Notes under the pieces: generated by a model
Seen by the model: the letters and a program-made list of their open reading frames with translations, nothing else
Told to the model about the DNA's origin: nothing
The model's database searches: none
Program-made: the position numbers and the translations under genes
Shown here: positions 1-48,206 of the stretch, in pieces
Layout: each line of letters begins with the position of its first letter
How positions within the stretch are numbered: position 1 is the stretch's first letter
IMG/VR virus record: IMGVR_UViG_3300011013_000023
Span: 1-48,206 of that record
Reading direction: 5' to 3' (one strand)
Source: a virus
DNA length: 48,206 nt

Positions 1-87
1 TCCTGAAGTAATAATAATCCCTAACAAATCATTGATTTGAAAATCAGGATCTGTACCATTATTTCCGGTGCGCACAAATAAAGACAC
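1..87 (-). CDS. 5' end of a fibre/virion-like protein, paralogue of the next gene (partial)
   Basis: The gene runs off the left edge. Reading leftward from a GTG at 85-87, it begins SLFVRTGNNGTDPDFQINDL. This matches the start of the 204-884 protein (TRLYVRTGNTGTDPSVDVDD) closely enough to call the two paralogues. A strong Shine-Dalgarno (GGAGGAT) lies 6-7 nt upstream of the GTG, which fixes the start. The function is unknown; the context at the end of the structural gene block suggests a virion or fibre component. Only 29 codons are visible. Confidence 0.7.
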   Translation of the reverse strand, partial: MSLFVRTGNNGTDPDFQINDLLGIIITSG

Positions 88-200
88 CTATATCCTCCAA
101 GCTATTTCAAGGCCAACGACGGGGCTCTCAGTAGGTGATCCCAAAGACCAGTGATCAGGTGGCTCTCTGGGTAATAAAAAGCGAGTTTAAGATCAGACAT
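88..200 (-). pseudogene. frameshifted small ORF, remnant of a paralogue of the 886-1380 gene
   Basis: An ATG at 200 opens a 32-codon frame ending at 102. In the -1 frame the sequence continues to a TAG at 88-90 and ends LEIAWRI, very like the C-terminus IEVAWRVT of the 886-1380 protein. The switch falls in an A5 run on the + strand (176-180); one more base there would join the frames. The TAG is directly followed by the GTG of the next gene, as in the intact 886-1380/204-884 pair. It is either a decayed short copy or a homopolymer sequencing error. Confidence 0.45.
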
Positions 201-203
201 TTT

Positions 204-884
204 TCACGCTGGTAGATTGTAGGTTAGAGAAAGTCTATCGTCCCAAACCTGATCAAAAGAAGTACTACTATTGGCATATAACTTGATCAATTCCTCATCG
301 CCACCGCCACTTTCATCTAAACGATAGATTCTCCATGAAGCTGCTGAGGTTGCAGTTCCAGGGGTGGCCTCCCCTACGTAGGTTAACTTGCCAGGATTAA
401 CCTCATCTAATAATAATACTAATGGCGTCGTTCCCATCTCTACTGCCTCCCAAGAAGTTCCATTTCCAATATACAACTGATTAGTTGTTGTGTCATAGAA
501 GAACTCCCCTAATCTGGTTTCAGCAGGAAGACTACTGGCCTGTGGAGAGGTTAAGCGTCCGTCTGTTAAATCCCAATCATCACCAATAAGATCTTGGAGA
601 ATCATGTAGTCAGCTATATAAGCGTCTGCTCTTTCTCCTAGGATTCCTGTCTTGGACCACTCAAGTCCAGAAGTGGTGATAGCGTCGTATAGATCTTGTG
701 AGTCTCTTAATCTCCTAGCATTGAACTGACCATCATCAGCAGGGCTATTAATGGCTTGATCTGGATCAGAAGCAGATATTAGTAGCCAACCAGATGCAGT
801 GGGAACTGTAAGCCCAAGATCATCTACATCAACAGATGGGTCTGTTCCAGTGTTTCCTGTTCTTACATATAGTCTAGTTGCCAT
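204..884 (-). CDS. virion/fibre-like structural protein
   Basis: A 226-residue protein starting at an ATG two nucleotides after the stop of the upstream gene. The middle contains GEFFYDTTTNQLYIGNGTSW (around residues 126-145). This type of short beta-hairpin segment recurs in phage fibre and neck proteins. The C-terminus is beta-rich and aromatic. It sits in a co-directional run of structural genes and has a paralogue at the left edge of the window. The exact role (fibre, neck appendage or decoration) cannot be told from sequence alone. Confidence 0.65.
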   Translation of the reverse strand: MATRLYVRTGNTGTDPSVDVDDLGLTVPTASGWLLISASDPDQAINSPADDGQFNARRLRDSQDLYDAITTSGLEWSKTGILGERADAYIADYMILQDLIGDDWDLTDGRLTSPQASSLPAETRLGEFFYDTTTNQLYIGNGTSWEAVEMGTTPLVLLLDEVNPGKLTYVGEATPGTATSAASWRIYRLDESGGGDEELIKLYANSSTSFDQVWDDRLSLTYNLPA

Positions 885-885
885 A

Positions 886-1380
886 TCAGGTAACTCTCCA
901 TGCTACTTCGATCCAGGTGTGAGGATCATTAGCTGTGCCTTCAATATAAAACTGTAGCAAATCACCCTGACTAAAGTCTATGTTAGTAGATACATCCTGG
1001 TTTCCCAATCCTGCTGTTACAGCTAGAGATGTAAGATTTGTTACAGATCCATTCTTTCTAACCCTGAGTGTGAAAGTATTGGTTTTGCTATTCTCAACGG
1101 AGACCATGGTTATAGTTCCCTTTCGAGCCATTCTTATTCCTGTCTTTTGAAGATTAACCCCATCTTCTGTGAATAAAAGAACGTTCTTAGCTTTTCCCCT
1201 TTTACCACCTGCAAAAGTATTTCTCGCTATTGTTAAGGTCTTGTTGCCCCGTGTTGGGTCTATGTACACGGGATAACCATTTGTTATTATCAGGTCACCA
1301 GTAGTGCTGTTACCATCAACGCCGATAATCTCGTGCATTAAGATATGGTCAGATATTGCCTTACTGTTTATCTTAGACAT
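886..1380 (-). CDS. small beta-rich virion protein
   Basis: A 164-residue protein whose ATG overlaps the previous stop in a TAATG junction at 1378-1382, indicating translational coupling. The C-terminal half alternates hydrophobic and polar residues and ends FSQGDLLQFYIEG...WIEVAWR. That pattern (aGDxLxxyxxG followed by a short W/E strand) is typical of compact jelly-roll domains on phage appendages. A fragment related to this C-terminus occurs at 88-200. The function is inferred only from position and fold impression. Confidence 0.6.
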   Translation of the reverse strand: MSKINSKAISDHILMHEIIGVDGNSTTGDLIITNGYPVYIDPTRGNKTLTIARNTFAGGKRGKAKNVLLFTEDGVNLQKTGIRMARKGTITMVSVENSKTNTFTLRVRKNGSVTNLTSLAVTAGLGNQDVSTNIDFSQGDLLQFYIEGTANDPHTWIEVAWRVT

Positions 1381-1766
1381 TAAAGAGTGGCCCCTATGGT
1401 AGGGAACTCACTTAGGCCAACGATTAAATCATTTTCTAAATTCTCATCATCACGACCATCATATGTAACTGATAATATATCATTACTAGATCCGTTCATT
1501 ACGAAGTCGTCATAACCTCCAAGCATCAGAACAGAATCAACAACTCTACTTCCACCCATATCGAGATTGAACCTCTGGAAGCTTACTGATAAGTGTAGTC
1601 CGCGTTTTCTTCGTTCAGCTAAAGATCCATATTCACCTGGAATACTAGTAGGATTAGCTTCTCGTTTTTCATTTACACTAATGCAGTGAACACCAATGAC
1701 CTTGCCATTAGAGTTCTTATAGATACGAGTTATTGTATCCAGTAGTGAAGTTCCTACTTGTCCCAT
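1380..1766 (-). CDS. hypothetical virion-associated protein
   Basis: A 128-residue protein coupled at both ends by one-nucleotide TAATG overlaps, so it clearly belongs to the structural operon. The sequence is mixed alpha/beta, with a central basic stretch (ERRKRG) and an acidic C-terminal half. I do not recognise the family. Small proteins in this position often connect or complete head or neck structures, but nothing here proves that. Confidence 0.6.
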   Translation of the reverse strand: MGQVGTSLLDTITRIYKNSNGKVIGVHCISVNEKREANPTSIPGEYGSLAERRKRGLHLSVSFQRFNLDMGGSRVVDSVLMLGGYDDFVMNGSSNDILSVTYDGRDDENLENDLIVGLSEFPTIGATL

Positions 1767-2869
1767 TAGACATCAATCCAAAGTTTGTTTCCGCTTACTG
1801 TTAGTATTTTAGCTATAGGCCCATCTACAGATGTGATCGATAGGTTTGGGTGATCGATAACTGGTTCTGCTGTTACCTGCACTGTTAGATCTGAAATAGT
1901 AGCAGGATCGATATTGTCGTTGAATTCAACACATATCCTATCGTAGGCTTCTGGTTTGAGATTAACAGCTAAGTCTGCAGGGGTATTGCTTAAGACTTTA
2001 AAATCTATAGTTGGCAATAGGGCAGCGGGAATAGGTATTCCAGTAGGGGATGTTGCGGTCTCACCTGCTACTGGGACGATTGTTCCTCCACCTGTTGTGA
2101 AGCTAAATGTTTGGTGACCTTCAAAGAATTCAGGATCTTTTAATACAAAGGTCCACTCGTCTCCAGTCTGATAAGTTCCTTCTTCAAATCGAATATTCGT
2201 ACCTTTAATAAAGTTAAGTGTATTGATATGCGTAAAGGCTGGACCGTGAAGATCCATAGGTACACTATCTAACCACCACTCAGTTTGAGCTTCTGCTAGA
2301 ATGCCAGATGTGGTTACTCGAATATTTACCGTATCTGTAGTTAATCCACCAGTGTAAGTTCCATCTACGACAGGTACACCTGTTGAGGTATTACCTCCTG
2401 CAACTACAACATCAAAGACAGATCGGTTTTTCGCACCAAAGTCATCACCATCTGTTAGGTCTTCATCACCAACAATATGAACAATATACTCAGTATCTGG
2501 AGCAAAGGGTTTATCAGGTAAGAAGGTTACTCTAGTCTTATAGAGTGTTCCTAAACCAGTAGTATCTGTTGTGCTGACTGGTAATCCAGTAGAGGGATCA
2601 AGTCTCTCAAAAGTATACGTACCAGGAACAATGCCCTTGTACCCTGGACTTTCTAGGATTGAGGTTTCTGCGCCTTGTTGAAGAACGTCTGGTATATATG
2701 AATTGTAAATTATCTCATCTGTATCTGGACCTTCTACTATAATAGTATTTGCTAAGCACTCTTCGTCCATAGCCCTGTTGAAAGTAATACGAATACTATC
2801 AGTTAAGATAGTGCCCACAGTGTTATCTGCAGGAAATACACTTTCTACAATGTCAGAGATTAAAGTCAT
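1766..2869 (-). CDS. Ig-like (SbsA/Big_5-type) domain virion protein
   Basis: A 367-residue protein with two copies of a bacterial Ig-like pattern. The first is near residues 8-35 (PADNTVGTILTDSIRITFNR), the second near residues 296-330 (NTPADLAVNLKPEAYDRICV...FNDNIDP). Both show the SbsA/Big_5 signature of a hydrophobic strand, then V.F...(I/M)D...I. The stretch between them is beta-rich. Such domains decorate phage capsids, fibres and baseplates and commonly bind carbohydrate or the cell surface. Placement after the capsid gene supports a surface-exposed structural role; the target is unknown. Confidence 0.7.
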   Translation of the reverse strand: MTLISDIVESVFPADNTVGTILTDSIRITFNRAMDEECLANTIIVEGPDTDEIIYNSYIPDVLQQGAETSILESPGYKGIVPGTYTFERLDPSTGLPVSTTDTTGLGTLYKTRVTFLPDKPFAPDTEYIVHIVGDEDLTDGDDFGAKNRSVFDVVVAGGNTSTGVPVVDGTYTGGLTTDTVNIRVTTSGILAEAQTEWWLDSVPMDLHGPAFTHINTLNFIKGTNIRFEEGTYQTGDEWTFVLKDPEFFEGHQTFSFTTGGGTIVPVAGETATSPTGIPIPAALLPTIDFKVLSNTPADLAVNLKPEAYDRICVEFNDNIDPATISDLTVQVTAEPVIDHPNLSITSVDGPIAKILTVSGNKLWIDV

Positions 2870-2883
2870 TCAGGAATCAGCTC

Positions 2884-3504
2884 CTATTCATCTGTTACTT
2901 CCAGGTCAGTAAAGTCATCTTCTGTTGCGGGTCTTACAACAACCTTTCGTTCATCTTGATCTGTTACTTCAGATACAAAATCACTATTGATTGCACCTAC
3001 ACGTACAGGGTTAAGTTTATCACCAACATCCTCAGTGCCAATCTTTTGGGTTACAAGACTCTGTAGATGATCAAGCCTGTCGTTCACAACCTTTAGTAAA
3101 CTGCTTCTAGGTTTCTTTTTCAACTGCTCTTGAACCTTAACAGCTCTAAGTAGTTGAAAGTTATTACTACCTTTTAAGTCTTTTTTGAGACTTGCCATCG
3201 GTAGCTTTAGTAGATTTTTAATCTTTTCCTCTTCTGCATCTTTATTAGGATGAACAAGTGGTTTCTGATCTTGAACTGCTGGTTTAGAAACTTGAATTAC
3301 TGCACCTTTAGTTTCTTTATTCACGTTATCTACTTTAACTTTTTTAAGAAAATGTGCATTATTGATCCAGCCCTTTTCCTCTTCTGACAAGGTCGCAGGG
3401 TCAAAGGATATGGGTCCTCTATCTTCTATACTTAAGTGGATCTTCCCAGGCACTATGAATAGGGGTGCTTCATCTAATTCAATCGTTGGCATATTGTCAG
3501 TCAT
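2884..3504 (-). CDS. hypothetical protein, possible head-assembly factor
   Basis: A 206-residue protein. The frame opens upstream, but the start is set at the ATG at 3504 (MTDNMPTI) because AGGAGT lies 6 nt before it. The protein is charged, with an acidic C-terminus (EDDFTDLEVTDE) and a lysine-rich helical middle around residues 95-150 that could form a coiled coil. It is the first gene after the terminator that follows the capsid gene, so it may need readthrough or its own promoter. No family recognised. Confidence 0.65.
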   Translation of the reverse strand: MTDNMPTIELDEAPLFIVPGKIHLSIEDRGPISFDPATLSEEEKGWINNAHFLKKVKVDNVNKETKGAVIQVSKPAVQDQKPLVHPNKDAEEEKIKNLLKLPMASLKKDLKGSNNFQLLRAVKVQEQLKKKPRSSLLKVVNDRLDHLQSLVTQKIGTEDVGDKLNPVRVGAINSDFVSEVTDQDERKVVVRPATEDDFTDLEVTDE

Positions 3505-3514
3505 TATTACTCCT

Positions 3515-3553
3515 ATAAAAAACAAACGCGAGGGCGGTTAAGCCACTCGCGTT
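3515..3553 (-). terminator. intrinsic terminator after the major capsid gene
   Basis: On the minus strand a strong stem is formed by AACGCGAG (from 3553 down to 3546) and CTCGCGTT (3532 down to 3525). It is extended by a GGC/GCC inner stem with one unpaired base. TGTTTTTTAT follows directly. It lies 32 nt downstream of the capsid stop codon, the usual place for a terminator that limits or shapes expression of the genes beyond it. Confidence 0.85.
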
Positions 3554-3584
3554 CATTATACCTAATTGTTAGTAAGCTGTCAGC

Positions 3585-4838
3585 TTAAAGAACACTATCA
3601 GTTGGGCCGATTGGTCCTAGGCTTGAGCTAGCTACATTAAGTGTTGCTTGAGCTGGGAGAACAACTTCGTTTGGAACGACGTGTACGTTCTTCATAGTTG
3701 CAACAGCTTGTCCTTCGTGAAGGATAGCGATTGCATAACGCTCGCGCAATTTGATTTTCTTAATTTCAACTTTTGGATCGTTGAATTCTTCGGTAGTAAT
3801 ATCCTCATCTACGATAAGGGCGCCAAGTTCAGAACTATCAAACATGTAAATGTCAGTTAGTCTAGTACGTGGATCGAAAGGTACGAATGGGGATACTACA
3901 ATCCTGAAGTTCATACCTAAGTAACTAGGTAGTGCTGGAGCGCTGTTCATTGTCTGAGAGAACTCAGTCAAGCTACTTGGAGTAGCAACGCCTGTGCCAT
4001 CGCCAGGGGCGATAACGTTTTGACCAGCACCGCTTCCAAGTCCGCCCTGTGAGGCTTGTGGATTAAACTGCTGATTAACCTGACCAGTATGATTAGCGAA
4101 GAAAGTTCCGCCGCCACTCATAAGAGCGAACATACGTAAGGTTGGATCCTTGACAAACATGATCCAGGTTAGTGGATGCATAAGCAAGGTATTTGGCATA
4201 AAGCCCTGTGTCATAACCTGACCGAAGCAATCGAAAACGTCATCCATGGTTACAGAACCATTTGGAGCGCCATCTAGGCCTCGTCCAGTAGTAACACCCT
4301 TCACAGATTGTGCTGGAGTTACGTTATCAAAGACAGTAACACCCACAGAACGGATCATATTAAAGATCTTTTGTTCTTTGTGGCGTGCTAGTGCCCTACC
4401 GGCTGCACGGAGATGCATACCAATTACATCGAATTGGCTGTAACGAACCATCTCATCAGTAACTTTAACGGCTACACCGCTTTTACCGATTGTGGCTGTT
4501 ACGCTGCTTCCGCCCATTGCGAGTCTCTGTTCTGGGTACTCTTGCCCTTCTCCGATATCAGCTGCGACCAAGGCACCAACGGCTGGGAAGGTGATGGTTT
4601 GACCATAGCTATATTGAATTCGCTGAAGTAAAGAAGTTCCCACAAGAAGAGGCTCTTGTGCTTCACGCACTACATTGCTCATTACTTTTGGTAAAAGCAT
4701 AGGTGCGTCTGGAACAGATAGTGCGTCACTAAGACGTACCAATCCGCCAGAGATAGAATCACGACCCGTACGCCACACATATTCCATCTGGGCTGCGTCG
4801 TTAATCTTAAGCTCATCTATTGACATAAAATCATTCAT
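3585..4838 (-). CDS. major capsid protein, HK97 fold
   Basis: A 417-residue protein matching the general layout of HK97-fold major capsid proteins. There is an N-terminal arm with helices (residues about 1-65), an E-loop/P-domain segment with TFPAVGALVAADIGEGQEYPE (about 91-111), a spine helix (GMHLRAAGRALARHKEQKIFNMI), an A-domain with MTQGFMPNTLLMHPLTW, and a C-terminal strand set (RERYAIAILHEGQA). A strong Shine-Dalgarno (GGGGAGG) precedes the ATG. Its neighbours (protease/scaffold upstream, terminator downstream) fit the normal head-gene order. It forms the icosahedral shell after proteolytic maturation. Confidence 0.9.
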   Translation of the reverse strand: MNDFMSIDELKINDAAQMEYVWRTGRDSISGGLVRLSDALSVPDAPMLLPKVMSNVVREAQEPLLVGTSLLQRIQYSYGQTITFPAVGALVAADIGEGQEYPEQRLAMGGSSVTATIGKSGVAVKVTDEMVRYSQFDVIGMHLRAAGRALARHKEQKIFNMIRSVGVTVFDNVTPAQSVKGVTTGRGLDGAPNGSVTMDDVFDCFGQVMTQGFMPNTLLMHPLTWIMFVKDPTLRMFALMSGGGTFFANHTGQVNQQFNPQASQGGLGSGAGQNVIAPGDGTGVATPSSLTEFSQTMNSAPALPSYLGMNFRIVVSPFVPFDPRTRLTDIYMFDSSELGALIVDEDITTEEFNDPKVEIKKIKLRERYAIAILHEGQAVATMKNVHVVPNEVVLPAQATLNVASSSLGPIGPTDSVL

Positions 4839-4854
4839 TCTCTGTTACCTCCCC

Positions 4855-6114
4855 TTAGAACCTAGTTAGGTTGATACGTACTACAGTGTCTGCAGCGCCA
4901 GCATAGTGGACATTACCACGTGCTCCACCAGTAGCTGTACCAGGCATCTCGTCAAGTTGACCAAGATAAGCAGGTTTACCACCAGTAGCATCAGTGCTAA
5001 TTGCAGGATTGTACGCAGTACGTACTCTTTCAAGTAAGTCTTTAGGACCGACATCGCGATCTAAGACCTGTCCAACGATAAGACCCATAGCACGAGCGAC
5101 ATTAGCGGATTCGTCTCCACCAGAAGTGTCGCCTATGTATAGGTTAGCGGCGGATGCCAAGCGGAGGTTAGAGTCTGCATCAAAAGTGAGCAAGTCTCCG
5201 CACTTGAGGTCGCCAACAGCACTTGCAAATGTCGAAACAGTTGAAGGCGCAGCAGCGTAATGGCTATAAGTTAGTGTGATACCAGTTGGTTGAGAGGTTG
5301 CATATACAGTAATGTCACCATTAACAGTATCTACATGCCAATCACCACTAGCTACAACTTCTGCTTCAGTGGCTTTCTGATTAACAAACAATGTAGCCGA
5401 AGCTCCACCTGCAAATGCCATTGCAGTACGTTTGGTACTAGTAGCTAATGGAATATTAGCAACTGGATCAGATTTAGAAACATTAGCAACTGGAACACCA
5501 AATGAAAGTGCTTCAGCCGTAGTCGTAGCAGGAACAAGTGGTAGTTCTAATACGTAGTCACACAGGATGGCTACCTGATGCTGCATATTATAGTTGTGAT
5601 TTTTGTATAGAGCTGGGTTAGAACCATCTCCACCTGCCCATTGAAGATACGCATAAGGAGCGACTCCAACTGGCTGAGAGATGCTGATTGCAACACCGGA
5701 AACACCAAGGAACCCAGCAGCGTCAATTTCTGCTGCAGTATATCCACGAGTAGATCCAGCGTCAGTAAGTTCTGCTGTAGTAACAGCAGCACCTGTTGCA
5801 ACGTTGATCGTTCCAGCGGTTACGTCCCGAGTGGTATAGGTAACAACGTCACCCGATCCAGCTAGTTCAGCTGGAATTTTTAAACCCGCAGGAACAAGAT
5901 CACCGTTAGGGTCACAAGCTACAACTTTACCTGGCATAATCACGAAATAATTTTCATAATGCTTATCAGCGAACTGGACAGGCAGCCATTCAGCTGGTCT
6001 GTATTCAATCGCTGGGCGAACACCTTCAGAGTGTTCAACATTAGGAAGAATATTCCCTACGTGATCCCAAGTCTTGTGATTAGCCTCATATTGGCCAAAA
6101 GCGTTAAAAGACAT
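4855..6114 (-). CDS. head-associated structural protein (decoration candidate)
   Basis: A 419-residue protein, alanine-, threonine- and glycine-rich, with repeated short beta segments such as GDVVTYTTRDVTAGTINVAT and ASATLFVNQKATEAEVVASG. Residues about 40-75 contain FVIMPGKVVACDPNGDLVPA, an arrangement seen in phage head proteins of the decoration or fibre class. It lies between the protease/scaffold and the major capsid gene and has a strong RBS (GAGGAGGAAG). Abundance and location are inferred; a capsid decoration or head-fibre role is the best guess. Confidence 0.65.
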   Translation of the reverse strand: MSFNAFGQYEANHKTWDHVGNILPNVEHSEGVRPAIEYRPAEWLPVQFADKHYENYFVIMPGKVVACDPNGDLVPAGLKIPAELAGSGDVVTYTTRDVTAGTINVATGAAVTTAELTDAGSTRGYTAAEIDAAGFLGVSGVAISISQPVGVAPYAYLQWAGGDGSNPALYKNHNYNMQHQVAILCDYVLELPLVPATTTAEALSFGVPVANVSKSDPVANIPLATSTKRTAMAFAGGASATLFVNQKATEAEVVASGDWHVDTVNGDITVYATSQPTGITLTYSHYAAAPSTVSTFASAVGDLKCGDLLTFDADSNLRLASAANLYIGDTSGGDESANVARAMGLIVGQVLDRDVGPKDLLERVRTAYNPAISTDATGGKPAYLGQLDEMPGTATGGARGNVHYAGAADTVVRINLTRF

Positions 6115-6131
6115 ATTCTTTCTTCCTCCTC

Positions 6132-8444
6132 TTAGTTATCAAGATCTGGCTTTGGTTGAGCGAAACCCCTTGCAACTGCATCTTTATAAAAAGATTTAGC
6201 TTTTATTGGGTTCTGCTCCTGAACTAGAATACGGCGATATTCATTGTCTGCCCAGTCTTGCGATCGGAAAGTAGGCTTTGTGTCTACCTGATCTTTAGTT
6301 TCCTCAGTAACGGAAGGCGTTGTTACCTCAGTTGGATTGTCTACGGTTTCTTTAGGTGTTCTAGAGAGTCCGTCATTGACTTTATCAGCAATGCGAACCA
6401 TGTCAACCTTCCCTGAAATTGTTTCTAGTGAATTGTCAAGTACCTCATCGCTGATTTTTGAAAAATTATCCTTAAGATCGTCGGTAAGCGTACCTTCTAA
6501 TGTGTGTAAGTTCTCAAGTCTTGCAATCTTCTGACTACGTAAGCTGTGATTAGCATTTACGAGTTGGTCAGTTAAGACTTCAATGTCTGAGTATGTTGCA
6601 CGCAACTCTTGGCGAAGAGCAGTTAATTGGTCATTCTTGTTTCCAAGCTTGTCTTCAAGCCTAGTTGACTCTGCAACTTGAGCATCGAATTCATCCTGAA
6701 CAACAACTAATCCAGTAAGAGCTAAGGCCTTGCGTAGACCATCTTCACCAATGCGTTCTGCAAGTGAGATAATCATCTGCTTTAACTGGTTAATCTCTTT
6801 ATCCTTAAGAGCGGGTGCTTCGTCCATGGACTCTTCATCCCAGGGGTTTCCATACAGTCCAAGATCAAGAGTATTAAGAACTGAGCGTACAAGGTCTGCT
6901 GTCAGGCGAGAATCCTCTACTTCTTCAGGTGTTTCCTTGGCAGAGTCTTCAACTTTCGAGTCGGACTCTACACAATCACACCCCATTGCTTTCGCTTTTC
7001 TGGAGACAGAAGTATACACACTGCTTTTCTTAGCCGATTCAACTGTTGAGCTGTCCATTAGTTTCAAAACTGCATTAACATGAGCACAGTCTACAACAGG
7101 CAGGGACATGTCTGGTCCGCAGAACGAACTCTTTGGCAACTTCTCACGGTCCTCAACCGAGAGCTTGTCTTCAAGCAACTCATTAAAAGCATCGTTAAGC
7201 AAGAGGCTTTCTTCGTCTGTTAAGTTAAAGTCATAGGATTGACCGTCTTGAACGCTAAAGATCTTATCCAGAATAGGGAGGACATCACCTTTAGATTCAT
7301 TGTCATCCTGAATGACTTCTTTGTTTGTTTCTGAGCTATCTTCGGAGTCTGCAACTGTTTCAGCTGTGTCTTTAACCTCAGCTTCTACCTTAGCGTTTTC
7401 CTCTGCTTTTACAGTGGGCTCATCTCCACTCTCTTCAGAAGTTTTAACTTCATCTTTGACTTTGTCATCATCGGCCTTGGTATCAATATCCATTGCAGAA
7501 TCCTCCTTGTGAAAGTAATCAGCGACAGGATACAAGAACATGCTTGCTTTTTTATCCTTTACGCTATCCAAAATACCATTTGATTCGATAGATAGAACAC
7601 CTGAATGTCGATCAGCTGGAGTATTAACAAATGAATATTCGTCATAATCCAAGCTACCGGCAATAACAAAACACTTCTTGTCTTCATATACCTTTCCAGG
7701 TCTATGACCACAGTGTTCCTCATCTAACCAATTAGTACTACAAATGGAACATACGGCTTTGTCAGATATAGCTCCAACAGAACCGGTTAAGAATCTACCA
7801 TCTAAAACTTTTTGGATGGCATCTGGGTCAGTAATATCGGCTGTTAGTTCAATGAAACCAACGCCACGATAATGCTTATCACCTAAGACACTATCTATTA
7901 GCTTAACCATTTGTAATTTTTCAATAAAAGATTTATCACTACCGCAGAAGTCTTTCCAAAAGTCAGAGTCAGCACGGCCAATATCCTTCTTTCTGGAATC
8001 TCGCAGTACGTGATTTTTGAACCTATCCACTACTTGACCAACAGTCTCTACATATCTTGATTGGACTACGCGACCAACTGGATCTTTATGATCTTCGTGG
8101 TGTACCTGGATTGGTTTTGGATATAGTTCAGTAAATGTTTTTGCGCCATCTCGCATCTTATCTGGTAAGTAGAATCCGTTATTTCTAGTTACGAGACCTG
8201 CATGAGTGGCAGCTAGTCTAATAACTAGGCCATTACCATTTACTTGAGTAGGTTGAACAGTCTCTGTTCCTGGCTGGGTACCTAATCCAGAAGGATGGGG
8301 TTCGCCAGTTTGGGGCTTAAAGGCGCCCATATAATCATCTTGTACTTTTTCAAAAGACTGCTGGTTGTAATCTAGAACTTTAAAATCTACTTGATCGCTA
8401 AATTCCCAACCTCTATCAGTTTTTCGTCCATTATCAATGCTCAT
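6132..8444 (-). CDS. prohead protease fused to scaffold
   Basis: A 770-residue protein in the normal position for the prohead protease, between portal and capsid. The N-terminal part (about residues 70-300) resembles capsid maturation proteases: ATHAGLVTRNNGFYLPDKM, HHEDHKDPVGRV with candidate catalytic His, and FLTGSVGAIS with a candidate nucleophilic Ser, closing with YSFVNTPADRHSG. Between the last two is a Cys/His cluster (CSIC...HCGH) that could bind zinc. Residues about 320-420 are very acidic, and residues about 560-690 are predicted long helix/coiled coil, as expected for an internal scaffold. The catalytic assignment is by pattern only. Confidence 0.75.
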   Translation of the reverse strand: MSIDNGRKTDRGWEFSDQVDFKVLDYNQQSFEKVQDDYMGAFKPQTGEPHPSGLGTQPGTETVQPTQVNGNGLVIRLAATHAGLVTRNNGFYLPDKMRDGAKTFTELYPKPIQVHHEDHKDPVGRVVQSRYVETVGQVVDRFKNHVLRDSRKKDIGRADSDFWKDFCGSDKSFIEKLQMVKLIDSVLGDKHYRGVGFIELTADITDPDAIQKVLDGRFLTGSVGAISDKAVCSICSTNWLDEEHCGHRPGKVYEDKKCFVIAGSLDYDEYSFVNTPADRHSGVLSIESNGILDSVKDKKASMFLYPVADYFHKEDSAMDIDTKADDDKVKDEVKTSEESGDEPTVKAEENAKVEAEVKDTAETVADSEDSSETNKEVIQDDNESKGDVLPILDKIFSVQDGQSYDFNLTDEESLLLNDAFNELLEDKLSVEDREKLPKSSFCGPDMSLPVVDCAHVNAVLKLMDSSTVESAKKSSVYTSVSRKAKAMGCDCVESDSKVEDSAKETPEEVEDSRLTADLVRSVLNTLDLGLYGNPWDEESMDEAPALKDKEINQLKQMIISLAERIGEDGLRKALALTGLVVVQDEFDAQVAESTRLEDKLGNKNDQLTALRQELRATYSDIEVLTDQLVNANHSLRSQKIARLENLHTLEGTLTDDLKDNFSKISDEVLDNSLETISGKVDMVRIADKVNDGLSRTPKETVDNPTEVTTPSVTEETKDQVDTKPTFRSQDWADNEYRRILVQEQNPIKAKSFYKDAVARGFAQPKPDLDN

Positions 8445-8452
8445 ATATAAGT

Positions 8453-11400
8453 CTACTCCTTATTAAAAACTTCGATCTCTGCTCTTGCACTTGCATGTAG
8501 CGGAGGGATTTCCTCTAGGTCGAAGCTAGATTGAATGGAGTGAGAATCTGCAGAGGCATTTTTACACTTATCACAAGAGTCCTCTGGGGCAGCAATTCTC
8601 CATTCACTAAACTTCAAGTCTCTAGCTGCTTCAAGAAAACCAAGGTTATGTGCTTTCCTAATCTCTACATCTTCCATGAATTTGTTTCTAAACCTAAATG
8701 AATCAAAGACAGCTTTAACTCTGTGGATTCTATCACCCTTTGACAGATCCGCAATACTCTGCCTATCTACAGCATTGATTGTATCTCTGATCAGTCGTTC
8801 TATGTAGAAATCTATACGTTGTTGGATCTTGGAACGAGAGCGAATAGACGCATCAATTTGTTGATTACTATCACTATTCAGTTCTTTATAACCCCTCATG
8901 AAAGCTGCACTTGCTCGGCTATTGAGATCCTTAGACATAGAATCTTGAGTTGAAATAGCAAGCTGTCTAAACAGGAAGAAGTCAAAACCATTCTTATTAA
9001 CCATCTCTACAAGGTCACTCTCTAAGTCATTATACTTTGGGGTTAAGAAGTCTGTTGTCTTTGCCTGTGGCTTATTAGCAGCTGCAGTTTTTGCTCTTCT
9101 TTCTTCTGCTTGTAACTGCTCCTCTCCAGCTTCAACTCTTTGAGTTTCTGTTACAGAGGTAGACCTTGAAGCAGCAGCAGCCTTCGCAGCTGGAGTGAAG
9201 GGTTCATCAACAGCCTGGATTAAAGCTTTGGGCTCATCTATTAGCTTCCAGAATGTAGAATGCCACTCTGGGAACTGTTCTGCTAGATCCTCTATCTCTT
9301 GGGCCTCTAGAGAAGTTGGGATATCAAATGGCTGTCTTCCCATTCCAATTCTTGCTTCATGAATGGTAATAGCATTTTTTGCAAATAGATCTGCATGGTG
9401 ATTTTCTTTTTTAATCTGATGATCTAAATCGATCTCTTTAAACTTAAGGAACACTTTGTGTTCTTGGTTTAGTACATCAGAACCGAAGTTAGATTCTAGT
9501 AAAAGCTCACTAACTAGAAAATCATTAACCTGACACTCTAGAGTTCTTTGAATGTCTTTTACAGAGTCAACAAGATTCTGTGACATATTATCAGAAGTAG
9601 CACGGTTTGCAGTATTACCCTGGATAGTAATAAGTTTATTACGTCTAGTTACGAAAAGGTGATTGGGAACATTATAGCAATAAATAATCCCACTATAATC
9701 AACCTCACTAACATCTCTCTTGATGTTCAAAAATCTGTTTCGAGCTTTTCGTTCCCTCAGGTTAGCTCTTAGGTAAAAGAAGTGACCGATTTCAGGACTA
9801 TGTTTTTCAGAAATATTACAGTTATATCCAGCAGATATTAGAAGTCTCTGGATCAAGTCAACAACAAGCGGCTCGGTTACTCTCATATAGTATTCAAGTC
9901 CGCCACTTCTACTGTCTCTTTTTCTGAAGGCTACCTTCGTGAAGTTACAAGCGAACACCTTCCTAGCTGCTAGAGTAAAGTTCTCTGCCCAGCTAAAAGC
10001 CTCTACCGTGGTAAATTTCTTGAAGAATCCACCCAGAGTATTAGCATCAATTCTTATGCAGTTCTTATTTCCTACCTTCTGGGCTGTCCAAGGAATTTCC
10101 AAGTCAGATAAGACTTTGATTATATCCTCTTCCTGACCAGTACCCCTTCTTCCTTTTAAGAACAAGAAGTCACCTGGCTCGTTCCACATAGGTTCATTGC
10201 CAGCTATATAGCCAGCAACAGCAGCAAGACTTATTTCGTCCTTGTGAGGTAATTTAACATTTGCCTTGTCTGCAAAAGAGGTTGTACTAAGTAGGTGACA
10301 CTTGTACCCAGCTTTGCCAGCTAAGATATCCTTTGCAGACATCTTGGTCCACATACATTCATCGTTTGTACAAACCCACATGTCATGATTTGGAGTGACA
10401 AGAATGTCTACTCTTGAGTTTTTAAACTTGATCATCTTACCAACATAAGGATTTTCATACTTATAATTAGCAATGTGAAATTCAATCCTTTTACTTTCTG
10501 GATTATAAGTGGCAATCTTTTCTTTTGTATGATCGATAGCCCAGTGGAATTTCCACCCAGATTCAGTTAGTGTTTGAGTACTAGAATCGTAACATTCACC
10601 TTCACCCATATCTACAGCTGAAATACCAAGACCAGAGAAGACTCTCTTCTTGAAATGTTCAAGATAACTCTCTGCACGTAGGGCTCTATTCTCTGTACCA
10701 ATAAGTTCGATATTGTGTCTATGAGAAGTAACGATACCGCCTTCTGAAGGCATGTATTGAATTTCACGTCTGGCGATTTCAATTTCTGTCTCACCCTGTT
10801 CTGTAATAGTTGCAGGTTGAGCATCGCTACCTATTTGGTAATGGAATAGTGGAAATAAGTGTTGATATATAAGAAGTTCTATATTCTCTTCAATCTTTCT
10901 AAGAGCACGAATATCATCTATGACTGGAACTAGAGTGGGCGTCCCAAACATGAGACCTTCTTTCTTGTTGAAGTAGAAATGTACAACATCTTCTGCTGCA
11001 AAGATCTTGAAGCTACCATCATGCATACGTTGTTTCCAACGGCGGACCTTACCAAACTTGTCAGCATCAACCAGCATTGTTTCTGGTGGAGCAATAAAGT
11101 ATCCAGCGATTGGCTGTAATAGCTTCTCTTTTCCGGGAACCTGTCTAGGTTGTCCACCTGATGCAGACTCTTTCCTTACTTTTACAAGAAAAGCATTGGA
11201 TTTTTTAATCAATCCAGAACCGATGGCTTTGACAAGTTCATCTGTGGGGATACTTGTAGCACGTGCTATTTGGTCAAGTCGTGATTTTATATATTGTATA
11301 GTACGAGGATTTGGGCCAACGAATTCATAACCTTCTTTAAATAGTAGGCCAATCTTCTTTAGGTAAGCCTGATGAACATAGGAGTCGGTATCCTCTACGC

Positions 11401-11647
11401 GGCCAACCTGGGAAAGATCATATTCAGACTGTATAAAGTCACCACGTCTACCCCTGTCTGTATTATAGCTAAGAACATTTGGCTTAACAGGTAAAATATT
11501 AGCTGGCTGCTTGTGTTCAGGAATAGAAAAGCCCTTAAGCTCAGGGCGAATAACTGGACCACGATCTTTGATTCCTACATTAATATTACTATCTGAAATA
11601 ATAGGAAAATTTACCTTATCTCCAAGTTGAAAACCAAAAATATTCAT
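8453..11647 (-). CDS. portal protein with intein and C-terminal MuF-like domain
   Basis: The start is set at the ATG at 11647 (MNIFGFQLG), 7 nt after the upstream stop; a TTG nine codons earlier is possible. The 1064-residue product has portal features: RRWKQRMHDGSFKIFAAEDV, HFYFNKKEGLMFGTPTLVPV, and SGLGISAVDMGEGE followed, after an intein, by TANRATSDNM, the conserved portal core. The C-terminal region is helical and ends PEDSCDKCKNAS...IPPLHASAR, the Cys-pair/PPLH signature of Mu gpF/SPP1 gp7-like minor head proteins. Portal and head-morphogenesis functions are therefore in one chain. The portal ring is the packaging vertex to which TerL docks. Confidence 0.88.
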   Translation of the reverse strand: MNIFGFQLGDKVNFPIISDSNINVGIKDRGPVIRPELKGFSIPEHKQPANILPVKPNVLSYNTDRGRRGDFIQSEYDLSQVGRVEDTDSYVHQAYLKKIGLLFKEGYEFVGPNPRTIQYIKSRLDQIARATSIPTDELVKAIGSGLIKKSNAFLVKVRKESASGGQPRQVPGKEKLLQPIAGYFIAPPETMLVDADKFGKVRRWKQRMHDGSFKIFAAEDVVHFYFNKKEGLMFGTPTLVPVIDDIRALRKIEENIELLIYQHLFPLFHYQIGSDAQPATITEQGETEIEIARREIQYMPSEGGIVTSHRHNIELIGTENRALRAESYLEHFKKRVFSGLGISAVDMGEGECYDSSTQTLTESGWKFHWAIDHTKEKIATYNPESKRIEFHIANYKYENPYVGKMIKFKNSRVDILVTPNHDMWVCTNDECMWTKMSAKDILAGKAGYKCHLLSTTSFADKANVKLPHKDEISLAAVAGYIAGNEPMWNEPGDFLFLKGRRGTGQEEDIIKVLSDLEIPWTAQKVGNKNCIRIDANTLGGFFKKFTTVEAFSWAENFTLAARKVFACNFTKVAFRKRDSRSGGLEYYMRVTEPLVVDLIQRLLISAGYNCNISEKHSPEIGHFFYLRANLRERKARNRFLNIKRDVSEVDYSGIIYCYNVPNHLFVTRRNKLITIQGNTANRATSDNMSQNLVDSVKDIQRTLECQVNDFLVSELLLESNFGSDVLNQEHKVFLKFKEIDLDHQIKKENHHADLFAKNAITIHEARIGMGRQPFDIPTSLEAQEIEDLAEQFPEWHSTFWKLIDEPKALIQAVDEPFTPAAKAAAASRSTSVTETQRVEAGEEQLQAEERRAKTAAANKPQAKTTDFLTPKYNDLESDLVEMVNKNGFDFFLFRQLAISTQDSMSKDLNSRASAAFMRGYKELNSDSNQQIDASIRSRSKIQQRIDFYIERLIRDTINAVDRQSIADLSKGDRIHRVKAVFDSFRFRNKFMEDVEIRKAHNLGFLEAARDLKFSEWRIAAPEDSCDKCKNASADSHSIQSSFDLEEIPPLHASARAEIEVFNKE
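9614..10594 (-). other. intein in the portal protein (327 aa)
   Basis: Residues 352-678 of the portal (counting from 11647) interrupt the conserved core between DMGEGE and TANRATS. Block A is CYDSSTQTLTESGWKF with the catalytic first Cys. Block B contains VTPNHDMW (TxxH). Block F is YSGIIYCYNVPNHLFVTRRN, and block G ends KLITIQGN with terminal Asn. The +1 extein residue is Thr, and the penultimate residue is Gly rather than His. A LAGLIDADG-like piece (AVAGYIAGNEP) is present only once and looks degenerate, so homing activity is doubtful while splicing residues are intact. Confidence 0.88.
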
Positions 11648-11654
11648 TCCCTTT

Positions 11655-13130
11655 TTAAACCTCTGTATTATCAAGTTCAGCCAAGAAGGCTGCTAGCTTA
11701 TTGTCATCTGGGGTCTGTGCCTCAAAGAAACACTGTGGTATTACCCTTACTGGCGTATTAGCTTGAGTTATTATAGCATCAACTGCCTGATCTACCTCAT
11801 TATTTCCAGTTGGATCAATTGTTATATTAGATTCTCCCAAAATATCGTTAACATTAGTATCAAGAACAAGCATGATATTATTTGTTGTCGTATCTACAGA
11901 TATTAACACATTACTTTCTGGACCTAAGAATTCTTCAAAGAATTGGGTAAGAACAGAGTTTGCAGCCTCTGCATCTGGTATTTCACAATTCAACCCACCA
12001 GAAAGAGCCCGAACTGTAGCAATTAAAAATTGTATCATCCTAACAATCAACAGCTTATCATATTGTTTTGTTAAGAATTCCAGTGTTTCCTGTTGACCCC
12101 CACCGACAAACTTATCCAGTTCAGATAGTAACTCAGCAAGAACACTTTCTACCTCCACTACACCACTTGTAACGATTCTTTTCAGATGAAAAACAGAAGA
12201 GCCTAGACTGTTCTGCATATTACTTATGTAGTCATCATAGCTTAAACCTGCAGATCTAGCGCTTCGAAGTGCACCACTAACAGCTGGACTATTAAAATCT
12301 ACACCTGTTAACTGCTCAGTGCCTGTTATGCCAGTGATCTGTTCTAGTTCATTAGTTCTGCTTTCAATTGCTGAAATGTTCTGATTCTCTAAGAACCCAC
12401 CGGTTTTTATTTTTTCTAGTGATGCGCTTAGTTGTCCTATTACACACTGTAGGGGGTCCGTAACAAGAACCTTGTATTGACCAAAAAGCTGTGTGATGTT
12501 TGTGAATATAGGTTCAAATATAGGCTGAATTAACAGCTTCATTATGTCAGTGCTCTCCAGTATCTCCTTGGATGTCTGCCTATATAACATTGCAGACATG
12601 AGGGATATCATTCTTTGTATATCAGGAATGCAAACATCATTAAGAGCTTTTAGTAATAAACATGCATCTTGATATACGTCAGAGGCATTTAGCATATTCA
12701 TAATAAAAGCTAACTGTTTTAGATAGTTCCCTAGTAGATCTTCAAGTGTATTAAGAAGGGTATCGTTTAAGCTAAGCGCCAAGTCTGCCCTAAATTTTAA
12801 TCGTAGAGAGCAAGGGACACATTTCTCTAGCCACTCTAATCCCAAGCCAGACATTTGATTTCCAGCTGCAAGAATTCCAGAAGCGTCGATGGGAAGTTCC
12901 ACGCTAATACTGGATTCTGAAGCTGCATTTAACAACTGTTGTATTATATCAGGGATTGGTGGTGATATAGCATTGGTAAGGTTTGAGCTGGCACTATCGG
13001 CACCCACCTGCATCATTACAGTGCAGGACATTAGACCCCCAATAACATTATCCTCCGCAGGCGCAGAGAGCATCTTCTTCTGGAAAAGTTTAGCGACCTG
13101 CGAACAGTCTTGTAGTTTCGTAGCTTCCAT
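11655..13130 (-). CDS. hypothetical structural protein upstream of portal
   Basis: A 491-residue mainly helical, Leu/Ile/Asn-rich protein without signal peptide or obvious catalytic motif. Cysteines are scattered (CSLRLKF, CLLLKALNDVCIP). It lies immediately upstream of the portal gene with a 7-nt gap to the portal ATG, and downstream of two other unknown genes of the packaging block. Position suggests an internal or vertex protein of the head. I do not recognise the family. Confidence 0.6.
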   Translation of the reverse strand: MEATKLQDCSQVAKLFQKKMLSAPAEDNVIGGLMSCTVMMQVGADSASSNLTNAISPPIPDIIQQLLNAASESSISVELPIDASGILAAGNQMSGLGLEWLEKCVPCSLRLKFRADLALSLNDTLLNTLEDLLGNYLKQLAFIMNMLNASDVYQDACLLLKALNDVCIPDIQRMISLMSAMLYRQTSKEILESTDIMKLLIQPIFEPIFTNITQLFGQYKVLVTDPLQCVIGQLSASLEKIKTGGFLENQNISAIESRTNELEQITGITGTEQLTGVDFNSPAVSGALRSARSAGLSYDDYISNMQNSLGSSVFHLKRIVTSGVVEVESVLAELLSELDKFVGGGQQETLEFLTKQYDKLLIVRMIQFLIATVRALSGGLNCEIPDAEAANSVLTQFFEEFLGPESNVLISVDTTTNNIMLVLDTNVNDILGESNITIDPTGNNEVDQAVDAIITQANTPVRVIPQCFFEAQTPDDNKLAAFLAELDNTEV

Positions 13131-13134
13131 AATA

Positions 13135-13806
13135 TTAAACGGGATTTACAGGAATACCTGGACCCACAGGCGACCCTGGCGCTGGAGTTGTTACATTATG
13201 TATGTGACCAGCGATTTTTGAGTTCACATAAAGAGATCTTAGTGGATGCAGCATTAAGAACATTAAAGGTATAGTTGCAATTAGATATGCAGGAATAGGT
13301 ACAGGTGGAATAATAATAGACATCTGATTAAGCTCAGGTCGCCTATCTTCTCCTGCTCCCCCAAAGTTAGTTTCAGGACCAGGATTAACAGCAGGAATCT
13401 GATTTCTCTGCCCAGCATCTTTTCCGTGTGCTTTTAAATCAGACATACACTTTCTATACATAGGAAATGTTATTTCTGTACAAACTTTAATACCAGAGAG
13501 ATTGGGCAGTTCTTTTGCGCAATCTGGAAACAACCTGGCGGCTGCTTGTGCTGTTGCAAACTCTTCTGGATTATCGGGGTTTAGTGTTAAGACAACATCT
13601 TTTGCACGATCTGCAATTAGCTGTTCTGCGATCACGGCTGCTTTATTTAAATTTGTAAACCCATCAATGAGCTGTTGTATACGCTCAGGTGTTTCTATTG
13701 GAGGAGTAGATGGAGAAGGCTCTGGAATAGTATCTACAGACCTTGGTCCAACGAACTGGATCAAGGGTCTCCTATTTAAAATAGATTTATTAAACGCATC
13801 TAGCAC
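13135..13806 (-). CDS. hypothetical protein with a hydrophobic C-terminal segment
   Basis: A 223-residue protein with a GTG start; GGAGAA lies 11 nt upstream. After a proline-rich stretch near residues 25-45 there is a helical region, then a hydrophobic segment (about residues 168-188, PVPIPAYLIATIPLMFLMLH) that could cross a membrane, and a proline/glycine-rich tail. It is tightly packed with neighbours (gaps of 1-4 nt). A virion protein that inserts in the membrane at entry would fit, but that is a guess. Confidence 0.55.
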   Translation of the reverse strand: MLDAFNKSILNRRPLIQFVGPRSVDTIPEPSPSTPPIETPERIQQLIDGFTNLNKAAVIAEQLIADRAKDVVLTLNPDNPEEFATAQAAARLFPDCAKELPNLSGIKVCTEITFPMYRKCMSDLKAHGKDAGQRNQIPAVNPGPETNFGGAGEDRRPELNQMSIIIPPVPIPAYLIATIPLMFLMLHPLRSLYVNSKIAGHIHNVTTPAPGSPVGPGIPVNPV

Positions 13807-13807
13807 T

Positions 13808-14254
13808 TTAGATTAGATTCTCCTGGCCATGTAGAACAAACTGCACATCATCAAATGTTTGAACGTCTAGCCCTGCTGGGATTTCAATTCTTACCCAGAA
13901 GGGTAGAAAAGTAGATGTATCTGGAGATGATGGTGCACCTATATCTGTGAAGTTAATAGTGTTGGCTGCTGCTGTATTATCCCAGTCAGCCTGAGTTGGT
14001 TGATTGTCGCCCTCAGATAGCTTCCACGTAAAACTATCTACTGATCTATCAACAATATTATTACCGCTAGTATCCTGCACTGTCATGGTGATATTGTCGT
14101 AATAATAAAGAGCACTATTATTTCTGACATATAAACGAAACTGTTTATAGCCGCCTGATCTACCATCGAATGTTACAGCTAGTGGATTAATTAGATCGCC
14201 GTTCTGGGATAGTACAGAATCGTTACTTGCCAGTAGGTATATTGCTAATGCCAT
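13808..14254 (-). CDS. small beta-rich structural protein
   Basis: A 148-residue protein with GGTGAT ahead of its ATG. The sequence is a series of short strands (QFRLYVRNNSALYYYDNITM; FWVRIEIPAGLDVQTFDDVQ), consistent with a single beta-sandwich domain. It directly follows TerL in the operon, a place where head-completion or decoration proteins are often coded. No family recognised. Confidence 0.55.
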   Translation of the reverse strand: MALAIYLLASNDSVLSQNGDLINPLAVTFDGRSGGYKQFRLYVRNNSALYYYDNITMTVQDTSGNNIVDRSVDSFTWKLSEGDNQPTQADWDNTAAANTINFTDIGAPSSPDTSTFLPFWVRIEIPAGLDVQTFDDVQFVLHGQENLI

Positions 14255-14264
14255 TTATATCACC

Positions 14265-17200
14265 TTAAATATTCTTGCGCTTGGGTGGACCACCACGTGC
14301 GCCTTTTCTAAAGTCGGAACCTCTCCCAGGGGAAACATTTGACCTACCTGGAATATAAGACTCTTTCCGTTGTTTTTCAACTGGTTCTGTCCAAAGCGGT
14401 AAAGATTCTCTTGCTCTATATCCAAACTGAGTCTTATTTGGATTTTCAAAGGCAGATCTGTCATTGTCTGGCTTAGCAGCCTGTGCCTGCTGTAGCTGAG
14501 TAGGTGCGCCGCTTCCCATGTTTGGATCAAAATTATTGTGTCTTATTGGAGAAAACAATATGCGATGATCTGATCCAGGCTTGCCAAACGAGGTTTTTTC
14601 AAGAGTGAAGGCAACAAGAGCTAGCATTAAGGCATCAAGATTGTGATCTCCCAAGCCCTCACTGTTTGTAGCATACACAAACTGTCCAGTTGGAGATACG
14701 TTCTTGACTATGTAACCCATCAACTCTGCTGCCATCTGAATGTCACTTTCGGGGAATAGAATATCTCCAGCTTCAAACCTTCTAACTGAATTTTCAACTA
14801 AGAAGCCCTTTGCTGGTTTATTAACCTTTTCTTTAGTAAAGGGATCGTGGGTCTCTACCTTGCTTCCGAAGTCATAAGCTTTAACAATAAAAGGAAGTCT
14901 TGAGTCAATATGCTTAGGTCCCTTCTCTGGATTAGACATTGAGTCATAACCAAACTTATGCAGTACTTCTACTTGCATTGCTCCATAGCCACGATCTACA
15001 TAAATAGCGAATGGTCTCCACTTTCTATTAAACTCTGCGATACGATCGCATGCTGCAAGTTGTGTCCAGCCTGCTCTTTGAACAATGTCCTGATCTACAA
15101 TGTAGAACTTACTAGTTGCTGGATTAAAACCAATCACTCTGATGGTTGTACCAATAGCTGGAGAGTTCCAGTCTACACCTATACTATATAGCCAGCTTGG
15201 CTGTGGAGACATGTCTTCATATTCATAATCAACCTGTGCAGCCTCAACGTATTGAACCTGGAAGACACCCTCTTCTTGTTCACCAAAGTCAGCCAAGACT
15301 TCATGCTTATAGCCGATATCCGTATACTCATCTCTAAAGTATTGTTCCATCTCTGGATCCCAGTTAGGATTAACTGCTGATGAGTAATGAAACTCTCGCC
15401 ACTTATCAGAACGACAGTTGTCATAGAACTTCTCACGTTTACCAGATGGAGTGGAACTCATCCAAACAAGAGCGTCTGGATGGTCAATGGTGATAGCCAT
15501 AGCAGCTTCGACATCAGCTTTACTTAGATAATCTGCTTCATCAAACACAAGCATGTTAGCATCTTGACCACGAGCACTAGCTGCACCACTTCCTGACTTA
15601 GTTCCTGCAGTGAAACCCTTTATATAGGAACCATTGTGAAGCTCCATCGAATATTGAGGAGCTTTAACGTTTCGTCTAATAGAGTTAGAAAGTGCAGGTT
15701 TACTTTGTAGTAGTTCTTGTAAACGAGCAAAGATTAGATCAATTTGTGATTGAAAAGGAGTGATGAGAACAACTTTAAAATTGTTATTAGTGAACATGTG
15801 AAACAGAATAGATATAACAAGACTCTCTGTCTTGCCTGCTCGACGCCCAATACGAAAGATTTTTCTTTCTGCTGTACAATTATGAACTATGACCCCATCA
15901 CTAACAAAGTTGTGACGTGTATCTACCTCTATATCGTAGACAGGTTCTTGGCCAATCAACTCTATGCTTTTAATTTTAGTTCTAGTAGTAGTCTTTAGTT
16001 TTCCACGCTTTTTATTATGATTCCTTTTTTTAGTTTCTGACAAAGCTAATAAAGACTTCTGTTCCTTTCCATAGATAGGACCAGAAAAATTCAGAAAGGT
16101 TTCTATATCACTAATTCTATTAATAACTAGAGACCTAGATACGTCTCCATTCTTTTTCATATCGACATAGACCTTACTCGTTGCAATGCCAATCTTTTTT
16201 AACAACAGTCTATATAATCTCAAGAAGTCATCACTACCGCTAGATAGTGACAATACTACCCTTAGGTGGCTTAGGTGGTTTTCTTTTTTAAGATAAACAC
16301 AACCATCACCAGACCACGACCTGTTAATAAAATAAGACAATGCTTCTTTTGAAAACTTAAATGCAAAATTAGTAATAGATAACTCTCTCGTATATTTATC
16401 CCTACAGCCGATATCTCTTAAAAACACCAGTAGCGGATGTGATTTGCCAGATATGCTAATTGTCCAAAATTCTTTATGAGAAACCCCATCCTTGCTAATT
16501 TGAGCAGGCCTGTAGGATACTAGTGGACGATTTGTTTTAAAATGTTTTTGAACTAAATCAGCGAACTCTTCAACATATTCTCTTCTTGTATTTGAAAACT
16601 GAACAACATGCTTTTGACCAACAACGCTAGTATTAGATACGTAACCATCTGTCACAATATAACCTAATAGCTTTGCAAGATTGATTGAATTTTCGTTTCC
16701 AAATATTCCAAAGCTATTTAATGTATATACACGATCACCCACAGAGAGCCCCTTTTCTATAGAGGAGTAGACTCTTTTAAAGGACTTGTGACCAAATAAT
16801 TGATTAGTTGCCCCAGCTTTAACCCATGAAAGAATAGGGTGATTGTCAGTTACTTTTAATATATCACCATTAGTGAGTTCTATTTTATAGATATTTTTGA
16901 GACCATTATCCCAGGTGTTTAATACTTTATAAGAGTTTTGAGTCTGTTTTCTATTTTCATTATAGGTAACAACCTTGTCTCCAACTTTTACATCCTTGAT
17001 GTTTCTAACAGTTCCATCAGCTAGAAATATTTTAGAATCCCCTTGTAAACAACGGAGCATTTCTGCCTGATAAGGACGATGGTAGTTAGAGGCTCTTCCT
17101 GGAAACCTCTCTACCAACCTGTCACGTTCTTCTGCATTTTTTCTTATCCAGACACTGTGATCTGGATCAAGACAATGCCAATCTAAAACTTCTGCTGCCC

Positions 17201-17396
17201 AAGTTACAGGATCCAGAAGCAGGGCAATGTTGTCATGTGCTGGAATGAGTGATGCTGTTTCATCACCTACATAAGATTCAGGGATGCCTCCACATTGAAT
17301 CTGGAAGGTTGAGCCCTTTTTTAGCTTATGCTTGCAGGTGTAATTCTTAACGCAACTACGACAAGTTTCACTTGTATTTAATAGATTGAGTGCCAA
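14265..17396 (-). CDS. terL: terminase large subunit (ATPase/nuclease) with intein
   Basis: A 1043-residue precursor with a TTG start (no ATG nearby; 3 nt after the upstream stop codon). Residues 507-1043 plus 1-115 form TerL. The N-terminus has a Cys cluster (CRSC...C...C). Walker A is GRRAGKTE at about 517-524, Walker B/catalytic Glu is MLVFDEAD at 615-622, and the coupling motif is SSTPSG at 647-652. The nuclease domain has GVDWNS (D742), YVDRGYG (D801) and GDHNLDALMLAL (D917/D921). The tail is Arg/Gly-rich. It translocates DNA into the prohead through the portal and cuts concatemers. A 391-residue intein (116-506) must be removed for the ATPase domain to be continuous. Confidence 0.93.
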   Translation of the reverse strand: MALNLLNTSETCRSCVKNYTCKHKLKKGSTFQIQCGGIPESYVGDETASLIPAHDNIALLLDPVTWAAEVLDWHCLDPDHSVWIRKNAEERDRLVERFPGRASNYHRPYQAEMLRCLQGDSKIFLADGTVRNIKDVKVGDKVVTYNENRKQTQNSYKVLNTWDNGLKNIYKIELTNGDILKVTDNHPILSWVKAGATNQLFGHKSFKRVYSSIEKGLSVGDRVYTLNSFGIFGNENSINLAKLLGYIVTDGYVSNTSVVGQKHVVQFSNTRREYVEEFADLVQKHFKTNRPLVSYRPAQISKDGVSHKEFWTISISGKSHPLLVFLRDIGCRDKYTRELSITNFAFKFSKEALSYFINRSWSGDGCVYLKKENHLSHLRVVLSLSSGSDDFLRLYRLLLKKIGIATSKVYVDMKKNGDVSRSLVINRISDIETFLNFSGPIYGKEQKSLLALSETKKRNHNKKRGKLKTTTRTKIKSIELIGQEPVYDIEVDTRHNFVSDGVIVHNCTAERKIFRIGRRAGKTESLVISILFHMFTNNNFKVVLITPFQSQIDLIFARLQELLQSKPALSNSIRRNVKAPQYSMELHNGSYIKGFTAGTKSGSGAASARGQDANMLVFDEADYLSKADVEAAMAITIDHPDALVWMSSTPSGKREKFYDNCRSDKWREFHYSSAVNPNWDPEMEQYFRDEYTDIGYKHEVLADFGEQEEGVFQVQYVEAAQVDYEYEDMSPQPSWLYSIGVDWNSPAIGTTIRVIGFNPATSKFYIVDQDIVQRAGWTQLAACDRIAEFNRKWRPFAIYVDRGYGAMQVEVLHKFGYDSMSNPEKGPKHIDSRLPFIVKAYDFGSKVETHDPFTKEKVNKPAKGFLVENSVRRFEAGDILFPESDIQMAAELMGYIVKNVSPTGQFVYATNSEGLGDHNLDALMLALVAFTLEKTSFGKPGSDHRILFSPIRHNNFDPNMGSGAPTQLQQAQAAKPDNDRSAFENPNKTQFGYRARESLPLWTEPVEKQRKESYIPGRSNVSPGRGSDFRKGARGGPPKRKNI
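15879..17051 (-). other. intein with LAGLIDADG homing endonuclease in TerL (391 aa)
   Basis: Residues 116-506 of TerL. Block A is CLQGDSKIFLADGTV starting with Cys. Block B is KVTDNHPILSW (TxxH). Two dodecapeptides, LAKLLGYIVTDGYV and LSYFINRSWSGDGCV, carry the acidic residues of an active LAGLIDADG endonuclease. Block F is VYDIEVDTRHNFVSDGVIVHN, written here as VYDIEVDTRH then NFVSDGVIVHN, ending in the canonical His-Asn; the +1 extein residue is Cys. It sits 11 residues before the Walker A motif, in a highly conserved part of the host gene. All splicing and nuclease residues that can be checked by eye are present, so the element looks active. Confidence 0.92.
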
Positions 17397-17399
17397 TGA

Positions 17400-17879
17400 T
17401 TAGATACCGCCGCCGAAGCTGCCAACTCCAAGGTTCCCTCTAAGGCTAGCGCCTAAGTTACCATATGATCTACGTGCTAAGCTCGCCATGTAATTGAAGT
17501 CTCTGCGGCCCTGAGCCCCCATGTTTCCCATACCACGCATTGCGCTAATCCCCAATCGTTGACCACCTGAGATATCCCCTGTTATCCCTTTCATACCACG
17601 TAGGTGTCCTGATCTATATCCACGTCTAGCACCGCGCATGCCAGCTCTACCATAGCGACCCATAGCAGCGCCACCCATGGCTCCAGTAAGGGCTCCGCCC
17701 AAACGACTTTGTCCACGGTCACGACCTATAGTTCCACCATAGATGCCGCCACCAGCTGCTCCAGCTAGAGTTGCCATATTAGCAGCACCGATTGCTTGAG
17801 ACCCCCGACTAAAAGCACCTTTGGCAAAATATGCGCCATCGCCAACCACACTACCTAAGAAAAAACCTGCCCCTGGCAT
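17400..17879 (-). CDS. glycine/arginine-rich protein with glycine-zipper repeats
   Basis: A 159-residue protein with an AGGAGTTG ribosome site. Residues about 38-75 are a glycine zipper (AGAAGGGIYGG, GGALTGAMGGAAMG), a pattern linked to membrane insertion, and the rest is unusually rich in Gly, Arg and Met (GRYGRAGMRGARRGYRSGH). It is the last of three similar small proteins coded just before TerL. Such proteins may be virion-internal, DNA-binding and membrane-active at entry; this is inferred from composition only. Confidence 0.6.
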   Translation of the reverse strand: MPGAGFFLGSVVGDGAYFAKGAFSRGSQAIGAANMATLAGAAGGGIYGGTIGRDRGQSRLGGALTGAMGGAAMGRYGRAGMRGARRGYRSGHLRGMKGITGDISGGQRLGISAMRGMGNMGAQGRRDFNYMASLARRSYGNLGASLRGNLGVGSFGGGI

Positions 17880-17892
17880 ATTAAAACAACTC

Positions 17893-18348
17893 CTATCTGT
17901 GAAGAATTCTAGCTTCGTTGCCTAGAGTTCTAGACATTGCAGACCTATCTCTAGAAAGAGATCTTGCTGACTGCATCTTCATTTGATTTAGTGTACCATA
18001 ACTATCCATAAATGGTCTATACATGTTAACTTGCCGATTAGAAGTGTAAATCTCCTTACCCTTTTGGTATGCAAAATATCCACCAACGGCTGCAGCTCCA
18101 ACAGCCCATCCATGAGGACCAGCGCTTATTGCCATATCAAACAGTGCTGCTTCACCCAGACCCATTAACACACCAGCACCAGCACCGTAGTCTTGTCCAT
18201 AGGAGTAATATCCCGTTCCAGCGCTAATACCATAACCTGCAACTGTTGCAGTTCCAATAGCTCCTGCTTTAGCAAAACCTGCTGCACTACGAACTTTTTG
18301 AGATCTACCGACAGCAGAAAGACCAGTTGATATAAATCTACTTATCAT
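17893..18348 (-). CDS. alanine/glycine-rich hydrophobic protein
   Basis: A 151-residue protein starting at an ATG that overlaps the previous stop by 4 nt (ATGA). The N-terminal two thirds is a Gly/Ala-rich hydrophobic region (AGAIGTATVAGYGISAGTG; GWAVGAAAVGGYFAYQKG), followed by a basic, Ser/Arg/Met-rich tail. The layout resembles its two neighbours, suggesting a related set of virion or membrane-interacting proteins. No family recognised. Confidence 0.6.
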   Translation of the reverse strand: MISRFISTGLSAVGRSQKVRSAAGFAKAGAIGTATVAGYGISAGTGYYSYGQDYGAGAGVLMGLGEAALFDMAISAGPHGWAVGAAAVGGYFAYQKGKEIYTSNRQVNMYRPFMDSYGTLNQMKMQSARSLSRDRSAMSRTLGNEARILHR

Positions 18349-18956
18349 CTTGTTCTACTCCCGTGAAGTCCAAAGACAAGACCCTGAGTGGACTGTTGAA
18401 ACTCTGTAGACCGATAACTTGATCTTTTAAATTGTTGAGTATAGGATTTCATTTCACTTCGCATTGCACTTGCTCCCTGAGCTGCAGCCTGTAGCCCCCC
18501 AACTGGATCATCAGATAACATTCCATAGGCAAGGAGTCCCGCACCTGCGACTGCCCCTATCTGAGGAATAGATGCACCAAATGCTAATTTAGAAAATGCA
18601 TTTGCAGCTTTATAAGACTTATTAGCAGCTGGACTTGTTGCAGCACGATATAAACCACTTACACCACTACCTGCTAAGCTTGCTGTCTTTAAGGCTGCCC
18701 CGCCAATCATCTTTCCCCTTCCAGCCCACACCTTTCTACTTCTACTTCTCATTTTCTTCTCTAGAAAAGAATCGTGTGCGCCTACATCTGGGGTAAAGCT
18801 CATAGCTCTGGAGGTTGCACCTGTTAGGTTCTTTCCTGAACTCATATTTATATTACGATAGGGTTGAGGACTACCATAATATCCCTGTGCAAAGTCTTTT
18901 GATGAGTTTGGCAGGCCAATTGGAATATTATGATATGCATCTTGTAAAAAGCTCAT
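18345..18956 (-). CDS. hypothetical internal virion protein-like
   Basis: A 203-residue protein. A polar N-terminus is followed by a basic segment (KKMRSRSRKVWAGRGKM), a hydrophobic Gly/Ala region (IPQIGAVAGAGLLAYGML) and a tail ending QSTQGLVFGLHGSRTR. It overlaps the next gene by 4 nt and sits between the exonuclease-kinase fusion and TerL. The hydrophobic centre and basic flanks are shared with the two following proteins. I infer a packaged, membrane-active protein, without proof. Confidence 0.6.
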   Translation of the reverse strand: MSFLQDAYHNIPIGLPNSSKDFAQGYYGSPQPYRNINMSSGKNLTGATSRAMSFTPDVGAHDSFLEKKMRSRSRKVWAGRGKMIGGAALKTASLAGSGVSGLYRAATSPAANKSYKAANAFSKLAFGASIPQIGAVAGAGLLAYGMLSDDPVGGLQAAAQGASAMRSEMKSYTQQFKRSSYRSTEFQQSTQGLVFGLHGSRTR

Positions 18957-18965
18957 TATATGATT

Positions 18966-21437
18966 CTATCCTGATCTTGATCTTTTACCACCAGAAGAAC
19001 CAGATCTTGATAACTCTTCAGATGCAGCTGCTTGTGCTTTTGCCCTACGAAGCTTACGTGCTGCAATTCTCGCTTGACGTGCAGGGTTTACTTTACCAGA
19101 AATAACACTTTTCTCAGCCAGTGCTCCTCGGTTAAGATCTAGCGGCATATCTAGCTTGGCTGCGTGTCTTTGAAGCTCAGAGATGTCCATAGCTGTTTCT
19201 CTTACGTTGTATCCATGGGCGGCTACGGTCGACATAACCTCTTCTTTAACAGAACTGCCTGGTACATGCTCAAAGCTTTTTATATTAAATTCAGTATTTA
19301 CTTTACCAGCAAAGCCAAAGTCGATAACACCAACCTGGCCTTGTTTTGTTAACATGACGTTTTTAAAGTGGAGATCACCATGGACGTACCCTTTCTTGTG
19401 CATGTGTTCAACGTTCTGTTGTAATTTACTCATATGGGATGCCTTAAATAGACCCTGATCAAGAGCATCAGCAGCTGAATGCCCTTCAAAAAGCTCCATG
19501 TCTATAAAATGCTGCTTATCCTTACTGCCTGATGCATAAACAGTGGGACCGAAGCTGTCTTCAAACTTTTGCATAGTTGAAACTTCTTCTGTTCCCATCT
19601 CTCCTCTTTTTCTAACGAAGGAAAATTCTTTACCTCTAAATTGACCTTTCATTAAATAGGCTTCACCAAAAGCACTTTCGTCACCAAGACGGGCTCCCTG
19701 CTTAGCTGTACTTAGTGCCTCCTGGAATCCCTTACTCTGTGTCATCTGTTTAAAGGTTTCCTTACCTTTAGTTAGAGCACGTAGAGCATCCCAACCAGAA
19801 CCAAACCCTGTCATCTTCTTGCGAATATTTTGGGCTATCCCCTTGTGGCCCATACCTTCAATAACATTAAAAGCATCATCAAATCCTTGTCGAGATTCAG
19901 CAACTCCAATAGCTGCTTGTCTTCCAAGCTTTCCGCCACCTAGGCTAATAAAGGCACCTAGCTCATTTTGTTCTCCTGTTTTAATAAAATCGACAAGCTG
20001 TTTACGAAAATTAGATGATCCCGTTTTGACAAGCTTTTTTGTTAACTGTGGCTGCTGCGCAGCTGCTACAGCTACTTCTTTAATAGCACGTCTATTTTTT
20101 AGTCCTGCATAGATATACTTAGTGGCCGCAAAAGTACCTGCAGCACCAGCTATAGCACCACCTGTCAAACCTCCGCTTGCTGCAGTCATTCCCAAGTGAA
20201 TCATTTCTGCACTTGCTGCTGTTGTGGCACCTATAGCCAGTGGGGCACCTTTCATTGTATCTGCAGCAACTTGAGCTGTTAGATTATAAGTTTCATGAAC
20301 ACCACCCTTGATAGCAACTTTACCAGCTTGTAACATACGGGCTGCAATTCTTATATAGCCACTACCAAACTCTGTCATCTGTTTACGAAGAACTTCAGCA
20401 AAACCACCATGTCTTAAACCTTCTACTGTATTGTATTCATCATCACTAGCAGAGAAGGCACTGGATAGACCATTTGCTGTAATTAAACCAGCTGCAAGGA
20501 TGCCAGCACCAGCACCAAACCTTCTTAGAAGTTTAGGTATGTTCTGCCAGGCAACCCTAGCTCTTTCAGACTTACTGGGATAAAAGAACTCTCCTGCAGC
20601 TTTTTCTGCTTTAGAAGGTGCACTTTTATATCCTGCTACTGTAGAGGCTAACCAGCCACGAGCAAACTCGGGAGTTTCAGCTACCCTCCTCATCTCTCCT
20701 GTACCAATGGCATCGTAGAGGCGTCGAGTCATTTTGACATCAGCACTACTTTGGTGGGCTTGTGAGGTTAGCTTCGAGTCGGGCTCAAGTAGGGGAAATA
20801 TCTGCTCCAGTCTCCAACCACGAGCTAGGTAGTCCTTCACAGCAGATGGACCTCTTCGCTCTACTTGATTACCGAAGGCCTCCATCTGACGAAGCATGTT
20901 GTATTCAACTGGTCTACTGGAGTGGGGCAGCTTCTCCCAGGCCGTCTGGGCCTGGCTCCAAGTTTTGCCACCCAGCTGCTCCCTGAACGTCCCCTGTTGA
21001 AGGTGAGCACCTATGGTCTCTCCCAGTATCTTCTTTGTTCTAAGACCAACGTCTATTTGTCTGTGACCCCTCAGGGCTGATGATAGTTCACCCTCAAGTC
21101 CATGCATTCTAGCTCTTTGTTGCATGAAAGGTATATCGAAGTTGGAACTATTAAATCCAACGACAGGGCTACCTGCTGGTGCTCCCTGTAGTCCTGTTAT
21201 GAACTGTTTGATTACATCTCTTTCTGGAAAGGTTCTAGATGCTTGTGATACCTGAGGTATAATATTTTCTTGAGAAAACTTGCTTAACCAGCTTCCTGAC
21301 TGGGGATGGGCAAATGCTTCCTGGACCAGGCTCCTGTTGGACGAATAGGACGCAGAGAGGATGGAAGAACCCCTCTTTCCAGAAGAATCTAGTCCACCAG
21401 TCTCTATGTCGAATATGAAGGGCTCAGGGAGCTTCAA
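18966..21437 (-). CDS. DEDDh 3'-5' exonuclease fused to a protein-kinase-like domain
   Basis: An 823-residue protein with a TTG start. Residues 1-245 form a DnaQ/RNase T-type exonuclease: FDIETGGL (D10, E12), NSSNFDIPF (D101) and HQSSADVKMT (H228, D233), so all DEDDh residues are present. Residues 300-450 are hydrophobic and glycine-rich, with one likely membrane segment (303-328). A motif is repeated at 332-362 and 519-549 (NTVEGLRHGGFAEVLRKQMT / NVIEGMGHKGIAQNIRKKMT, then FGSG). Residues about 590-730 look like a kinase: FVRKRG (candidate Lys), a Glu at 617-618, HGDLHFKNV (D688, N693) and IDFG (D706). The tail is very basic. It is coded in the packaging/virion block, so it may be injected with the DNA. 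Confidence 0.85.
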   Translation of the reverse strand: MKLPEPFIFDIETGGLDSSGKRGSSILSASYSSNRSLVQEAFAHPQSGSWLSKFSQENIIPQVSQASRTFPERDVIKQFITGLQGAPAGSPVVGFNSSNFDIPFMQQRARMHGLEGELSSALRGHRQIDVGLRTKKILGETIGAHLQQGTFREQLGGKTWSQAQTAWEKLPHSSRPVEYNMLRQMEAFGNQVERRGPSAVKDYLARGWRLEQIFPLLEPDSKLTSQAHQSSADVKMTRRLYDAIGTGEMRRVAETPEFARGWLASTVAGYKSAPSKAEKAAGEFFYPSKSERARVAWQNIPKLLRRFGAGAGILAAGLITANGLSSAFSASDDEYNTVEGLRHGGFAEVLRKQMTEFGSGYIRIAARMLQAGKVAIKGGVHETYNLTAQVAADTMKGAPLAIGATTAASAEMIHLGMTAASGGLTGGAIAGAAGTFAATKYIYAGLKNRRAIKEVAVAAAQQPQLTKKLVKTGSSNFRKQLVDFIKTGEQNELGAFISLGGGKLGRQAAIGVAESRQGFDDAFNVIEGMGHKGIAQNIRKKMTGFGSGWDALRALTKGKETFKQMTQSKGFQEALSTAKQGARLGDESAFGEAYLMKGQFRGKEFSFVRKRGEMGTEEVSTMQKFEDSFGPTVYASGSKDKQHFIDMELFEGHSAADALDQGLFKASHMSKLQQNVEHMHKKGYVHGDLHFKNVMLTKQGQVGVIDFGFAGKVNTEFNIKSFEHVPGSSVKEEVMSTVAAHGYNVRETAMDISELQRHAAKLDMPLDLNRGALAEKSVISGKVNPARQARIAARKLRRAKAQAAASEELSRSGSSGGKRSRSG

Positions 21438-21439
21438 GT

Positions 21440-22273
21440 CTAATCACCAGACTTATTGTTACCTTCATCTATCGTCTGGTCAATAAGAGATTCTGGAGTT
21501 ACGATCTCTGCATCTATTATTTGGGAATCTGCCTTTTTAACTTGAGATTGTAGATCTTTAAGTTGTTGTTTTACATTGGCCATGCTGGAACTGGCATCTT
21601 CATCTGTTTTCTGTTTTAGAGCGGCTTCTCTTCTGTATTTCTCCTGTCTGTCTCCAACCATCAATTTAACTAGTTTACTTTTTCTGTTGGCTAGTTTTTG
21701 TTTTTGTTCAAAGATTGGTGAGACTTGGAGGTTTGTTATTACATTGCCGTCTCTGTCTATGCCTACGGATTGATCTGTTACTAGAGTTGCATTCTCTGGT
21801 CTACGTAGGGTCATTGTTAGTCTCCACTGTAGAACTTCTATTTCTGCTAGTTCAGTACATATTCCTATTTCTGTGAAGGAGTTGGGATCTACGTCATACT
21901 CTACTACGTAGTTCATTACTGACTCTTTTAGCATAGTTGTTTCTAGGAGGCAGTCTTTGTCTAGAGGTGCTTTGTTCATTTGTTGTAGGGCACACTCTCT
22001 AGCAAAGGGGCATTGGCTGGCTGCACATCTCATGGGGGCAAAGGTTGCTGCTCCTGTTGCCATCTTCTTTAGGGTTTTTAGTAGGACCTTTTCTTGTTCT
22101 TTGTTTAGTTCTATGTCTGAATAGTCTTCTGCTCCAGCTTCTAGTGTTTGTTGGAGTGTTTTATGTGTTTTGTTTTCTATGTCTGTCCAAGCTGATTGGG
22201 TAACTATAGATAGACTTCTAGGTGGGGGTAGAAGTTCTTCTAGTCTTAAGCTGTCATCTTTTTCGTCTGTCAT
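21440..22273 (-). CDS. cysteine-cluster protein, small-terminase position
   Basis: A 277-residue protein with a central cluster CAASQCPFARECALQQMN...DKDC (about residues 83-108), spaced like a metal or iron-sulfur site, then a helical region and a charged coiled-coil C-terminus. This Cys pattern with a following Glu recurs in phage proteins coded close to terminases, so a small-terminase or regulatory role is possible. There is no visible DNA-binding motif. It starts in a 4-nt overlap with the upstream gene. Confidence 0.6.
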   Translation of the reverse strand: MTDEKDDSLRLEELLPPPRSLSIVTQSAWTDIENKTHKTLQQTLEAGAEDYSDIELNKEQEKVLLKTLKKMATGAATFAPMRCAASQCPFARECALQQMNKAPLDKDCLLETTMLKESVMNYVVEYDVDPNSFTEIGICTELAEIEVLQWRLTMTLRRPENATLVTDQSVGIDRDGNVITNLQVSPIFEQKQKLANRKSKLVKLMVGDRQEKYRREAALKQKTDEDASSSMANVKQQLKDLQSQVKKADSQIIDAEIVTPESLIDQTIDEGNNKSGD

Positions 22274-22602
22274 TTGTTTTGATCCAGAAGAGGTGAGTTT
22301 GTGGGCCTTGTTGTGGTATTAAGCTCTTCTTTTTCCCTGTTGAATTTCTCTAGGAGAGATAGTATTTCTGCTGCTGAGTCTCTGTAGAATATTTTTTTAG
22401 ATTTTATATAATACGGGCATTTGCTGCCAAATCTAGAGGACTTCTTGATCATGCTCATTGCTTCTAGTTGAGAGTTGTTTAATAGTTTTCTAATTTGTTC
22501 TAGTGTATCCCAACTGTCTGTTTTGTGCTTTTCTGCATGGTCTTCTAGGATCTCTTCCCAGTCTTCATCAGAGAGATCATCTGGTTTTTGTAGGATGGTC
22601 AT
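22270..22602 (-). CDS. small hypothetical protein
   Basis: A 110-residue acidic, helical protein coupled to both neighbours by ATGA overlaps (22270-22273 and 22599-22602). There is one short basic patch (KKSSRFGSKCPYYIKSKK) in the middle. Operon position next to packaging genes is the only clue; no family recognised. Confidence 0.6.
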   Translation of the reverse strand: MTILQKPDDLSDEDWEEILEDHAEKHKTDSWDTLEQIRKLLNNSQLEAMSMIKKSSRFGSKCPYYIKSKKIFYRDSAAEILSLLEKFNREKEELNTTTRPTNSPLLDQNK

Positions 22603-22772
22603 TTAGATCTTCTCCAGTCTTTGTCTCCTGCATCTTTGAAGACAGAGAAGGTTTCATATGTTCCATCAGAGTAGAAAATATGTTGTATGCCTTGGTAGGC
22701 TACTGGTTCAGACTGTCCCATCATGAGTAGGGGGTCGTAGTCTATATATTGGTGAGATATTGTTTTAGACAT
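22599..22772 (-). CDS. 57-residue hypothetical protein
   Basis: The reading frame starts at ATG 22772 and ends TGA at 22599-22601, overlapping the ATG of the next gene. The product begins SKTISHQYIDYDPLLMMG and ends DAGDKDWRRSK. It fills the gap exactly between two coupled genes (one nucleotide after the upstream stop), and its composition is protein-like, so it is probably real. Function unknown. Confidence 0.65.
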   Translation of the reverse strand: MSKTISHQYIDYDPLLMMGQSEPVAYQGIQHIFYSDGTYETFSVFKDAGDKDWRRSK

Positions 22773-22773
22773 G

Positions 22774-23265
22774 TTAGTAGTCTTCCTCGTTTAGGTCTTC
22801 TATTAGGTCTAAATAGCCTACACCTGAGAATAAGGTTCTTGTGGCCTTTTTAGTTTCTAAGTCTACATAGCGTGGGTCATTAGGTGAAAGAAAGTTCCCT
22901 GGCGTTGGTTCGTTGATGCCATGCCAAATCTCTCTGTCGTATTTTAGATCAGGGCCTGAGATGTGGATAAAGCCTGAAGGGTCTGGGTCTTCTAAGTGTA
23001 TAGAAGGTGGACAAAGTCCAGAAGGAGTAGAGATAGGGTCGCTCATGTGGGTCTCCTTGGGTTTCAGTAGGAAACCTACGCCTCTCTTGCGACAGCCTCC
23101 CATGGTCTCAATACCTCTGCAGATATAGAGCTTGTCTTCAATTAGAACAGTGTCACCGGGTTTGATGTGTTGAGTCTGAGGTTGCTCACGGCCAACTGCT
23201 GTGTAGACATTTCCCCTGCCTGCTATGTTGTAGACGTTATCAGGGATAAAAGAAATAGGGTTCAT
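22774..23265 (-). CDS. EF-Tu domain-II-like small protein
   Basis: A 163-residue protein; the ATG at 23265 is chosen because AAGGA lies 7 nt upstream. Residues about 10-65 read VYNIAGRGNVYTAVGRE...IKPGDTVLI...GIETM...GVGFLL. This tracks the beta-barrel domain II of translational GTPases (VFTITGRGTVVTG...IKVGDEVEI...GVEM...VGVLLRG). No GTPase domain is present. The C-terminal part is proline-rich and acidic and unfamiliar. It is the first gene of the leftward block. A fold relationship is likely; a translation role is not shown. Confidence 0.65.
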   Translation of the reverse strand: MNPISFIPDNVYNIAGRGNVYTAVGREQPQTQHIKPGDTVLIEDKLYICRGIETMGGCRKRGVGFLLKPKETHMSDPISTPSGLCPPSIHLEDPDPSGFIHISGPDLKYDREIWHGINEPTPGNFLSPNDPRYVDLETKKATRTLFSGVGYLDLIEDLNEEDY

Positions 23266-23300
23266 TACCAAGTCCTTGCTACATATAGGTAGGAGAACAG

Positions 23301-23320
23301 TATAACTCCTAGGGAGTATA
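23301..23320. promoter_or_regulatory. operator-like dyad over the presumed leftward promoter
   Basis: TATAACTCCT followed by AGGGAGTATA is an imperfect 20-bp palindrome, offset by one base. Read on the minus strand it overlaps two TATACT boxes about 36-60 bp upstream of the first leftward gene. The overlap with a candidate -10 suggests a repressor or activator site; no protein is assigned to it. Confidence 0.4.
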
Positions 23321-23351
23321 AAACCAACAATAGAATCACCTTGATAAAAAC

Positions 23352-23457
23352 CCTTAGGGGGACGTTTTCCGAATATTATATTATTTCAGATTTAGGCAAA
23401 CCTCAAGTTGGGAAAATTTTTCCTTAGGTAGGTGTTTTCCTAATTATTTCAGTAAGG
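23352..23457 (+). repeat. direct repeat with 70-bp period in the divergent region
   Basis: Two copies of CCTTAGG-N5-GTTTTCC followed by an AT-rich stretch ending ATTATTTCAG occur at 23352-23387 and 23422-23451, offset by exactly 70 bp at both the CCTTAGG and GTTTTCC blocks. A weaker third element (GGTGTTTTAGG) lies near 23466. Their position between the two divergent gene blocks fits regulator sites or origin-type iterons. Confidence 0.55.
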
Positions 23458-23597
23458 TACCTAGTGGTGTTTTAGGTAGTAAGAGACTCCTTACTCCTGA
23501 TCGACCCCCAGGGTAACCCTTAAACACTTCATTCTGAATGTGTTGTCTTGGGTACCTCTTCACACAATTTCGTGTGTACAACCAAAGGATAAGTAAG

Positions 23598-23858
23598 ATG
23601 TTTGATTCCATCAAAAATAAGATGAATGCTCTTCGTGTTGAGATGATTGCTGGTTATGAGAGTGGATACCAGAAGGGAAAAGAGAAAGAGGCCGCGATGT
23701 GGACAGCTACTGCTAAGAACTTGCGTTCTGCTGCTGATAGGTGTGATGAGCGTGCTGTTGTGTGTCAAGCACAAGCATCTGTTACTGTGTGTGTGCCTAA
23801 GCCTGTTGCATTAGTGCCAGCTAAGATGTGTGTGCCTGTTGCTGTTGATATTGGCTGA
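23598..23858 (+). CDS. small hypothetical protein, first rightward gene
   Basis: An 86-residue protein; the ATG at 23598 is chosen because AAAGGAT precedes it. The first 60 residues are a charged amphipathic helix (KGKEKEAAMWTATAKNLRSA) and the last 25 are Val/Pro/Cys-rich. Being the first gene rightward of the divergent region, it is likely expressed early. No family recognised. Confidence 0.65.
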   Translation: MFDSIKNKMNALRVEMIAGYESGYQKGKEKEAAMWTATAKNLRSAADRCDERAVVCQAQASVTVCVPKPVALVPAKMCVPVAVDIG

Positions 23859-23926
23859 TGTGTATGTGTGTATATGTACATGGTGTATGTATGCATGAGT
23901 TAGTGTGTATCCAGTAGGAGATAAGT

Positions 23927-24220
23927 ATGAGTAGTAAGTATAGTGTTATCAGTGTTTTAGCACGCCTTGTGTCATGTACTGATGTACGTTGGCATGTGTA
24001 TACTTCATGGTATGGGGTGATGCGTGTGTCTTTCACTGCAGGTGGCTTACCTGTCTGTGATGTCAGGTGCACCCGTCGTGGTATGGACAAGGCACTGGTG
24101 GCTATGTCCTGCTATAGGGATGCACTACCTGCCCCTACTACCCAGGCCAATAATGATAATGAGTGTACTCCCCCTATGGGTATCATGCCTGTGGTGGTGG
24201 GTGAGCTGTTGATTGACTAG
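23927..24220 (+). CDS. small hypothetical protein
   Basis: A 97-residue protein with AGGAGATA seven bases before its ATG. It is rich in Val, Cys and Met (six Cys), without a clear motif. The preceding 60 bases are a GT-rich stretch with repeated TGTATGTG-like words. The coding assignment rests on the RBS and spacing; the protein has no recognisable relatives. Confidence 0.5.
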   Translation: MSSKYSVISVLARLVSCTDVRWHVYTSWYGVMRVSFTAGGLPVCDVRCTRRGMDKALVAMSCYRDALPAPTTQANNDNECTPPMGIMPVVVGELLID

Positions 24221-24228
24221 TGTACATA

Positions 24229-24246
24229 CCCCTCCTACGGGAGGGG
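24229..24246 (+). terminator. GC-rich hairpin after the second rightward gene
   Basis: CCCCTCC-TACG-GGAGGGG forms a perfect 7-bp stem with a tetraloop, 8 nt after the stop codon. There is no T-run behind it, so it may act as an RNA-stability or processing element rather than a true intrinsic terminator. Confidence 0.4.
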
Positions 24247-24318
24247 GTGTCTATATGGGGTGGTGCCCATATACTGATGATGCCAGCCTTGGCGAAACAC
24301 AAACAAAAGGAAAACAAG

Positions 24319-24558
24319 ATGAACGACATTAAACGAAAAGAACTGTCTGCTGAGCTTCAGAACTGGTGTGAGGAAAGGGATCAGCTTGAGTACGACATCT
24401 CTGAGGATGAGAAAGTAAAGGTCGGGCTTGTCGATGCCCCTTTTGCTTTTAAACACCAACATGAGAGTTTTCTCAGTGATGCAGCTTGGAACAAGCGGCG
24501 TCTTGTTCTTGTTCAGAAAGAGATTTCTGCTATCACCTGTGTTCTCAATCGAGGCTAG
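24319..24558 (+). CDS. 79-residue charged hypothetical protein
   Basis: The ATG at 24319 has AAAGGAAAACAAG upstream, the same leader used by the 24645 gene, which decides this start over an upstream one. The product is helical and charged (RKELSAELQNWCEERDQLEY) with no motif I recognise. The shared leader suggests the two genes are regulated alike. Confidence 0.65.
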   Translation: MNDIKRKELSAELQNWCEERDQLEYDISEDEKVKVGLVDAPFAFKHQHESFLSDAAWNKRRLVLVQKEISAITCVLNRG

Positions 24559-24644
24559 GTTGTCACCTACTATGCTTGAGCATTACGAGTGTTCAAGTAT
24601 AGGATGGTGGCAATTAAGCCGCTGATACCGAAAAGGAAAACAAG

Positions 24645-25010
24645 ATGTCTAAGATTAAACGAAATGCCCGCCGCTTGGTTGCTACCCTAATGATCAAGCG
24701 TAACAAGACCTCTGAAGCAGTTTACAGGAAAGTGGCGATTAAGACAGGTTCGCGTACGTTGAATAAAATGGCCGATACAAAGGAATGGGCTAATGACAAT
24801 TTGAGGCGATATGCTTCAGGTGGGCCTCTCGTGAGTGTTGACACTTATATGGAGAGTACTGCTCATGCTAAAGAACTTGAATACTACCTATGTGACGATA
24901 TGGGGCGTCTGGCCCAGTGGGTAAAAGTTAAGAGTGAAAAGATTGAACGATATTATGCAGATCAGCAGGTGGACTTTCTCAAAGCTCAACCAGTTGATAA
25001 TAAGAATTAA
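24645..25010 (+). CDS. 121-residue basic hypothetical protein
   Basis: Preceded by AAAAGGAAAACAAG, identical in style to the leader at 24305-24318. The N-terminus is strongly basic (KIKRNARRLVATLMIKRNK), which would suit nucleic-acid contact, and the rest is helical and acidic. It is the last gene before a non-coding stretch containing a terminator. Family unknown. Confidence 0.65.
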   Translation: MSKIKRNARRLVATLMIKRNKTSEAVYRKVAIKTGSRTLNKMADTKEWANDNLRRYASGGPLVSVDTYMESTAHAKELEYYLCDDMGRLAQWVKVKSEKIERYYADQQVDFLKAQPVDNKN

Positions 25011-25023
25011 TAAAATAAACCTT

Positions 25024-25112
25024 CCCATATGCTCCTAATCATGATATTCCTTTATTAGTTTTACTAATATAAGGGTAGGGCTTCTTAAGGAGGCATAATT
25101 AGGGGTATGTCC
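25024..25112 (+). other. nested hairpins in non-coding stretch
   Basis: This is part of the gene-free stretch 25011-25400. An outer pairing of CATA..CCTAAT (25026-25039) with ATTAGGGGTATG (25098-25109) encloses an inner hairpin, CCTTTATTAG (25049-25058) with CTAATATAAGG (25064-25074), one bulged base. The rest of 25170-25400 is AT-rich with many TATA/GTATAC words and may hold the promoter of the next gene. No ORF is visible. Confidence 0.4.
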
Positions 25113-25142
25113 CAGTAGGGAAAATAAGATAAACTCGCTTAG

Positions 25143-25169
25143 ACGGCCTCTCAGGAGGTCGTTTTTTCT
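25143..25169 (+). terminator. intrinsic terminator
   Basis: ACGGCCTC-TCAG-GAGGTCGT is an 8-bp stem (one G-U pair) with a four-base loop, followed by TTTTTTCTT. This is a textbook rho-independent terminator ending the first small rightward operon (23598-25010). Confidence 0.85.
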
Positions 25170-25400
25170 TACTCACTGTATATACAGGGCCTCCGGCCCA
25201 TGTGTATTACCATAACCTAAATTAAGATAGGTACTAAGCAATCCTGCCCATACCTATATTCACTCCTTCTGGACCATAGAAGTAGTGTTCAACTATATAA
25301 TAAATAGCCCTACTAGTATGTATCAAGTATTAGATATACACGTATATGTACTAAAGAAGTAAGCTTATTAACTATATAGTAAAGAAAGAAGAACAAACAG

Positions 25401-25703
25401 ATGAACAAAGCAATCAAAGTAACCCTATATAGCCTATTCCTTACAGGATCCTTCTTAGCAGGGGTATATATACCTATCTGGGGAGAAGGTATCATATCTA
25501 TAGAGGGGTATAGACACGCAATAGCCCTATGTGGAGATGAGTCAGACAGTGGTATGACACCAGATAAAGCCACTGTATGGGTCAATGATGATATTACCTA
25601 TATTATCAACTCAGGACATGAAAACGATAATGAAATTAAGAGGTTAGTGCGAGTATCTAAGGTAGAGTGTGAGATGTTGAAAAAGTATAACCAAGCGTTA
25701 TAG
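25401..25703 (+). CDS. membrane-anchored small protein
   Basis: A 100-residue protein with one N-terminal hydrophobic segment (about residues 6-26, KVTLYSLFLTGSFLAGVYIP) and a polar, cysteine-containing outer part. The layout is like the 30701 protein. Only weak purine-rich RBS (AAAGAAAGAAG) precedes it. It is likely an inner-membrane or periplasmic protein of unknown role. Confidence 0.55.
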   Translation: MNKAIKVTLYSLFLTGSFLAGVYIPIWGEGIISIEGYRHAIALCGDESDSGMTPDKATVWVNDDITYIINSGHENDNEIKRLVRVSKVECEMLKKYNQAL

Positions 25704-25739
25704 AATGCCTCTAATAGGTACCTAGCTATTATTGTGTAG

Positions 25740-25757
25740 TATGGTATACTTACCATA
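25740..25757. promoter_or_regulatory. 18-bp palindrome (operator-like)
   Basis: TATGGTA-TACT-TACCATA is a perfect 7-bp inverted repeat with a 4-bp spacer; it includes TATACT, which could serve as a -10 box. It lies in the gene-free stretch 25704-26042, flanked by two GGTACCTAG words (25716-25725 and 25767-25776). It looks like a binding site for a dimeric regulator. Confidence 0.45.
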
Positions 25758-25835
25758 GCACAGAATGGTACCTAGAGGGGGGTAGCCTGCAACACAAGAT
25801 ACCCTCGCTACTGGCTGGGATTCGCTACTCGGCTA

Positions 25836-25868
25836 GCTGATTCCAGGCTGATTCCAGCCTGATTCCAG
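25836..25868 (+). repeat. three tandem 11-bp iterons
   Basis: The unit (G/C)CTGATTCCAG is repeated three times head to tail with an exact 11-bp period, close to one helical turn. Between this array and the next gene at 26043 there is only CT-rich and AT-rich sequence and no ORF. Such phased repeats are typical of protein-binding arrays in origins or promoters. Confidence 0.6.
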
Positions 25869-26042
25869 GTTGTTGTATGATATCTTCACTGTTTAGCTTG
25901 TTATCTCCCCCTCTCTCCTTCTCTCTCTTGTTTATAACCTCCTTCCTGTGTCTTCTCCTCTCTGTATATGCTATAAACTTTTTATTTGTTTATATGTATA
26001 TGTAGTGTTTTACTTCTTTAGTTTATTCCGAAAGGGAAAGAA

Positions 26043-26462
26043 ATGTTTAAGAAAGTTACGGGCCTTTTTGTGCCTACTGATGGTGTCTTCTTGCTTAGGT
26101 ATAGTGATAATGTACTCCTTGATGAAGACTATTCAGTGTTTAAAATAACCACTGTTTGTGGCTTTGTTGTTGAAGCTACTACTGTATATCAAGGTGTATA
26201 TAGCCTGTGTGGTTTCTCTACTTCAGAGCAGATTCAGAGGTCTATTGACCTTGATCCTACTGGGCAATACCCTGAAACTTATAGGGAAATTGTTCAATTC
26301 AGTGATATGAAAGAAAGGTACTATCCTAATGATATTGGGCATGTGTTAAAGCCTATTCCTGAAAAAGAATATCCGCCTGTTATGCCTTGTGACTGTGGTG
26401 GTGTTTGTGTTTATTGTGATCCCGATCCAATTCAGGATGGCTCTATGGATCTTCCATTCTAA
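26043..26462 (+). CDS. hypothetical protein with cysteine-rich C-terminus
   Basis: A 139-residue protein with AAAGGGAAAG before the ATG. The N-terminal part is beta-rich (TDGVFLLRYSDNVLLDED), and the C-terminus carries CDCGGVCVYCD, a possible metal site. It starts a new run of small genes after the iteron region. Family unknown. Confidence 0.6.
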   Translation: MFKKVTGLFVPTDGVFLLRYSDNVLLDEDYSVFKITTVCGFVVEATTVYQGVYSLCGFSTSEQIQRSIDLDPTGQYPETYREIVQFSDMKERYYPNDIGHVLKPIPEKEYPPVMPCDCGGVCVYCDPDPIQDGSMDLPF

Positions 26463-26493
26463 AAAAAACAATCTAGAAAATGTGAGGTTTGAT

Positions 26494-26691
26494 ATGAGTA
26501 AATATACTGAAATTGAGTGTAGATTACATGTTCAAGAATTTACAGCTGATGCTGAAACTTGGGCTGTTAATGCTCTCAATTCTCTTCGAAAAGGGCACTC
26601 TAGAGATGCTGAAATCTTCTTCAAATATGCTGATTCAGCAGTTGAAAATCTTCGATTGTGGGAGAAAAGACTCCAAAAAGTAGAAAAATAG
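26494..26691 (+). CDS. 65-residue helical protein
   Basis: The ATG at 26494 follows GAGG by a suitable gap. The product (SKYTEIECRLHVQEFTADAE...) is two amphipathic helices with regular Ala/Leu spacing and a basic end. It overlaps a longer upstream-open frame, but the RBS favours this start. Function unknown. Confidence 0.6.
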   Translation: MSKYTEIECRLHVQEFTADAETWAVNALNSLRKGHSRDAEIFFKYADSAVENLRLWEKRLQKVEK

Positions 26692-26701
26692 GGTCTCACA
26701 G

Positions 26702-26731
26702 GATGCCTTTAAACAGTGCTTTAGAGGCATC
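26702..26731 (+). terminator. weak hairpin between small genes
   Basis: GATGCCT (26702-26708) pairs with AGGCATC (26725-26731) over a 16-nt loop that has a further TTA/TAA match. No T-run follows, so this is a possible attenuator or processing site more than a strong terminator. Confidence 0.35.
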
Positions 26732-26806
26732 TTGTACCACCGTATCGAGTCCTAGTCTAACTAACCTATAAGCCCCTATAAAAGGGTGCGAGAAAAGAGA
26801 AAAAAG

Positions 26807-26992
26807 ATGAGTATGTCTAAAAGAGAAGAAAAAGAACCTGTTGTTGAGTATCAGAAGTATCCACTTCCAGAAGGATATCAGGGGCCGCGTTGTGGCTGTT
26901 GTGATTCAACTAATGTGAAGTATGAGCATGCTGATGATTCTGATGAGATTAGATATACATGCTTTAAGTGTGGATATTTAACAACTAAATAG
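26807..26992 (+). CDS. zinc-ribbon-like small protein
   Basis: A 61-residue protein from the ATG at 26807, preceded by AGAAAAGAG. Two Cys pairs, CGCC and CFKC, separated by about 20 residues form a typical zinc-ribbon (CxxC-x(n)-CxxC). Such mini-ribbons in phages are often inhibitors or adaptors of host enzymes such as RNA polymerase; the target here is unknown. Confidence 0.65.
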   Translation: MSMSKREEKEPVVEYQKYPLPEGYQGPRCGCCDSTNVKYEHADDSDEIRYTCFKCGYLTTK

Positions 26993-27106
26993 TTAGCCGA
27001 AATACTCCTCACATGTAATGTGTGGGGAGTATAGTGTTGGTATTGTCTATCCAGCACCTGATGAGGCAGGACCTCGTAACATGGTAATAAACAAAGGAAA
27101 ACTACC

Positions 27107-28087
27107 ATGACTGTACAGATGAACAATAAACTTGAAGTAAATGCTACTGAAATCTTGAAGAAAGATGGATTTGAGGGCTTGCTCTTTGAGCCTGATCCCA
27201 TTGTTATTGAGTATGACAATGAGGATTGGGAACTTGATGAAAATGACTATGTTCGTCGTATTGATGAAATGGAGCAGCTTGAAGCACGTAGTGGTGATGA
27301 GCTGTGGGAATTGGAGAGAGAAAGAGATAAGGGCCTTCAAAGGACTGCTTGGTCAATAGCATCACGTGAGAATGATCGTATCTATAAAATGGTAGTGCGT
27401 GATCTTCAACTGGATGACACAGAGTGTGTTGATCAACATGCTTTTAAGCTAGCATTCCGAAGAAGAATGGCTATTGATACTCGTACCTACTTCAAGAAGG
27501 TTCGTGAGCTTGTGTTCATGAAGCTTTATGCACTGGTCACTGGTGTTGAAGAAGGGCTTGTTACTAAGAAGTACCTCAAGATGTATGCAATGGCTGTATA
27601 TGCTAAGTCAGACAGAATGTTGAAGTCTAAGAACTTTGGTGGTCATAGCTGGAGTGGTCTGCAAGTGCTGAAGAATGAGGCAGTGTGGGCTATGGAGGCT
27701 GTTGGTATTAAACCCAATGCCTTTGGCATCTTAGGTACACAAGTATGGAATGTGAAAACAGAGTATTCTGTGATTGCTGATTACTATAAACGTGCAGGCT
27801 TTAGTCTCGTGAAGAATGATGGAAAGACTTTCTATCTCTCTCGGACCTTCTATAGGCTTGCCCATCAATTGAGTGGTAAACAGATGCCTCTCATCTGTGA
27901 TCTTAAGAAGGCACATCTTAAGAATGCTCTTGTGTTTACTCAGGAGCTTTTTGAGCCCATTCAGCATGAGTGGAACAAAGTAGCTAACCCTGATAAGGAT
28001 TGGCGTACAGACGTGTATAACGCTGTGTATGGTGGACGTGAGGATAGTAAGCCAGCTAAGGCTACCAATCCTCCTGTGTATAACTGA
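27107..28087 (+). CDS. 326-residue hypothetical protein
   Basis: The ATG is preceded by AAAGGAAAACTACC. The N-terminal 80 residues are very acidic (DNEDWELDENDYVRRIDEME); the remainder is helical and basic/aromatic, including MKLYALVTGVEEGLVTKKYL and WRTDVYNAVYGG. There is no catalytic motif that I recognise. It directly precedes the PcfJ-like gene and may work with it. Confidence 0.65.
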   Translation: MTVQMNNKLEVNATEILKKDGFEGLLFEPDPIVIEYDNEDWELDENDYVRRIDEMEQLEARSGDELWELERERDKGLQRTAWSIASRENDRIYKMVVRDLQLDDTECVDQHAFKLAFRRRMAIDTRTYFKKVRELVFMKLYALVTGVEEGLVTKKYLKMYAMAVYAKSDRMLKSKNFGGHSWSGLQVLKNEAVWAMEAVGIKPNAFGILGTQVWNVKTEYSVIADYYKRAGFSLVKNDGKTFYLSRTFYRLAHQLSGKQMPLICDLKKAHLKNALVFTQELFEPIQHEWNKVANPDKDWRTDVYNAVYGGREDSKPAKATNPPVYN

Positions 28088-28161
28088 GTAGAATATGACC
28101 TGGGTATTGTCATTAAAGTGCCTACTTCTAACAACAGATAAAACTAGAAAAGAGCGAAGTG

Positions 28162-29556
28162 ATGTCTACTTTCCAAAAGAAACTGTTTGATATGGCTGGT
28201 CGTGGTGAGGCTTATGTATTTAGAAGCCATGATCGTAATATCAGTATTGTGCCTACTGGTAAATATGCTGGTACATGGACTTATAATAAGATTAACAAGA
28301 GGTTGTCTTATCAATCCTGTTTAGTACCTAAGCCTAATGTTGTTCAGGTTGTTGACAAGTCTAAGCCTGAATATTTTGGTTTTGGACCTAATAAAACTAC
28401 AGTTTACTATCTTAAGAAGAAGGCTGTGGCCATGCCCCTTCCTCAGTTTGTATATGAAAATGCTAATAAAGACTATAATTTTACTAATAATAAGTCTTGG
28501 ATGTTTCATGCTAAGGAGAAGAAGCGTTCGTCTGGTGAGGTGTACAGGTGGAAGGTTTTCCAATCTCGATATCTTAACCCCTTTCAGGCTATTGCTGACA
28601 CGATTGCTGAGAAGATGTTTGAATATGAACTTCTTCCTTCTTCTGAAGTTGTTGTATATATCTTGGGCCTGGCTTGTCCTCAGGTACTGAAGGCATTTAG
28701 TGAGAATTCTAAGTCTGCATCACATGCCATGGAGTGGCTTGTGAATCCTAATTCGGTTAAGTTTTTGCAGGGTATGGGCTCTCGTAAGAGGCAGAGATTT
28801 GTATGCAGGGTGTTTGATATGGGTATCAAGAAGGCTATGAAGAAAAGCTTTCCTCGTGCTCATCCTGCTACTCGCAATGTTATTATTAACTCGCGAATTC
28901 TCACTTTTAAAACAGCTAAGTTGTTGTCCTGGACCAGGAAACCTCTTTGCGCGACTGTGTTTGGTTTTATTGAGATGACTGGTGTTCAATCAACAAGTGA
29001 TAAGCGTAGAATGGAATCTATTGGTTCTAAATATGGCTCTACGGGTCTTTCTTCGTTTGTTAATTTTAGGGCAGAGCTTCTTCGTGCTCGAAGAATGAAT
29101 CTTGATATGGCTAAGTATAATCTAGAATTAAATGTGTCACCTAAGTTGTATGCAAAGTGGCATAATGAAATTGCTACAATCATTCGTGAGCACTTGGATA
29201 AGGCTGATGTTGAAAAGAATACCTTAGCTGAGCTTGCTCATGAGTATAATTGGGATGAATTGTATACTCCTTCTGAGATTACTCCTCTTATTACAAAAGA
29301 GGATTTCCATAAAGAACACAAGATTATGAACCATTGTATTGATGGTTATTTTCGTGACACAGATTGCCTGTTTGGTCATGTAGAGATGACTGCTGAGTCT
29401 GCAACTTTTATGATTAATAAGTCTGATGGCAGGATTGTTCAACTATATGGGCCTCGTAATCAACCTGTCAGTGCTACTATGCACAATTTTGTGAATATGT
29501 GGTCACTTAATAGTGTTGTTCAAATTGACCATCTAACTAACCTTGGACTGAGCTAG
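28162..29556 (+). CDS. PcfJ-like protein
   Basis: A 464-residue protein; the ATG at 28162 follows a GTG and is the likelier start. The C-terminal third contains TKEDFHKEHKIMNHCIDGYF...ATFMI...GRIVQLYGPRNQPVS, the pattern of PcfJ-like proteins (EG..L.HCV..Y...T.EI....IVQ..G..N) found on plasmids and phages. The biochemical function of that family is not settled. The N-terminal 300 residues are basic. A GC-rich hairpin lies just after the stop. Confidence 0.65.
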   Translation: MSTFQKKLFDMAGRGEAYVFRSHDRNISIVPTGKYAGTWTYNKINKRLSYQSCLVPKPNVVQVVDKSKPEYFGFGPNKTTVYYLKKKAVAMPLPQFVYENANKDYNFTNNKSWMFHAKEKKRSSGEVYRWKVFQSRYLNPFQAIADTIAEKMFEYELLPSSEVVVYILGLACPQVLKAFSENSKSASHAMEWLVNPNSVKFLQGMGSRKRQRFVCRVFDMGIKKAMKKSFPRAHPATRNVIINSRILTFKTAKLLSWTRKPLCATVFGFIEMTGVQSTSDKRRMESIGSKYGSTGLSSFVNFRAELLRARRMNLDMAKYNLELNVSPKLYAKWHNEIATIIREHLDKADVEKNTLAELAHEYNWDELYTPSEITPLITKEDFHKEHKIMNHCIDGYFRDTDCLFGHVEMTAESATFMINKSDGRIVQLYGPRNQPVSATMHNFVNMWSLNSVVQIDHLTNLGLS

Positions 29557-29570
29557 GCTACGCTCCGCTC

Positions 29571-29587
29571 CCCTCCCTTCGGGAGGG
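29571..29587 (+). terminator. GC-rich hairpin after PcfJ-like gene
   Basis: CCCTCC pairs with GGAGGG around a CTTCG loop, 15 nt after the stop. It is followed by ATTGCT and not a long T-run, so termination would be partial. Confidence 0.4.
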
Positions 29588-29638
29588 ATTGCTACGCATC
29601 TATAAACCAGTTATTAGGGACTGTATATCCCTATGGTT

Positions 29639-29668
29639 TTGTGTGTTTAAATTAGTCTTTTCTATAAT
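29639..29668 (+). promoter_or_regulatory. candidate sigma70 promoter
   Basis: TTGTGT (29639-29644) and TATAAT (29663-29668) are separated by 18 bp, close to the bacterial consensus. The transcript would start only about 10 nt before the AAGAGG ribosome site of the gene at 29685, giving a very short leader. It follows a hairpin that could end the previous transcript. Confidence 0.4.
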
Positions 29669-29684
29669 AATTAAGAGGTGTGTT

Positions 29685-30014
29685 ATGACATCACATGATA
29701 CAGAAAAGTGGAAAGCTCAGTTTTATTCTAAAGTGAGTGTTGTTGATTTTTATGAGACTGTGATCTCTCACTGTGTTCACGAGGCTAAACAAATGTGGCC
29801 TTTACGTGTTCCCCCTAAGTCGTCTGATACCAGAAGGGCGTTGTGGGAGTATGCTTGGGATCACTGTTCTCCTGTTGCTTATATCTTGTACTATTCTCTT
29901 GAAAAAGATCGTGGGTATGCTACTAAGCGCTGTCTTCAAGAGCTTCACGATAGTGGTTATAGTTCTTATAAATTAGGGATGTGGATTGCTTTTCAGATTG
30001 AAAAGCTTAATTAG
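29685..30014 (+). CDS. 109-residue hypothetical protein
   Basis: The start at ATG 29685 is set by TTAAGAGGTGTGTT upstream, the same leader as that of the following gene (30043). The product (TSHDTEKWKAQFYSKVSVVD...) is helical, with six aromatic-rich segments and no motif known to me. The repeated leader suggests the two genes arose or are regulated together. Confidence 0.6.
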   Translation: MTSHDTEKWKAQFYSKVSVVDFYETVISHCVHEAKQMWPLRVPPKSSDTRRALWEYAWDHCSPVAYILYYSLEKDRGYATKRCLQELHDSGYSSYKLGMWIAFQIEKLN

Positions 30015-30042
30015 TTTTTTCTATTTAACCAAGAGGTGTGTT

Positions 30043-30204
30043 GTGACTTTTGATGAGCATGCTAAGAAGATTATGGATGAATTGCATACGCTTAATGCAC
30101 GACCTGATAGTGTGTCATTTAGTTATTGGAATTCTGAGTGTTCTCGTGCAGGAGGTTTTAAACGCGACGGAAATGCAGATGAAAAGACCAGTAGTTCGTT
30201 ATGA
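30043..30204 (+). CDS. 53-residue hypothetical protein (GTG start)
   Basis: CCAAGAGGTGTGTT, nearly identical to the leader of the gene before, precedes a GTG start. The product starts TFDEHAKKIMDELHTLNA and ends DEKTSSSL. Small acidic/polar protein, function unknown. Confidence 0.55.
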   Translation: MTFDEHAKKIMDELHTLNARPDSVSFSYWNSECSRAGGFKRDGNADEKTSSSL

Positions 30205-30247
30205 TGTAGAGATTAACCTTCTAAATCCCCAAAAGTGGAGGGATTAA
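30173..30247 (+). CDS. possible 24-residue peptide overlapping the previous gene
   Basis: An ATG at 30173 within the end of the previous gene opens a frame QMKRPVVRYDVEINLLNPQK ending at 30247. AGGAGG lies about 17 nt upstream, too far for an ideal RBS. It could be a translated overlap peptide or noise. Confidence 0.3.
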   Translation: MQMKRPVVRYDVEINLLNPQKWRD

Positions 30248-30293
30248 CTATATACCTAGAAGAGTTTGTGAAAAAACTTGTAGAGGAGAATTT

Positions 30294-30701
30294 ATGATTA
30301 CATCGTTTCGTGGAGAGTATCGTTTTCTTTCTAACTTTTACCCTGTTGATATTAGAATGCGTGGTGTTGTATATCCTTCTATTGAGCATACCTATCAGGC
30401 TGCTAAGACTGTCTTCCCGCATGAACGTGAAAAGTTTCGCACTTGTTCACCTGGCCAGGCTAAGCGTATGGGTCGTAGTATTACGCTACGCCATGATTGG
30501 CATAACATGAAGCTGGATGTAATGGAGGGCTGTCTTAGACAGAAGTTCAAACGTCCTGATCTTAAACAACTTCTCATCGCTACTGGAACTAAAGAACTAG
30601 TAGAAGGAAATAACTGGGGTGATACATATTGGGGCTGCTGCGCAGGCAAAGGCCACAATCATCTTGGTAAACTACTGATGAAAATCAGAAAGGAATTATA
30701 A
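30294..30701 (+). CDS. NADAR-family protein (YbiA-like)
   Basis: A 135-residue protein with the full NADAR pattern: SFRGEYRFLSNFYP (residues 4-17), YPSIEHTYQAAK (about 27-38), WHNMKLDVM, TGTKELVEGNNWGDTYWGCC and a closing GKGHNHLGKLLMKIR. The length is normal for the family. NADAR proteins hydrolyse N-glycosidic bonds; YbiA acts on riboflavin intermediates and others remove ADP-ribose from nucleic acid. In a phage, reversal of ADP-ribosylation by host DarT-like defence is the attractive role (inference). Its stop overlaps the next start (TAATG). Confidence 0.85.
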   Translation: MITSFRGEYRFLSNFYPVDIRMRGVVYPSIEHTYQAAKTVFPHEREKFRTCSPGQAKRMGRSITLRHDWHNMKLDVMEGCLRQKFKRPDLKQLLIATGTKELVEGNNWGDTYWGCCAGKGHNHLGKLLMKIRKEL

Positions 30702-31060
30702 TGAAGTTTGTTGGAATTTTTATTAGCGTCGTTGCTATCTATCTAATCTTCTATGGATCTGTATGGATACTTGGTGGTCTAGGCAAATCAAGCTGGTCTA
30801 TTAATACAGTGAATATCACATCCTGCACTGATGAGAGTAGAGCTTCTCGTGGTCAATTCATTCTTGATTGTATCAGGAATGGTAATCCAAAAAGTGATGA
30901 GGAACCTGAAGGGTGGATTAATATTTGTAAATCTCTAGCAGAAAGTACGCTTTGTGATACTGAGAGTGGATTCTACTACTTCGCTGGTTTTAAAAGGACT
31001 AAGTATATTCCCTGTAGTCAAGCTAAAGAACCTCGTGAACTATTAGTGTGTGGAAAATAA
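30701..31060 (+). CDS. membrane-anchored cysteine-containing protein
   Basis: A 119-residue protein translationally coupled to NADAR (TAATG). One N-terminal transmembrane segment (residues 4-24, VGIFISVVAIYLIFYGSVWI) is followed by an exported domain with six Cys, suited to disulfides in the periplasm. Similar layout to the 25401 protein. Role unknown; superinfection exclusion or envelope modification are possibilities. Confidence 0.6.
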   Translation: MKFVGIFISVVAIYLIFYGSVWILGGLGKSSWSINTVNITSCTDESRASRGQFILDCIRNGNPKSDEEPEGWINICKSLAESTLCDTESGFYYFAGFKRTKYIPCSQAKEPRELLVCGK

Positions 31061-31380
31061 TGCTTACATTTTTTCTAATAACGTTCTCTATCGTTATATA
31101 TGTAACAATAGGAAGTTTTTTAGCTGCAGTTCTGGGAGCATACGAGTACTCCGATAAAGTTGATGATGATCTTATCCCATTCTTATGCATATTTTTTTGG
31201 CCTTTAGTTATATTTATCTATGCTCTATATTTTACCTTAAAGTCCCCTATTTATTTTGGTAAATATCTTGCTGATAAAATAAAAAATCTTATTCTTTCTA
31301 AGATTGATTCAAATAAAACAAAAAAAATGAACATGCTCAGCTCCCCGATTGATCAAATCAGTCTTATGTACATGTACTAG
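31060..31380 (+). CDS. two-span membrane protein
   Basis: A 106-residue protein whose ATG overlaps the previous TAA (TAATG), which decides the start. Two hydrophobic segments (about residues 2-26 and 38-60, with FLCIFFWPLVIFIYALYF) are followed by a basic tail. It is coded in a NADAR-membrane-membrane operon. Function unknown. Confidence 0.6.
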   Translation: MLTFFLITFSIVIYVTIGSFLAAVLGAYEYSDKVDDDLIPFLCIFFWPLVIFIYALYFTLKSPIYFGKYLADKIKNLILSKIDSNKTKKMNMLSSPIDQISLMYMY

Positions 31381-31408
31381 AAAGAGAAAAAGAAAGAGAG
31401 TGTGCGTG

Positions 31409-31852
31409 ATGGAAATTCTAGCTATTTGCATGATTACAGTTGTGTGCTCAGGCCTTCTACTGGGGCTTGGAGCCGAGATCCTCACAGACTATGTACTCGT
31501 AGAGTATGTTAATAACCATGTTTACGGAATGAGTGCTACGCAAGAACGTGAATGTTATATTCCTCTAAAACTTGCTGATGAAGGAAGCATGACCGCCAGT
31601 GGTATTATCCTACTGAATCCACTCCTAGAAGATATTGAAGCATGTACACTTGCTAGTCTAACAGCACTAAATGTTCAGCAACCCCAACAAGACTCACCAT
31701 TCTATGACTGGATTAACAATCCCAGTAAACCAACCAACGTTGTGACTCCTGATGAGATTCTTGAACTACCAAAAGATATGACACTAAAAGATATCTTTGG
31801 TTATGAACAAGAGGAGGAGCTTGACTTCGAAATCATTGTTCAGCATAGCTGA
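31409..31852 (+). CDS. 147-residue protein with N-terminal membrane segment
   Basis: The start at ATG 31409 follows AAAGAGAG. Residues 2-25 (EILAICMITVVCSGLLLGLG) are hydrophobic and may be a signal anchor; the rest is acidic and soluble, ending EEELDFEIIVQHS. Function unknown. Confidence 0.6.
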   Translation: MEILAICMITVVCSGLLLGLGAEILTDYVLVEYVNNHVYGMSATQERECYIPLKLADEGSMTASGIILLNPLLEDIEACTLASLTALNVQQPQQDSPFYDWINNPSKPTNVVTPDEILELPKDMTLKDIFGYEQEEELDFEIIVQHS

Positions 31853-31877
31853 GATAGCAAAAGAAAGAGAACAGGTA

Positions 31878-32102
31878 ATGAAATTACAGATGTTTGTCCC
31901 TCGAATCTCTAATACTAAAGAGCTAACTCTCCAAGACATGGACTTGGTCAACCCAACCTTTCTCATCCCTACTGGAATCTCTAAAACAGAATTCAAAAGA
32001 GCAATTACTGCTTCAGCAAAAGAACAAGGCTGTATTGTAGAAGGTACTCCTGAATTTGAAGAACTAGTTGTAAAACTTTCAAAAGCAATCGCTGGATACT
32101 AA
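31878..32102 (+). CDS. 74-residue hypothetical protein
   Basis: The ATG at 31878 has AGAGAACAGG just upstream. The product begins KLQMFVPRISNTKELTLQDM. It is mixed alpha/beta with a C-terminal helix (EFEELVVKLSKAIAGY). No family recognised; closely followed by the next gene (2-nt gap). Confidence 0.55.
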   Translation: MKLQMFVPRISNTKELTLQDMDLVNPTFLIPTGISKTEFKRAITASAKEQGCIVEGTPEFEELVVKLSKAIAGY

Positions 32103-32104
32103 AA

Positions 32105-32911
32105 ATGACTACTAGACAATACGCTATGACTAATGGCTATAAAGTTGGTGCAAAGCTAAGATTAGAGGTTCATCAAAGTTATACTCATGGTCCTTGGGTA
32201 CCTAGACTAACAAATACAGGTACAGATCTTGGTCCTACAGGTGTATTTGCTCCTGGTACTGTAACCCATATGGATACAAAGTATCTTGTCTTTAAATATA
32301 CAATTGCCCGGCAGCCCATTTTTTATTCCATACCTTATGTCTATATCCATTCAAAGCATTTCCCCCAATTAGTAGTAGATAACAAGATTGTTCCAGCTGA
32401 AAAATGGGTATTAGGTACAAAAGAAGACTATAAAGTTGGCACTAAAGTAAAGTATGAACTAGGTGTCGATGGATATCCCTTGCTTAATGCAAGAGAAGTT
32501 GGCACCCCCTGCACACCTGTAAAGTCTCACATAACTACTATCGTTAAACTAGAAAATGACAGGTTCTCGATTAAACATTCTGGTATTCCACGGAGTACTA
32601 GAGAAGTTCCATGGATCTTTTGGTTTCGTAACAGTCTTGAACAAGGGTTCCCTCACATACTGCAGTCTCCTGAACAAGCAGTTATTCCAAAAAGAAAAGA
32701 ACAACCTCTTCCTCGTGTTGAAATAGCCTCAGAGCTTATTAGCTTTGCAAATATTCCCCTACCTGTGTATAACGATGCAAAGGAAAAGATTGAAGCAAAG
32801 ATTAGAAGAACTCTTCAAGAGTGGCCATGGAATAAAAACCTGTCTTGTAGACTTGAGCATATTGACAATAAAACATTTATGACTGCTAAGTGGATAGACA
32901 AGACTTGGTAG
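32105..32911 (+). CDS. hypothetical protein with two related beta domains
   Basis: A 268-residue protein. Two halves begin alike: NGYKVGAKLRLEVHQSY (about residue 10) and EDYKVGTKVKYELGVDG (about residue 108). Each is followed by a strand-rich segment ending in an aromatic I.WF/PYVYI element, suggesting an internal duplication of a small beta-barrel. The C-terminal 60 residues are helical. No family recognised. Confidence 0.6.
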   Translation: MTTRQYAMTNGYKVGAKLRLEVHQSYTHGPWVPRLTNTGTDLGPTGVFAPGTVTHMDTKYLVFKYTIARQPIFYSIPYVYIHSKHFPQLVVDNKIVPAEKWVLGTKEDYKVGTKVKYELGVDGYPLLNAREVGTPCTPVKSHITTIVKLENDRFSIKHSGIPRSTREVPWIFWFRNSLEQGFPHILQSPEQAVIPKRKEQPLPRVEIASELISFANIPLPVYNDAKEKIEAKIRRTLQEWPWNKNLSCRLEHIDNKTFMTAKWIDKTW

Positions 32912-33009
32912 TGAAGTCTATTGAGAGAGAAACATTCACCTGGATTGTACTACCTACGATCATTGCAGTAATCATAATTACAATTGCTTACCACTTTAGT
33001 GGTTCCTAA
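32911..33009 (+). CDS. 32-residue membrane peptide
   Basis: A GTG start shares its G with the preceding TAG stop (TAGTG). The product, KSIERETFTWIVLPTIIAVI then IITIAYHFSGS, is a short polar head followed by one transmembrane helix. Such coupled single-span peptides are common in phage accessory regions. Function unknown. Confidence 0.5.
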   Translation: MKSIERETFTWIVLPTIIAVIIITIAYHFSGS

Positions 33010-33041
33010 TACGGATAGTACAAGTCCCAAATAATAGACAC

Positions 33042-33118
33042 GGACCTTAAGCTTAGCGGTTAAGCAACTCCCTCATAAGGAGCCGATAGCCAGGGTTCGA
33101 ATCCCTGAGGGTCCACCA
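33042..33118 (+). tRNA. tRNA with anticodon CAT (Met or Ile2)
   Basis: Acceptor GGACCTT pairs with AGGGTCC (one G-U), discriminator A, encoded CCA. D stem is GCTT/AAGC, anticodon loop CTCATAA gives CAT, and T arm is CAGGG-TTCGAAT-CCCTG. The 27-43 pair is A-C and the variable region is slightly long (7 nt). CAT could be elongator Met, initiator or lysidine-modified Ile; the sequence does not settle this. Confidence 0.85.
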
Positions 33119-33241
33119 CCTACTAGTGGGATTAATACACTAGCCGATGAGAGAAGATAGAGTACTCCTGTGTTCCTAGGACGACTAGGCGTGATGATGG
33201 TAGCGTCTCTATCCCATCAACTAATTCAGAAAGAAAAAGAA

Positions 33242-33538
33242 ATGATTTTACTTAAAGAATGGGTCATGAGACCAAATTGTTTCATGGGTCTTGTTTACAA
33301 TCATAAACACTTACCTGATGGTGAATTTATTCAAACCAGTAAGCCAGTACGTGTAACAGTTCAAACTGGAGTTAAGGGTGCGAATAAGATTGTAGTATTA
33401 GAAACTCTCAATACTGTGTACAGGCTAGGACTAGCTTATCCCTTCTACAGAGATAATACCTCTGATGAAAACATTAATAGTGTCTTAAAAAAGATGAACG
33501 TTCAAGTTGTTCAAGAAGAAATAACTCTTAGCCAGTAA
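33242..33538 (+). CDS. 98-residue hypothetical protein
   Basis: The start at ATG 33242 follows AGAAAGAAAAAG; an upstream GTG is possible. The product (ILLKEWVMRPNCFMGLVYNH...) has a beta-rich centre, KPVRVTVQTGVKGANKIVVL, and an acidic end. Function unknown. Confidence 0.55.
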   Translation: MILLKEWVMRPNCFMGLVYNHKHLPDGEFIQTSKPVRVTVQTGVKGANKIVVLETLNTVYRLGLAYPFYRDNTSDENINSVLKKMNVQVVQEEITLSQ

Positions 33539-33550
33539 AGGATTACAATC

Positions 33551-33721
33551 ATGACAGTCAATAAAGATAATCGCCGCCGCGCTGCTGAAGAACGTAAAGA
33601 GATTTCAGATAAGCGTACTCCTCAAGAACGTGTAGCTCTCCTTGACAGTCTCTTCGGAGAGGGAAAGGGTGCTAGTAAAGAACGATCTAAACTTGCTAAA
33701 TTGATGCAAGATGACGTTTGA
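33551..33721 (+). CDS. 56-residue charged protein
   Basis: AAAGGA lies about 9 nt ahead of ATG 33551. The product is highly charged (NKDNRRRAAEERKEISDKRT; SKERSKLAKLMQDDV) and likely helical. It overlaps the next gene by 11 nt. Function unknown. Confidence 0.6.
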   Translation: MTVNKDNRRRAAEERKEISDKRTPQERVALLDSLFGEGKGASKERSKLAKLMQDDV

Positions 33722-33932
33722 TAAAGAGTGGTATATCTTCAGTCTGATCAGACAGAGAGATAAAGTAAGGCGTAAGCTAAATAAAAACAAAGATGATTAC
33801 TTGGTCATTAGTGATCTTCAATATGTTCTTGAAACAATGGCAAGTAAAACTCAATATGCTCATCTTAAAGAGCGTATCAATGAGTTTAAAGGATATGAAA
33901 GTGGTACCAACGATCCCAACTCAACAACTTAA
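33711..33932 (+). CDS. 73-residue basic helical protein
   Basis: ATG 33711 lies inside the end of the previous gene. The product TFDKEWYIFSLIRQRDKVRR... is basic at its N-terminus and helical, with a polar tail. It overlaps the next gene as well, in keeping with the compressed layout here. Function unknown. Confidence 0.55.
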   Translation: MTFDKEWYIFSLIRQRDKVRRKLNKNKDDYLVISDLQYVLETMASKTQYAHLKERINEFKGYESGTNDPNSTT

Positions 33933-34134
33933 ACTAATGCCAACACATCGTGTTCTTTATCACTTTGATAAGCATCGCAACAAGACTCGCTCTGATTCTT
34001 CTATGGAAGATCAGGTTAATCTATGTTGGCTTCAAAAAGTTCTACAGGATAAAGTAACTAAGAATGTTGCTGCTCATGTAGTACAGGAGAAGAAAGATGG
34101 AACATCAAAAACAAAAGATTCTATGCAGGTGTGA
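33880..34134 (+). CDS. 84-residue hypothetical protein
   Basis: The start at ATG 33880 (SLKDMKVVPTIPTQQ) is favoured by AAAGAG 8 nt upstream; a later ATG at 33895 is possible. Charged, mainly helical. It overlaps both neighbours by about 40-50 nt in different frames, so one of the three starts here may be set too far upstream. Confidence 0.45.
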   Translation: MSLKDMKVVPTIPTQQLKLMPTHRVLYHFDKHRNKTRSDSSMEDQVNLCWLQKVLQDKVTKNVAAHVVQEKKDGTSKTKDSMQV

Positions 34135-34360
34135 ATCCTGCGAAGCAATAAATCAGTTATCACGCACATTCTTAGTTAAAACTGCAGGTGACCTACTAGA
34201 AGCTAACGTGCCAGCTGCCAACATCTTCTACACTCTTGGAACCGTAACAGAGTGGATGAAAGATGAACTAATAAAAGAAGGTTACCTAAAAGAAGATCTA
34301 GAAGATCTCATGGTATTGGCAAAACAAAATAAAGAAAAGGAAGCTGATGAAAAATCATAA
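34097..34360 (+). CDS. 87-residue protein with Cys pair
   Basis: CAGGAGAAGAAAG precedes ATG 34097. The N-terminus has CRCESCEAIN, a possible metal-binding pair; the remainder is helical and acidic, ending KEKEADEKS. It overlaps the next gene by 14 nt. Function unknown. Confidence 0.6.
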   Translation: MEHQKQKILCRCESCEAINQLSRTFLVKTAGDLLEANVPAANIFYTLGTVTEWMKDELIKEGYLKEDLEDLMVLAKQNKEKEADEKS

Positions 34361-34586
34361 AACAAATAAACCACGAGGTAGATACCGTGCCCTTAACATG
34401 GGAACAAAAGTCTCACATATCTATGACAATAGTGCTCGTGGCGTTGTAAGTGGATATGACCAAGAAAGTAATGTTGTATTCGTTGATTTTGAGGATGGTA
34501 AGAATCAAGTTTGTCTTCCAGAAGAGCTAAGGGACATGACCCCTCCCCCTCCTAAGAGAGTCTGGAAAAGAGGAGGAGGCAGGTAG
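34347..34586 (+). CDS. 79-residue basic beta-barrel-like protein
   Basis: AAAGGAAGCTG precedes ATG 34347. The centre, GTKVSHIYDNSARGVVSGYD then ESNVVFVDFEDG, has the strand pattern of a small SH3/Tudor-like barrel, flanked by basic tails and a proline run (PPPPKRVWKRGGG). It might bind nucleic acid or a host protein; unproven. Confidence 0.55.
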   Translation: MKNHKTNKPRGRYRALNMGTKVSHIYDNSARGVVSGYDQESNVVFVDFEDGKNQVCLPEELRDMTPPPPKRVWKRGGGR

Positions 34587-34657
34587 TGTTAGCAATCACA
34601 GGTGTAGCATTTGTTGTTACCTTGTGGGCAAAGAATAAAACCAAAGATTCTATTTAA
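34586..34657 (+). CDS. 23-residue membrane peptide
   Basis: A GTG sharing the G of the previous TAG (TAGTG) with AGGAGGAGG upstream opens a frame encoding LAITGVAFVVTLWAKNKTKD plus SI. One short hydrophobic helix and a basic tail. The very strong RBS and coupling argue that it is translated. Downstream (34691-34711) an AGAGTAAG/CTTATTCT hairpin sits in the 145-bp gap before the next gene. Confidence 0.45.
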   Translation: MLAITGVAFVVTLWAKNKTKDSI

Positions 34658-34802
34658 AATCAAAAGTACATGAGTCTCATAAGGTTGATTAGAGTAAGAT
34701 TTGCTTATTCTATTTAAAAAAACAATATACAATTTTACCTATCAAGTTGTTTGTTGTTAACTGGTTAGTGATAGGATATCTAAGAAAAAAAAGGAAAAAC
34801 AA

Positions 34803-35408
34803 ATGTCCCAAGATACTAAAAGCACCGAAAACGCAACTGAGATGGATCAAATTATGGCATTGTCAGATTTGAACATCGAACAACTCCAAATCAAGGCGAA
34901 AGACCTGGGGGTGGAGGTTCAAGACAGCGCAGTTGAAAATGACTATGTTGAAGCAATTGTTGAGGCAATGGCAGAACGTAGCGACGAAGTTCAGACTGAA
35001 GTTAAACATGGAAATCTGATCTCTCTTCGCAGTCGCGACCAAGATGGTAATCCTATCGAGGGTGCATCTGACTTGCTGAAGGCAGCACGAAATAAGATTC
35101 TTGCAAACAAGGAGGCTGGAGTTCAGTTTGATCTCTTTCTCCAAGATCGCGCAGGAGATAGTTACAACCGACGGGCACCAGGTGTTCGTTGTACTAACAA
35201 AAATATGCATCGTATTGAGGAGCTTACCTCTCTTCTTCCTGACGGAAGTCAAGATGCTGTTTGGGAACAGTTCAAAGCTAACCCTGAACAGTTTGAGGCA
35301 CCTGTCCTTGCTCATATCAACCGAAGAACCAGCAATGGTAACAACCGAAGTTTTGTCATGCTCTATCTCCGGGAAAAACAAGAGAACCTTGTAGAAGTTA
35401 ACTTCTAA
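34803..35408 (+). CDS. hypothetical protein with Rho-N/SAP-like N-terminal helix pair
   Basis: A 201-residue protein with AAAAAGGAAAAACAA before the ATG. Residues about 19-58 (MALSDLNIEQLQIKAKDLGV...YVEAIVEAM) look like a HeH/SAP/Rho-N fold: two helices with L..L...A...G pattern. The C-terminal 100 residues are mixed alpha/beta. An isolated leader of 145 nt suggests its own promoter and strong expression. DNA or RNA binding is a guess. Confidence 0.6.
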   Translation: MSQDTKSTENATEMDQIMALSDLNIEQLQIKAKDLGVEVQDSAVENDYVEAIVEAMAERSDEVQTEVKHGNLISLRSRDQDGNPIEGASDLLKAARNKILANKEAGVQFDLFLQDRAGDSYNRRAPGVRCTNKNMHRIEELTSLLPDGSQDAVWEQFKANPEQFEAPVLAHINRRTSNGNNRSFVMLYLREKQENLVEVNF

Positions 35409-35431
35409 GAGCTGCTTGGATTCAGAGAACG

Positions 35432-35554
35432 ATGTGCCATGCCAATTGTTTTCCAGATCCCTCGCTAGCATACCGAGTAGAGTATGCTATTTATGGATTA
35501 AATACTGGTGGTATACAAAACTCTCATGTTCAACAAGCATTAGATCTATTATAG
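35432..35554 (+). CDS. 40-residue hypothetical protein
   Basis: An ATG at 35432 with AGAGAAC just upstream opens a frame CHANCFPDPSLAYRVEYAIY, then GLNTGGIQNSHVQQALDLL, closing with TAG. The composition is clearly protein-like and the ORF fills the gap between two genes. Function unknown. Confidence 0.55.
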   Translation: MCHANCFPDPSLAYRVEYAIYGLNTGGIQNSHVQQALDLL

Positions 35555-35569
35555 AATAAGGATTAAACG

Positions 35570-35869
35570 ATGAGTACTTTTATCTATAGCTCTGCTGGAA
35601 CAGCAGGATATGTTAAGTCACCCAAGGTCAAGGCCGACGTACTTGATTCGATTGAGGCTTATCAAAAAGATAAGGGTAAACCACCAGAGCGTGTATCATT
35701 CATAGCCTGGACACCTATCAATACAATTTTTCTTACTAATCTTCAAACTTCTATGTTAGAAGAGTTACAGTATGTCAAAACTGGTAATCTATATGTACAT
35801 GAGCTAATTGACACTGTGTTTGGTGTACAAGTAGAGTTAAGTACAGGCCCAGTAGGGGAGAAGAAGTGA
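35570..35869 (+). CDS. 99-residue hypothetical protein
   Basis: AATAAGGATTAAACG precedes ATG 35570. A small alpha/beta protein (STFIYSSAGTAGYVKSPKVK...), ending STGPVGEKK, whose stop overlaps the next GTG start (GTGA). Function unknown. Confidence 0.6.
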   Translation: MSTFIYSSAGTAGYVKSPKVKADVLDSIEAYQKDKGKPPERVSFIAWTPINTIFLTNLQTSMLEELQYVKTGNLYVHELIDTVFGVQVELSTGPVGEKK

Positions 35870-36642
35870 GTCATATTGATGATCTTGTTGCTCGTAATAA
35901 TGAGCTAGAGAAACAATTACTAGAAGAACGCGCACGCTTGGAAACGATGGTGGAGGCTGCTGAGTTAGATCGAGAAAGAACGAAGGCTCTCGATGCTATC
36001 GACCTTGCCAATGAACTAAACGATGCTCTAATTCTTCGTGCTAAAAATCAATGTGAAACTCTAACTAACCAGGTAGGCAGAGCAAGAAATTATGCAAAAC
36101 ATCTAATAGATTATATTGCAGCTGAACACGGAGATACTACTTTTAAGGAATATCCAGCCTTATCTGGGGTTGCTAAATTAATTCTCGAAACACTTCAACC
36201 TAACCTTCCTCAAGGATCATCATCAACCACGGATGATTATATGGACTTGTCTACTCCTGAGAAGTGTTTACAAGCTTGGTTTGATATTGTTGATACCATG
36301 CCTGGTCATGACCATGACACACGAGGGGCAGCACTAGCCCTGCTTGCTAACATACGTGCAGCAGCAAAGCGTGAGGTCGATACTACTCTTGAAGAACAAA
36401 AACAAGAGTATGAGACCAAGCTAGCTGTTCTCTATACCGAAATTGAGGATTCGAAAAAAGAATATAGTAAACTTCTAATTTCAGACATTAACGAACGTAG
36501 AGTATTAAACGAACGAATTGATAATCTTATAAATGGTAGAAGGCAACATGTAACTGAAGCCAAAGCAGATCGTGCCGAGGTCGAGCAACTGAAGGTGGAT
36601 CTAGCCGCTCTCGACACTATCCCCACCGAGGAGGAGATATGA
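35866..36642 (+). CDS. coiled-coil protein
   Basis: A 258-residue protein starting at a GTG in a 4-nt overlap. Residues 1-90 and about 165-250 are long charged heptad-rich helices (NNELEKQLLEERARLETMVE; ESKKEYSKLL-like), separated by a more globular region (about 95-165). The stop overlaps the ATG of the next gene (ATGA). A structural or scaffold role in the cell is possible. Confidence 0.6.
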   Translation: MSHIDDLVARNNELEKQLLEERARLETMVEAAELDRERTKALDAIDLANELNDALILRAKNQCETLTNQVGRARNYAKHLIDYIAAEHGDTTFKEYPALSGVAKLILETLQPNLPQGSSSTTDDYMDLSTPEKCLQAWFDIVDTMPGHDHDTRGAALALLANIRAAAKREVDTTLEEQKQEYETKLAVLYTEIEDSKKEYSKLLISDINERRVLNERIDNLINGRRQHVTEAKADRAEVEQLKVDLAALDTIPTEEEI

Positions 36643-36809
36643 ACCGCTGGAGAGTTTTTGGAGCGTTCATGGCGGGCATGGTTGCGGCCATTAATCTCAG
36701 CTGCCTGGTTGATACCAACCCCGACTACGACGCCCAATGGTGGAAGGTCGCACTGGCGACATCATTCGGCATTTGCTGTTTTTTAACCACCAATACTGAG
36801 GAAGAGTAA
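36639..36809 (+). CDS. 56-residue two-span membrane protein
   Basis: ATGA overlap with the previous gene, GAGGAGATAT RBS. The product NRWRVFGAFMAGMVAAINLS...WWKVALATSFGICCFLTTN has two hydrophobic spans with a short acidic loop. The codons are notably more GC-rich (GCG, GCC, GAC) than the surrounding genes, hinting at a different recent origin. Its TAA overlaps the next ATG. Confidence 0.55.
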   Translation: MNRWRVFGAFMAGMVAAINLSCLVDTNPDYDAQWWKVALATSFGICCFLTTNTEEE

Positions 36810-36958
36810 TGAGTAAATGGAGTGATTTTAGTCGTGGAGCTGGAGAAGGCCTTGCTCATATTGGCTATAGTATCGGTATCTTTATCGTTCTTATGACACT
36901 AGGTATCTGTGCTAACTGCGTAGGTGTAATTCACGTAATAGATAAGGTATTTAGTTAG
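36809..36958 (+). CDS. 49-residue membrane protein
   Basis: TAATG coupling with the previous gene. The product SKWSDFSRGAGEGLAHIGYS then IGIFIVLMTLGICANCVGVI has one long hydrophobic span. The stop is immediately followed by the TTG start of the peptidase. It sits next to the peptidoglycan peptidase, so a holin-like or accessory lysis role is conceivable. Confidence 0.5.
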   Translation: MSKWSDFSRGAGEGLAHIGYSIGIFIVLMTLGICANCVGVIHVIDKVFS

Positions 36959-37516
36959 TTGAATCTATTAGTACTACTTCTTTTTATATATCATCCCTCT
37001 GATCCAGATATTAAAATGGCTCAGGGGAAAGTATATGGAGAAGTACAAGACTTTGAAGTACAACGAACCCCCTTTGTAGATCAAGATGGCAACAGTATGT
37101 GGTTGCACCCCAAGGTTATCCATCCTCTTTTGGACCTAGTTGAACAAGCTAATAAAGATGGACACTTCATTAAATTAAATTCAGCACACAGAAGTCACAA
37201 ACACCAGAGAAGGCTCTGGTTGAGGATGCCTGATGTGGCTGGTCATCCTGATAAACAGGGACCCTATAGTCACCAAACTGGCTATTCTATAGATATAGCT
37301 GGTACATTGAAGAAATTTTCCCACAAACAAAAAAGAAGGTGGGAAAGAAGAAATAAAAGAAAAATGAGGGTCTCTCATTGTGACAAGAGAAACTGGGGGT
37401 ACATATGCCCTACTATTTTGTATTGGTGGTTAAAAAGAAACGCCCCATTATATGGTTTTATTAATGATGTCAGAGGGGAACGCTGGCACTGGACATACAG
37501 AAAAAAGGAGGATTAA
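36959..37516 (+). CDS. M15-type (VanY-like) peptidoglycan peptidase, endolysin candidate
   Basis: A 185-residue protein with a TTG start directly after the previous stop; an internal ATG at 37016 lacks an RBS. Residues 2-12 (NLLVLLLFIY) are hydrophobic and could be a short signal or signal-arrest anchor. The M15/VanY zinc site is visible: LNSAHRSHKHQRRLW, SHQTGYSIDIAG (HxxGxxxD), and WHW near the C-terminus. Such enzymes cut peptide stems of peptidoglycan. Flanked by small membrane proteins, it is the likely endolysin of the phage. Confidence 0.8.
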   Translation: MNLLVLLLFIYHPSDPDIKMAQGKVYGEVQDFEVQRTPFVDQDGNSMWLHPKVIHPLLDLVEQANKDGHFIKLNSAHRSHKHQRRLWLRMPDVAGHPDKQGPYSHQTGYSIDIAGTLKKFSHKQKRRWERRNKRKMRVSHCDKRNWGYICPTILYWWLKRNAPLYGFINDVRGERWHWTYRKKED

Positions 37517-37519
37517 AAA

Positions 37520-37807
37520 ATGAAATTATTGTTTTATCTATTGATTGCAAAGCCAATTATCTGGTTACTCAGAAGTATAGTATTGGTACACTTGTGGGCC
37601 TGGTTCGTTGTAGGAACATTTAATATTGATCCTATTTCTGGACCCCAGGCTATTGGCTTATCCATATTAGTGAGTCTTGTTACTTTCCAAATCCCCTCAA
37701 TGAAAGTGGTTAATGAGGATAATAGGTTACTTTATACCTTTATGACTACTAATATTATGAGCCTTGGTGCTTGGGTTAGTGGTTATATTATTAGCCTGTT
37801 TTTATGA
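37520..37807 (+). CDS. multi-span membrane protein, holin candidate
   Basis: AAAAGGAGG precedes ATG 37520, 3 nt after the peptidase stop. The 95-residue product has three hydrophobic segments (about 3-20, 22-52 and 70-94) and few charges, a class I holin-like layout. Holin identity is inferred only from size, topology and position beside the endolysin. Confidence 0.5.
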   Translation: MKLLFYLLIAKPIIWLLRSIVLVHLWAWFVVGTFNIDPISGPQAIGLSILVSLVTFQIPSMKVVNEDNRLLYTFMTTNIMSLGAWVSGYIISLFL

Positions 37808-37819
37808 AAAGAGAGTTTT

Positions 37820-38344
37820 ATGTACTATGCTGGCATTGGTGCTAGAAAAACGCCTCCCTATCTTCTTAAATACTTCACCTCAGTCGCAGAAGGCTTAGGA
37901 GTTCAAGGATGGATCTTAAATTCTGGTGGTGCTGATGGAGCTGATACTGCATTCGAAAATGGTGCACGCTCTATTTGTGCAAAGAGGAATATCTTCCTAC
38001 CCTGGAAGGGCTTCAATAAAAATAATTCATCACTTTACCTAGAAAACATGTCTAGAGATTTAGTAAATTCTGCAAGAAAAATTGCTGAAGATTTTCACCC
38101 ACAGGGTAATCGTATGAACCCTACTGTTTCTCAGTTCATGACTAGGAATACCTTTCAAGTACTAGGGGTGAATCTTAAAACCCCCGTATCCTTTGTACTA
38201 TGTTGTAGTCCAGGAGGGTATAAAACAGGTGGTACATCACAAGCCATGAGAGTGGCACGTGGTTATAATATTCCTGTTATTAATACATCTAATGCAGGCT
38301 TTAGGGATAAGTTAAAAGCTATAACAGAAAAGGTACGATTTTAA
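37820..38344 (+). CDS. SLOG/DprA-like Rossmann protein
   Basis: A 174-residue protein starting YYAGIGARKTPPYLLKY, followed by GWILNSGGADGADTAFENGA, IFLPWKGF, MTRNTFQVLG and GGYKTGGTSQAMRVARGYNI then PVIN. This is the SLOG pattern (G.R....G...SGGA.GAD, then GGT) of DprA/LOG/YpsA relatives, which bind nucleotides or nucleotide-derived ligands. Phage members of this kind are common but their ligand is usually unknown. Confidence 0.75.
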   Translation: MYYAGIGARKTPPYLLKYFTSVAEGLGVQGWILNSGGADGADTAFENGARSICAKRNIFLPWKGFNKNNSSLYLENMSRDLVNSARKIAEDFHPQGNRMNPTVSQFMTRNTFQVLGVNLKTPVSFVLCCSPGGYKTGGTSQAMRVARGYNIPVINTSNAGFRDKLKAITEKVRF

Positions 38345-38366
38345 ATTTACGTGATATCATAGGTGA

Positions 38367-38639
38367 ATGTCTGAAGAAGAGAATGATCTTGAGAGATTTA
38401 TTAGATTTAGCAGAGCAATAGCTAAGAACATACCCACCGAAGATGGTGAGGAGCTTGGCGACCTACTACACACTAAACATCAAGATGATCTAACAGGTTT
38501 AATGATAGACCTGGCCAAGTGGCTATTAAATACTGGTTTTGATGAGGATGACACCGTTAGTCTTTTAAAAGCAGCAATGACATATTCTGCCTATATCGCC
38601 TTTAATACAGAGGCAACAGAAAGAGAGTTAAAAGCATGA
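38367..38639 (+). CDS. 90-residue acidic helical protein
   Basis: A GTG-AATG-type context precedes the ATG at 38367. The product (SEEENDLERFIRFSRAIAKN...) is helical and acidic. Coupled to the next gene by ATGA. Function unknown. Confidence 0.6.
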   Translation: MSEEENDLERFIRFSRAIAKNIPTEDGEELGDLLHTKHQDDLTGLMIDLAKWLLNTGFDEDDTVSLLKAAMTYSAYIAFNTEATERELKA

Positions 38640-38935
38640 ATCGAAATTATACAGGATGGAAGCCCGGTACCAATTCACGTGGACTTCCCAGTCGAGATGT
38701 TGAGCAGCCTAAAAACTATGCAAATTCAGTTACTTCCAAGGAAACTGATATTGCTAAAAGCTTTGCAGCAACATGTAAGAAGGCCACTGATGTTATTAAT
38801 GACATGATTGAACAAGGCCGACTCCCTGAATCCTTCTGGAATACGAAGGATAAATATGAAGAAGTTAAACCCACTGCTAGACAATACCGTCGCTATCGCC
38901 AAGGTCATGGTCTTGCATATCAATATGGACGTTAA
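38636..38935 (+). CDS. 99-residue basic hypothetical protein
   Basis: Starts in a 4-nt overlap with the previous gene. The product is basic at both ends (RNYTGWKPGTNSRGLPSRD; ARQYRRYRQGHGLAYQYGR) with a helical centre. Function unknown. Confidence 0.6.
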   Translation: MNRNYTGWKPGTNSRGLPSRDVEQPKNYANSVTSKETDIAKSFAATCKKATDVINDMIEQGRLPESFWNTKDKYEEVKPTARQYRRYRQGHGLAYQYGR

Positions 38936-38937
38936 AG

Positions 38938-39372
38938 ATGGATAGAACTATTGCACGCAACTGGATCGAAGCACTTAGGAGTGGAAGATACGAGCAGGGG
39001 ACATGTTACTTGTCTCGTAATGGTCGACACTGTTGCCTAGGTGTTTTAGCCGAAGAAATGGGTTATGATCTAAACTTATATAGAATTTCTGAAGTGCCTG
39101 GAGACTTGTTTCCAGATTTCGAAATGGATACCTGGCCCCTAGGGGGAGAAGAAGGAGATCCTACTGTATTATTAACAAAAGAAGAAGTATCGAAAATGAA
39201 GGTACACCTAAGCTTTAACAAATTATTAACAAAAGAAGAAGTATCGAAAATGAAGGTACACCTAAGCTTTAACAATAATATGCAGAGCACTCTAGCAAAA
39301 TTAAATGATAGTAGAGATTTCTCTTTTGAAGAGATTGCCAATATTATTGAGAGGCAGATAGATGACATCTAG
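38938..39372 (+). CDS. conserved phage-type protein with an internal duplication
   Basis: A 144-residue protein whose N-terminus, NWIEALRSGRYEQGTCYLSR then NGRHCCLGVLAEEMG, matches a family widespread in phages and bacteria (ALRSGKY.QG...L....YCCLGVL), function unknown. Residues 78-95 and 96-113 are an exact repeat, LLTKEEVSKMKVHLSFN, caused by a 54-bp tandem duplication. Without it the protein would be about 126 residues. Confidence 0.7.
   Translation: MDRTIARNWIEALRSGRYEQGTCYLSRNGRHCCLGVLAEEMGYDLNLYRISEVPGDLFPDFEMDTWPLGGEEGDPTVLLTKEEVSKMKVHLSFNKLLTKEEVSKMKVHLSFNNNMQSTLAKLNDSRDFSFEEIANIIERQIDDI
39169..39276 (+). repeat. 54-bp in-frame tandem duplication inside a gene
   Basis: Units 39169-39222 and 39223-39276 are identical except for the last base (AAA versus AAT). 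The near-perfect identity shows that the duplication is recent, and it keeps the reading frame. Confidence 0.9.
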
Positions 39373-39402
39373 TAAGCTTATCGTGTGAAAGGCAGGCTTA
39401 CT

Positions 39403-39735
39403 CCAGTTTTGTTGTTGATATATGAAACTGGCTAATTAATGCAGAGACGGTCAGGAGGTAGAAGCTCGGACCTTCATCCTTTAAAGAGTGGAACGATGAG
39501 ATAATCACCAGACCACGTATCAGTGAAAGAATAGTTCACTATGTAAAGCTCATAATGTTTTTTAAAAAAGGTTAAGCCTGATACAAAAGCAAGAACTATT
39601 TAGACATTTCGTTGCCGGCATGCCAAGACGAAGTCAGCCCTGGTGAGTAAAGCTTTTCAGGAAAACCCGAAGTATGCCTATGGGGTCCTTTGTTAATGTA
39701 TGACACTAGCCTAGTATTAATTAGAGAAACCTATT
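39403..39735 (+). ncRNA. structured non-coding stretch, candidate ncRNA
   Basis: The gap 39373-39750 has no ORF but several stems in order: CCAGTTT/AAACTGG (39403-39409 with 39425-39431); GTATCAG/CTGATAC (39517-39523 with 39578-39584) enclosing AGTGAA/TTCACT; and GAC..TTCGT/ACGAAGTC (39603-39612 with 39628-39635) around the palindrome GGCATGCC. A T6A6 palindrome lies at 39558-39570. Regular stems in a compact phage genome suggest a functional RNA just before the tRNA array. Confidence 0.45.
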
Positions 39736-39750
39736 TAAAAAGGAACACAA

Positions 39751-39921
39751 ATGAAACCAGGATTACTCTCTATCTTTTTAGCTTTCCTACCAGTGATATC
39801 TCTTAACTTGTTATTTGATAATGATTGGAATACAACTTGGCATGTAATAGGGAGACTTGGAATGGGTATTTGGTTTGGTTTAATTTCTGTACCAATTGCA
39901 AATAAAGTACTAGAAAAATAA
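39751..39921 (+). CDS. 56-residue two-span membrane protein
   Basis: AAAAAGGAACACAA precedes ATG 39751. The product KPGLLSIFLAFLPVISLNLL...GRLGMGIWFGLISVPIANKV has two hydrophobic spans separated by an acidic/aromatic loop. Function unknown. Confidence 0.6.
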   Translation: MKPGLLSIFLAFLPVISLNLLFDNDWNTTWHVIGRLGMGIWFGLISVPIANKVLEK

Positions 39922-39970
39922 CCATTAAACTTGACAATAATATATTGCCTGTCTAATCTGTATAAACAGA

Positions 39971-40046
39971 GGGTTACTAGCTTGCATGGTGTAAGCGCTC
40001 GCCTGAAGAGCGAGAGATCTTGGATCGTTACCAGGGTAACCCACCA
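39971..40046 (+). tRNA. tRNA-Phe (GAA)
   Basis: Acceptor GGGTTAC pairs with GTAACCC, discriminator A, encoded CCA. Anticodon arm CTCGC-CTGAAGA-GCGAG gives GAA. T arm is CTTGG-ATCGTTA-CCAGG, so the T loop (ATCGTTA) departs from the usual TTCGANN. Confidence 0.9.
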
Positions 40047-40062
40047 AAGGATTAATGAGAAA

Positions 40063-40327
40063 ATGACCTATGTACAAAATAACATCCAGTTCGATATTCA
40101 GCATGCAGCGCATGCCAATATTGACGTACAGGTCTTTAAAAAAGCTAAACTTTCCTAACCAGCTCGATCCAACTTATCTCATTAATCTACATCCAACACA
40201 TAGGTCCCTAGCAGCAATAGAGTTTCTTGATTATGTAGACTGTTGTCACATAAATAAACTAATTGATGATCAATTGTATGAATCTATACGTAGTGTAGTT
40301 AAACAAATATGTGAGATTAGAAATTGA
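40063..40327 (+). CDS. small gene split by a +1 frame difference at an A6 run
   Basis: Frame 1 starts at ATG 40063 (TYVQNNIQFDIQHAAHANID...VFKKAKLS, 31 residues). Frame 2, open from 40070, carries a protein-like continuation, LNFPNQLDPTYLINLHPTHR, to 40327. The two join smoothly if one A is removed from the A6 run at 40138-40143, giving one protein of about 87 residues. AAAGGATTAATGAG lies upstream of 40063. The alternatives are an independent 85-residue gene from 40070, programmed frameshifting, or a sequencing indel. Confidence 0.5.
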
Positions 40328-40344
40328 TTAGTGAATATCTACTT

Positions 40345-40419
40345 GGGTTCGTAACTCAGAGGCAGAGTAGTCGTCTTTTAAACGATAGGTCGAGATTTCG
40401 AAATTCTCCGAGCCCACCA
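40345..40419 (+). tRNA. tRNA-Lys (TTT)
   Basis: Acceptor GGGTTCG pairs with CGAGCCC (one G-U), discriminator A, encoded CCA. Anticodon arm GTCGT-CTTTTAA-ACGAT gives TTT. T arm GAGAT-TTCGAAA-TTCTC has a T-T mismatch at its closing pair. Confidence 0.88.
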
Positions 40420-40449
40420 ATGATTAACCATATAACAATAGAGCTTTAA

Positions 40450-40797
40450 ATGGCACACAATAATAATATAACTAATAAATTAAAACATTTCCAGAAAATT
40501 GAAAAAATTAAAAAAAGAATTTGGTTTATCCTTCGCAAAGGTAATAATCTAGTCTACACATCTCCTAATGCATCAATATGGAGTGACGAGGATTTTTCTA
40601 TAAAAGCTTCTGATCTTCAACTGGGTTATGATAAAAACTTACAAGAGTTACTATTGAGTCAAGTTGAAGAACTAGGTCAAGCAATCAACGATGGAATTGA
40701 AAACAAGGATGAGGATATAGATAACGATCAAGGTTTAAAAATTGATTTTTATGACACAGTAAAAGACAATTCCTATGAAGGAGATATACCATTTTAA
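40450..40797 (+). CDS. 115-residue hypothetical protein
   Basis: A protein with a basic N-terminus (KLKHFQKIEKIKKRIWFILR) and a long acidic C-terminus ending DNSYEGDIPF. The final acidic-aromatic-proline-Phe tail resembles SSB-like C-terminal peptides (DxxIPF), which bind partner proteins; here this is only a resemblance. No clear RBS (GAGCTTTAA). Set between tRNA genes. Confidence 0.55.
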   Translation: MAHNNNITNKLKHFQKIEKIKKRIWFILRKGNNLVYTSPNASIWSDEDFSIKASDLQLGYDKNLQELLLSQVEELGQAINDGIENKDEDIDNDQGLKIDFYDTVKDNSYEGDIPF

Positions 40798-40839
40798 AAC
40801 TTAAAGAATGTAGAGTGGAGGAGAGTGGTAATTCAGTAT

Positions 40840-40932
40840 TCCAGGATGCGAGACTAGGTGATGGCGGCACGGCTGTTAACCGTGTAGGGGCAAAAGCCCC
40901 GTAGGTTAGTTCGAATCTAACTCCTGGAGCCA
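40840..40932 (+). tRNA. tRNA-Asn-like (GTT) with a long, class-II-type variable arm
   Basis: Acceptor TCCAGGA/TCCTGGA is perfect, with discriminator G and encoded CCA. Anticodon arm CACGG-CTGTTAA-CCGTG is perfect and gives GTT. T arm is GTTAG-TTCGAAT-CTAAC. Between them sits a stem GGGGC-AAAA-GCCCC, a long variable arm normally found only in Ser, Leu and bacterial Tyr tRNAs. U1-A72 and G73 agree with bacterial Asn tRNA, so charging with Asn is likely, but G73 and the arm also suit Ser. Confidence 0.85.
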
Positions 40933-40944
40933 TTAAGTTAATAT

Positions 40945-41019
40945 GTGCCCTTAGCTGAGTGGTTATAGCGCCGTCCTGTTAAGTCGGATACCTAAGTTCA
41001 ATTCTTAGAGGGTACGCCA
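40945..41019 (+). tRNA. tRNA-Asn (GTT)
   Basis: Acceptor GTGCCCT pairs with AGGGTAC (one G-U), discriminator G, encoded CCA. Anticodon arm CCGTC-CTGTTAA-GTCGG has a T-T mismatch and gives GTT, the same anticodon loop as the tRNA 12 nt upstream. The variable region is normal length. Confidence 0.85.
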
Positions 41020-41022
41020 AAT

Positions 41023-41097
41023 GGGATTGTATTTCAGTGGTAGAATGCCTCCTTTACACGGAGAAGGTCGGGAGTTCGAATCTCTCCAGTCCCACCA
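41023..41097 (+). tRNA. tRNA-Val (TAC)
   Basis: Acceptor GGGATTG pairs with CAGTCCC (one G-U), discriminator A, encoded CCA. The anticodon loop TTTACAC gives TAC; the top anticodon pair is C-A. T arm is GGGAG-TTCGAAT-CTCTC. Only 3 nt separate it from the preceding tRNA. Confidence 0.88.
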
Positions 41098-41111
41098 ATT
41101 AGGAAAAGAAA

Positions 41112-41333
41112 ATGGAAGACAATCTTATTTACTTAGTCAACGCAGGTGATAATTATTACCCACGTGAGTGGAATGTAATTTTCATTACTAAAAACAAAGA
41201 AGAAGCTGATAAAAAAGCAGCAGAAGCTATAGAAATAAAAGATCGAGAATATGGAGGCAAAAGGGCCGATTATGATTGGTCACATCTGGTGACCCTTAAT
41301 CCGGCAACCCTTTCCTGTACTGGACCGTTTTAA
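41112..41333 (+). CDS. 73-residue hypothetical protein
   Basis: TTAGGAAAAGAAA precedes ATG 41112. The product EDNLIYLVNAGDNYYPREWN... is alpha/beta with a KKAAEA helix and ends TLNPATLSCTGPF. It is one of several tiny genes placed between tRNAs. Function unknown. Confidence 0.6.
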   Translation: MEDNLIYLVNAGDNYYPREWNVIFITKNKEEADKKAAEAIEIKDREYGGKRADYDWSHLVTLNPATLSCTGPF

Positions 41334-41348
41334 ATTTTTGAGGAAACA

Positions 41349-41522
41349 ATGAACCCTGAAGAAAAAAAAAGAGCTAAGAAATATTTTAATATTAAAAAAG
41401 ATATTAGCGATGAAGATATCCAAGAGTTTTTAGATGAAGAGGTACATATCTGTAAAAGCCATGAAGCTTCTGATATTAATAATAGAGGTTATTCAGCTCA
41501 ATTAGAATATCTTGGAATATAG
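41349..41522 (+). CDS. 57-residue acidic protein
   Basis: TGAGGAAACA precedes ATG 41349. The product NPEEKKRAKKYFNIKKDISD... is helical with a Lys-rich start and acidic middle, ending SAQLEYLGI. It is followed within 10 nt by another small gene with a similar AGGAAA ribosome site. Function unknown. Confidence 0.6.
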   Translation: MNPEEKKRAKKYFNIKKDISDEDIQEFLDEEVHICKSHEASDINNRGYSAQLEYLGI

Positions 41523-41531
41523 GAAATATAT

Positions 41532-41720
41532 ATGTCTATAACAATTGTAGTACTAAGTGATGGAGAGACTTGGGAAGAACTTAATGATGCTCAAGAAATC
41601 CTTGAAGTTTCAGATAAAGAGTTTGAACAATTAAATAATGGTGAATTAAAACCAAAAAGTCTCAATCGTGAAACTCTTGAAGGGTTAGTAAATCTTGAGT
41701 CACTGTGGAAATATAGATGA
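41532..41720 (+). CDS. 62-residue acidic protein
   Basis: AGGAAATATAT precedes ATG 41532. The product SITIVVLSDGETWEELNDAQ... has a strand-then-helix pattern and is acidic. It belongs to the mini-gene string inside the tRNA array. The stop overlaps a further possible ATG. Function unknown. Confidence 0.6.
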   Translation: MSITIVVLSDGETWEELNDAQEILEVSDKEFEQLNNGELKPKSLNRETLEGLVNLESLWKYR

Positions 41721-41782
41721 CTATAGGTCTGCTAAGTATTATATTGTTGTTAATATCTAATATAATGAGGAGTTACTTGTAG
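41717..41782 (+). CDS. possible 21-residue membrane peptide
   Basis: An ATGA overlap opens a frame TIGLLSIILLLISNIMRSYL whose TAG falls on the first bases of the next tRNA. It is hydrophobic enough to span a membrane. Translation is plausible through coupling but not proven. Confidence 0.35.
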   Translation: MTIGLLSIILLLISNIMRSYL

Positions 41783-41856
41783 AGGTGTAATTTAATTGGT
41801 AAACTACTTGGTTTTGATCCAAGCTTATGCACGTTCGAGTCGTGTCACCTCCGCCA
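41781..41856 (+). tRNA. tRNA-Gln (TTG)
   Basis: Acceptor AGAGGTG pairs with CACCTCC except for an A-C at position 1-72; discriminator G; encoded CCA. The anticodon arm CTTGG-TTTTGAT-CCAAG gives TTG, and T8-A9 are normal. A weak first pair is tolerated by GlnRS, which opens that pair. Confidence 0.85.
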
Positions 41857-41933
41857 ATGTAAGGTCTAGAACTAGTTGCAACTAGTAGGATATCCAAGAA
41901 ACTCTACCTGAGCGCCTTACGCCTTTTAAATGG

Positions 41934-42182
41934 ATGCTTAAACAGATGACACAAGTTGAATTTCAAAAAATGCTATTAGAAACCCTGGAGTGGATGACCC
42001 TTAGAGAGTTAGCAGCTTTATCTTCATGTCAGGTTAGTGATATGAAGGGGTGGGTCAAAGGTGATTATTCACCACTAAACTCTATTATGCTCTTGCTTAA
42101 GCAAAAGATTGGAAAGGAAAGAATGAAGAAAATCCCATACGAATCTCGTATTGGTACCTATGGAGGGACAAGGTTGAGTTAG
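41934..42182 (+). CDS. small helix-turn-helix-like protein
   Basis: An 82-residue protein. Residues about 20-50 (WMTLRELAALSSCQVSDMKG) resemble the first helices of a Cro/XRE-type HTH, followed by WVKGDYSPLNSIMLLLKQKI in the place of the later helices. It could regulate transcription or bind DNA or RNA. The start is ATG 41934; a second ATG four codons on is possible. Located between tRNAs. Confidence 0.6.
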   Translation: MLKQMTQVEFQKMLLETLEWMTLRELAALSSCQVSDMKGWVKGDYSPLNSIMLLLKQKIGKERMKKIPYESRIGTYGGTRLS

Positions 42183-42187
42183 TTTAT

Positions 42188-42263
42188 GTGGCGATGGCCG
42201 AGTGGTTAAGGCGGTATACTGTGAATATATCTTTCGTCTGTTCGAATCAGACTCGTCACCCCA
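42188..42263 (+). tRNA. tRNA-His (GTG)
   Basis: Acceptor GTGGCGA pairs with TCGTCAC (one G-U), discriminator C and encoded CCA, as expected for His. The anticodon arm GTATA-CTGTGAA-TATAT gives GTG. The base before position 1 is T, so the usual encoded G-1 of bacterial tRNA-His is missing. Confidence 0.88.
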
Positions 42264-42264
42264 A

Positions 42265-42338
42265 TAGGAATTAGTCTAGTGGCAAGACCGCAGGCTCTGA
42301 ACCTGTAGACAGGAGTTCGATTCTTCTATTCCTAGCCA
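42265..42338 (+). tRNA. tRNA-Gln (CTG)
   Basis: Perfect acceptor TAGGAAT/ATTCCTA, discriminator G, encoded CCA. The anticodon arm GCAGG-CTCTGAA-CCTGT gives CTG. T arm is AGGAG-TTCGATT-CTTCT. It begins one nucleotide after the His tRNA, so the two are surely co-transcribed. Confidence 0.9.
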
Positions 42339-42350
42339 AGAGTGATAAAT

Positions 42351-42626
42351 ATGAAAGTAACAAATTTACAAGAGTACAAAAATAGATTAGCTGATGAAGA
42401 TAAAAAGTTCCAAAAGGACAGGGTCACCCATGAAGAGACCCAACTTATTCTCTCCTCTATTCTGGAACACAGTGAAAACAGAATTACAGTAGATGAAGCA
42501 ATGAAAGTAATGAAGTGGGCAGAAGAAACAAGACTAGGTAATTCAATACTAGAAGCAGTATTAAAGAAAGAGATTCTGATATTAATAAATGAAGAAGGAG
42601 AGATTTGTTTTAAAACAGCAGAATAA
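42351..42626 (+). CDS. 91-residue helical protein
   Basis: The start is ATG 42351 (KVTNLQEYKNRLADEDKKFQ). Strongly helical and charged, ending LINEEGEICFKTAE. The RBS is weak. It lies 12 nt after one tRNA and 6 nt before another, typical of this array. Function unknown. Confidence 0.6.
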   Translation: MKVTNLQEYKNRLADEDKKFQKDRVTHEETQLILSSILEHSENRITVDEAMKVMKWAEETRLGNSILEAVLKKEILILINEEGEICFKTAE

Positions 42627-42632
42627 ACATGT

Positions 42633-42708
42633 GCGCCTGTGGTCCAACGGTTCAAGATCTTCGCCTGATAAGCGAAAGAAGATAGTTCAACTCTATCCTG
42701 GCGTACCA
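42633..42708 (+). tRNA. tRNA-Ile (GAT)
   Basis: Anticodon arm TTCGC-CTGATAA-GCGAA (perfect) gives GAT. T arm GATAG-TTCAACT-CTATC is perfect. Acceptor GCGCCTG/CTGGCGT has one G-U and one T-T mismatch. Discriminator A, encoded CCA. Confidence 0.85.
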
Positions 42709-42711
42709 ATT

Positions 42712-42786
42712 GGCCTATTAGTGAACTGCCTATCACGCTTCCCTGTCCAGGAAGAATAGAGAGATGGATACTCTCATAGGTCGCCA
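42712..42786 (+). tRNA. tRNA-Asp (GTC) with atypical T loop
   Basis: Acceptor GGCCTAT pairs with ATAGGTC (one G-U), discriminator G, encoded CCA. D stem is GTGA/TCAC; anticodon arm CTTCC-CTGTCCA-GGAAG gives GTC. The T stem GAGAG/CTCTC is perfect but its loop is ATGGATA instead of TTCGANN, and position 37 is C, both unusual. Confidence 0.82.
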
Positions 42787-42846
42787 CGAAGTGGAAAGCC
42801 ACACTTCACATCCACAAGGCAGTAGCGTTGTGAATATTTAGGCTTG

Positions 42847-42968
42847 ACAAGGTACGGAGAGACGTCGCATTTGGGCAGAGGCTACCCCGCCAAGGATGAC
42901 TCGGAATATACACGGGGGAAAATGGGTTCGAATCCCATCATGTCCACCAACAAGTACGGAAACGTCGC
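42847..42968 (+). other. orphan tRNA 3' half flanked by an imperfect direct repeat
   Basis: A perfect T arm (ATGGG-TTCGAAT-CCCAT, 42922-42938) followed by CATGTCC-A-CCA (to 42949) looks exactly like the end of a tRNA, but no matching 5' acceptor or anticodon arm is found upstream. The words ACAAGGTACGGAGAGACGTCGC (42847-42868, 22 nt, quoted in part: ACAAGGTACGG) and ACAAGTACGGAAACGTCGC (42950-42968) flank it. It may be a tRNA remnant, an interrupted tRNA or a tRNA-like RNA. The rest of 42787-43120 has a hairpin AGCCC/GGGCT at 43079-43095 and no convincing ORF. Confidence 0.5.
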
Positions 42969-43120
42969 CGTCGTAAAAGTAATTAGACGTGACGAGGGAG
43001 AGACCTCACTTACTCCTGCGTTGCACACGTGCTAGGTTTGAGCAGCCTCTACTCTGTAGTTTAAATTTGGTTCCGATTAGCCCACGTTACGGGCTGTATT
43101 ATTTACCTAAGGATATTATA

Positions 43121-43462
43121 GTGAAAAACCCTTACTACACAAAAGAACAAGTCAAGCGTATGCTTGAGAACTCTTATAGAACAGAGAAGTTACGCTTAAT
43201 TCAACAAGTTAATGAGCTTACTGATACTTTACATAGCGTGTGTAATAATCGTGAGAGTTTAGAACATAACGATCCCGAGCCAAAAGCATGGCCCGAAGAG
43301 CTTAAGAAATGGTGGATAGAGACTCACACTAGAAAAGTTACAGAACAAAGTAAAAAATTAGAATTTGAAAGGTATATTCTACAACAGGAAGATCGAAAAT
43401 TAATTAAGCAAGAACAATATGTTCTAGATCAACTTGCAAGAATTCGTACTATGTTTAATTAG
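43121..43462 (+). CDS. 113-residue charged coiled-coil-like protein (GTG start)
   Basis: CTAAGGATATTATA precedes the GTG at 43121. The product KNPYYTKEQVKRMLENSYRT... is helical, Lys/Glu/Gln-rich throughout (EQSKKLEFERYILQQEDRKL) and probably forms a long helix or coiled coil. Placed between tRNA genes. Function unknown. Confidence 0.6.
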   Translation: MKNPYYTKEQVKRMLENSYRTEKLRLIQQVNELTDTLHSVCNNRESLEHNDPEPKAWPEELKKWWIETHTRKVTEQSKKLEFERYILQQEDRKLIKQEQYVLDQLARIRTMFN

Positions 43463-43474
43463 TAAATAAAATTT

Positions 43475-43546
43475 GGGGGATCTAGATGGGCTAGACCTTG
43501 CACTTGCACTGCGAGAGAAAGAGTTCGATACTCTTATCCTCCACCA
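43475..43546 (+). tRNA. tRNA-Ala (TGC)
   Basis: Acceptor GGGGGAT pairs with ATCCTCC (one G-U), discriminator A, encoded CCA. The anticodon arm TTGCA-CTTGCAC-TGCGA gives TGC. T arm AAGAG-TTCGATA-CTCTT is perfect. The D arm is short, so the gene is only 72 nt. Confidence 0.85.
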
Positions 43547-43549
43547 TCA

Positions 43550-43629
43550 GAGAGAAATGCAGGTTCGAGTCCTGTCCTCTTCCGCCAATGTGGCGGAGTA
43601 GTTCAATTGGGAGAACGCTCTCGCTTTTT
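43550..43629 (+). other. possible permuted tRNA (3' half before 5' half) or two tRNA fragments
   Basis: First comes a 3'-half-like piece: GAGAG (43550-43554), AAAT, T arm GCAGG-TTCGAGT-CCTGT, then CCTCT-TCCGCCA (to 43587). After ATG comes a 5'-half-like piece: TGGCGGA (43591-43597), GTA, D arm GTTC..GAAC, G, CTCTC (43618-43622), then GC-TTTTT. TCCGCCA pairs 7/7 with TGGCGGA and GAGAG pairs 5/5 with CTCTC, the pairing expected of a circularly permuted tRNA. Five extra bases before TCCGCCA and an incomplete anticodon loop argue for decay instead. Confidence 0.4.
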
Positions 43630-43639
43630 AAAGGAAAAA

Positions 43640-43879
43640 ATGAAGAAAGTAGAAGGTTGGATAGGTCTTGATGCAATTGAAGATTCTGAAAAAGAAGTCT
43701 CTCTTTTAAGAGAAGAAGCTATTTCTATCCTTGTCGATGATTTAGAAACATGGGATCCAAAAGTTCTTCGTGAATATGCCAAGACGATTATGAGAGAACG
43801 TTTAGAACAATATTGCAATAAACATCTATTGTCTGAATATAATAATCGAATGGCTTATGAGATTAAATCTGTTATATAA
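43640..43879 (+). CDS. 79-residue acidic helical protein
   Basis: AAAGGAAAAA precedes ATG 43640. The product KKVEGWIGLDAIEDSEKEVS... is helical and acidic, ending NRMAYEIKSVI. It lies directly downstream of the tRNA-like element 43550-43629 and 8 nt before tRNA-Glu. Function unknown. Confidence 0.6.
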   Translation: MKKVEGWIGLDAIEDSEKEVSLLREEAISILVDDLETWDPKVLREYAKTIMRERLEQYCNKHLLSEYNNRMAYEIKSVI

Positions 43880-43887
43880 TATAATAT

Positions 43888-43962
43888 GGCGTAGTAGCTT
43901 AATGATAGAGCCGTTGGTTTTCAGCCAACTTGATGCGGGTTTGAATCCTGTCTACGTCACCA
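43888..43962 (+). tRNA. tRNA-Glu (TTC)
   Basis: Acceptor GGCGTAG pairs with CTACGTC (one G-U), discriminator A, encoded CCA. The anticodon arm GTTGG-TTTTCAG-CCAAC is perfect and gives TTC. T arm is GCGGG-TTTGAAT-CCTGT. Confidence 0.9.
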
Positions 43963-44022
43963 TTCCCTGTGATAACTTTAGCAGGAGGACGCAAGTGTAT
44001 TAGGGTTAAGCCTGTCAACTTG

Positions 44023-44099
44023 TATAGCGTAACTCAGTGGGTAGAGTACATGGCAATTAGCCATGGAGCCGTTGGTTCGATTCCAACCGCTAGTGTCCA
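44023..44099 (+). other. tRNA-like gene with abnormal anticodon loop (pseudo-tRNA candidate)
   Basis: D arm ACTC/GAGT, anticodon stem CATGG/CCATG, T arm GTTGG-TTCGATT-CCAAC and T8-A9 are all perfect. The loop CAATTAG, however, has A instead of the near-universal T at position 33; C32 and G38 can pair, leaving a five-base loop. The acceptor holds only TAGCG/CGCTA, with the two outer pairs mismatched and no proper CCA. In standard numbering the anticodon would be ATT. Probably not functional as a normal tRNA. Confidence 0.55.
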
Positions 44100-44127
44100 G
44101 TTTTCATTTAACATAGGAGTATTTGAT

Positions 44128-44807
44128 ATGGTTCAGGTACTTAAAGAAGAAGATGGTTTTCCAGTAAAGATGTGGACAGGGGGTGTCTATGTCGAAGATG
44201 GAGCAAAGCAGCAACTTCTCAATGCATCTAAGATGCCCTTTATTCACAAACATATTGCAGCCATGCCTGACGTTCACGTTGGTATGGGGGCTACTATTGG
44301 AAGTGTTATTCCTACTATTGGAGCTGTAATTCCAGCAGCAGTAGGTGTTGATATCGGTTGTGGCATGATGGCCGTCCGTACTTCACTAACAGCATCTGAT
44401 CTTCCTGATAATCTTCACAAGATTAGATCAGCAATTGAATCAGTAATCCCACATGGTCGTACTGATAATGGCGGAGCCAATGACAGAGGTGCGTGGACTG
44501 ATATACCAGACCGTGTAGATCTAGCATGGGGCAACGTTCATTTATTGTACGTGGTAAGGGTAATCCTGAATCTTTCTGCTCGTGTAGTCATGGTGCAGGT
44601 AGAGTAATGAGACAGACACAGGCTAAACAACAATTCACCGTTGACGATTTAATTAAAGAGACAGACGGTGTTGAGTGTAAGAAAGATGAATCAGTTCTTG
44701 ACGAATTACCTTCTGCTTATAAAGATATAGACGCTGTTATGGCAGCACAATCAGATCTAGTAGAAGTACTACATACTCTAAAACAAGTCCTTTGTATTAA
44801 AGGCTAG
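44128..44807 (+). pseudogene. rtcB: RtcB RNA ligase remnant with internal deletion and frameshift
   Basis: The N-terminal frame (ATG 44128) encodes a clear RtcB start: MPFIHKHIAAMPDVHVGMGA and VGVDIGCGMMAVRT with D75 and C78 at the same numbers as E. coli RtcB, up to RVDLAW (residue 134). From ATG 44526, in another frame, comes the RtcB C-terminus: RSFIVRGKGNPESFCSCSHG (nucleophile His), then DAVMAAQSDLVEVLHTLKQV. Roughly 180 central residues, including the NH(F), and other metal-binding histidines, are missing. Two overlapping ORFs of about 160 and 93 residues remain. It is very unlikely to ligate RNA. Confidence 0.85.
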
Positions 44808-44814
44808 GAAAAAG

Positions 44815-46125
44815 ATGACATTTCATAATAAGCGTGGACCTGATGGAAAATTTATTTCCAATAAGCAGGCAGCTAAGAAGAAAAGAGGTAAAAAGGTAAA
44901 GACTCAAACCGTACAGCAGAGAGATTCTCAAGGTCGGTTTTTAAGCTTTAACGAAAACAACACAGGTGGTAAGTCGACACCCTCGAAGATTAAACTACCT
45001 AAGCGTGATGCAGCCGGCAGGTTTCTCCCTTCTGGGAAAAAGAAACCCCGTCGTGCACGTTCCAACAGTACATCCAGTATTAATAGTAATGTTAATGAAA
45101 ACAATGTAGTAGAACAAGTAACTCACGTAGCACTTGTACTTGATGCATCTTCATCTATGCATCCTTATGTTGCCGAGGCTCTTCAGTCCTTCAATCAACA
45201 ACTTGGACAAGTAAAACTAAGTGCAAGAGATACTAAACAGAAAACCGCCGTTAGCGTTTCCACTTTCGCAGGCAGAAGTATTACTAAAATCTGTAGCGAA
45301 TCCTTTCCCGAAGCTGTACCTGATGTTGGTCGGTTCAACTATCGTACTGGTGGACTTACAAATCTTATCGATGCAGTTGGTCAGCAAATACAAGACTGGA
45401 CCACTAACAATGATTATAATGATGAAAATCATAGTTACTTAATGATTGTTATCACTGATGGAGGAGAAAATAATTCTCACAAGTTTGGTAGTAGATATAA
45501 TACTAACAAGATTAAAGCTATGTGTAAGGAAGCTCTTCGTACAGAACGTGTAACATTTGCATTCTCAGTACCTCCCAGGATGTCACAGAGTATTGAGTGC
45601 AACTTTGGTGTTCCACTTGGTTGTATTCAAGAGTGGGAACTTAGTGCGGTTGGATTTTCTACAATGTCGGAATCTAACACTCTGGGTACTCGAAGCTACT
45701 TCTCTGCACGTAGTAAAGGTGCTAAGAAAGTTGGCTCCTTTTACGTTAATGCAGATAAGATTAAACAATCTGATCTAGACAAAATGAAATCTGTAAAATC
45801 TAATTTCTTCAGCTGGACTGTTCCAAAAGAGATGGATATTACTGAGTTCGTATCTGGAACAAAGAATAAACAGTATACTCCTGGTAATGGCTACTATCAG
45901 CTTATGAAGTCTGAAAAACTCGGTGCTAATAAGGATATCCTACTTCAGGACCGAGTTACTGGTGAGATTTTCCAAGGAAATGAGGCTCGTACTCTCCTTG
46001 GTCTTCCAGTTGGAGTTGATTGTAAGATCAAGCCTGGTAATCATGCGAATTTTTCAATCTTTATTAATTCAACATCCACTAATAGAATTCTTGTCAGAGG
46101 GACAACTTTCCTATATCGTAGGTAA
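44815..46125 (+). CDS. vWA-domain protein with basic RDxxGRF-repeat tail
   Basis: A 436-residue protein, 7 nt after the RtcB remnant. Residues 1-80 are highly basic with three similar motifs: RGPDGKF, RDSQGRF and RDAAGRF. Residues about 103-290 form a von Willebrand A domain with an intact MIDAS: DASSS (D110, S112, S114), the GGLTN threonine (T182) and ITDGGEN (D215). The C-terminal 140 residues are strand-rich. vWA domains bind ligands through a metal. Adjacency to rtcB recalls RNA-repair/Ro60-type operons, where Ro60 also has a vWA domain, but no TROVE domain is present. Confidence 0.75.
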   Translation: MTFHNKRGPDGKFISNKQAAKKKRGKKVKTQTVQQRDSQGRFLSFNENNTGGKSTPSKIKLPKRDAAGRFLPSGKKKPRRARSNSTSSINSNVNENNVVEQVTHVALVLDASSSMHPYVAEALQSFNQQLGQVKLSARDTKQKTAVSVSTFAGRSITKICSESFPEAVPDVGRFNYRTGGLTNLIDAVGQQIQDWTTNNDYNDENHSYLMIVITDGGENNSHKFGSRYNTNKIKAMCKEALRTERVTFAFSVPPRMSQSIECNFGVPLGCIQEWELSAVGFSTMSESNTLGTRSYFSARSKGAKKVGSFYVNADKIKQSDLDKMKSVKSNFFSWTVPKEMDITEFVSGTKNKQYTPGNGYYQLMKSEKLGANKDILLQDRVTGEIFQGNEARTLLGLPVGVDCKIKPGNHANFSIFINSTSTNRILVRGTTFLYRR

Positions 46126-46219
46126 ATGAGCCCGATGACTTGCGCAGTTACTAGATTCTGCCCAGTATAAAACTAGTAATAGTAGTTGCTGATCTACTCT
46201 ATCAAAATCAGCAATTTGT

Positions 46220-46295
46220 GGGCCTGTGGCGCAGTTGGGAGCGCAATTCTATGGCATGGAAGAGGTCGTCGGTTCAAGTCCGACCAGGTCCACCA
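46220..46295 (+). tRNA. tRNA-Ala (GGC)
   Basis: Acceptor GGGCCTG pairs with CAGGTCC (one G-U), discriminator A, encoded CCA. D arm GCGC..GCGC; anticodon loop ATGGCAT gives GGC with T33 present; one weak stem pair. T arm GTCGG-TTCAAGT-CCGAC is perfect. It is the last ordinary tRNA in the window. Confidence 0.85.
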
Positions 46296-46404
46296 ATCGA
46301 GTCCGTCGGCAGAAATGCTTTCTTCCGAAAATGTAAAGGTTTTTTATTTTTGCCTTGCTCCTGAGAGGAAGAACTGGAGATTAACCAGGGCGGCTCGTGT
46401 CTAT

Positions 46405-46555
46405 GGGTGTAAGTAACTGATACCGGACCCGGAATTATATCAGAGGAACTGTCTTTATAGCGCTATCTAGTATCGGCTCGGTCAGAATCCCTCGGGGGAT
46501 TCGGACTTAAAAAGACTACCGAGAATGAGATTTGGGTTCGACCCCTAGTGCACCC
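46405..46555 (+). ncRNA. 151-nt structured RNA closed by a tRNA-like acceptor stem
   Basis: GGGTGTA (46405-46411) pairs 7/7 with TGCACCC (46549-46555). A T-arm-like TTGGG-TTCGACC-CCTAG stands just before the 3' strand, as in a tRNA. Between them are CTGATA/TATCAG (46417-46443), the palindrome ATAGCGCTAT, and a long stem CTCGGT/ACCGAG (46477-46523) topped by AATCCC/GGGATT. There is no CCA. The element is too long for a tRNA and too short for an ordinary tmRNA. Flanks 46296-46404 and 46556-46718 hold no clear gene. Confidence 0.5.
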
Positions 46556-46718
46556 TACTTTTTAACAAACACAAAATAATATCTCATGTCCACTATAAAA
46601 ACACACGAAGGCTTCAGAAGCTTTCCCGTTCTTCTCTGGGAATCTTACCCCCCACAAGGGAGTAGTAGCTGATGTTCTTGTTGGTAATGAACGAGACATA
46701 GGCTTAGGTGAGCAGTTG

Positions 46719-46838
46719 ATGCTTGATGAGAATATTTATACAGTTAAAGAATTAATACTGTATTATTCTCAACAAAAAGAGAGTATAGTCGGTGTTGTTA
46801 GTGAGGAACTGTTTCAAGCAATCGAAATCGTTATTTAG
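46719..46838 (+). CDS. 39-residue peptide or 5'-truncated gene
   Basis: ATG 46719 with TTAGGTGA eight bases upstream opens a frame LDENIYTVKELILYYSQQKE ending SEELFQAIEIVI. The same frame stays open and protein-like upstream to 46599 (VADVLVGNERDIGLGEQ) without any ATG or GTG, so this may be a longer gene that lost its start. Function unknown. Confidence 0.45.
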   Translation: MLDENIYTVKELILYYSQQKESIVGVVSEELFQAIEIVI

Positions 46839-46846
46839 GAGAAGAA

Positions 46847-47143
46847 GTGGTTATTAAACATCCAGTAAGTGGTATTTCTAATGTTCATAAGTTTAAGGAT
46901 AAACCTGCGCCTATTTGGGCATTTCGAGCAATGATGATTGCCTGTATTGTGGCCGCAATGTTCTCTTTCTTTTCTTATATGATAGTGCTCACTGATAGGA
47001 AAAAAGATGAGCGTCTATCTAATTGTGAAGCTAATTTGGTTCACGATATGAAGATATGTATTGAAAATGTTGGAGATAAAAAACAGTGCTATCTTGAAAT
47101 ATACAAAAAAAGCTCTACACGATGGGGTGACCCTTGCGATTAA
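46847..47143 (+). CDS. 98-residue membrane-anchored protein (GTG start)
   Basis: TTAGGAGAAGAA precedes the GTG at 46847. One transmembrane segment (about residues 26-48, AFRAMMIACIVAAMFSFFSY) is followed by a Cys-containing charged outer domain (four Cys), likely disulfide-bonded in the periplasm. Its end overlaps the TTG start of the next gene by 10 nt. It may partner the following membrane protein. Confidence 0.6.
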   Translation: MVIKHPVSGISNVHKFKDKPAPIWAFRAMMIACIVAAMFSFFSYMIVLTDRKKDERLSNCEANLVHDMKICIENVGDKKQCYLEIYKKSSTRWGDPCD

Positions 47144-48206
47144 ACTGGGATAAAATAACACGTATAGCTCTTGTAGTTGCAATAATTCTTCTTATTGCTG
47201 TCTCGGGCTATACGCTGTTTCTTTCAAACCAGTACCATGAACAAAATATTGCCCTAACTGCTAAAGATGCTGAATTACAACAAGCTAATCTAGATATAGG
47301 ATTATCTAAGTCTAAACTTGTTAAGGGTAGAGAATTAGAAAAAGATTTACGAACTAAAATCAGAGGGATGGAAGATGAATTCCAAAAACTTGTCAGAGAA
47401 CATGAGCTTAAAATCAAATCCAATGATCAAACAATCATTGCCCTCAGAAATCAACTTGTTGGAGGTACAACAACTGTTGTCATCCACGATGGTCCTGACA
47501 CAGGAACAATTACAGAATTACCAGAAGAATGCAGAGAGTATCAAGCTTGCAAAGCAATCGAAGATAGCCGTATCAGTTACAAATGGCAGGATCCTTTGGA
47601 GCGTTTCTCCCTTATAGATCCAAACATTTGGGTAAAAGGAGATGAGCAGTTTACAAGCTCTCAGTACTTCAAGATAGAAGGCTTTGTCTTTGAAAGTAAA
47701 GAAGGACAGCTCCAAACTCGCAAAGTATCAGTAAAGGAAGTGGATAAGGATGGAAAAGAAATCCCAGGTGCAACTACAGAAGTGGTCGAAGCGAACTTCA
47801 CTTACACCAATAGATCAGTGGAGAACAGAAGAGCAGGCATACTTGATGTCATTACACTCAGACCCTATGCCTCTTTCGATACCACCTTCCAGCCCGGCTT
47901 CGGCCTTGAGTTACTCAACCTTGGAAGATTTATACCTTACGCAAATATCGGAGTTGGACCCTCAATTTCCTTCGATGTATCTGACGTTCTTGGGGGTAGT
48001 CTTCAACGCGGGCGCCTTGGCCTTAGCGCTCAATACCATCTTGTTCCCCCCATTTTCGATACTAACATTGCTATCGGCATGGGGGTTGGCGTTCCTTTCA
48101 ACAATCTTTCTTCCCCCGTATTCTCGGTAAGTTTAATCTTTTATCTAACACCAGACCTTAATCCCTTTTCCTTCTGGAAAGATAGACCAGAGATTCTTGG
48201 TATTAA
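47134..48206 (+). CDS. membrane-anchored coiled-coil protein with barrel-like C-terminus (partial)
   Basis: Open to the right edge (357 codons seen). The only start possible after an in-frame TGA is TTG 47134, preceded by GGGGTGA. Residues about 8-28 (ALVVAIILLIAVSGYTLFLS) are one membrane span. About 30-105 is a charged coiled coil (QQANLDIGLSKSKLVKGREL; EDEFQKLVREHELKIKSN). A mixed middle follows, and from about residue 245 come regular alternating strands (YASFDTTFQPGFGLELLNLG; PYANIGVGPSISFDV; NIAIGMGVGVPF) typical of outer-membrane barrels. This could link the inner and outer membranes, like a spanin. Confidence 0.65.
   Translation, partial: MRLNWDKITRIALVVAIILLIAVSGYTLFLSNQYHEQNIALTAKDAELQQANLDIGLSKSKLVKGRELEKDLRTKIRGMEDEFQKLVREHELKIKSNDQTIIALRNQLVGGTTTVVIHDGPDTGTITELPEECREYQACKAIEDSRISYKWQDPLERFSLIDPNIWVKGDEQFTSSQYFKIEGFVFESKEGQLQTRKVSVKEVDKDGKEIPGATTEVVEANFTYTNRSVENRRAGILDVITLRPYASFDTTFQPGFGLELLNLGRFIPYANIGVGPSISFDVSDVLGGSLQRGRLGLSAQYHLVPPIFDTNIAIGMGVGVPFNNLSSPVFSVSLIFYLTPDLNPFSFWKDRPEILGI

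Follow-up and report, generated by a model that had tools for sequence, protein, structure and literature searches.

A 36-residue linker marks a family of modular proteins encoded near the TerL gene of uncultivated phages

Introduction

In polymorphic toxin systems, cassettes are apparently exchanged on a shared scaffold, and the family of phage proteins described here is alike in this respect. Those systems are also treated in passages of the paper on polyvalent proteins (Iyer et al., 2017; PMC5512222); as presented there, polyvalent proteins combine disparate enzymes in one chain encoded by a late gene and are predicted to be injected, and their domains include kinases, GNATs, ARTs and zincin metallopeptidases. 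Multi-enzyme phage proteins are already known; what appears to be new here is a recurring 36-residue joint.

The DNA that we analyzed (the window) is the whole stretch of 48,206 nt; its modular ORF (the window ORF, P0001) lies at 18966–21437 on the minus strand. Like the polyvalent proteins of PMC5512222, as characterized in the passages cited, the members of the P0001 family carry unrelated enzyme domains in each chain and are encoded beside late phage genes; unlike them, they have one recurring 36-residue linker and a fixed place before the TerL gene. In the main text of PMC5512222, searches for DEDD, staphylococcal nuclease, Cas4, linker and spacer came up empty, and ‘exonuclease’ turned up once.

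Results

Layout of the modular ORF

P0001 encodes 823 residues from a TTG start located 2 bases past the stop codon of the upstream gene, with zero internal stops; the open frame and the shuffle test of its motif copies (vide infra) rule out a chance or frameshift artifact. From the N-terminus, the order is exonuclease, hydrophobic stretch, linker 1, Gly/Ala-rich middle, linker 2, kinase and basic tail:

18966..21437 (−), modular ORF P0001, 823 aa (coordinates with the stop codon)
20673..21437 (−), predicted DEDDh 3′-5′ exonuclease domain, aa 1–255 (D10, E12, D101, H228, D233), by profile and fold
20451..20531 (−), Gly-rich, moderately hydrophobic stretch ahead of linker 1, aa 303–329
20349..20456 (−), linker copy 1, aa 328–363
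19887..20348 (−), Gly/Ala-rich middle, aa 364–517, no family match, model mostly of low confidence
19779..19886 (−), linker copy 2, aa 518–553
19098..19742 (−), predicted protein-kinase-like domain, aa 566–780, confident to ~712 (K610, HGDLHFKN 686–693, DFG 706–708)
18969..19097 (−), basic C-terminal tail with a GG[KR] stretch, aa 781–823

Basic tails like that of P0001 are seen by eye in several relatives. A protein identical to P0001 is encoded by L001 (65,976 bases), the sole result of the first locus search. As to annotated relatives, the phages collection gave only short matches to the kinase region (E 2e-4, two faecal phage records), and among plasmids the matches were confined to the same region.

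The exonuclease and kinase modules

Profiles and a structure model identify residues 1–255 as a DEDDh exonuclease with predicted 3′-5′ activity. The PADLOC DEDDh model matches P0001 with E 9.8e-5 and its relative L007 with E 5.7e-9; phrog_192, ‘DNA polymerase exonuclease subunit’, matches P0001 with E 1.7e-7, and Pfam PF10108 with E 1.1e-4 (below gathering). The best PDB match of the exonuclease profile is 9mrd (E 6.4e-8), and 9mrd, that is, the TREX1 homologue Plex9.1, is also the top match in a fold search (E 2.2e-6) with the AlphaFold model of the domain (mean pLDDT 80). P0001 shares with the TREX1-like DEDDh exonucleases (Plex9.1, PDB 9mrd/9mrc) the fold and the five catalytic residues, that is, the D-E-D-H-D set in an RNase H-like fold; it differs from Plex9.1 in that it is followed by other modules in a long chain, of which it forms the N-terminus, and in having a low-confidence helical insertion (~145–205). 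In an alignment of nine rows (A4), D10, E12, D101, H228 and D233 are found in every one, with the relatives 23–38% identical to the window exonuclease; of the 12 ORFs labeled as having an exonuclease, A4 leaves out L024 as well as L030 and L074, which are degenerate or partial. The complete DEDDh exonuclease that a sequence-only reading of this DNA had claimed is thus borne out by the invariant residues and by the fold match. Another alignment (A3) was set aside because its exonuclease rows were misplaced. Four of 14 N-terminal modules that cluster together (L030, L034, L067 and L074) have no exonuclease motifs.

Residues 566–780 are predicted, from sequence profiles and a model, to have a kinase fold. 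Pfam Pkinase matches 616–722 (E 1.3e-10) above gathering, as do APH, PK_Tyr_Ser-Thr and ABC1; with both Pkinase and APH matching, the substrate may be a protein or a small molecule. The features of the protein-kinase-like superfamily are present, that is, an N-lobe Lys (K610), an HxD loop (HGDLHFKN, 686–693, in which D688 is the catalytic Asp) and a DFG motif (706–708, with D706). The model aligns with PKR over 186 residues (Z 14.6, rmsd 3.6), with many other kinases tied; part of the C-lobe is either absent or modeled without confidence (pLDDT <50 at 715–743). The kinase-like domain that had been read from HGDLHFKN and DFG, with D688 as its catalytic residue, therefore held up in both the profile search and the structure prediction, with the caveat on the C-lobe, and the Pfam match above gathering together with the structural match rules out an over-call. 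The best PADLOC match of the kinase is PD-T4-6, a defense model (E 6.5e-15), which covers the kinase region only; a defense-like role is possible on this ground, and a kinase fold in common is no evidence of a common function. As described in section 10 of PMC5512222, the kinases of polyvalent proteins resemble that of P0001 in a reduced C-terminal lobe and in belonging to multi-domain phage proteins; in them, the catalytic His and Asp are separated by an insert, which the HGD of P0001 lacks.

The linker and its family

The duplicated motif noticed in the sequence-only reading is present as two copies of a linker of 36 residues (consensus xFSGxDDxYNTIEGLxHGGxAxxxRKxxTDFGSGW), whose role as the linker of a family that reading missed. 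An HMM constructed without the window's copies (the leave-out HMM) finds both of them, at 328–363 (E 4.3e-18) and 518–553 (E 1.5e-17); the best single stretch in 2000 shuffles of P0001 gave E 0.11. Relatives in IMG/VR were located by DNA patterns made from the linker, with which 7 of 10 and 33 of 33 matching stretches proved to be members (L006, L011 and L012, among the ten, proved non-members). The linker occurs in 36 viral records, including the window and L001, although its presence in all but these two is by construction (they were chosen by the DNA pattern), and its matches are confined to one open frame per record. A profile search added nine contigs, for a total of 45 uncultivated-virus records, several of them near-copies; the nine were mapped apart and enter none of the counts of 28 that follow. 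The 28 mapped ORFs represent 28 of the 36 records, the eight omitted (the window, L013, L015, L026, L029, L037, L039 and L042) being the window itself or near-copies as judged by ORF lengths and linkers.

The mapped ORFs have one to six linkers each, mostly between different modules. Among their 74 copies, G21 and S36 are the same in every one, and F34, G35, R27, G14 and T32 are conserved at 93–98%. In the full-length AlphaFold model of P0001, the linker blocks have mean pLDDT values of 32–54, that is, no confident structure; the alignment that was folded (A2) had no properly aligned rows for linker 1 and 25 for linker 2.

A hydrophobic stretch (best 17-mer mean >1.0) lies ahead of 44% of 68 linkers (E <1e-5, matched from the first three model positions and at least 32 residues into the ORF; three are from L039), as compared with 4.7% of 1740 positions drawn at random from these ORFs. 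Such a stretch suits passage through a membrane and packing in the head alike. For P0001, the central hydrophobic Gly-rich region described in the sequence-only reading exists as a Gly-rich stretch, but its hydrophobicity is moderate only (best 19-mer mean 1.33). The suggestion that the protein acts at the membrane gains a little from the stretches ahead of the 44% and loses from the moderate hydrophobicity of the window's own stretch and from the more than half of linkers that have none.

With one linker copy as the query, tblastn (E up to 10) detected no linker in isolates; its sole match, in Synechococcus phage S-SZBM1 (two records, E 5), is to a protein without the motif. In cellular genomes, the DNA pattern matched 22 loci, of which the best, in a Chlamydiae MAG (L061), gave an HMM E of 7.3e-5 for the whole sequence and 7.6e-4 for the domain (0.003 in another run) and was judged a chance match; the others gave E 0.001 or weaker. 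In the literature, the linker motif strings were unmatched and a description of the family was absent from titles and the starts of abstracts. The linker, which belongs to neither enzyme, is the marker of an apparently undescribed phage protein family, and the design of linkers and modules is seen only in uncultivated relatives.

Module repertoire and turnover

For the module map, the 28 ORFs were cut at their linkers and compared with local profiles grown from hand-chosen seeds. Kinase modules were assigned in 18 ORFs, the exonuclease family in 12 (a count that takes in the degenerate or partial L030 and L074), SNase in 9, PD-(D/E)XK in 5, GNAT-like modules in 4 and metallopeptidase-like modules in 12 (leaving out a 20-residue profile match in L024). 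The most kinds of module in one relative, five, are found in L067; at the other end, L034 has neither nuclease nor kinase by the local profiles. Exonuclease and kinase occur together in 9 of the 28 (L001, which stands for the window, L007, L020, L024, L025, L030, with a degenerate exonuclease, L069, L072 and L076) and, by local profiles, also in L100, where Pfam and PADLOC listed no match; the pairing, for which the sequence-only reading knew of no described counterpart, is therefore a recurring one.

Solid profile support is limited to the kinase, SNase and DEDDh modules. Of the 24 relatives scanned with Pfam, 8 have an SNase match above gathering and 5 have such a match to a kinase family. 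The GNAT-like modules have weak PDB matches (E 0.004); the PD-(D/E)XK assignment is from the motif and from Cas4-model matches in L113 (E 5.8e-6), with a best E of 0.21 in the PDB profile search; and the metallopeptidase-like modules have HExxH-type motifs, some of them broken (e.g., HKDRH in L069), and a best PDB E of 0.16. HExxH- and HGT-type motifs are found in relatives only. We also take motif readings, each made once to a few times in the relatives, to suggest ART-, ATP-grasp-, DnaJ- and CHAT-like modules.

Two further proteins were noted in the relatives. L113 encodes a modular protein of 2411 aa (3685–10917) that by eye seems to contain an intein and to have a long part in common with L116 and L108; L101 encodes one with kinase and SNase (5512–9348) and a stretch that resembles a nucleotidyltransferase.

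The strings of modules differ between related phages. In all of the 28 closest TerL pairs listed (57.8–73.1% identity over 118–440 aa), the two strings are different; for example, the window and L007 (TerL 66% over 439 aa) both have the exonuclease and the kinase, and L007 has additional metallopeptidase-like and GNAT-like modules between linkers. L081 contains a tandem cassette, that is, a direct duplication in which 163 nt across the linker are 92% identical at a spacing of 1266 nt. Near-copy records, which are outside the set of TerL pairs, keep one string unchanged, so turnover is not fast at that scale. The differing strings and the L081 duplication fit an exchange of cassettes at the linkers, as judged from sequence comparison.

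Genome neighborhood

P0001 is encoded on the same strand as its neighbors, with three Gly/Ala-rich proteins and then TerL on its downstream side, as had been read from the sequence when the gene was placed in a packaging block beside Gly-rich proteins and TerL:

21440..22273 (−), P0006, 277 aa, Cys cluster, directly upstream of P0001
18345..18956 (−), P0002 (‘protein A’), Gly/Ala-rich, C-terminus ...STQGLVFGLHGSRTR
17893..18348 (−), P0003 (‘protein B’), Gly/Ala-rich, C-terminus ...LGNEARILHR
17400..17879 (−), P0004 (‘protein C’), Gly-rich, weak glycine-zipper match below gathering
14265..17396 (−), TerL with a Hint/LAGLIDADG intein (Pfam Intein_splicing, aa 123–506)

The position of P0006 suggests that it is a small terminase. 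Its homologue is upstream of the modular gene in 24 of 28 loci (the other four end there), at a gap of no more than 116 nt in 22 of them, 776 nt in L078 and 607 nt in L079. TerL lies downstream in 27 of 28 loci: in 24, it is encoded on the strand of the modular gene at a distance of 1.5–4.3 kb, and in L021, L024 and L032, its downstream place emerged when whole records were searched. A match in the L021 locus itself (gap −5160) was spurious and was excluded, and no TerL was found in the fragment that holds L075.

The proteins encoded in 17400–18956 have C-terminal tails that are conserved across loci (STxGLVQGLHxGRH; TMRQRSLQAIQNS..NGR.ALGNEA); by tail pattern, protein A-type tails are found in 18 and protein B-type tails in 20 of the 28. 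These tails before TerL are perhaps an assembly signal. The protein B profile matches gp009 of KLEB27-3 and an ORF of MTATph1 at the far end of the record, which is next to TerL only if the ends of the record join; gp012 of ME3 was not among the matches listed. With the protein A profile, KLEB27-3 gp008, whose similar tail is seen by eye only, gave no match, and another ME3 ORF gave a weak one (E 7.5e-5).

Among isolates, TerL relatives (E 1e-10) are found in Acinetobacter phage ME3, Bacillus phage KLEB27-3 and Moorella phage MTATph1, to which the window's TerL and portal are distantly related; because all three have tail-sheath genes, a contractile tail is likely. The window's P0008 is related to gp014 of KLEB27-3, whose annotation is prohead protease. 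At the counterpart site, KLEB27-3 encodes a Gly-rich protein with no recognizable enzyme. ME3 encodes gp011 (529 aa) as the second gene before TerL; this protein has a DEDDh match (E 4.2e-7) and, as in the family, a hydrophobic Gly-rich stretch near its C-terminus (by eye), but it lacks linker and kinase and its similarity to the family is weak (E 0.005 to L122).

Elsewhere, the portal (8453–11674) matches intein-bearing ribonucleotide reductases and thymidylate synthase at about aa 304–724, a pattern that suggests a second intein, and TerL is also in two pieces in G004, G006 and G028. Of the 15 tRNA calls in the window, 14 cluster at 39971–46295, and one is tRNA-Asn (anticodon att). The later half of an ORF at 43969–44607, which ends early, resembles the start of an RtcB RNA ligase.

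Discussion

We consider it probable that P0001 is a linker-organized variant of the polyvalent proteins and serves as a payload, which the virion would carry and release along with its DNA; the ‘multi-domain effector packaged in the virion’ of the sequence-only reading is likewise the best reading and fits the polyvalent class. P0001 and its relatives have several disparate activities predicted per polypeptide and are encoded near late virion genes. P0001 is filed as a variant because searches of the main text of PMC5512222 gave neither DEDD nor linker and because its kinase lacks the insert. Among the Pfam matches listed for P0001 and the 28 relatives scanned, there is none to the named polyvalent domains (MPTase, ART, LPD, MuF, ArdC-N, etc.). 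Virion mass-spectrometry evidence sought by way of 0305phi8-36 was not forthcoming from passages of the comparative paper PMC2147016, and passages of PMC4870245, on phage BpSp, held nothing of use here.

As a payload, the chain would be expressed late, alongside the packaging proteins, with its enzyme modules strung between linker copies that have no confident predicted structure; it would enter the head with its Gly/Ala-rich neighbors and be ejected together with the phage DNA. The exonuclease could then degrade DNA, either of the host or of a competitor, and the kinase could, at an early stage of infection, phosphorylate a protein of the host. The linker would keep the modules apart while lineages swap, gain and duplicate them, and the chain could act whole or after cutting at the linkers. 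More tentatively, the payload may be a plug-in one across a large, uncultivated phage lineage: the linker would be both a handling signal (for capsid loading or processing) and a joint for cassette exchange, and each phage would inject through its tail a particular set of enzymes drawn from nucleases, kinases, acetyltransferases, ADP-ribosyltransferases and peptidases.

A gene with a putative TerS on one side and TerL on the other could equally well have a role in packaging. The protein would then be a packaging or head-maturation factor that is not injected; its nuclease would trim or resolve DNA at the motor, and its kinase would regulate assembly. Consistent with such a factor are the position of the gene, which is flanked by putative TerS and TerL genes in almost every locus mapped, the nuclease modules of three unrelated folds at the same spot and the DEDDh match of ME3 gp011 two genes before TerL. 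We regard it as a live but unlikely alternative, given that modules of the acetyltransferase-, ART- and metallopeptidase-like kinds, and strings that differ between related phages, fit poorly with a conserved part of a motor, that KLEB27-3 has no recognizable enzyme at the site, and that L034 has neither nuclease nor kinase by the local profiles. That the exonuclease and kinase act in the producing cell, in superinfection exclusion or in the breakdown of host DNA, and are not delivered seems quite improbable: the PD-T4-6 defense model is the kinase's best PADLOC match, but the nearby genes are head and packaging genes, and the common C-terminal tails of the neighbors suggest joint assembly.

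An explanation that overlaps with the payload, and that we hold to be possible although not the favored one, is a polyprotein in which the linker is cut by the phage head protease or by the chain's own metallopeptidase-like modules, so that single enzymes are packaged. P0001 itself has no metallopeptidase-like module, 36 conserved residues are long for a cutting site, and known cutting sites of the T4 and phiKZ types seem to differ from the linker. Pointing toward cutting are the linkers themselves (highly conserved, without confident structure and mostly between modules), the metallopeptidase-like modules in 12 of 28 members, the relationship of P0008 to the annotated prohead protease gp014 of KLEB27-3 and, as reported in passages of PMC5512222, the processing of DdrB and DarA of P1 before packaging.

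If the payload explanation is correct, a 36-residue motif that can be searched as a pattern marks dozens of phage-borne modules (28 ORFs mapped) that would be the first to reach the host. The polyvalent proteins would gain a recognizable joint, so that loading, cutting and exchange might be approached through one short sequence, and new nucleases, kinases and host targets might be found through the family.
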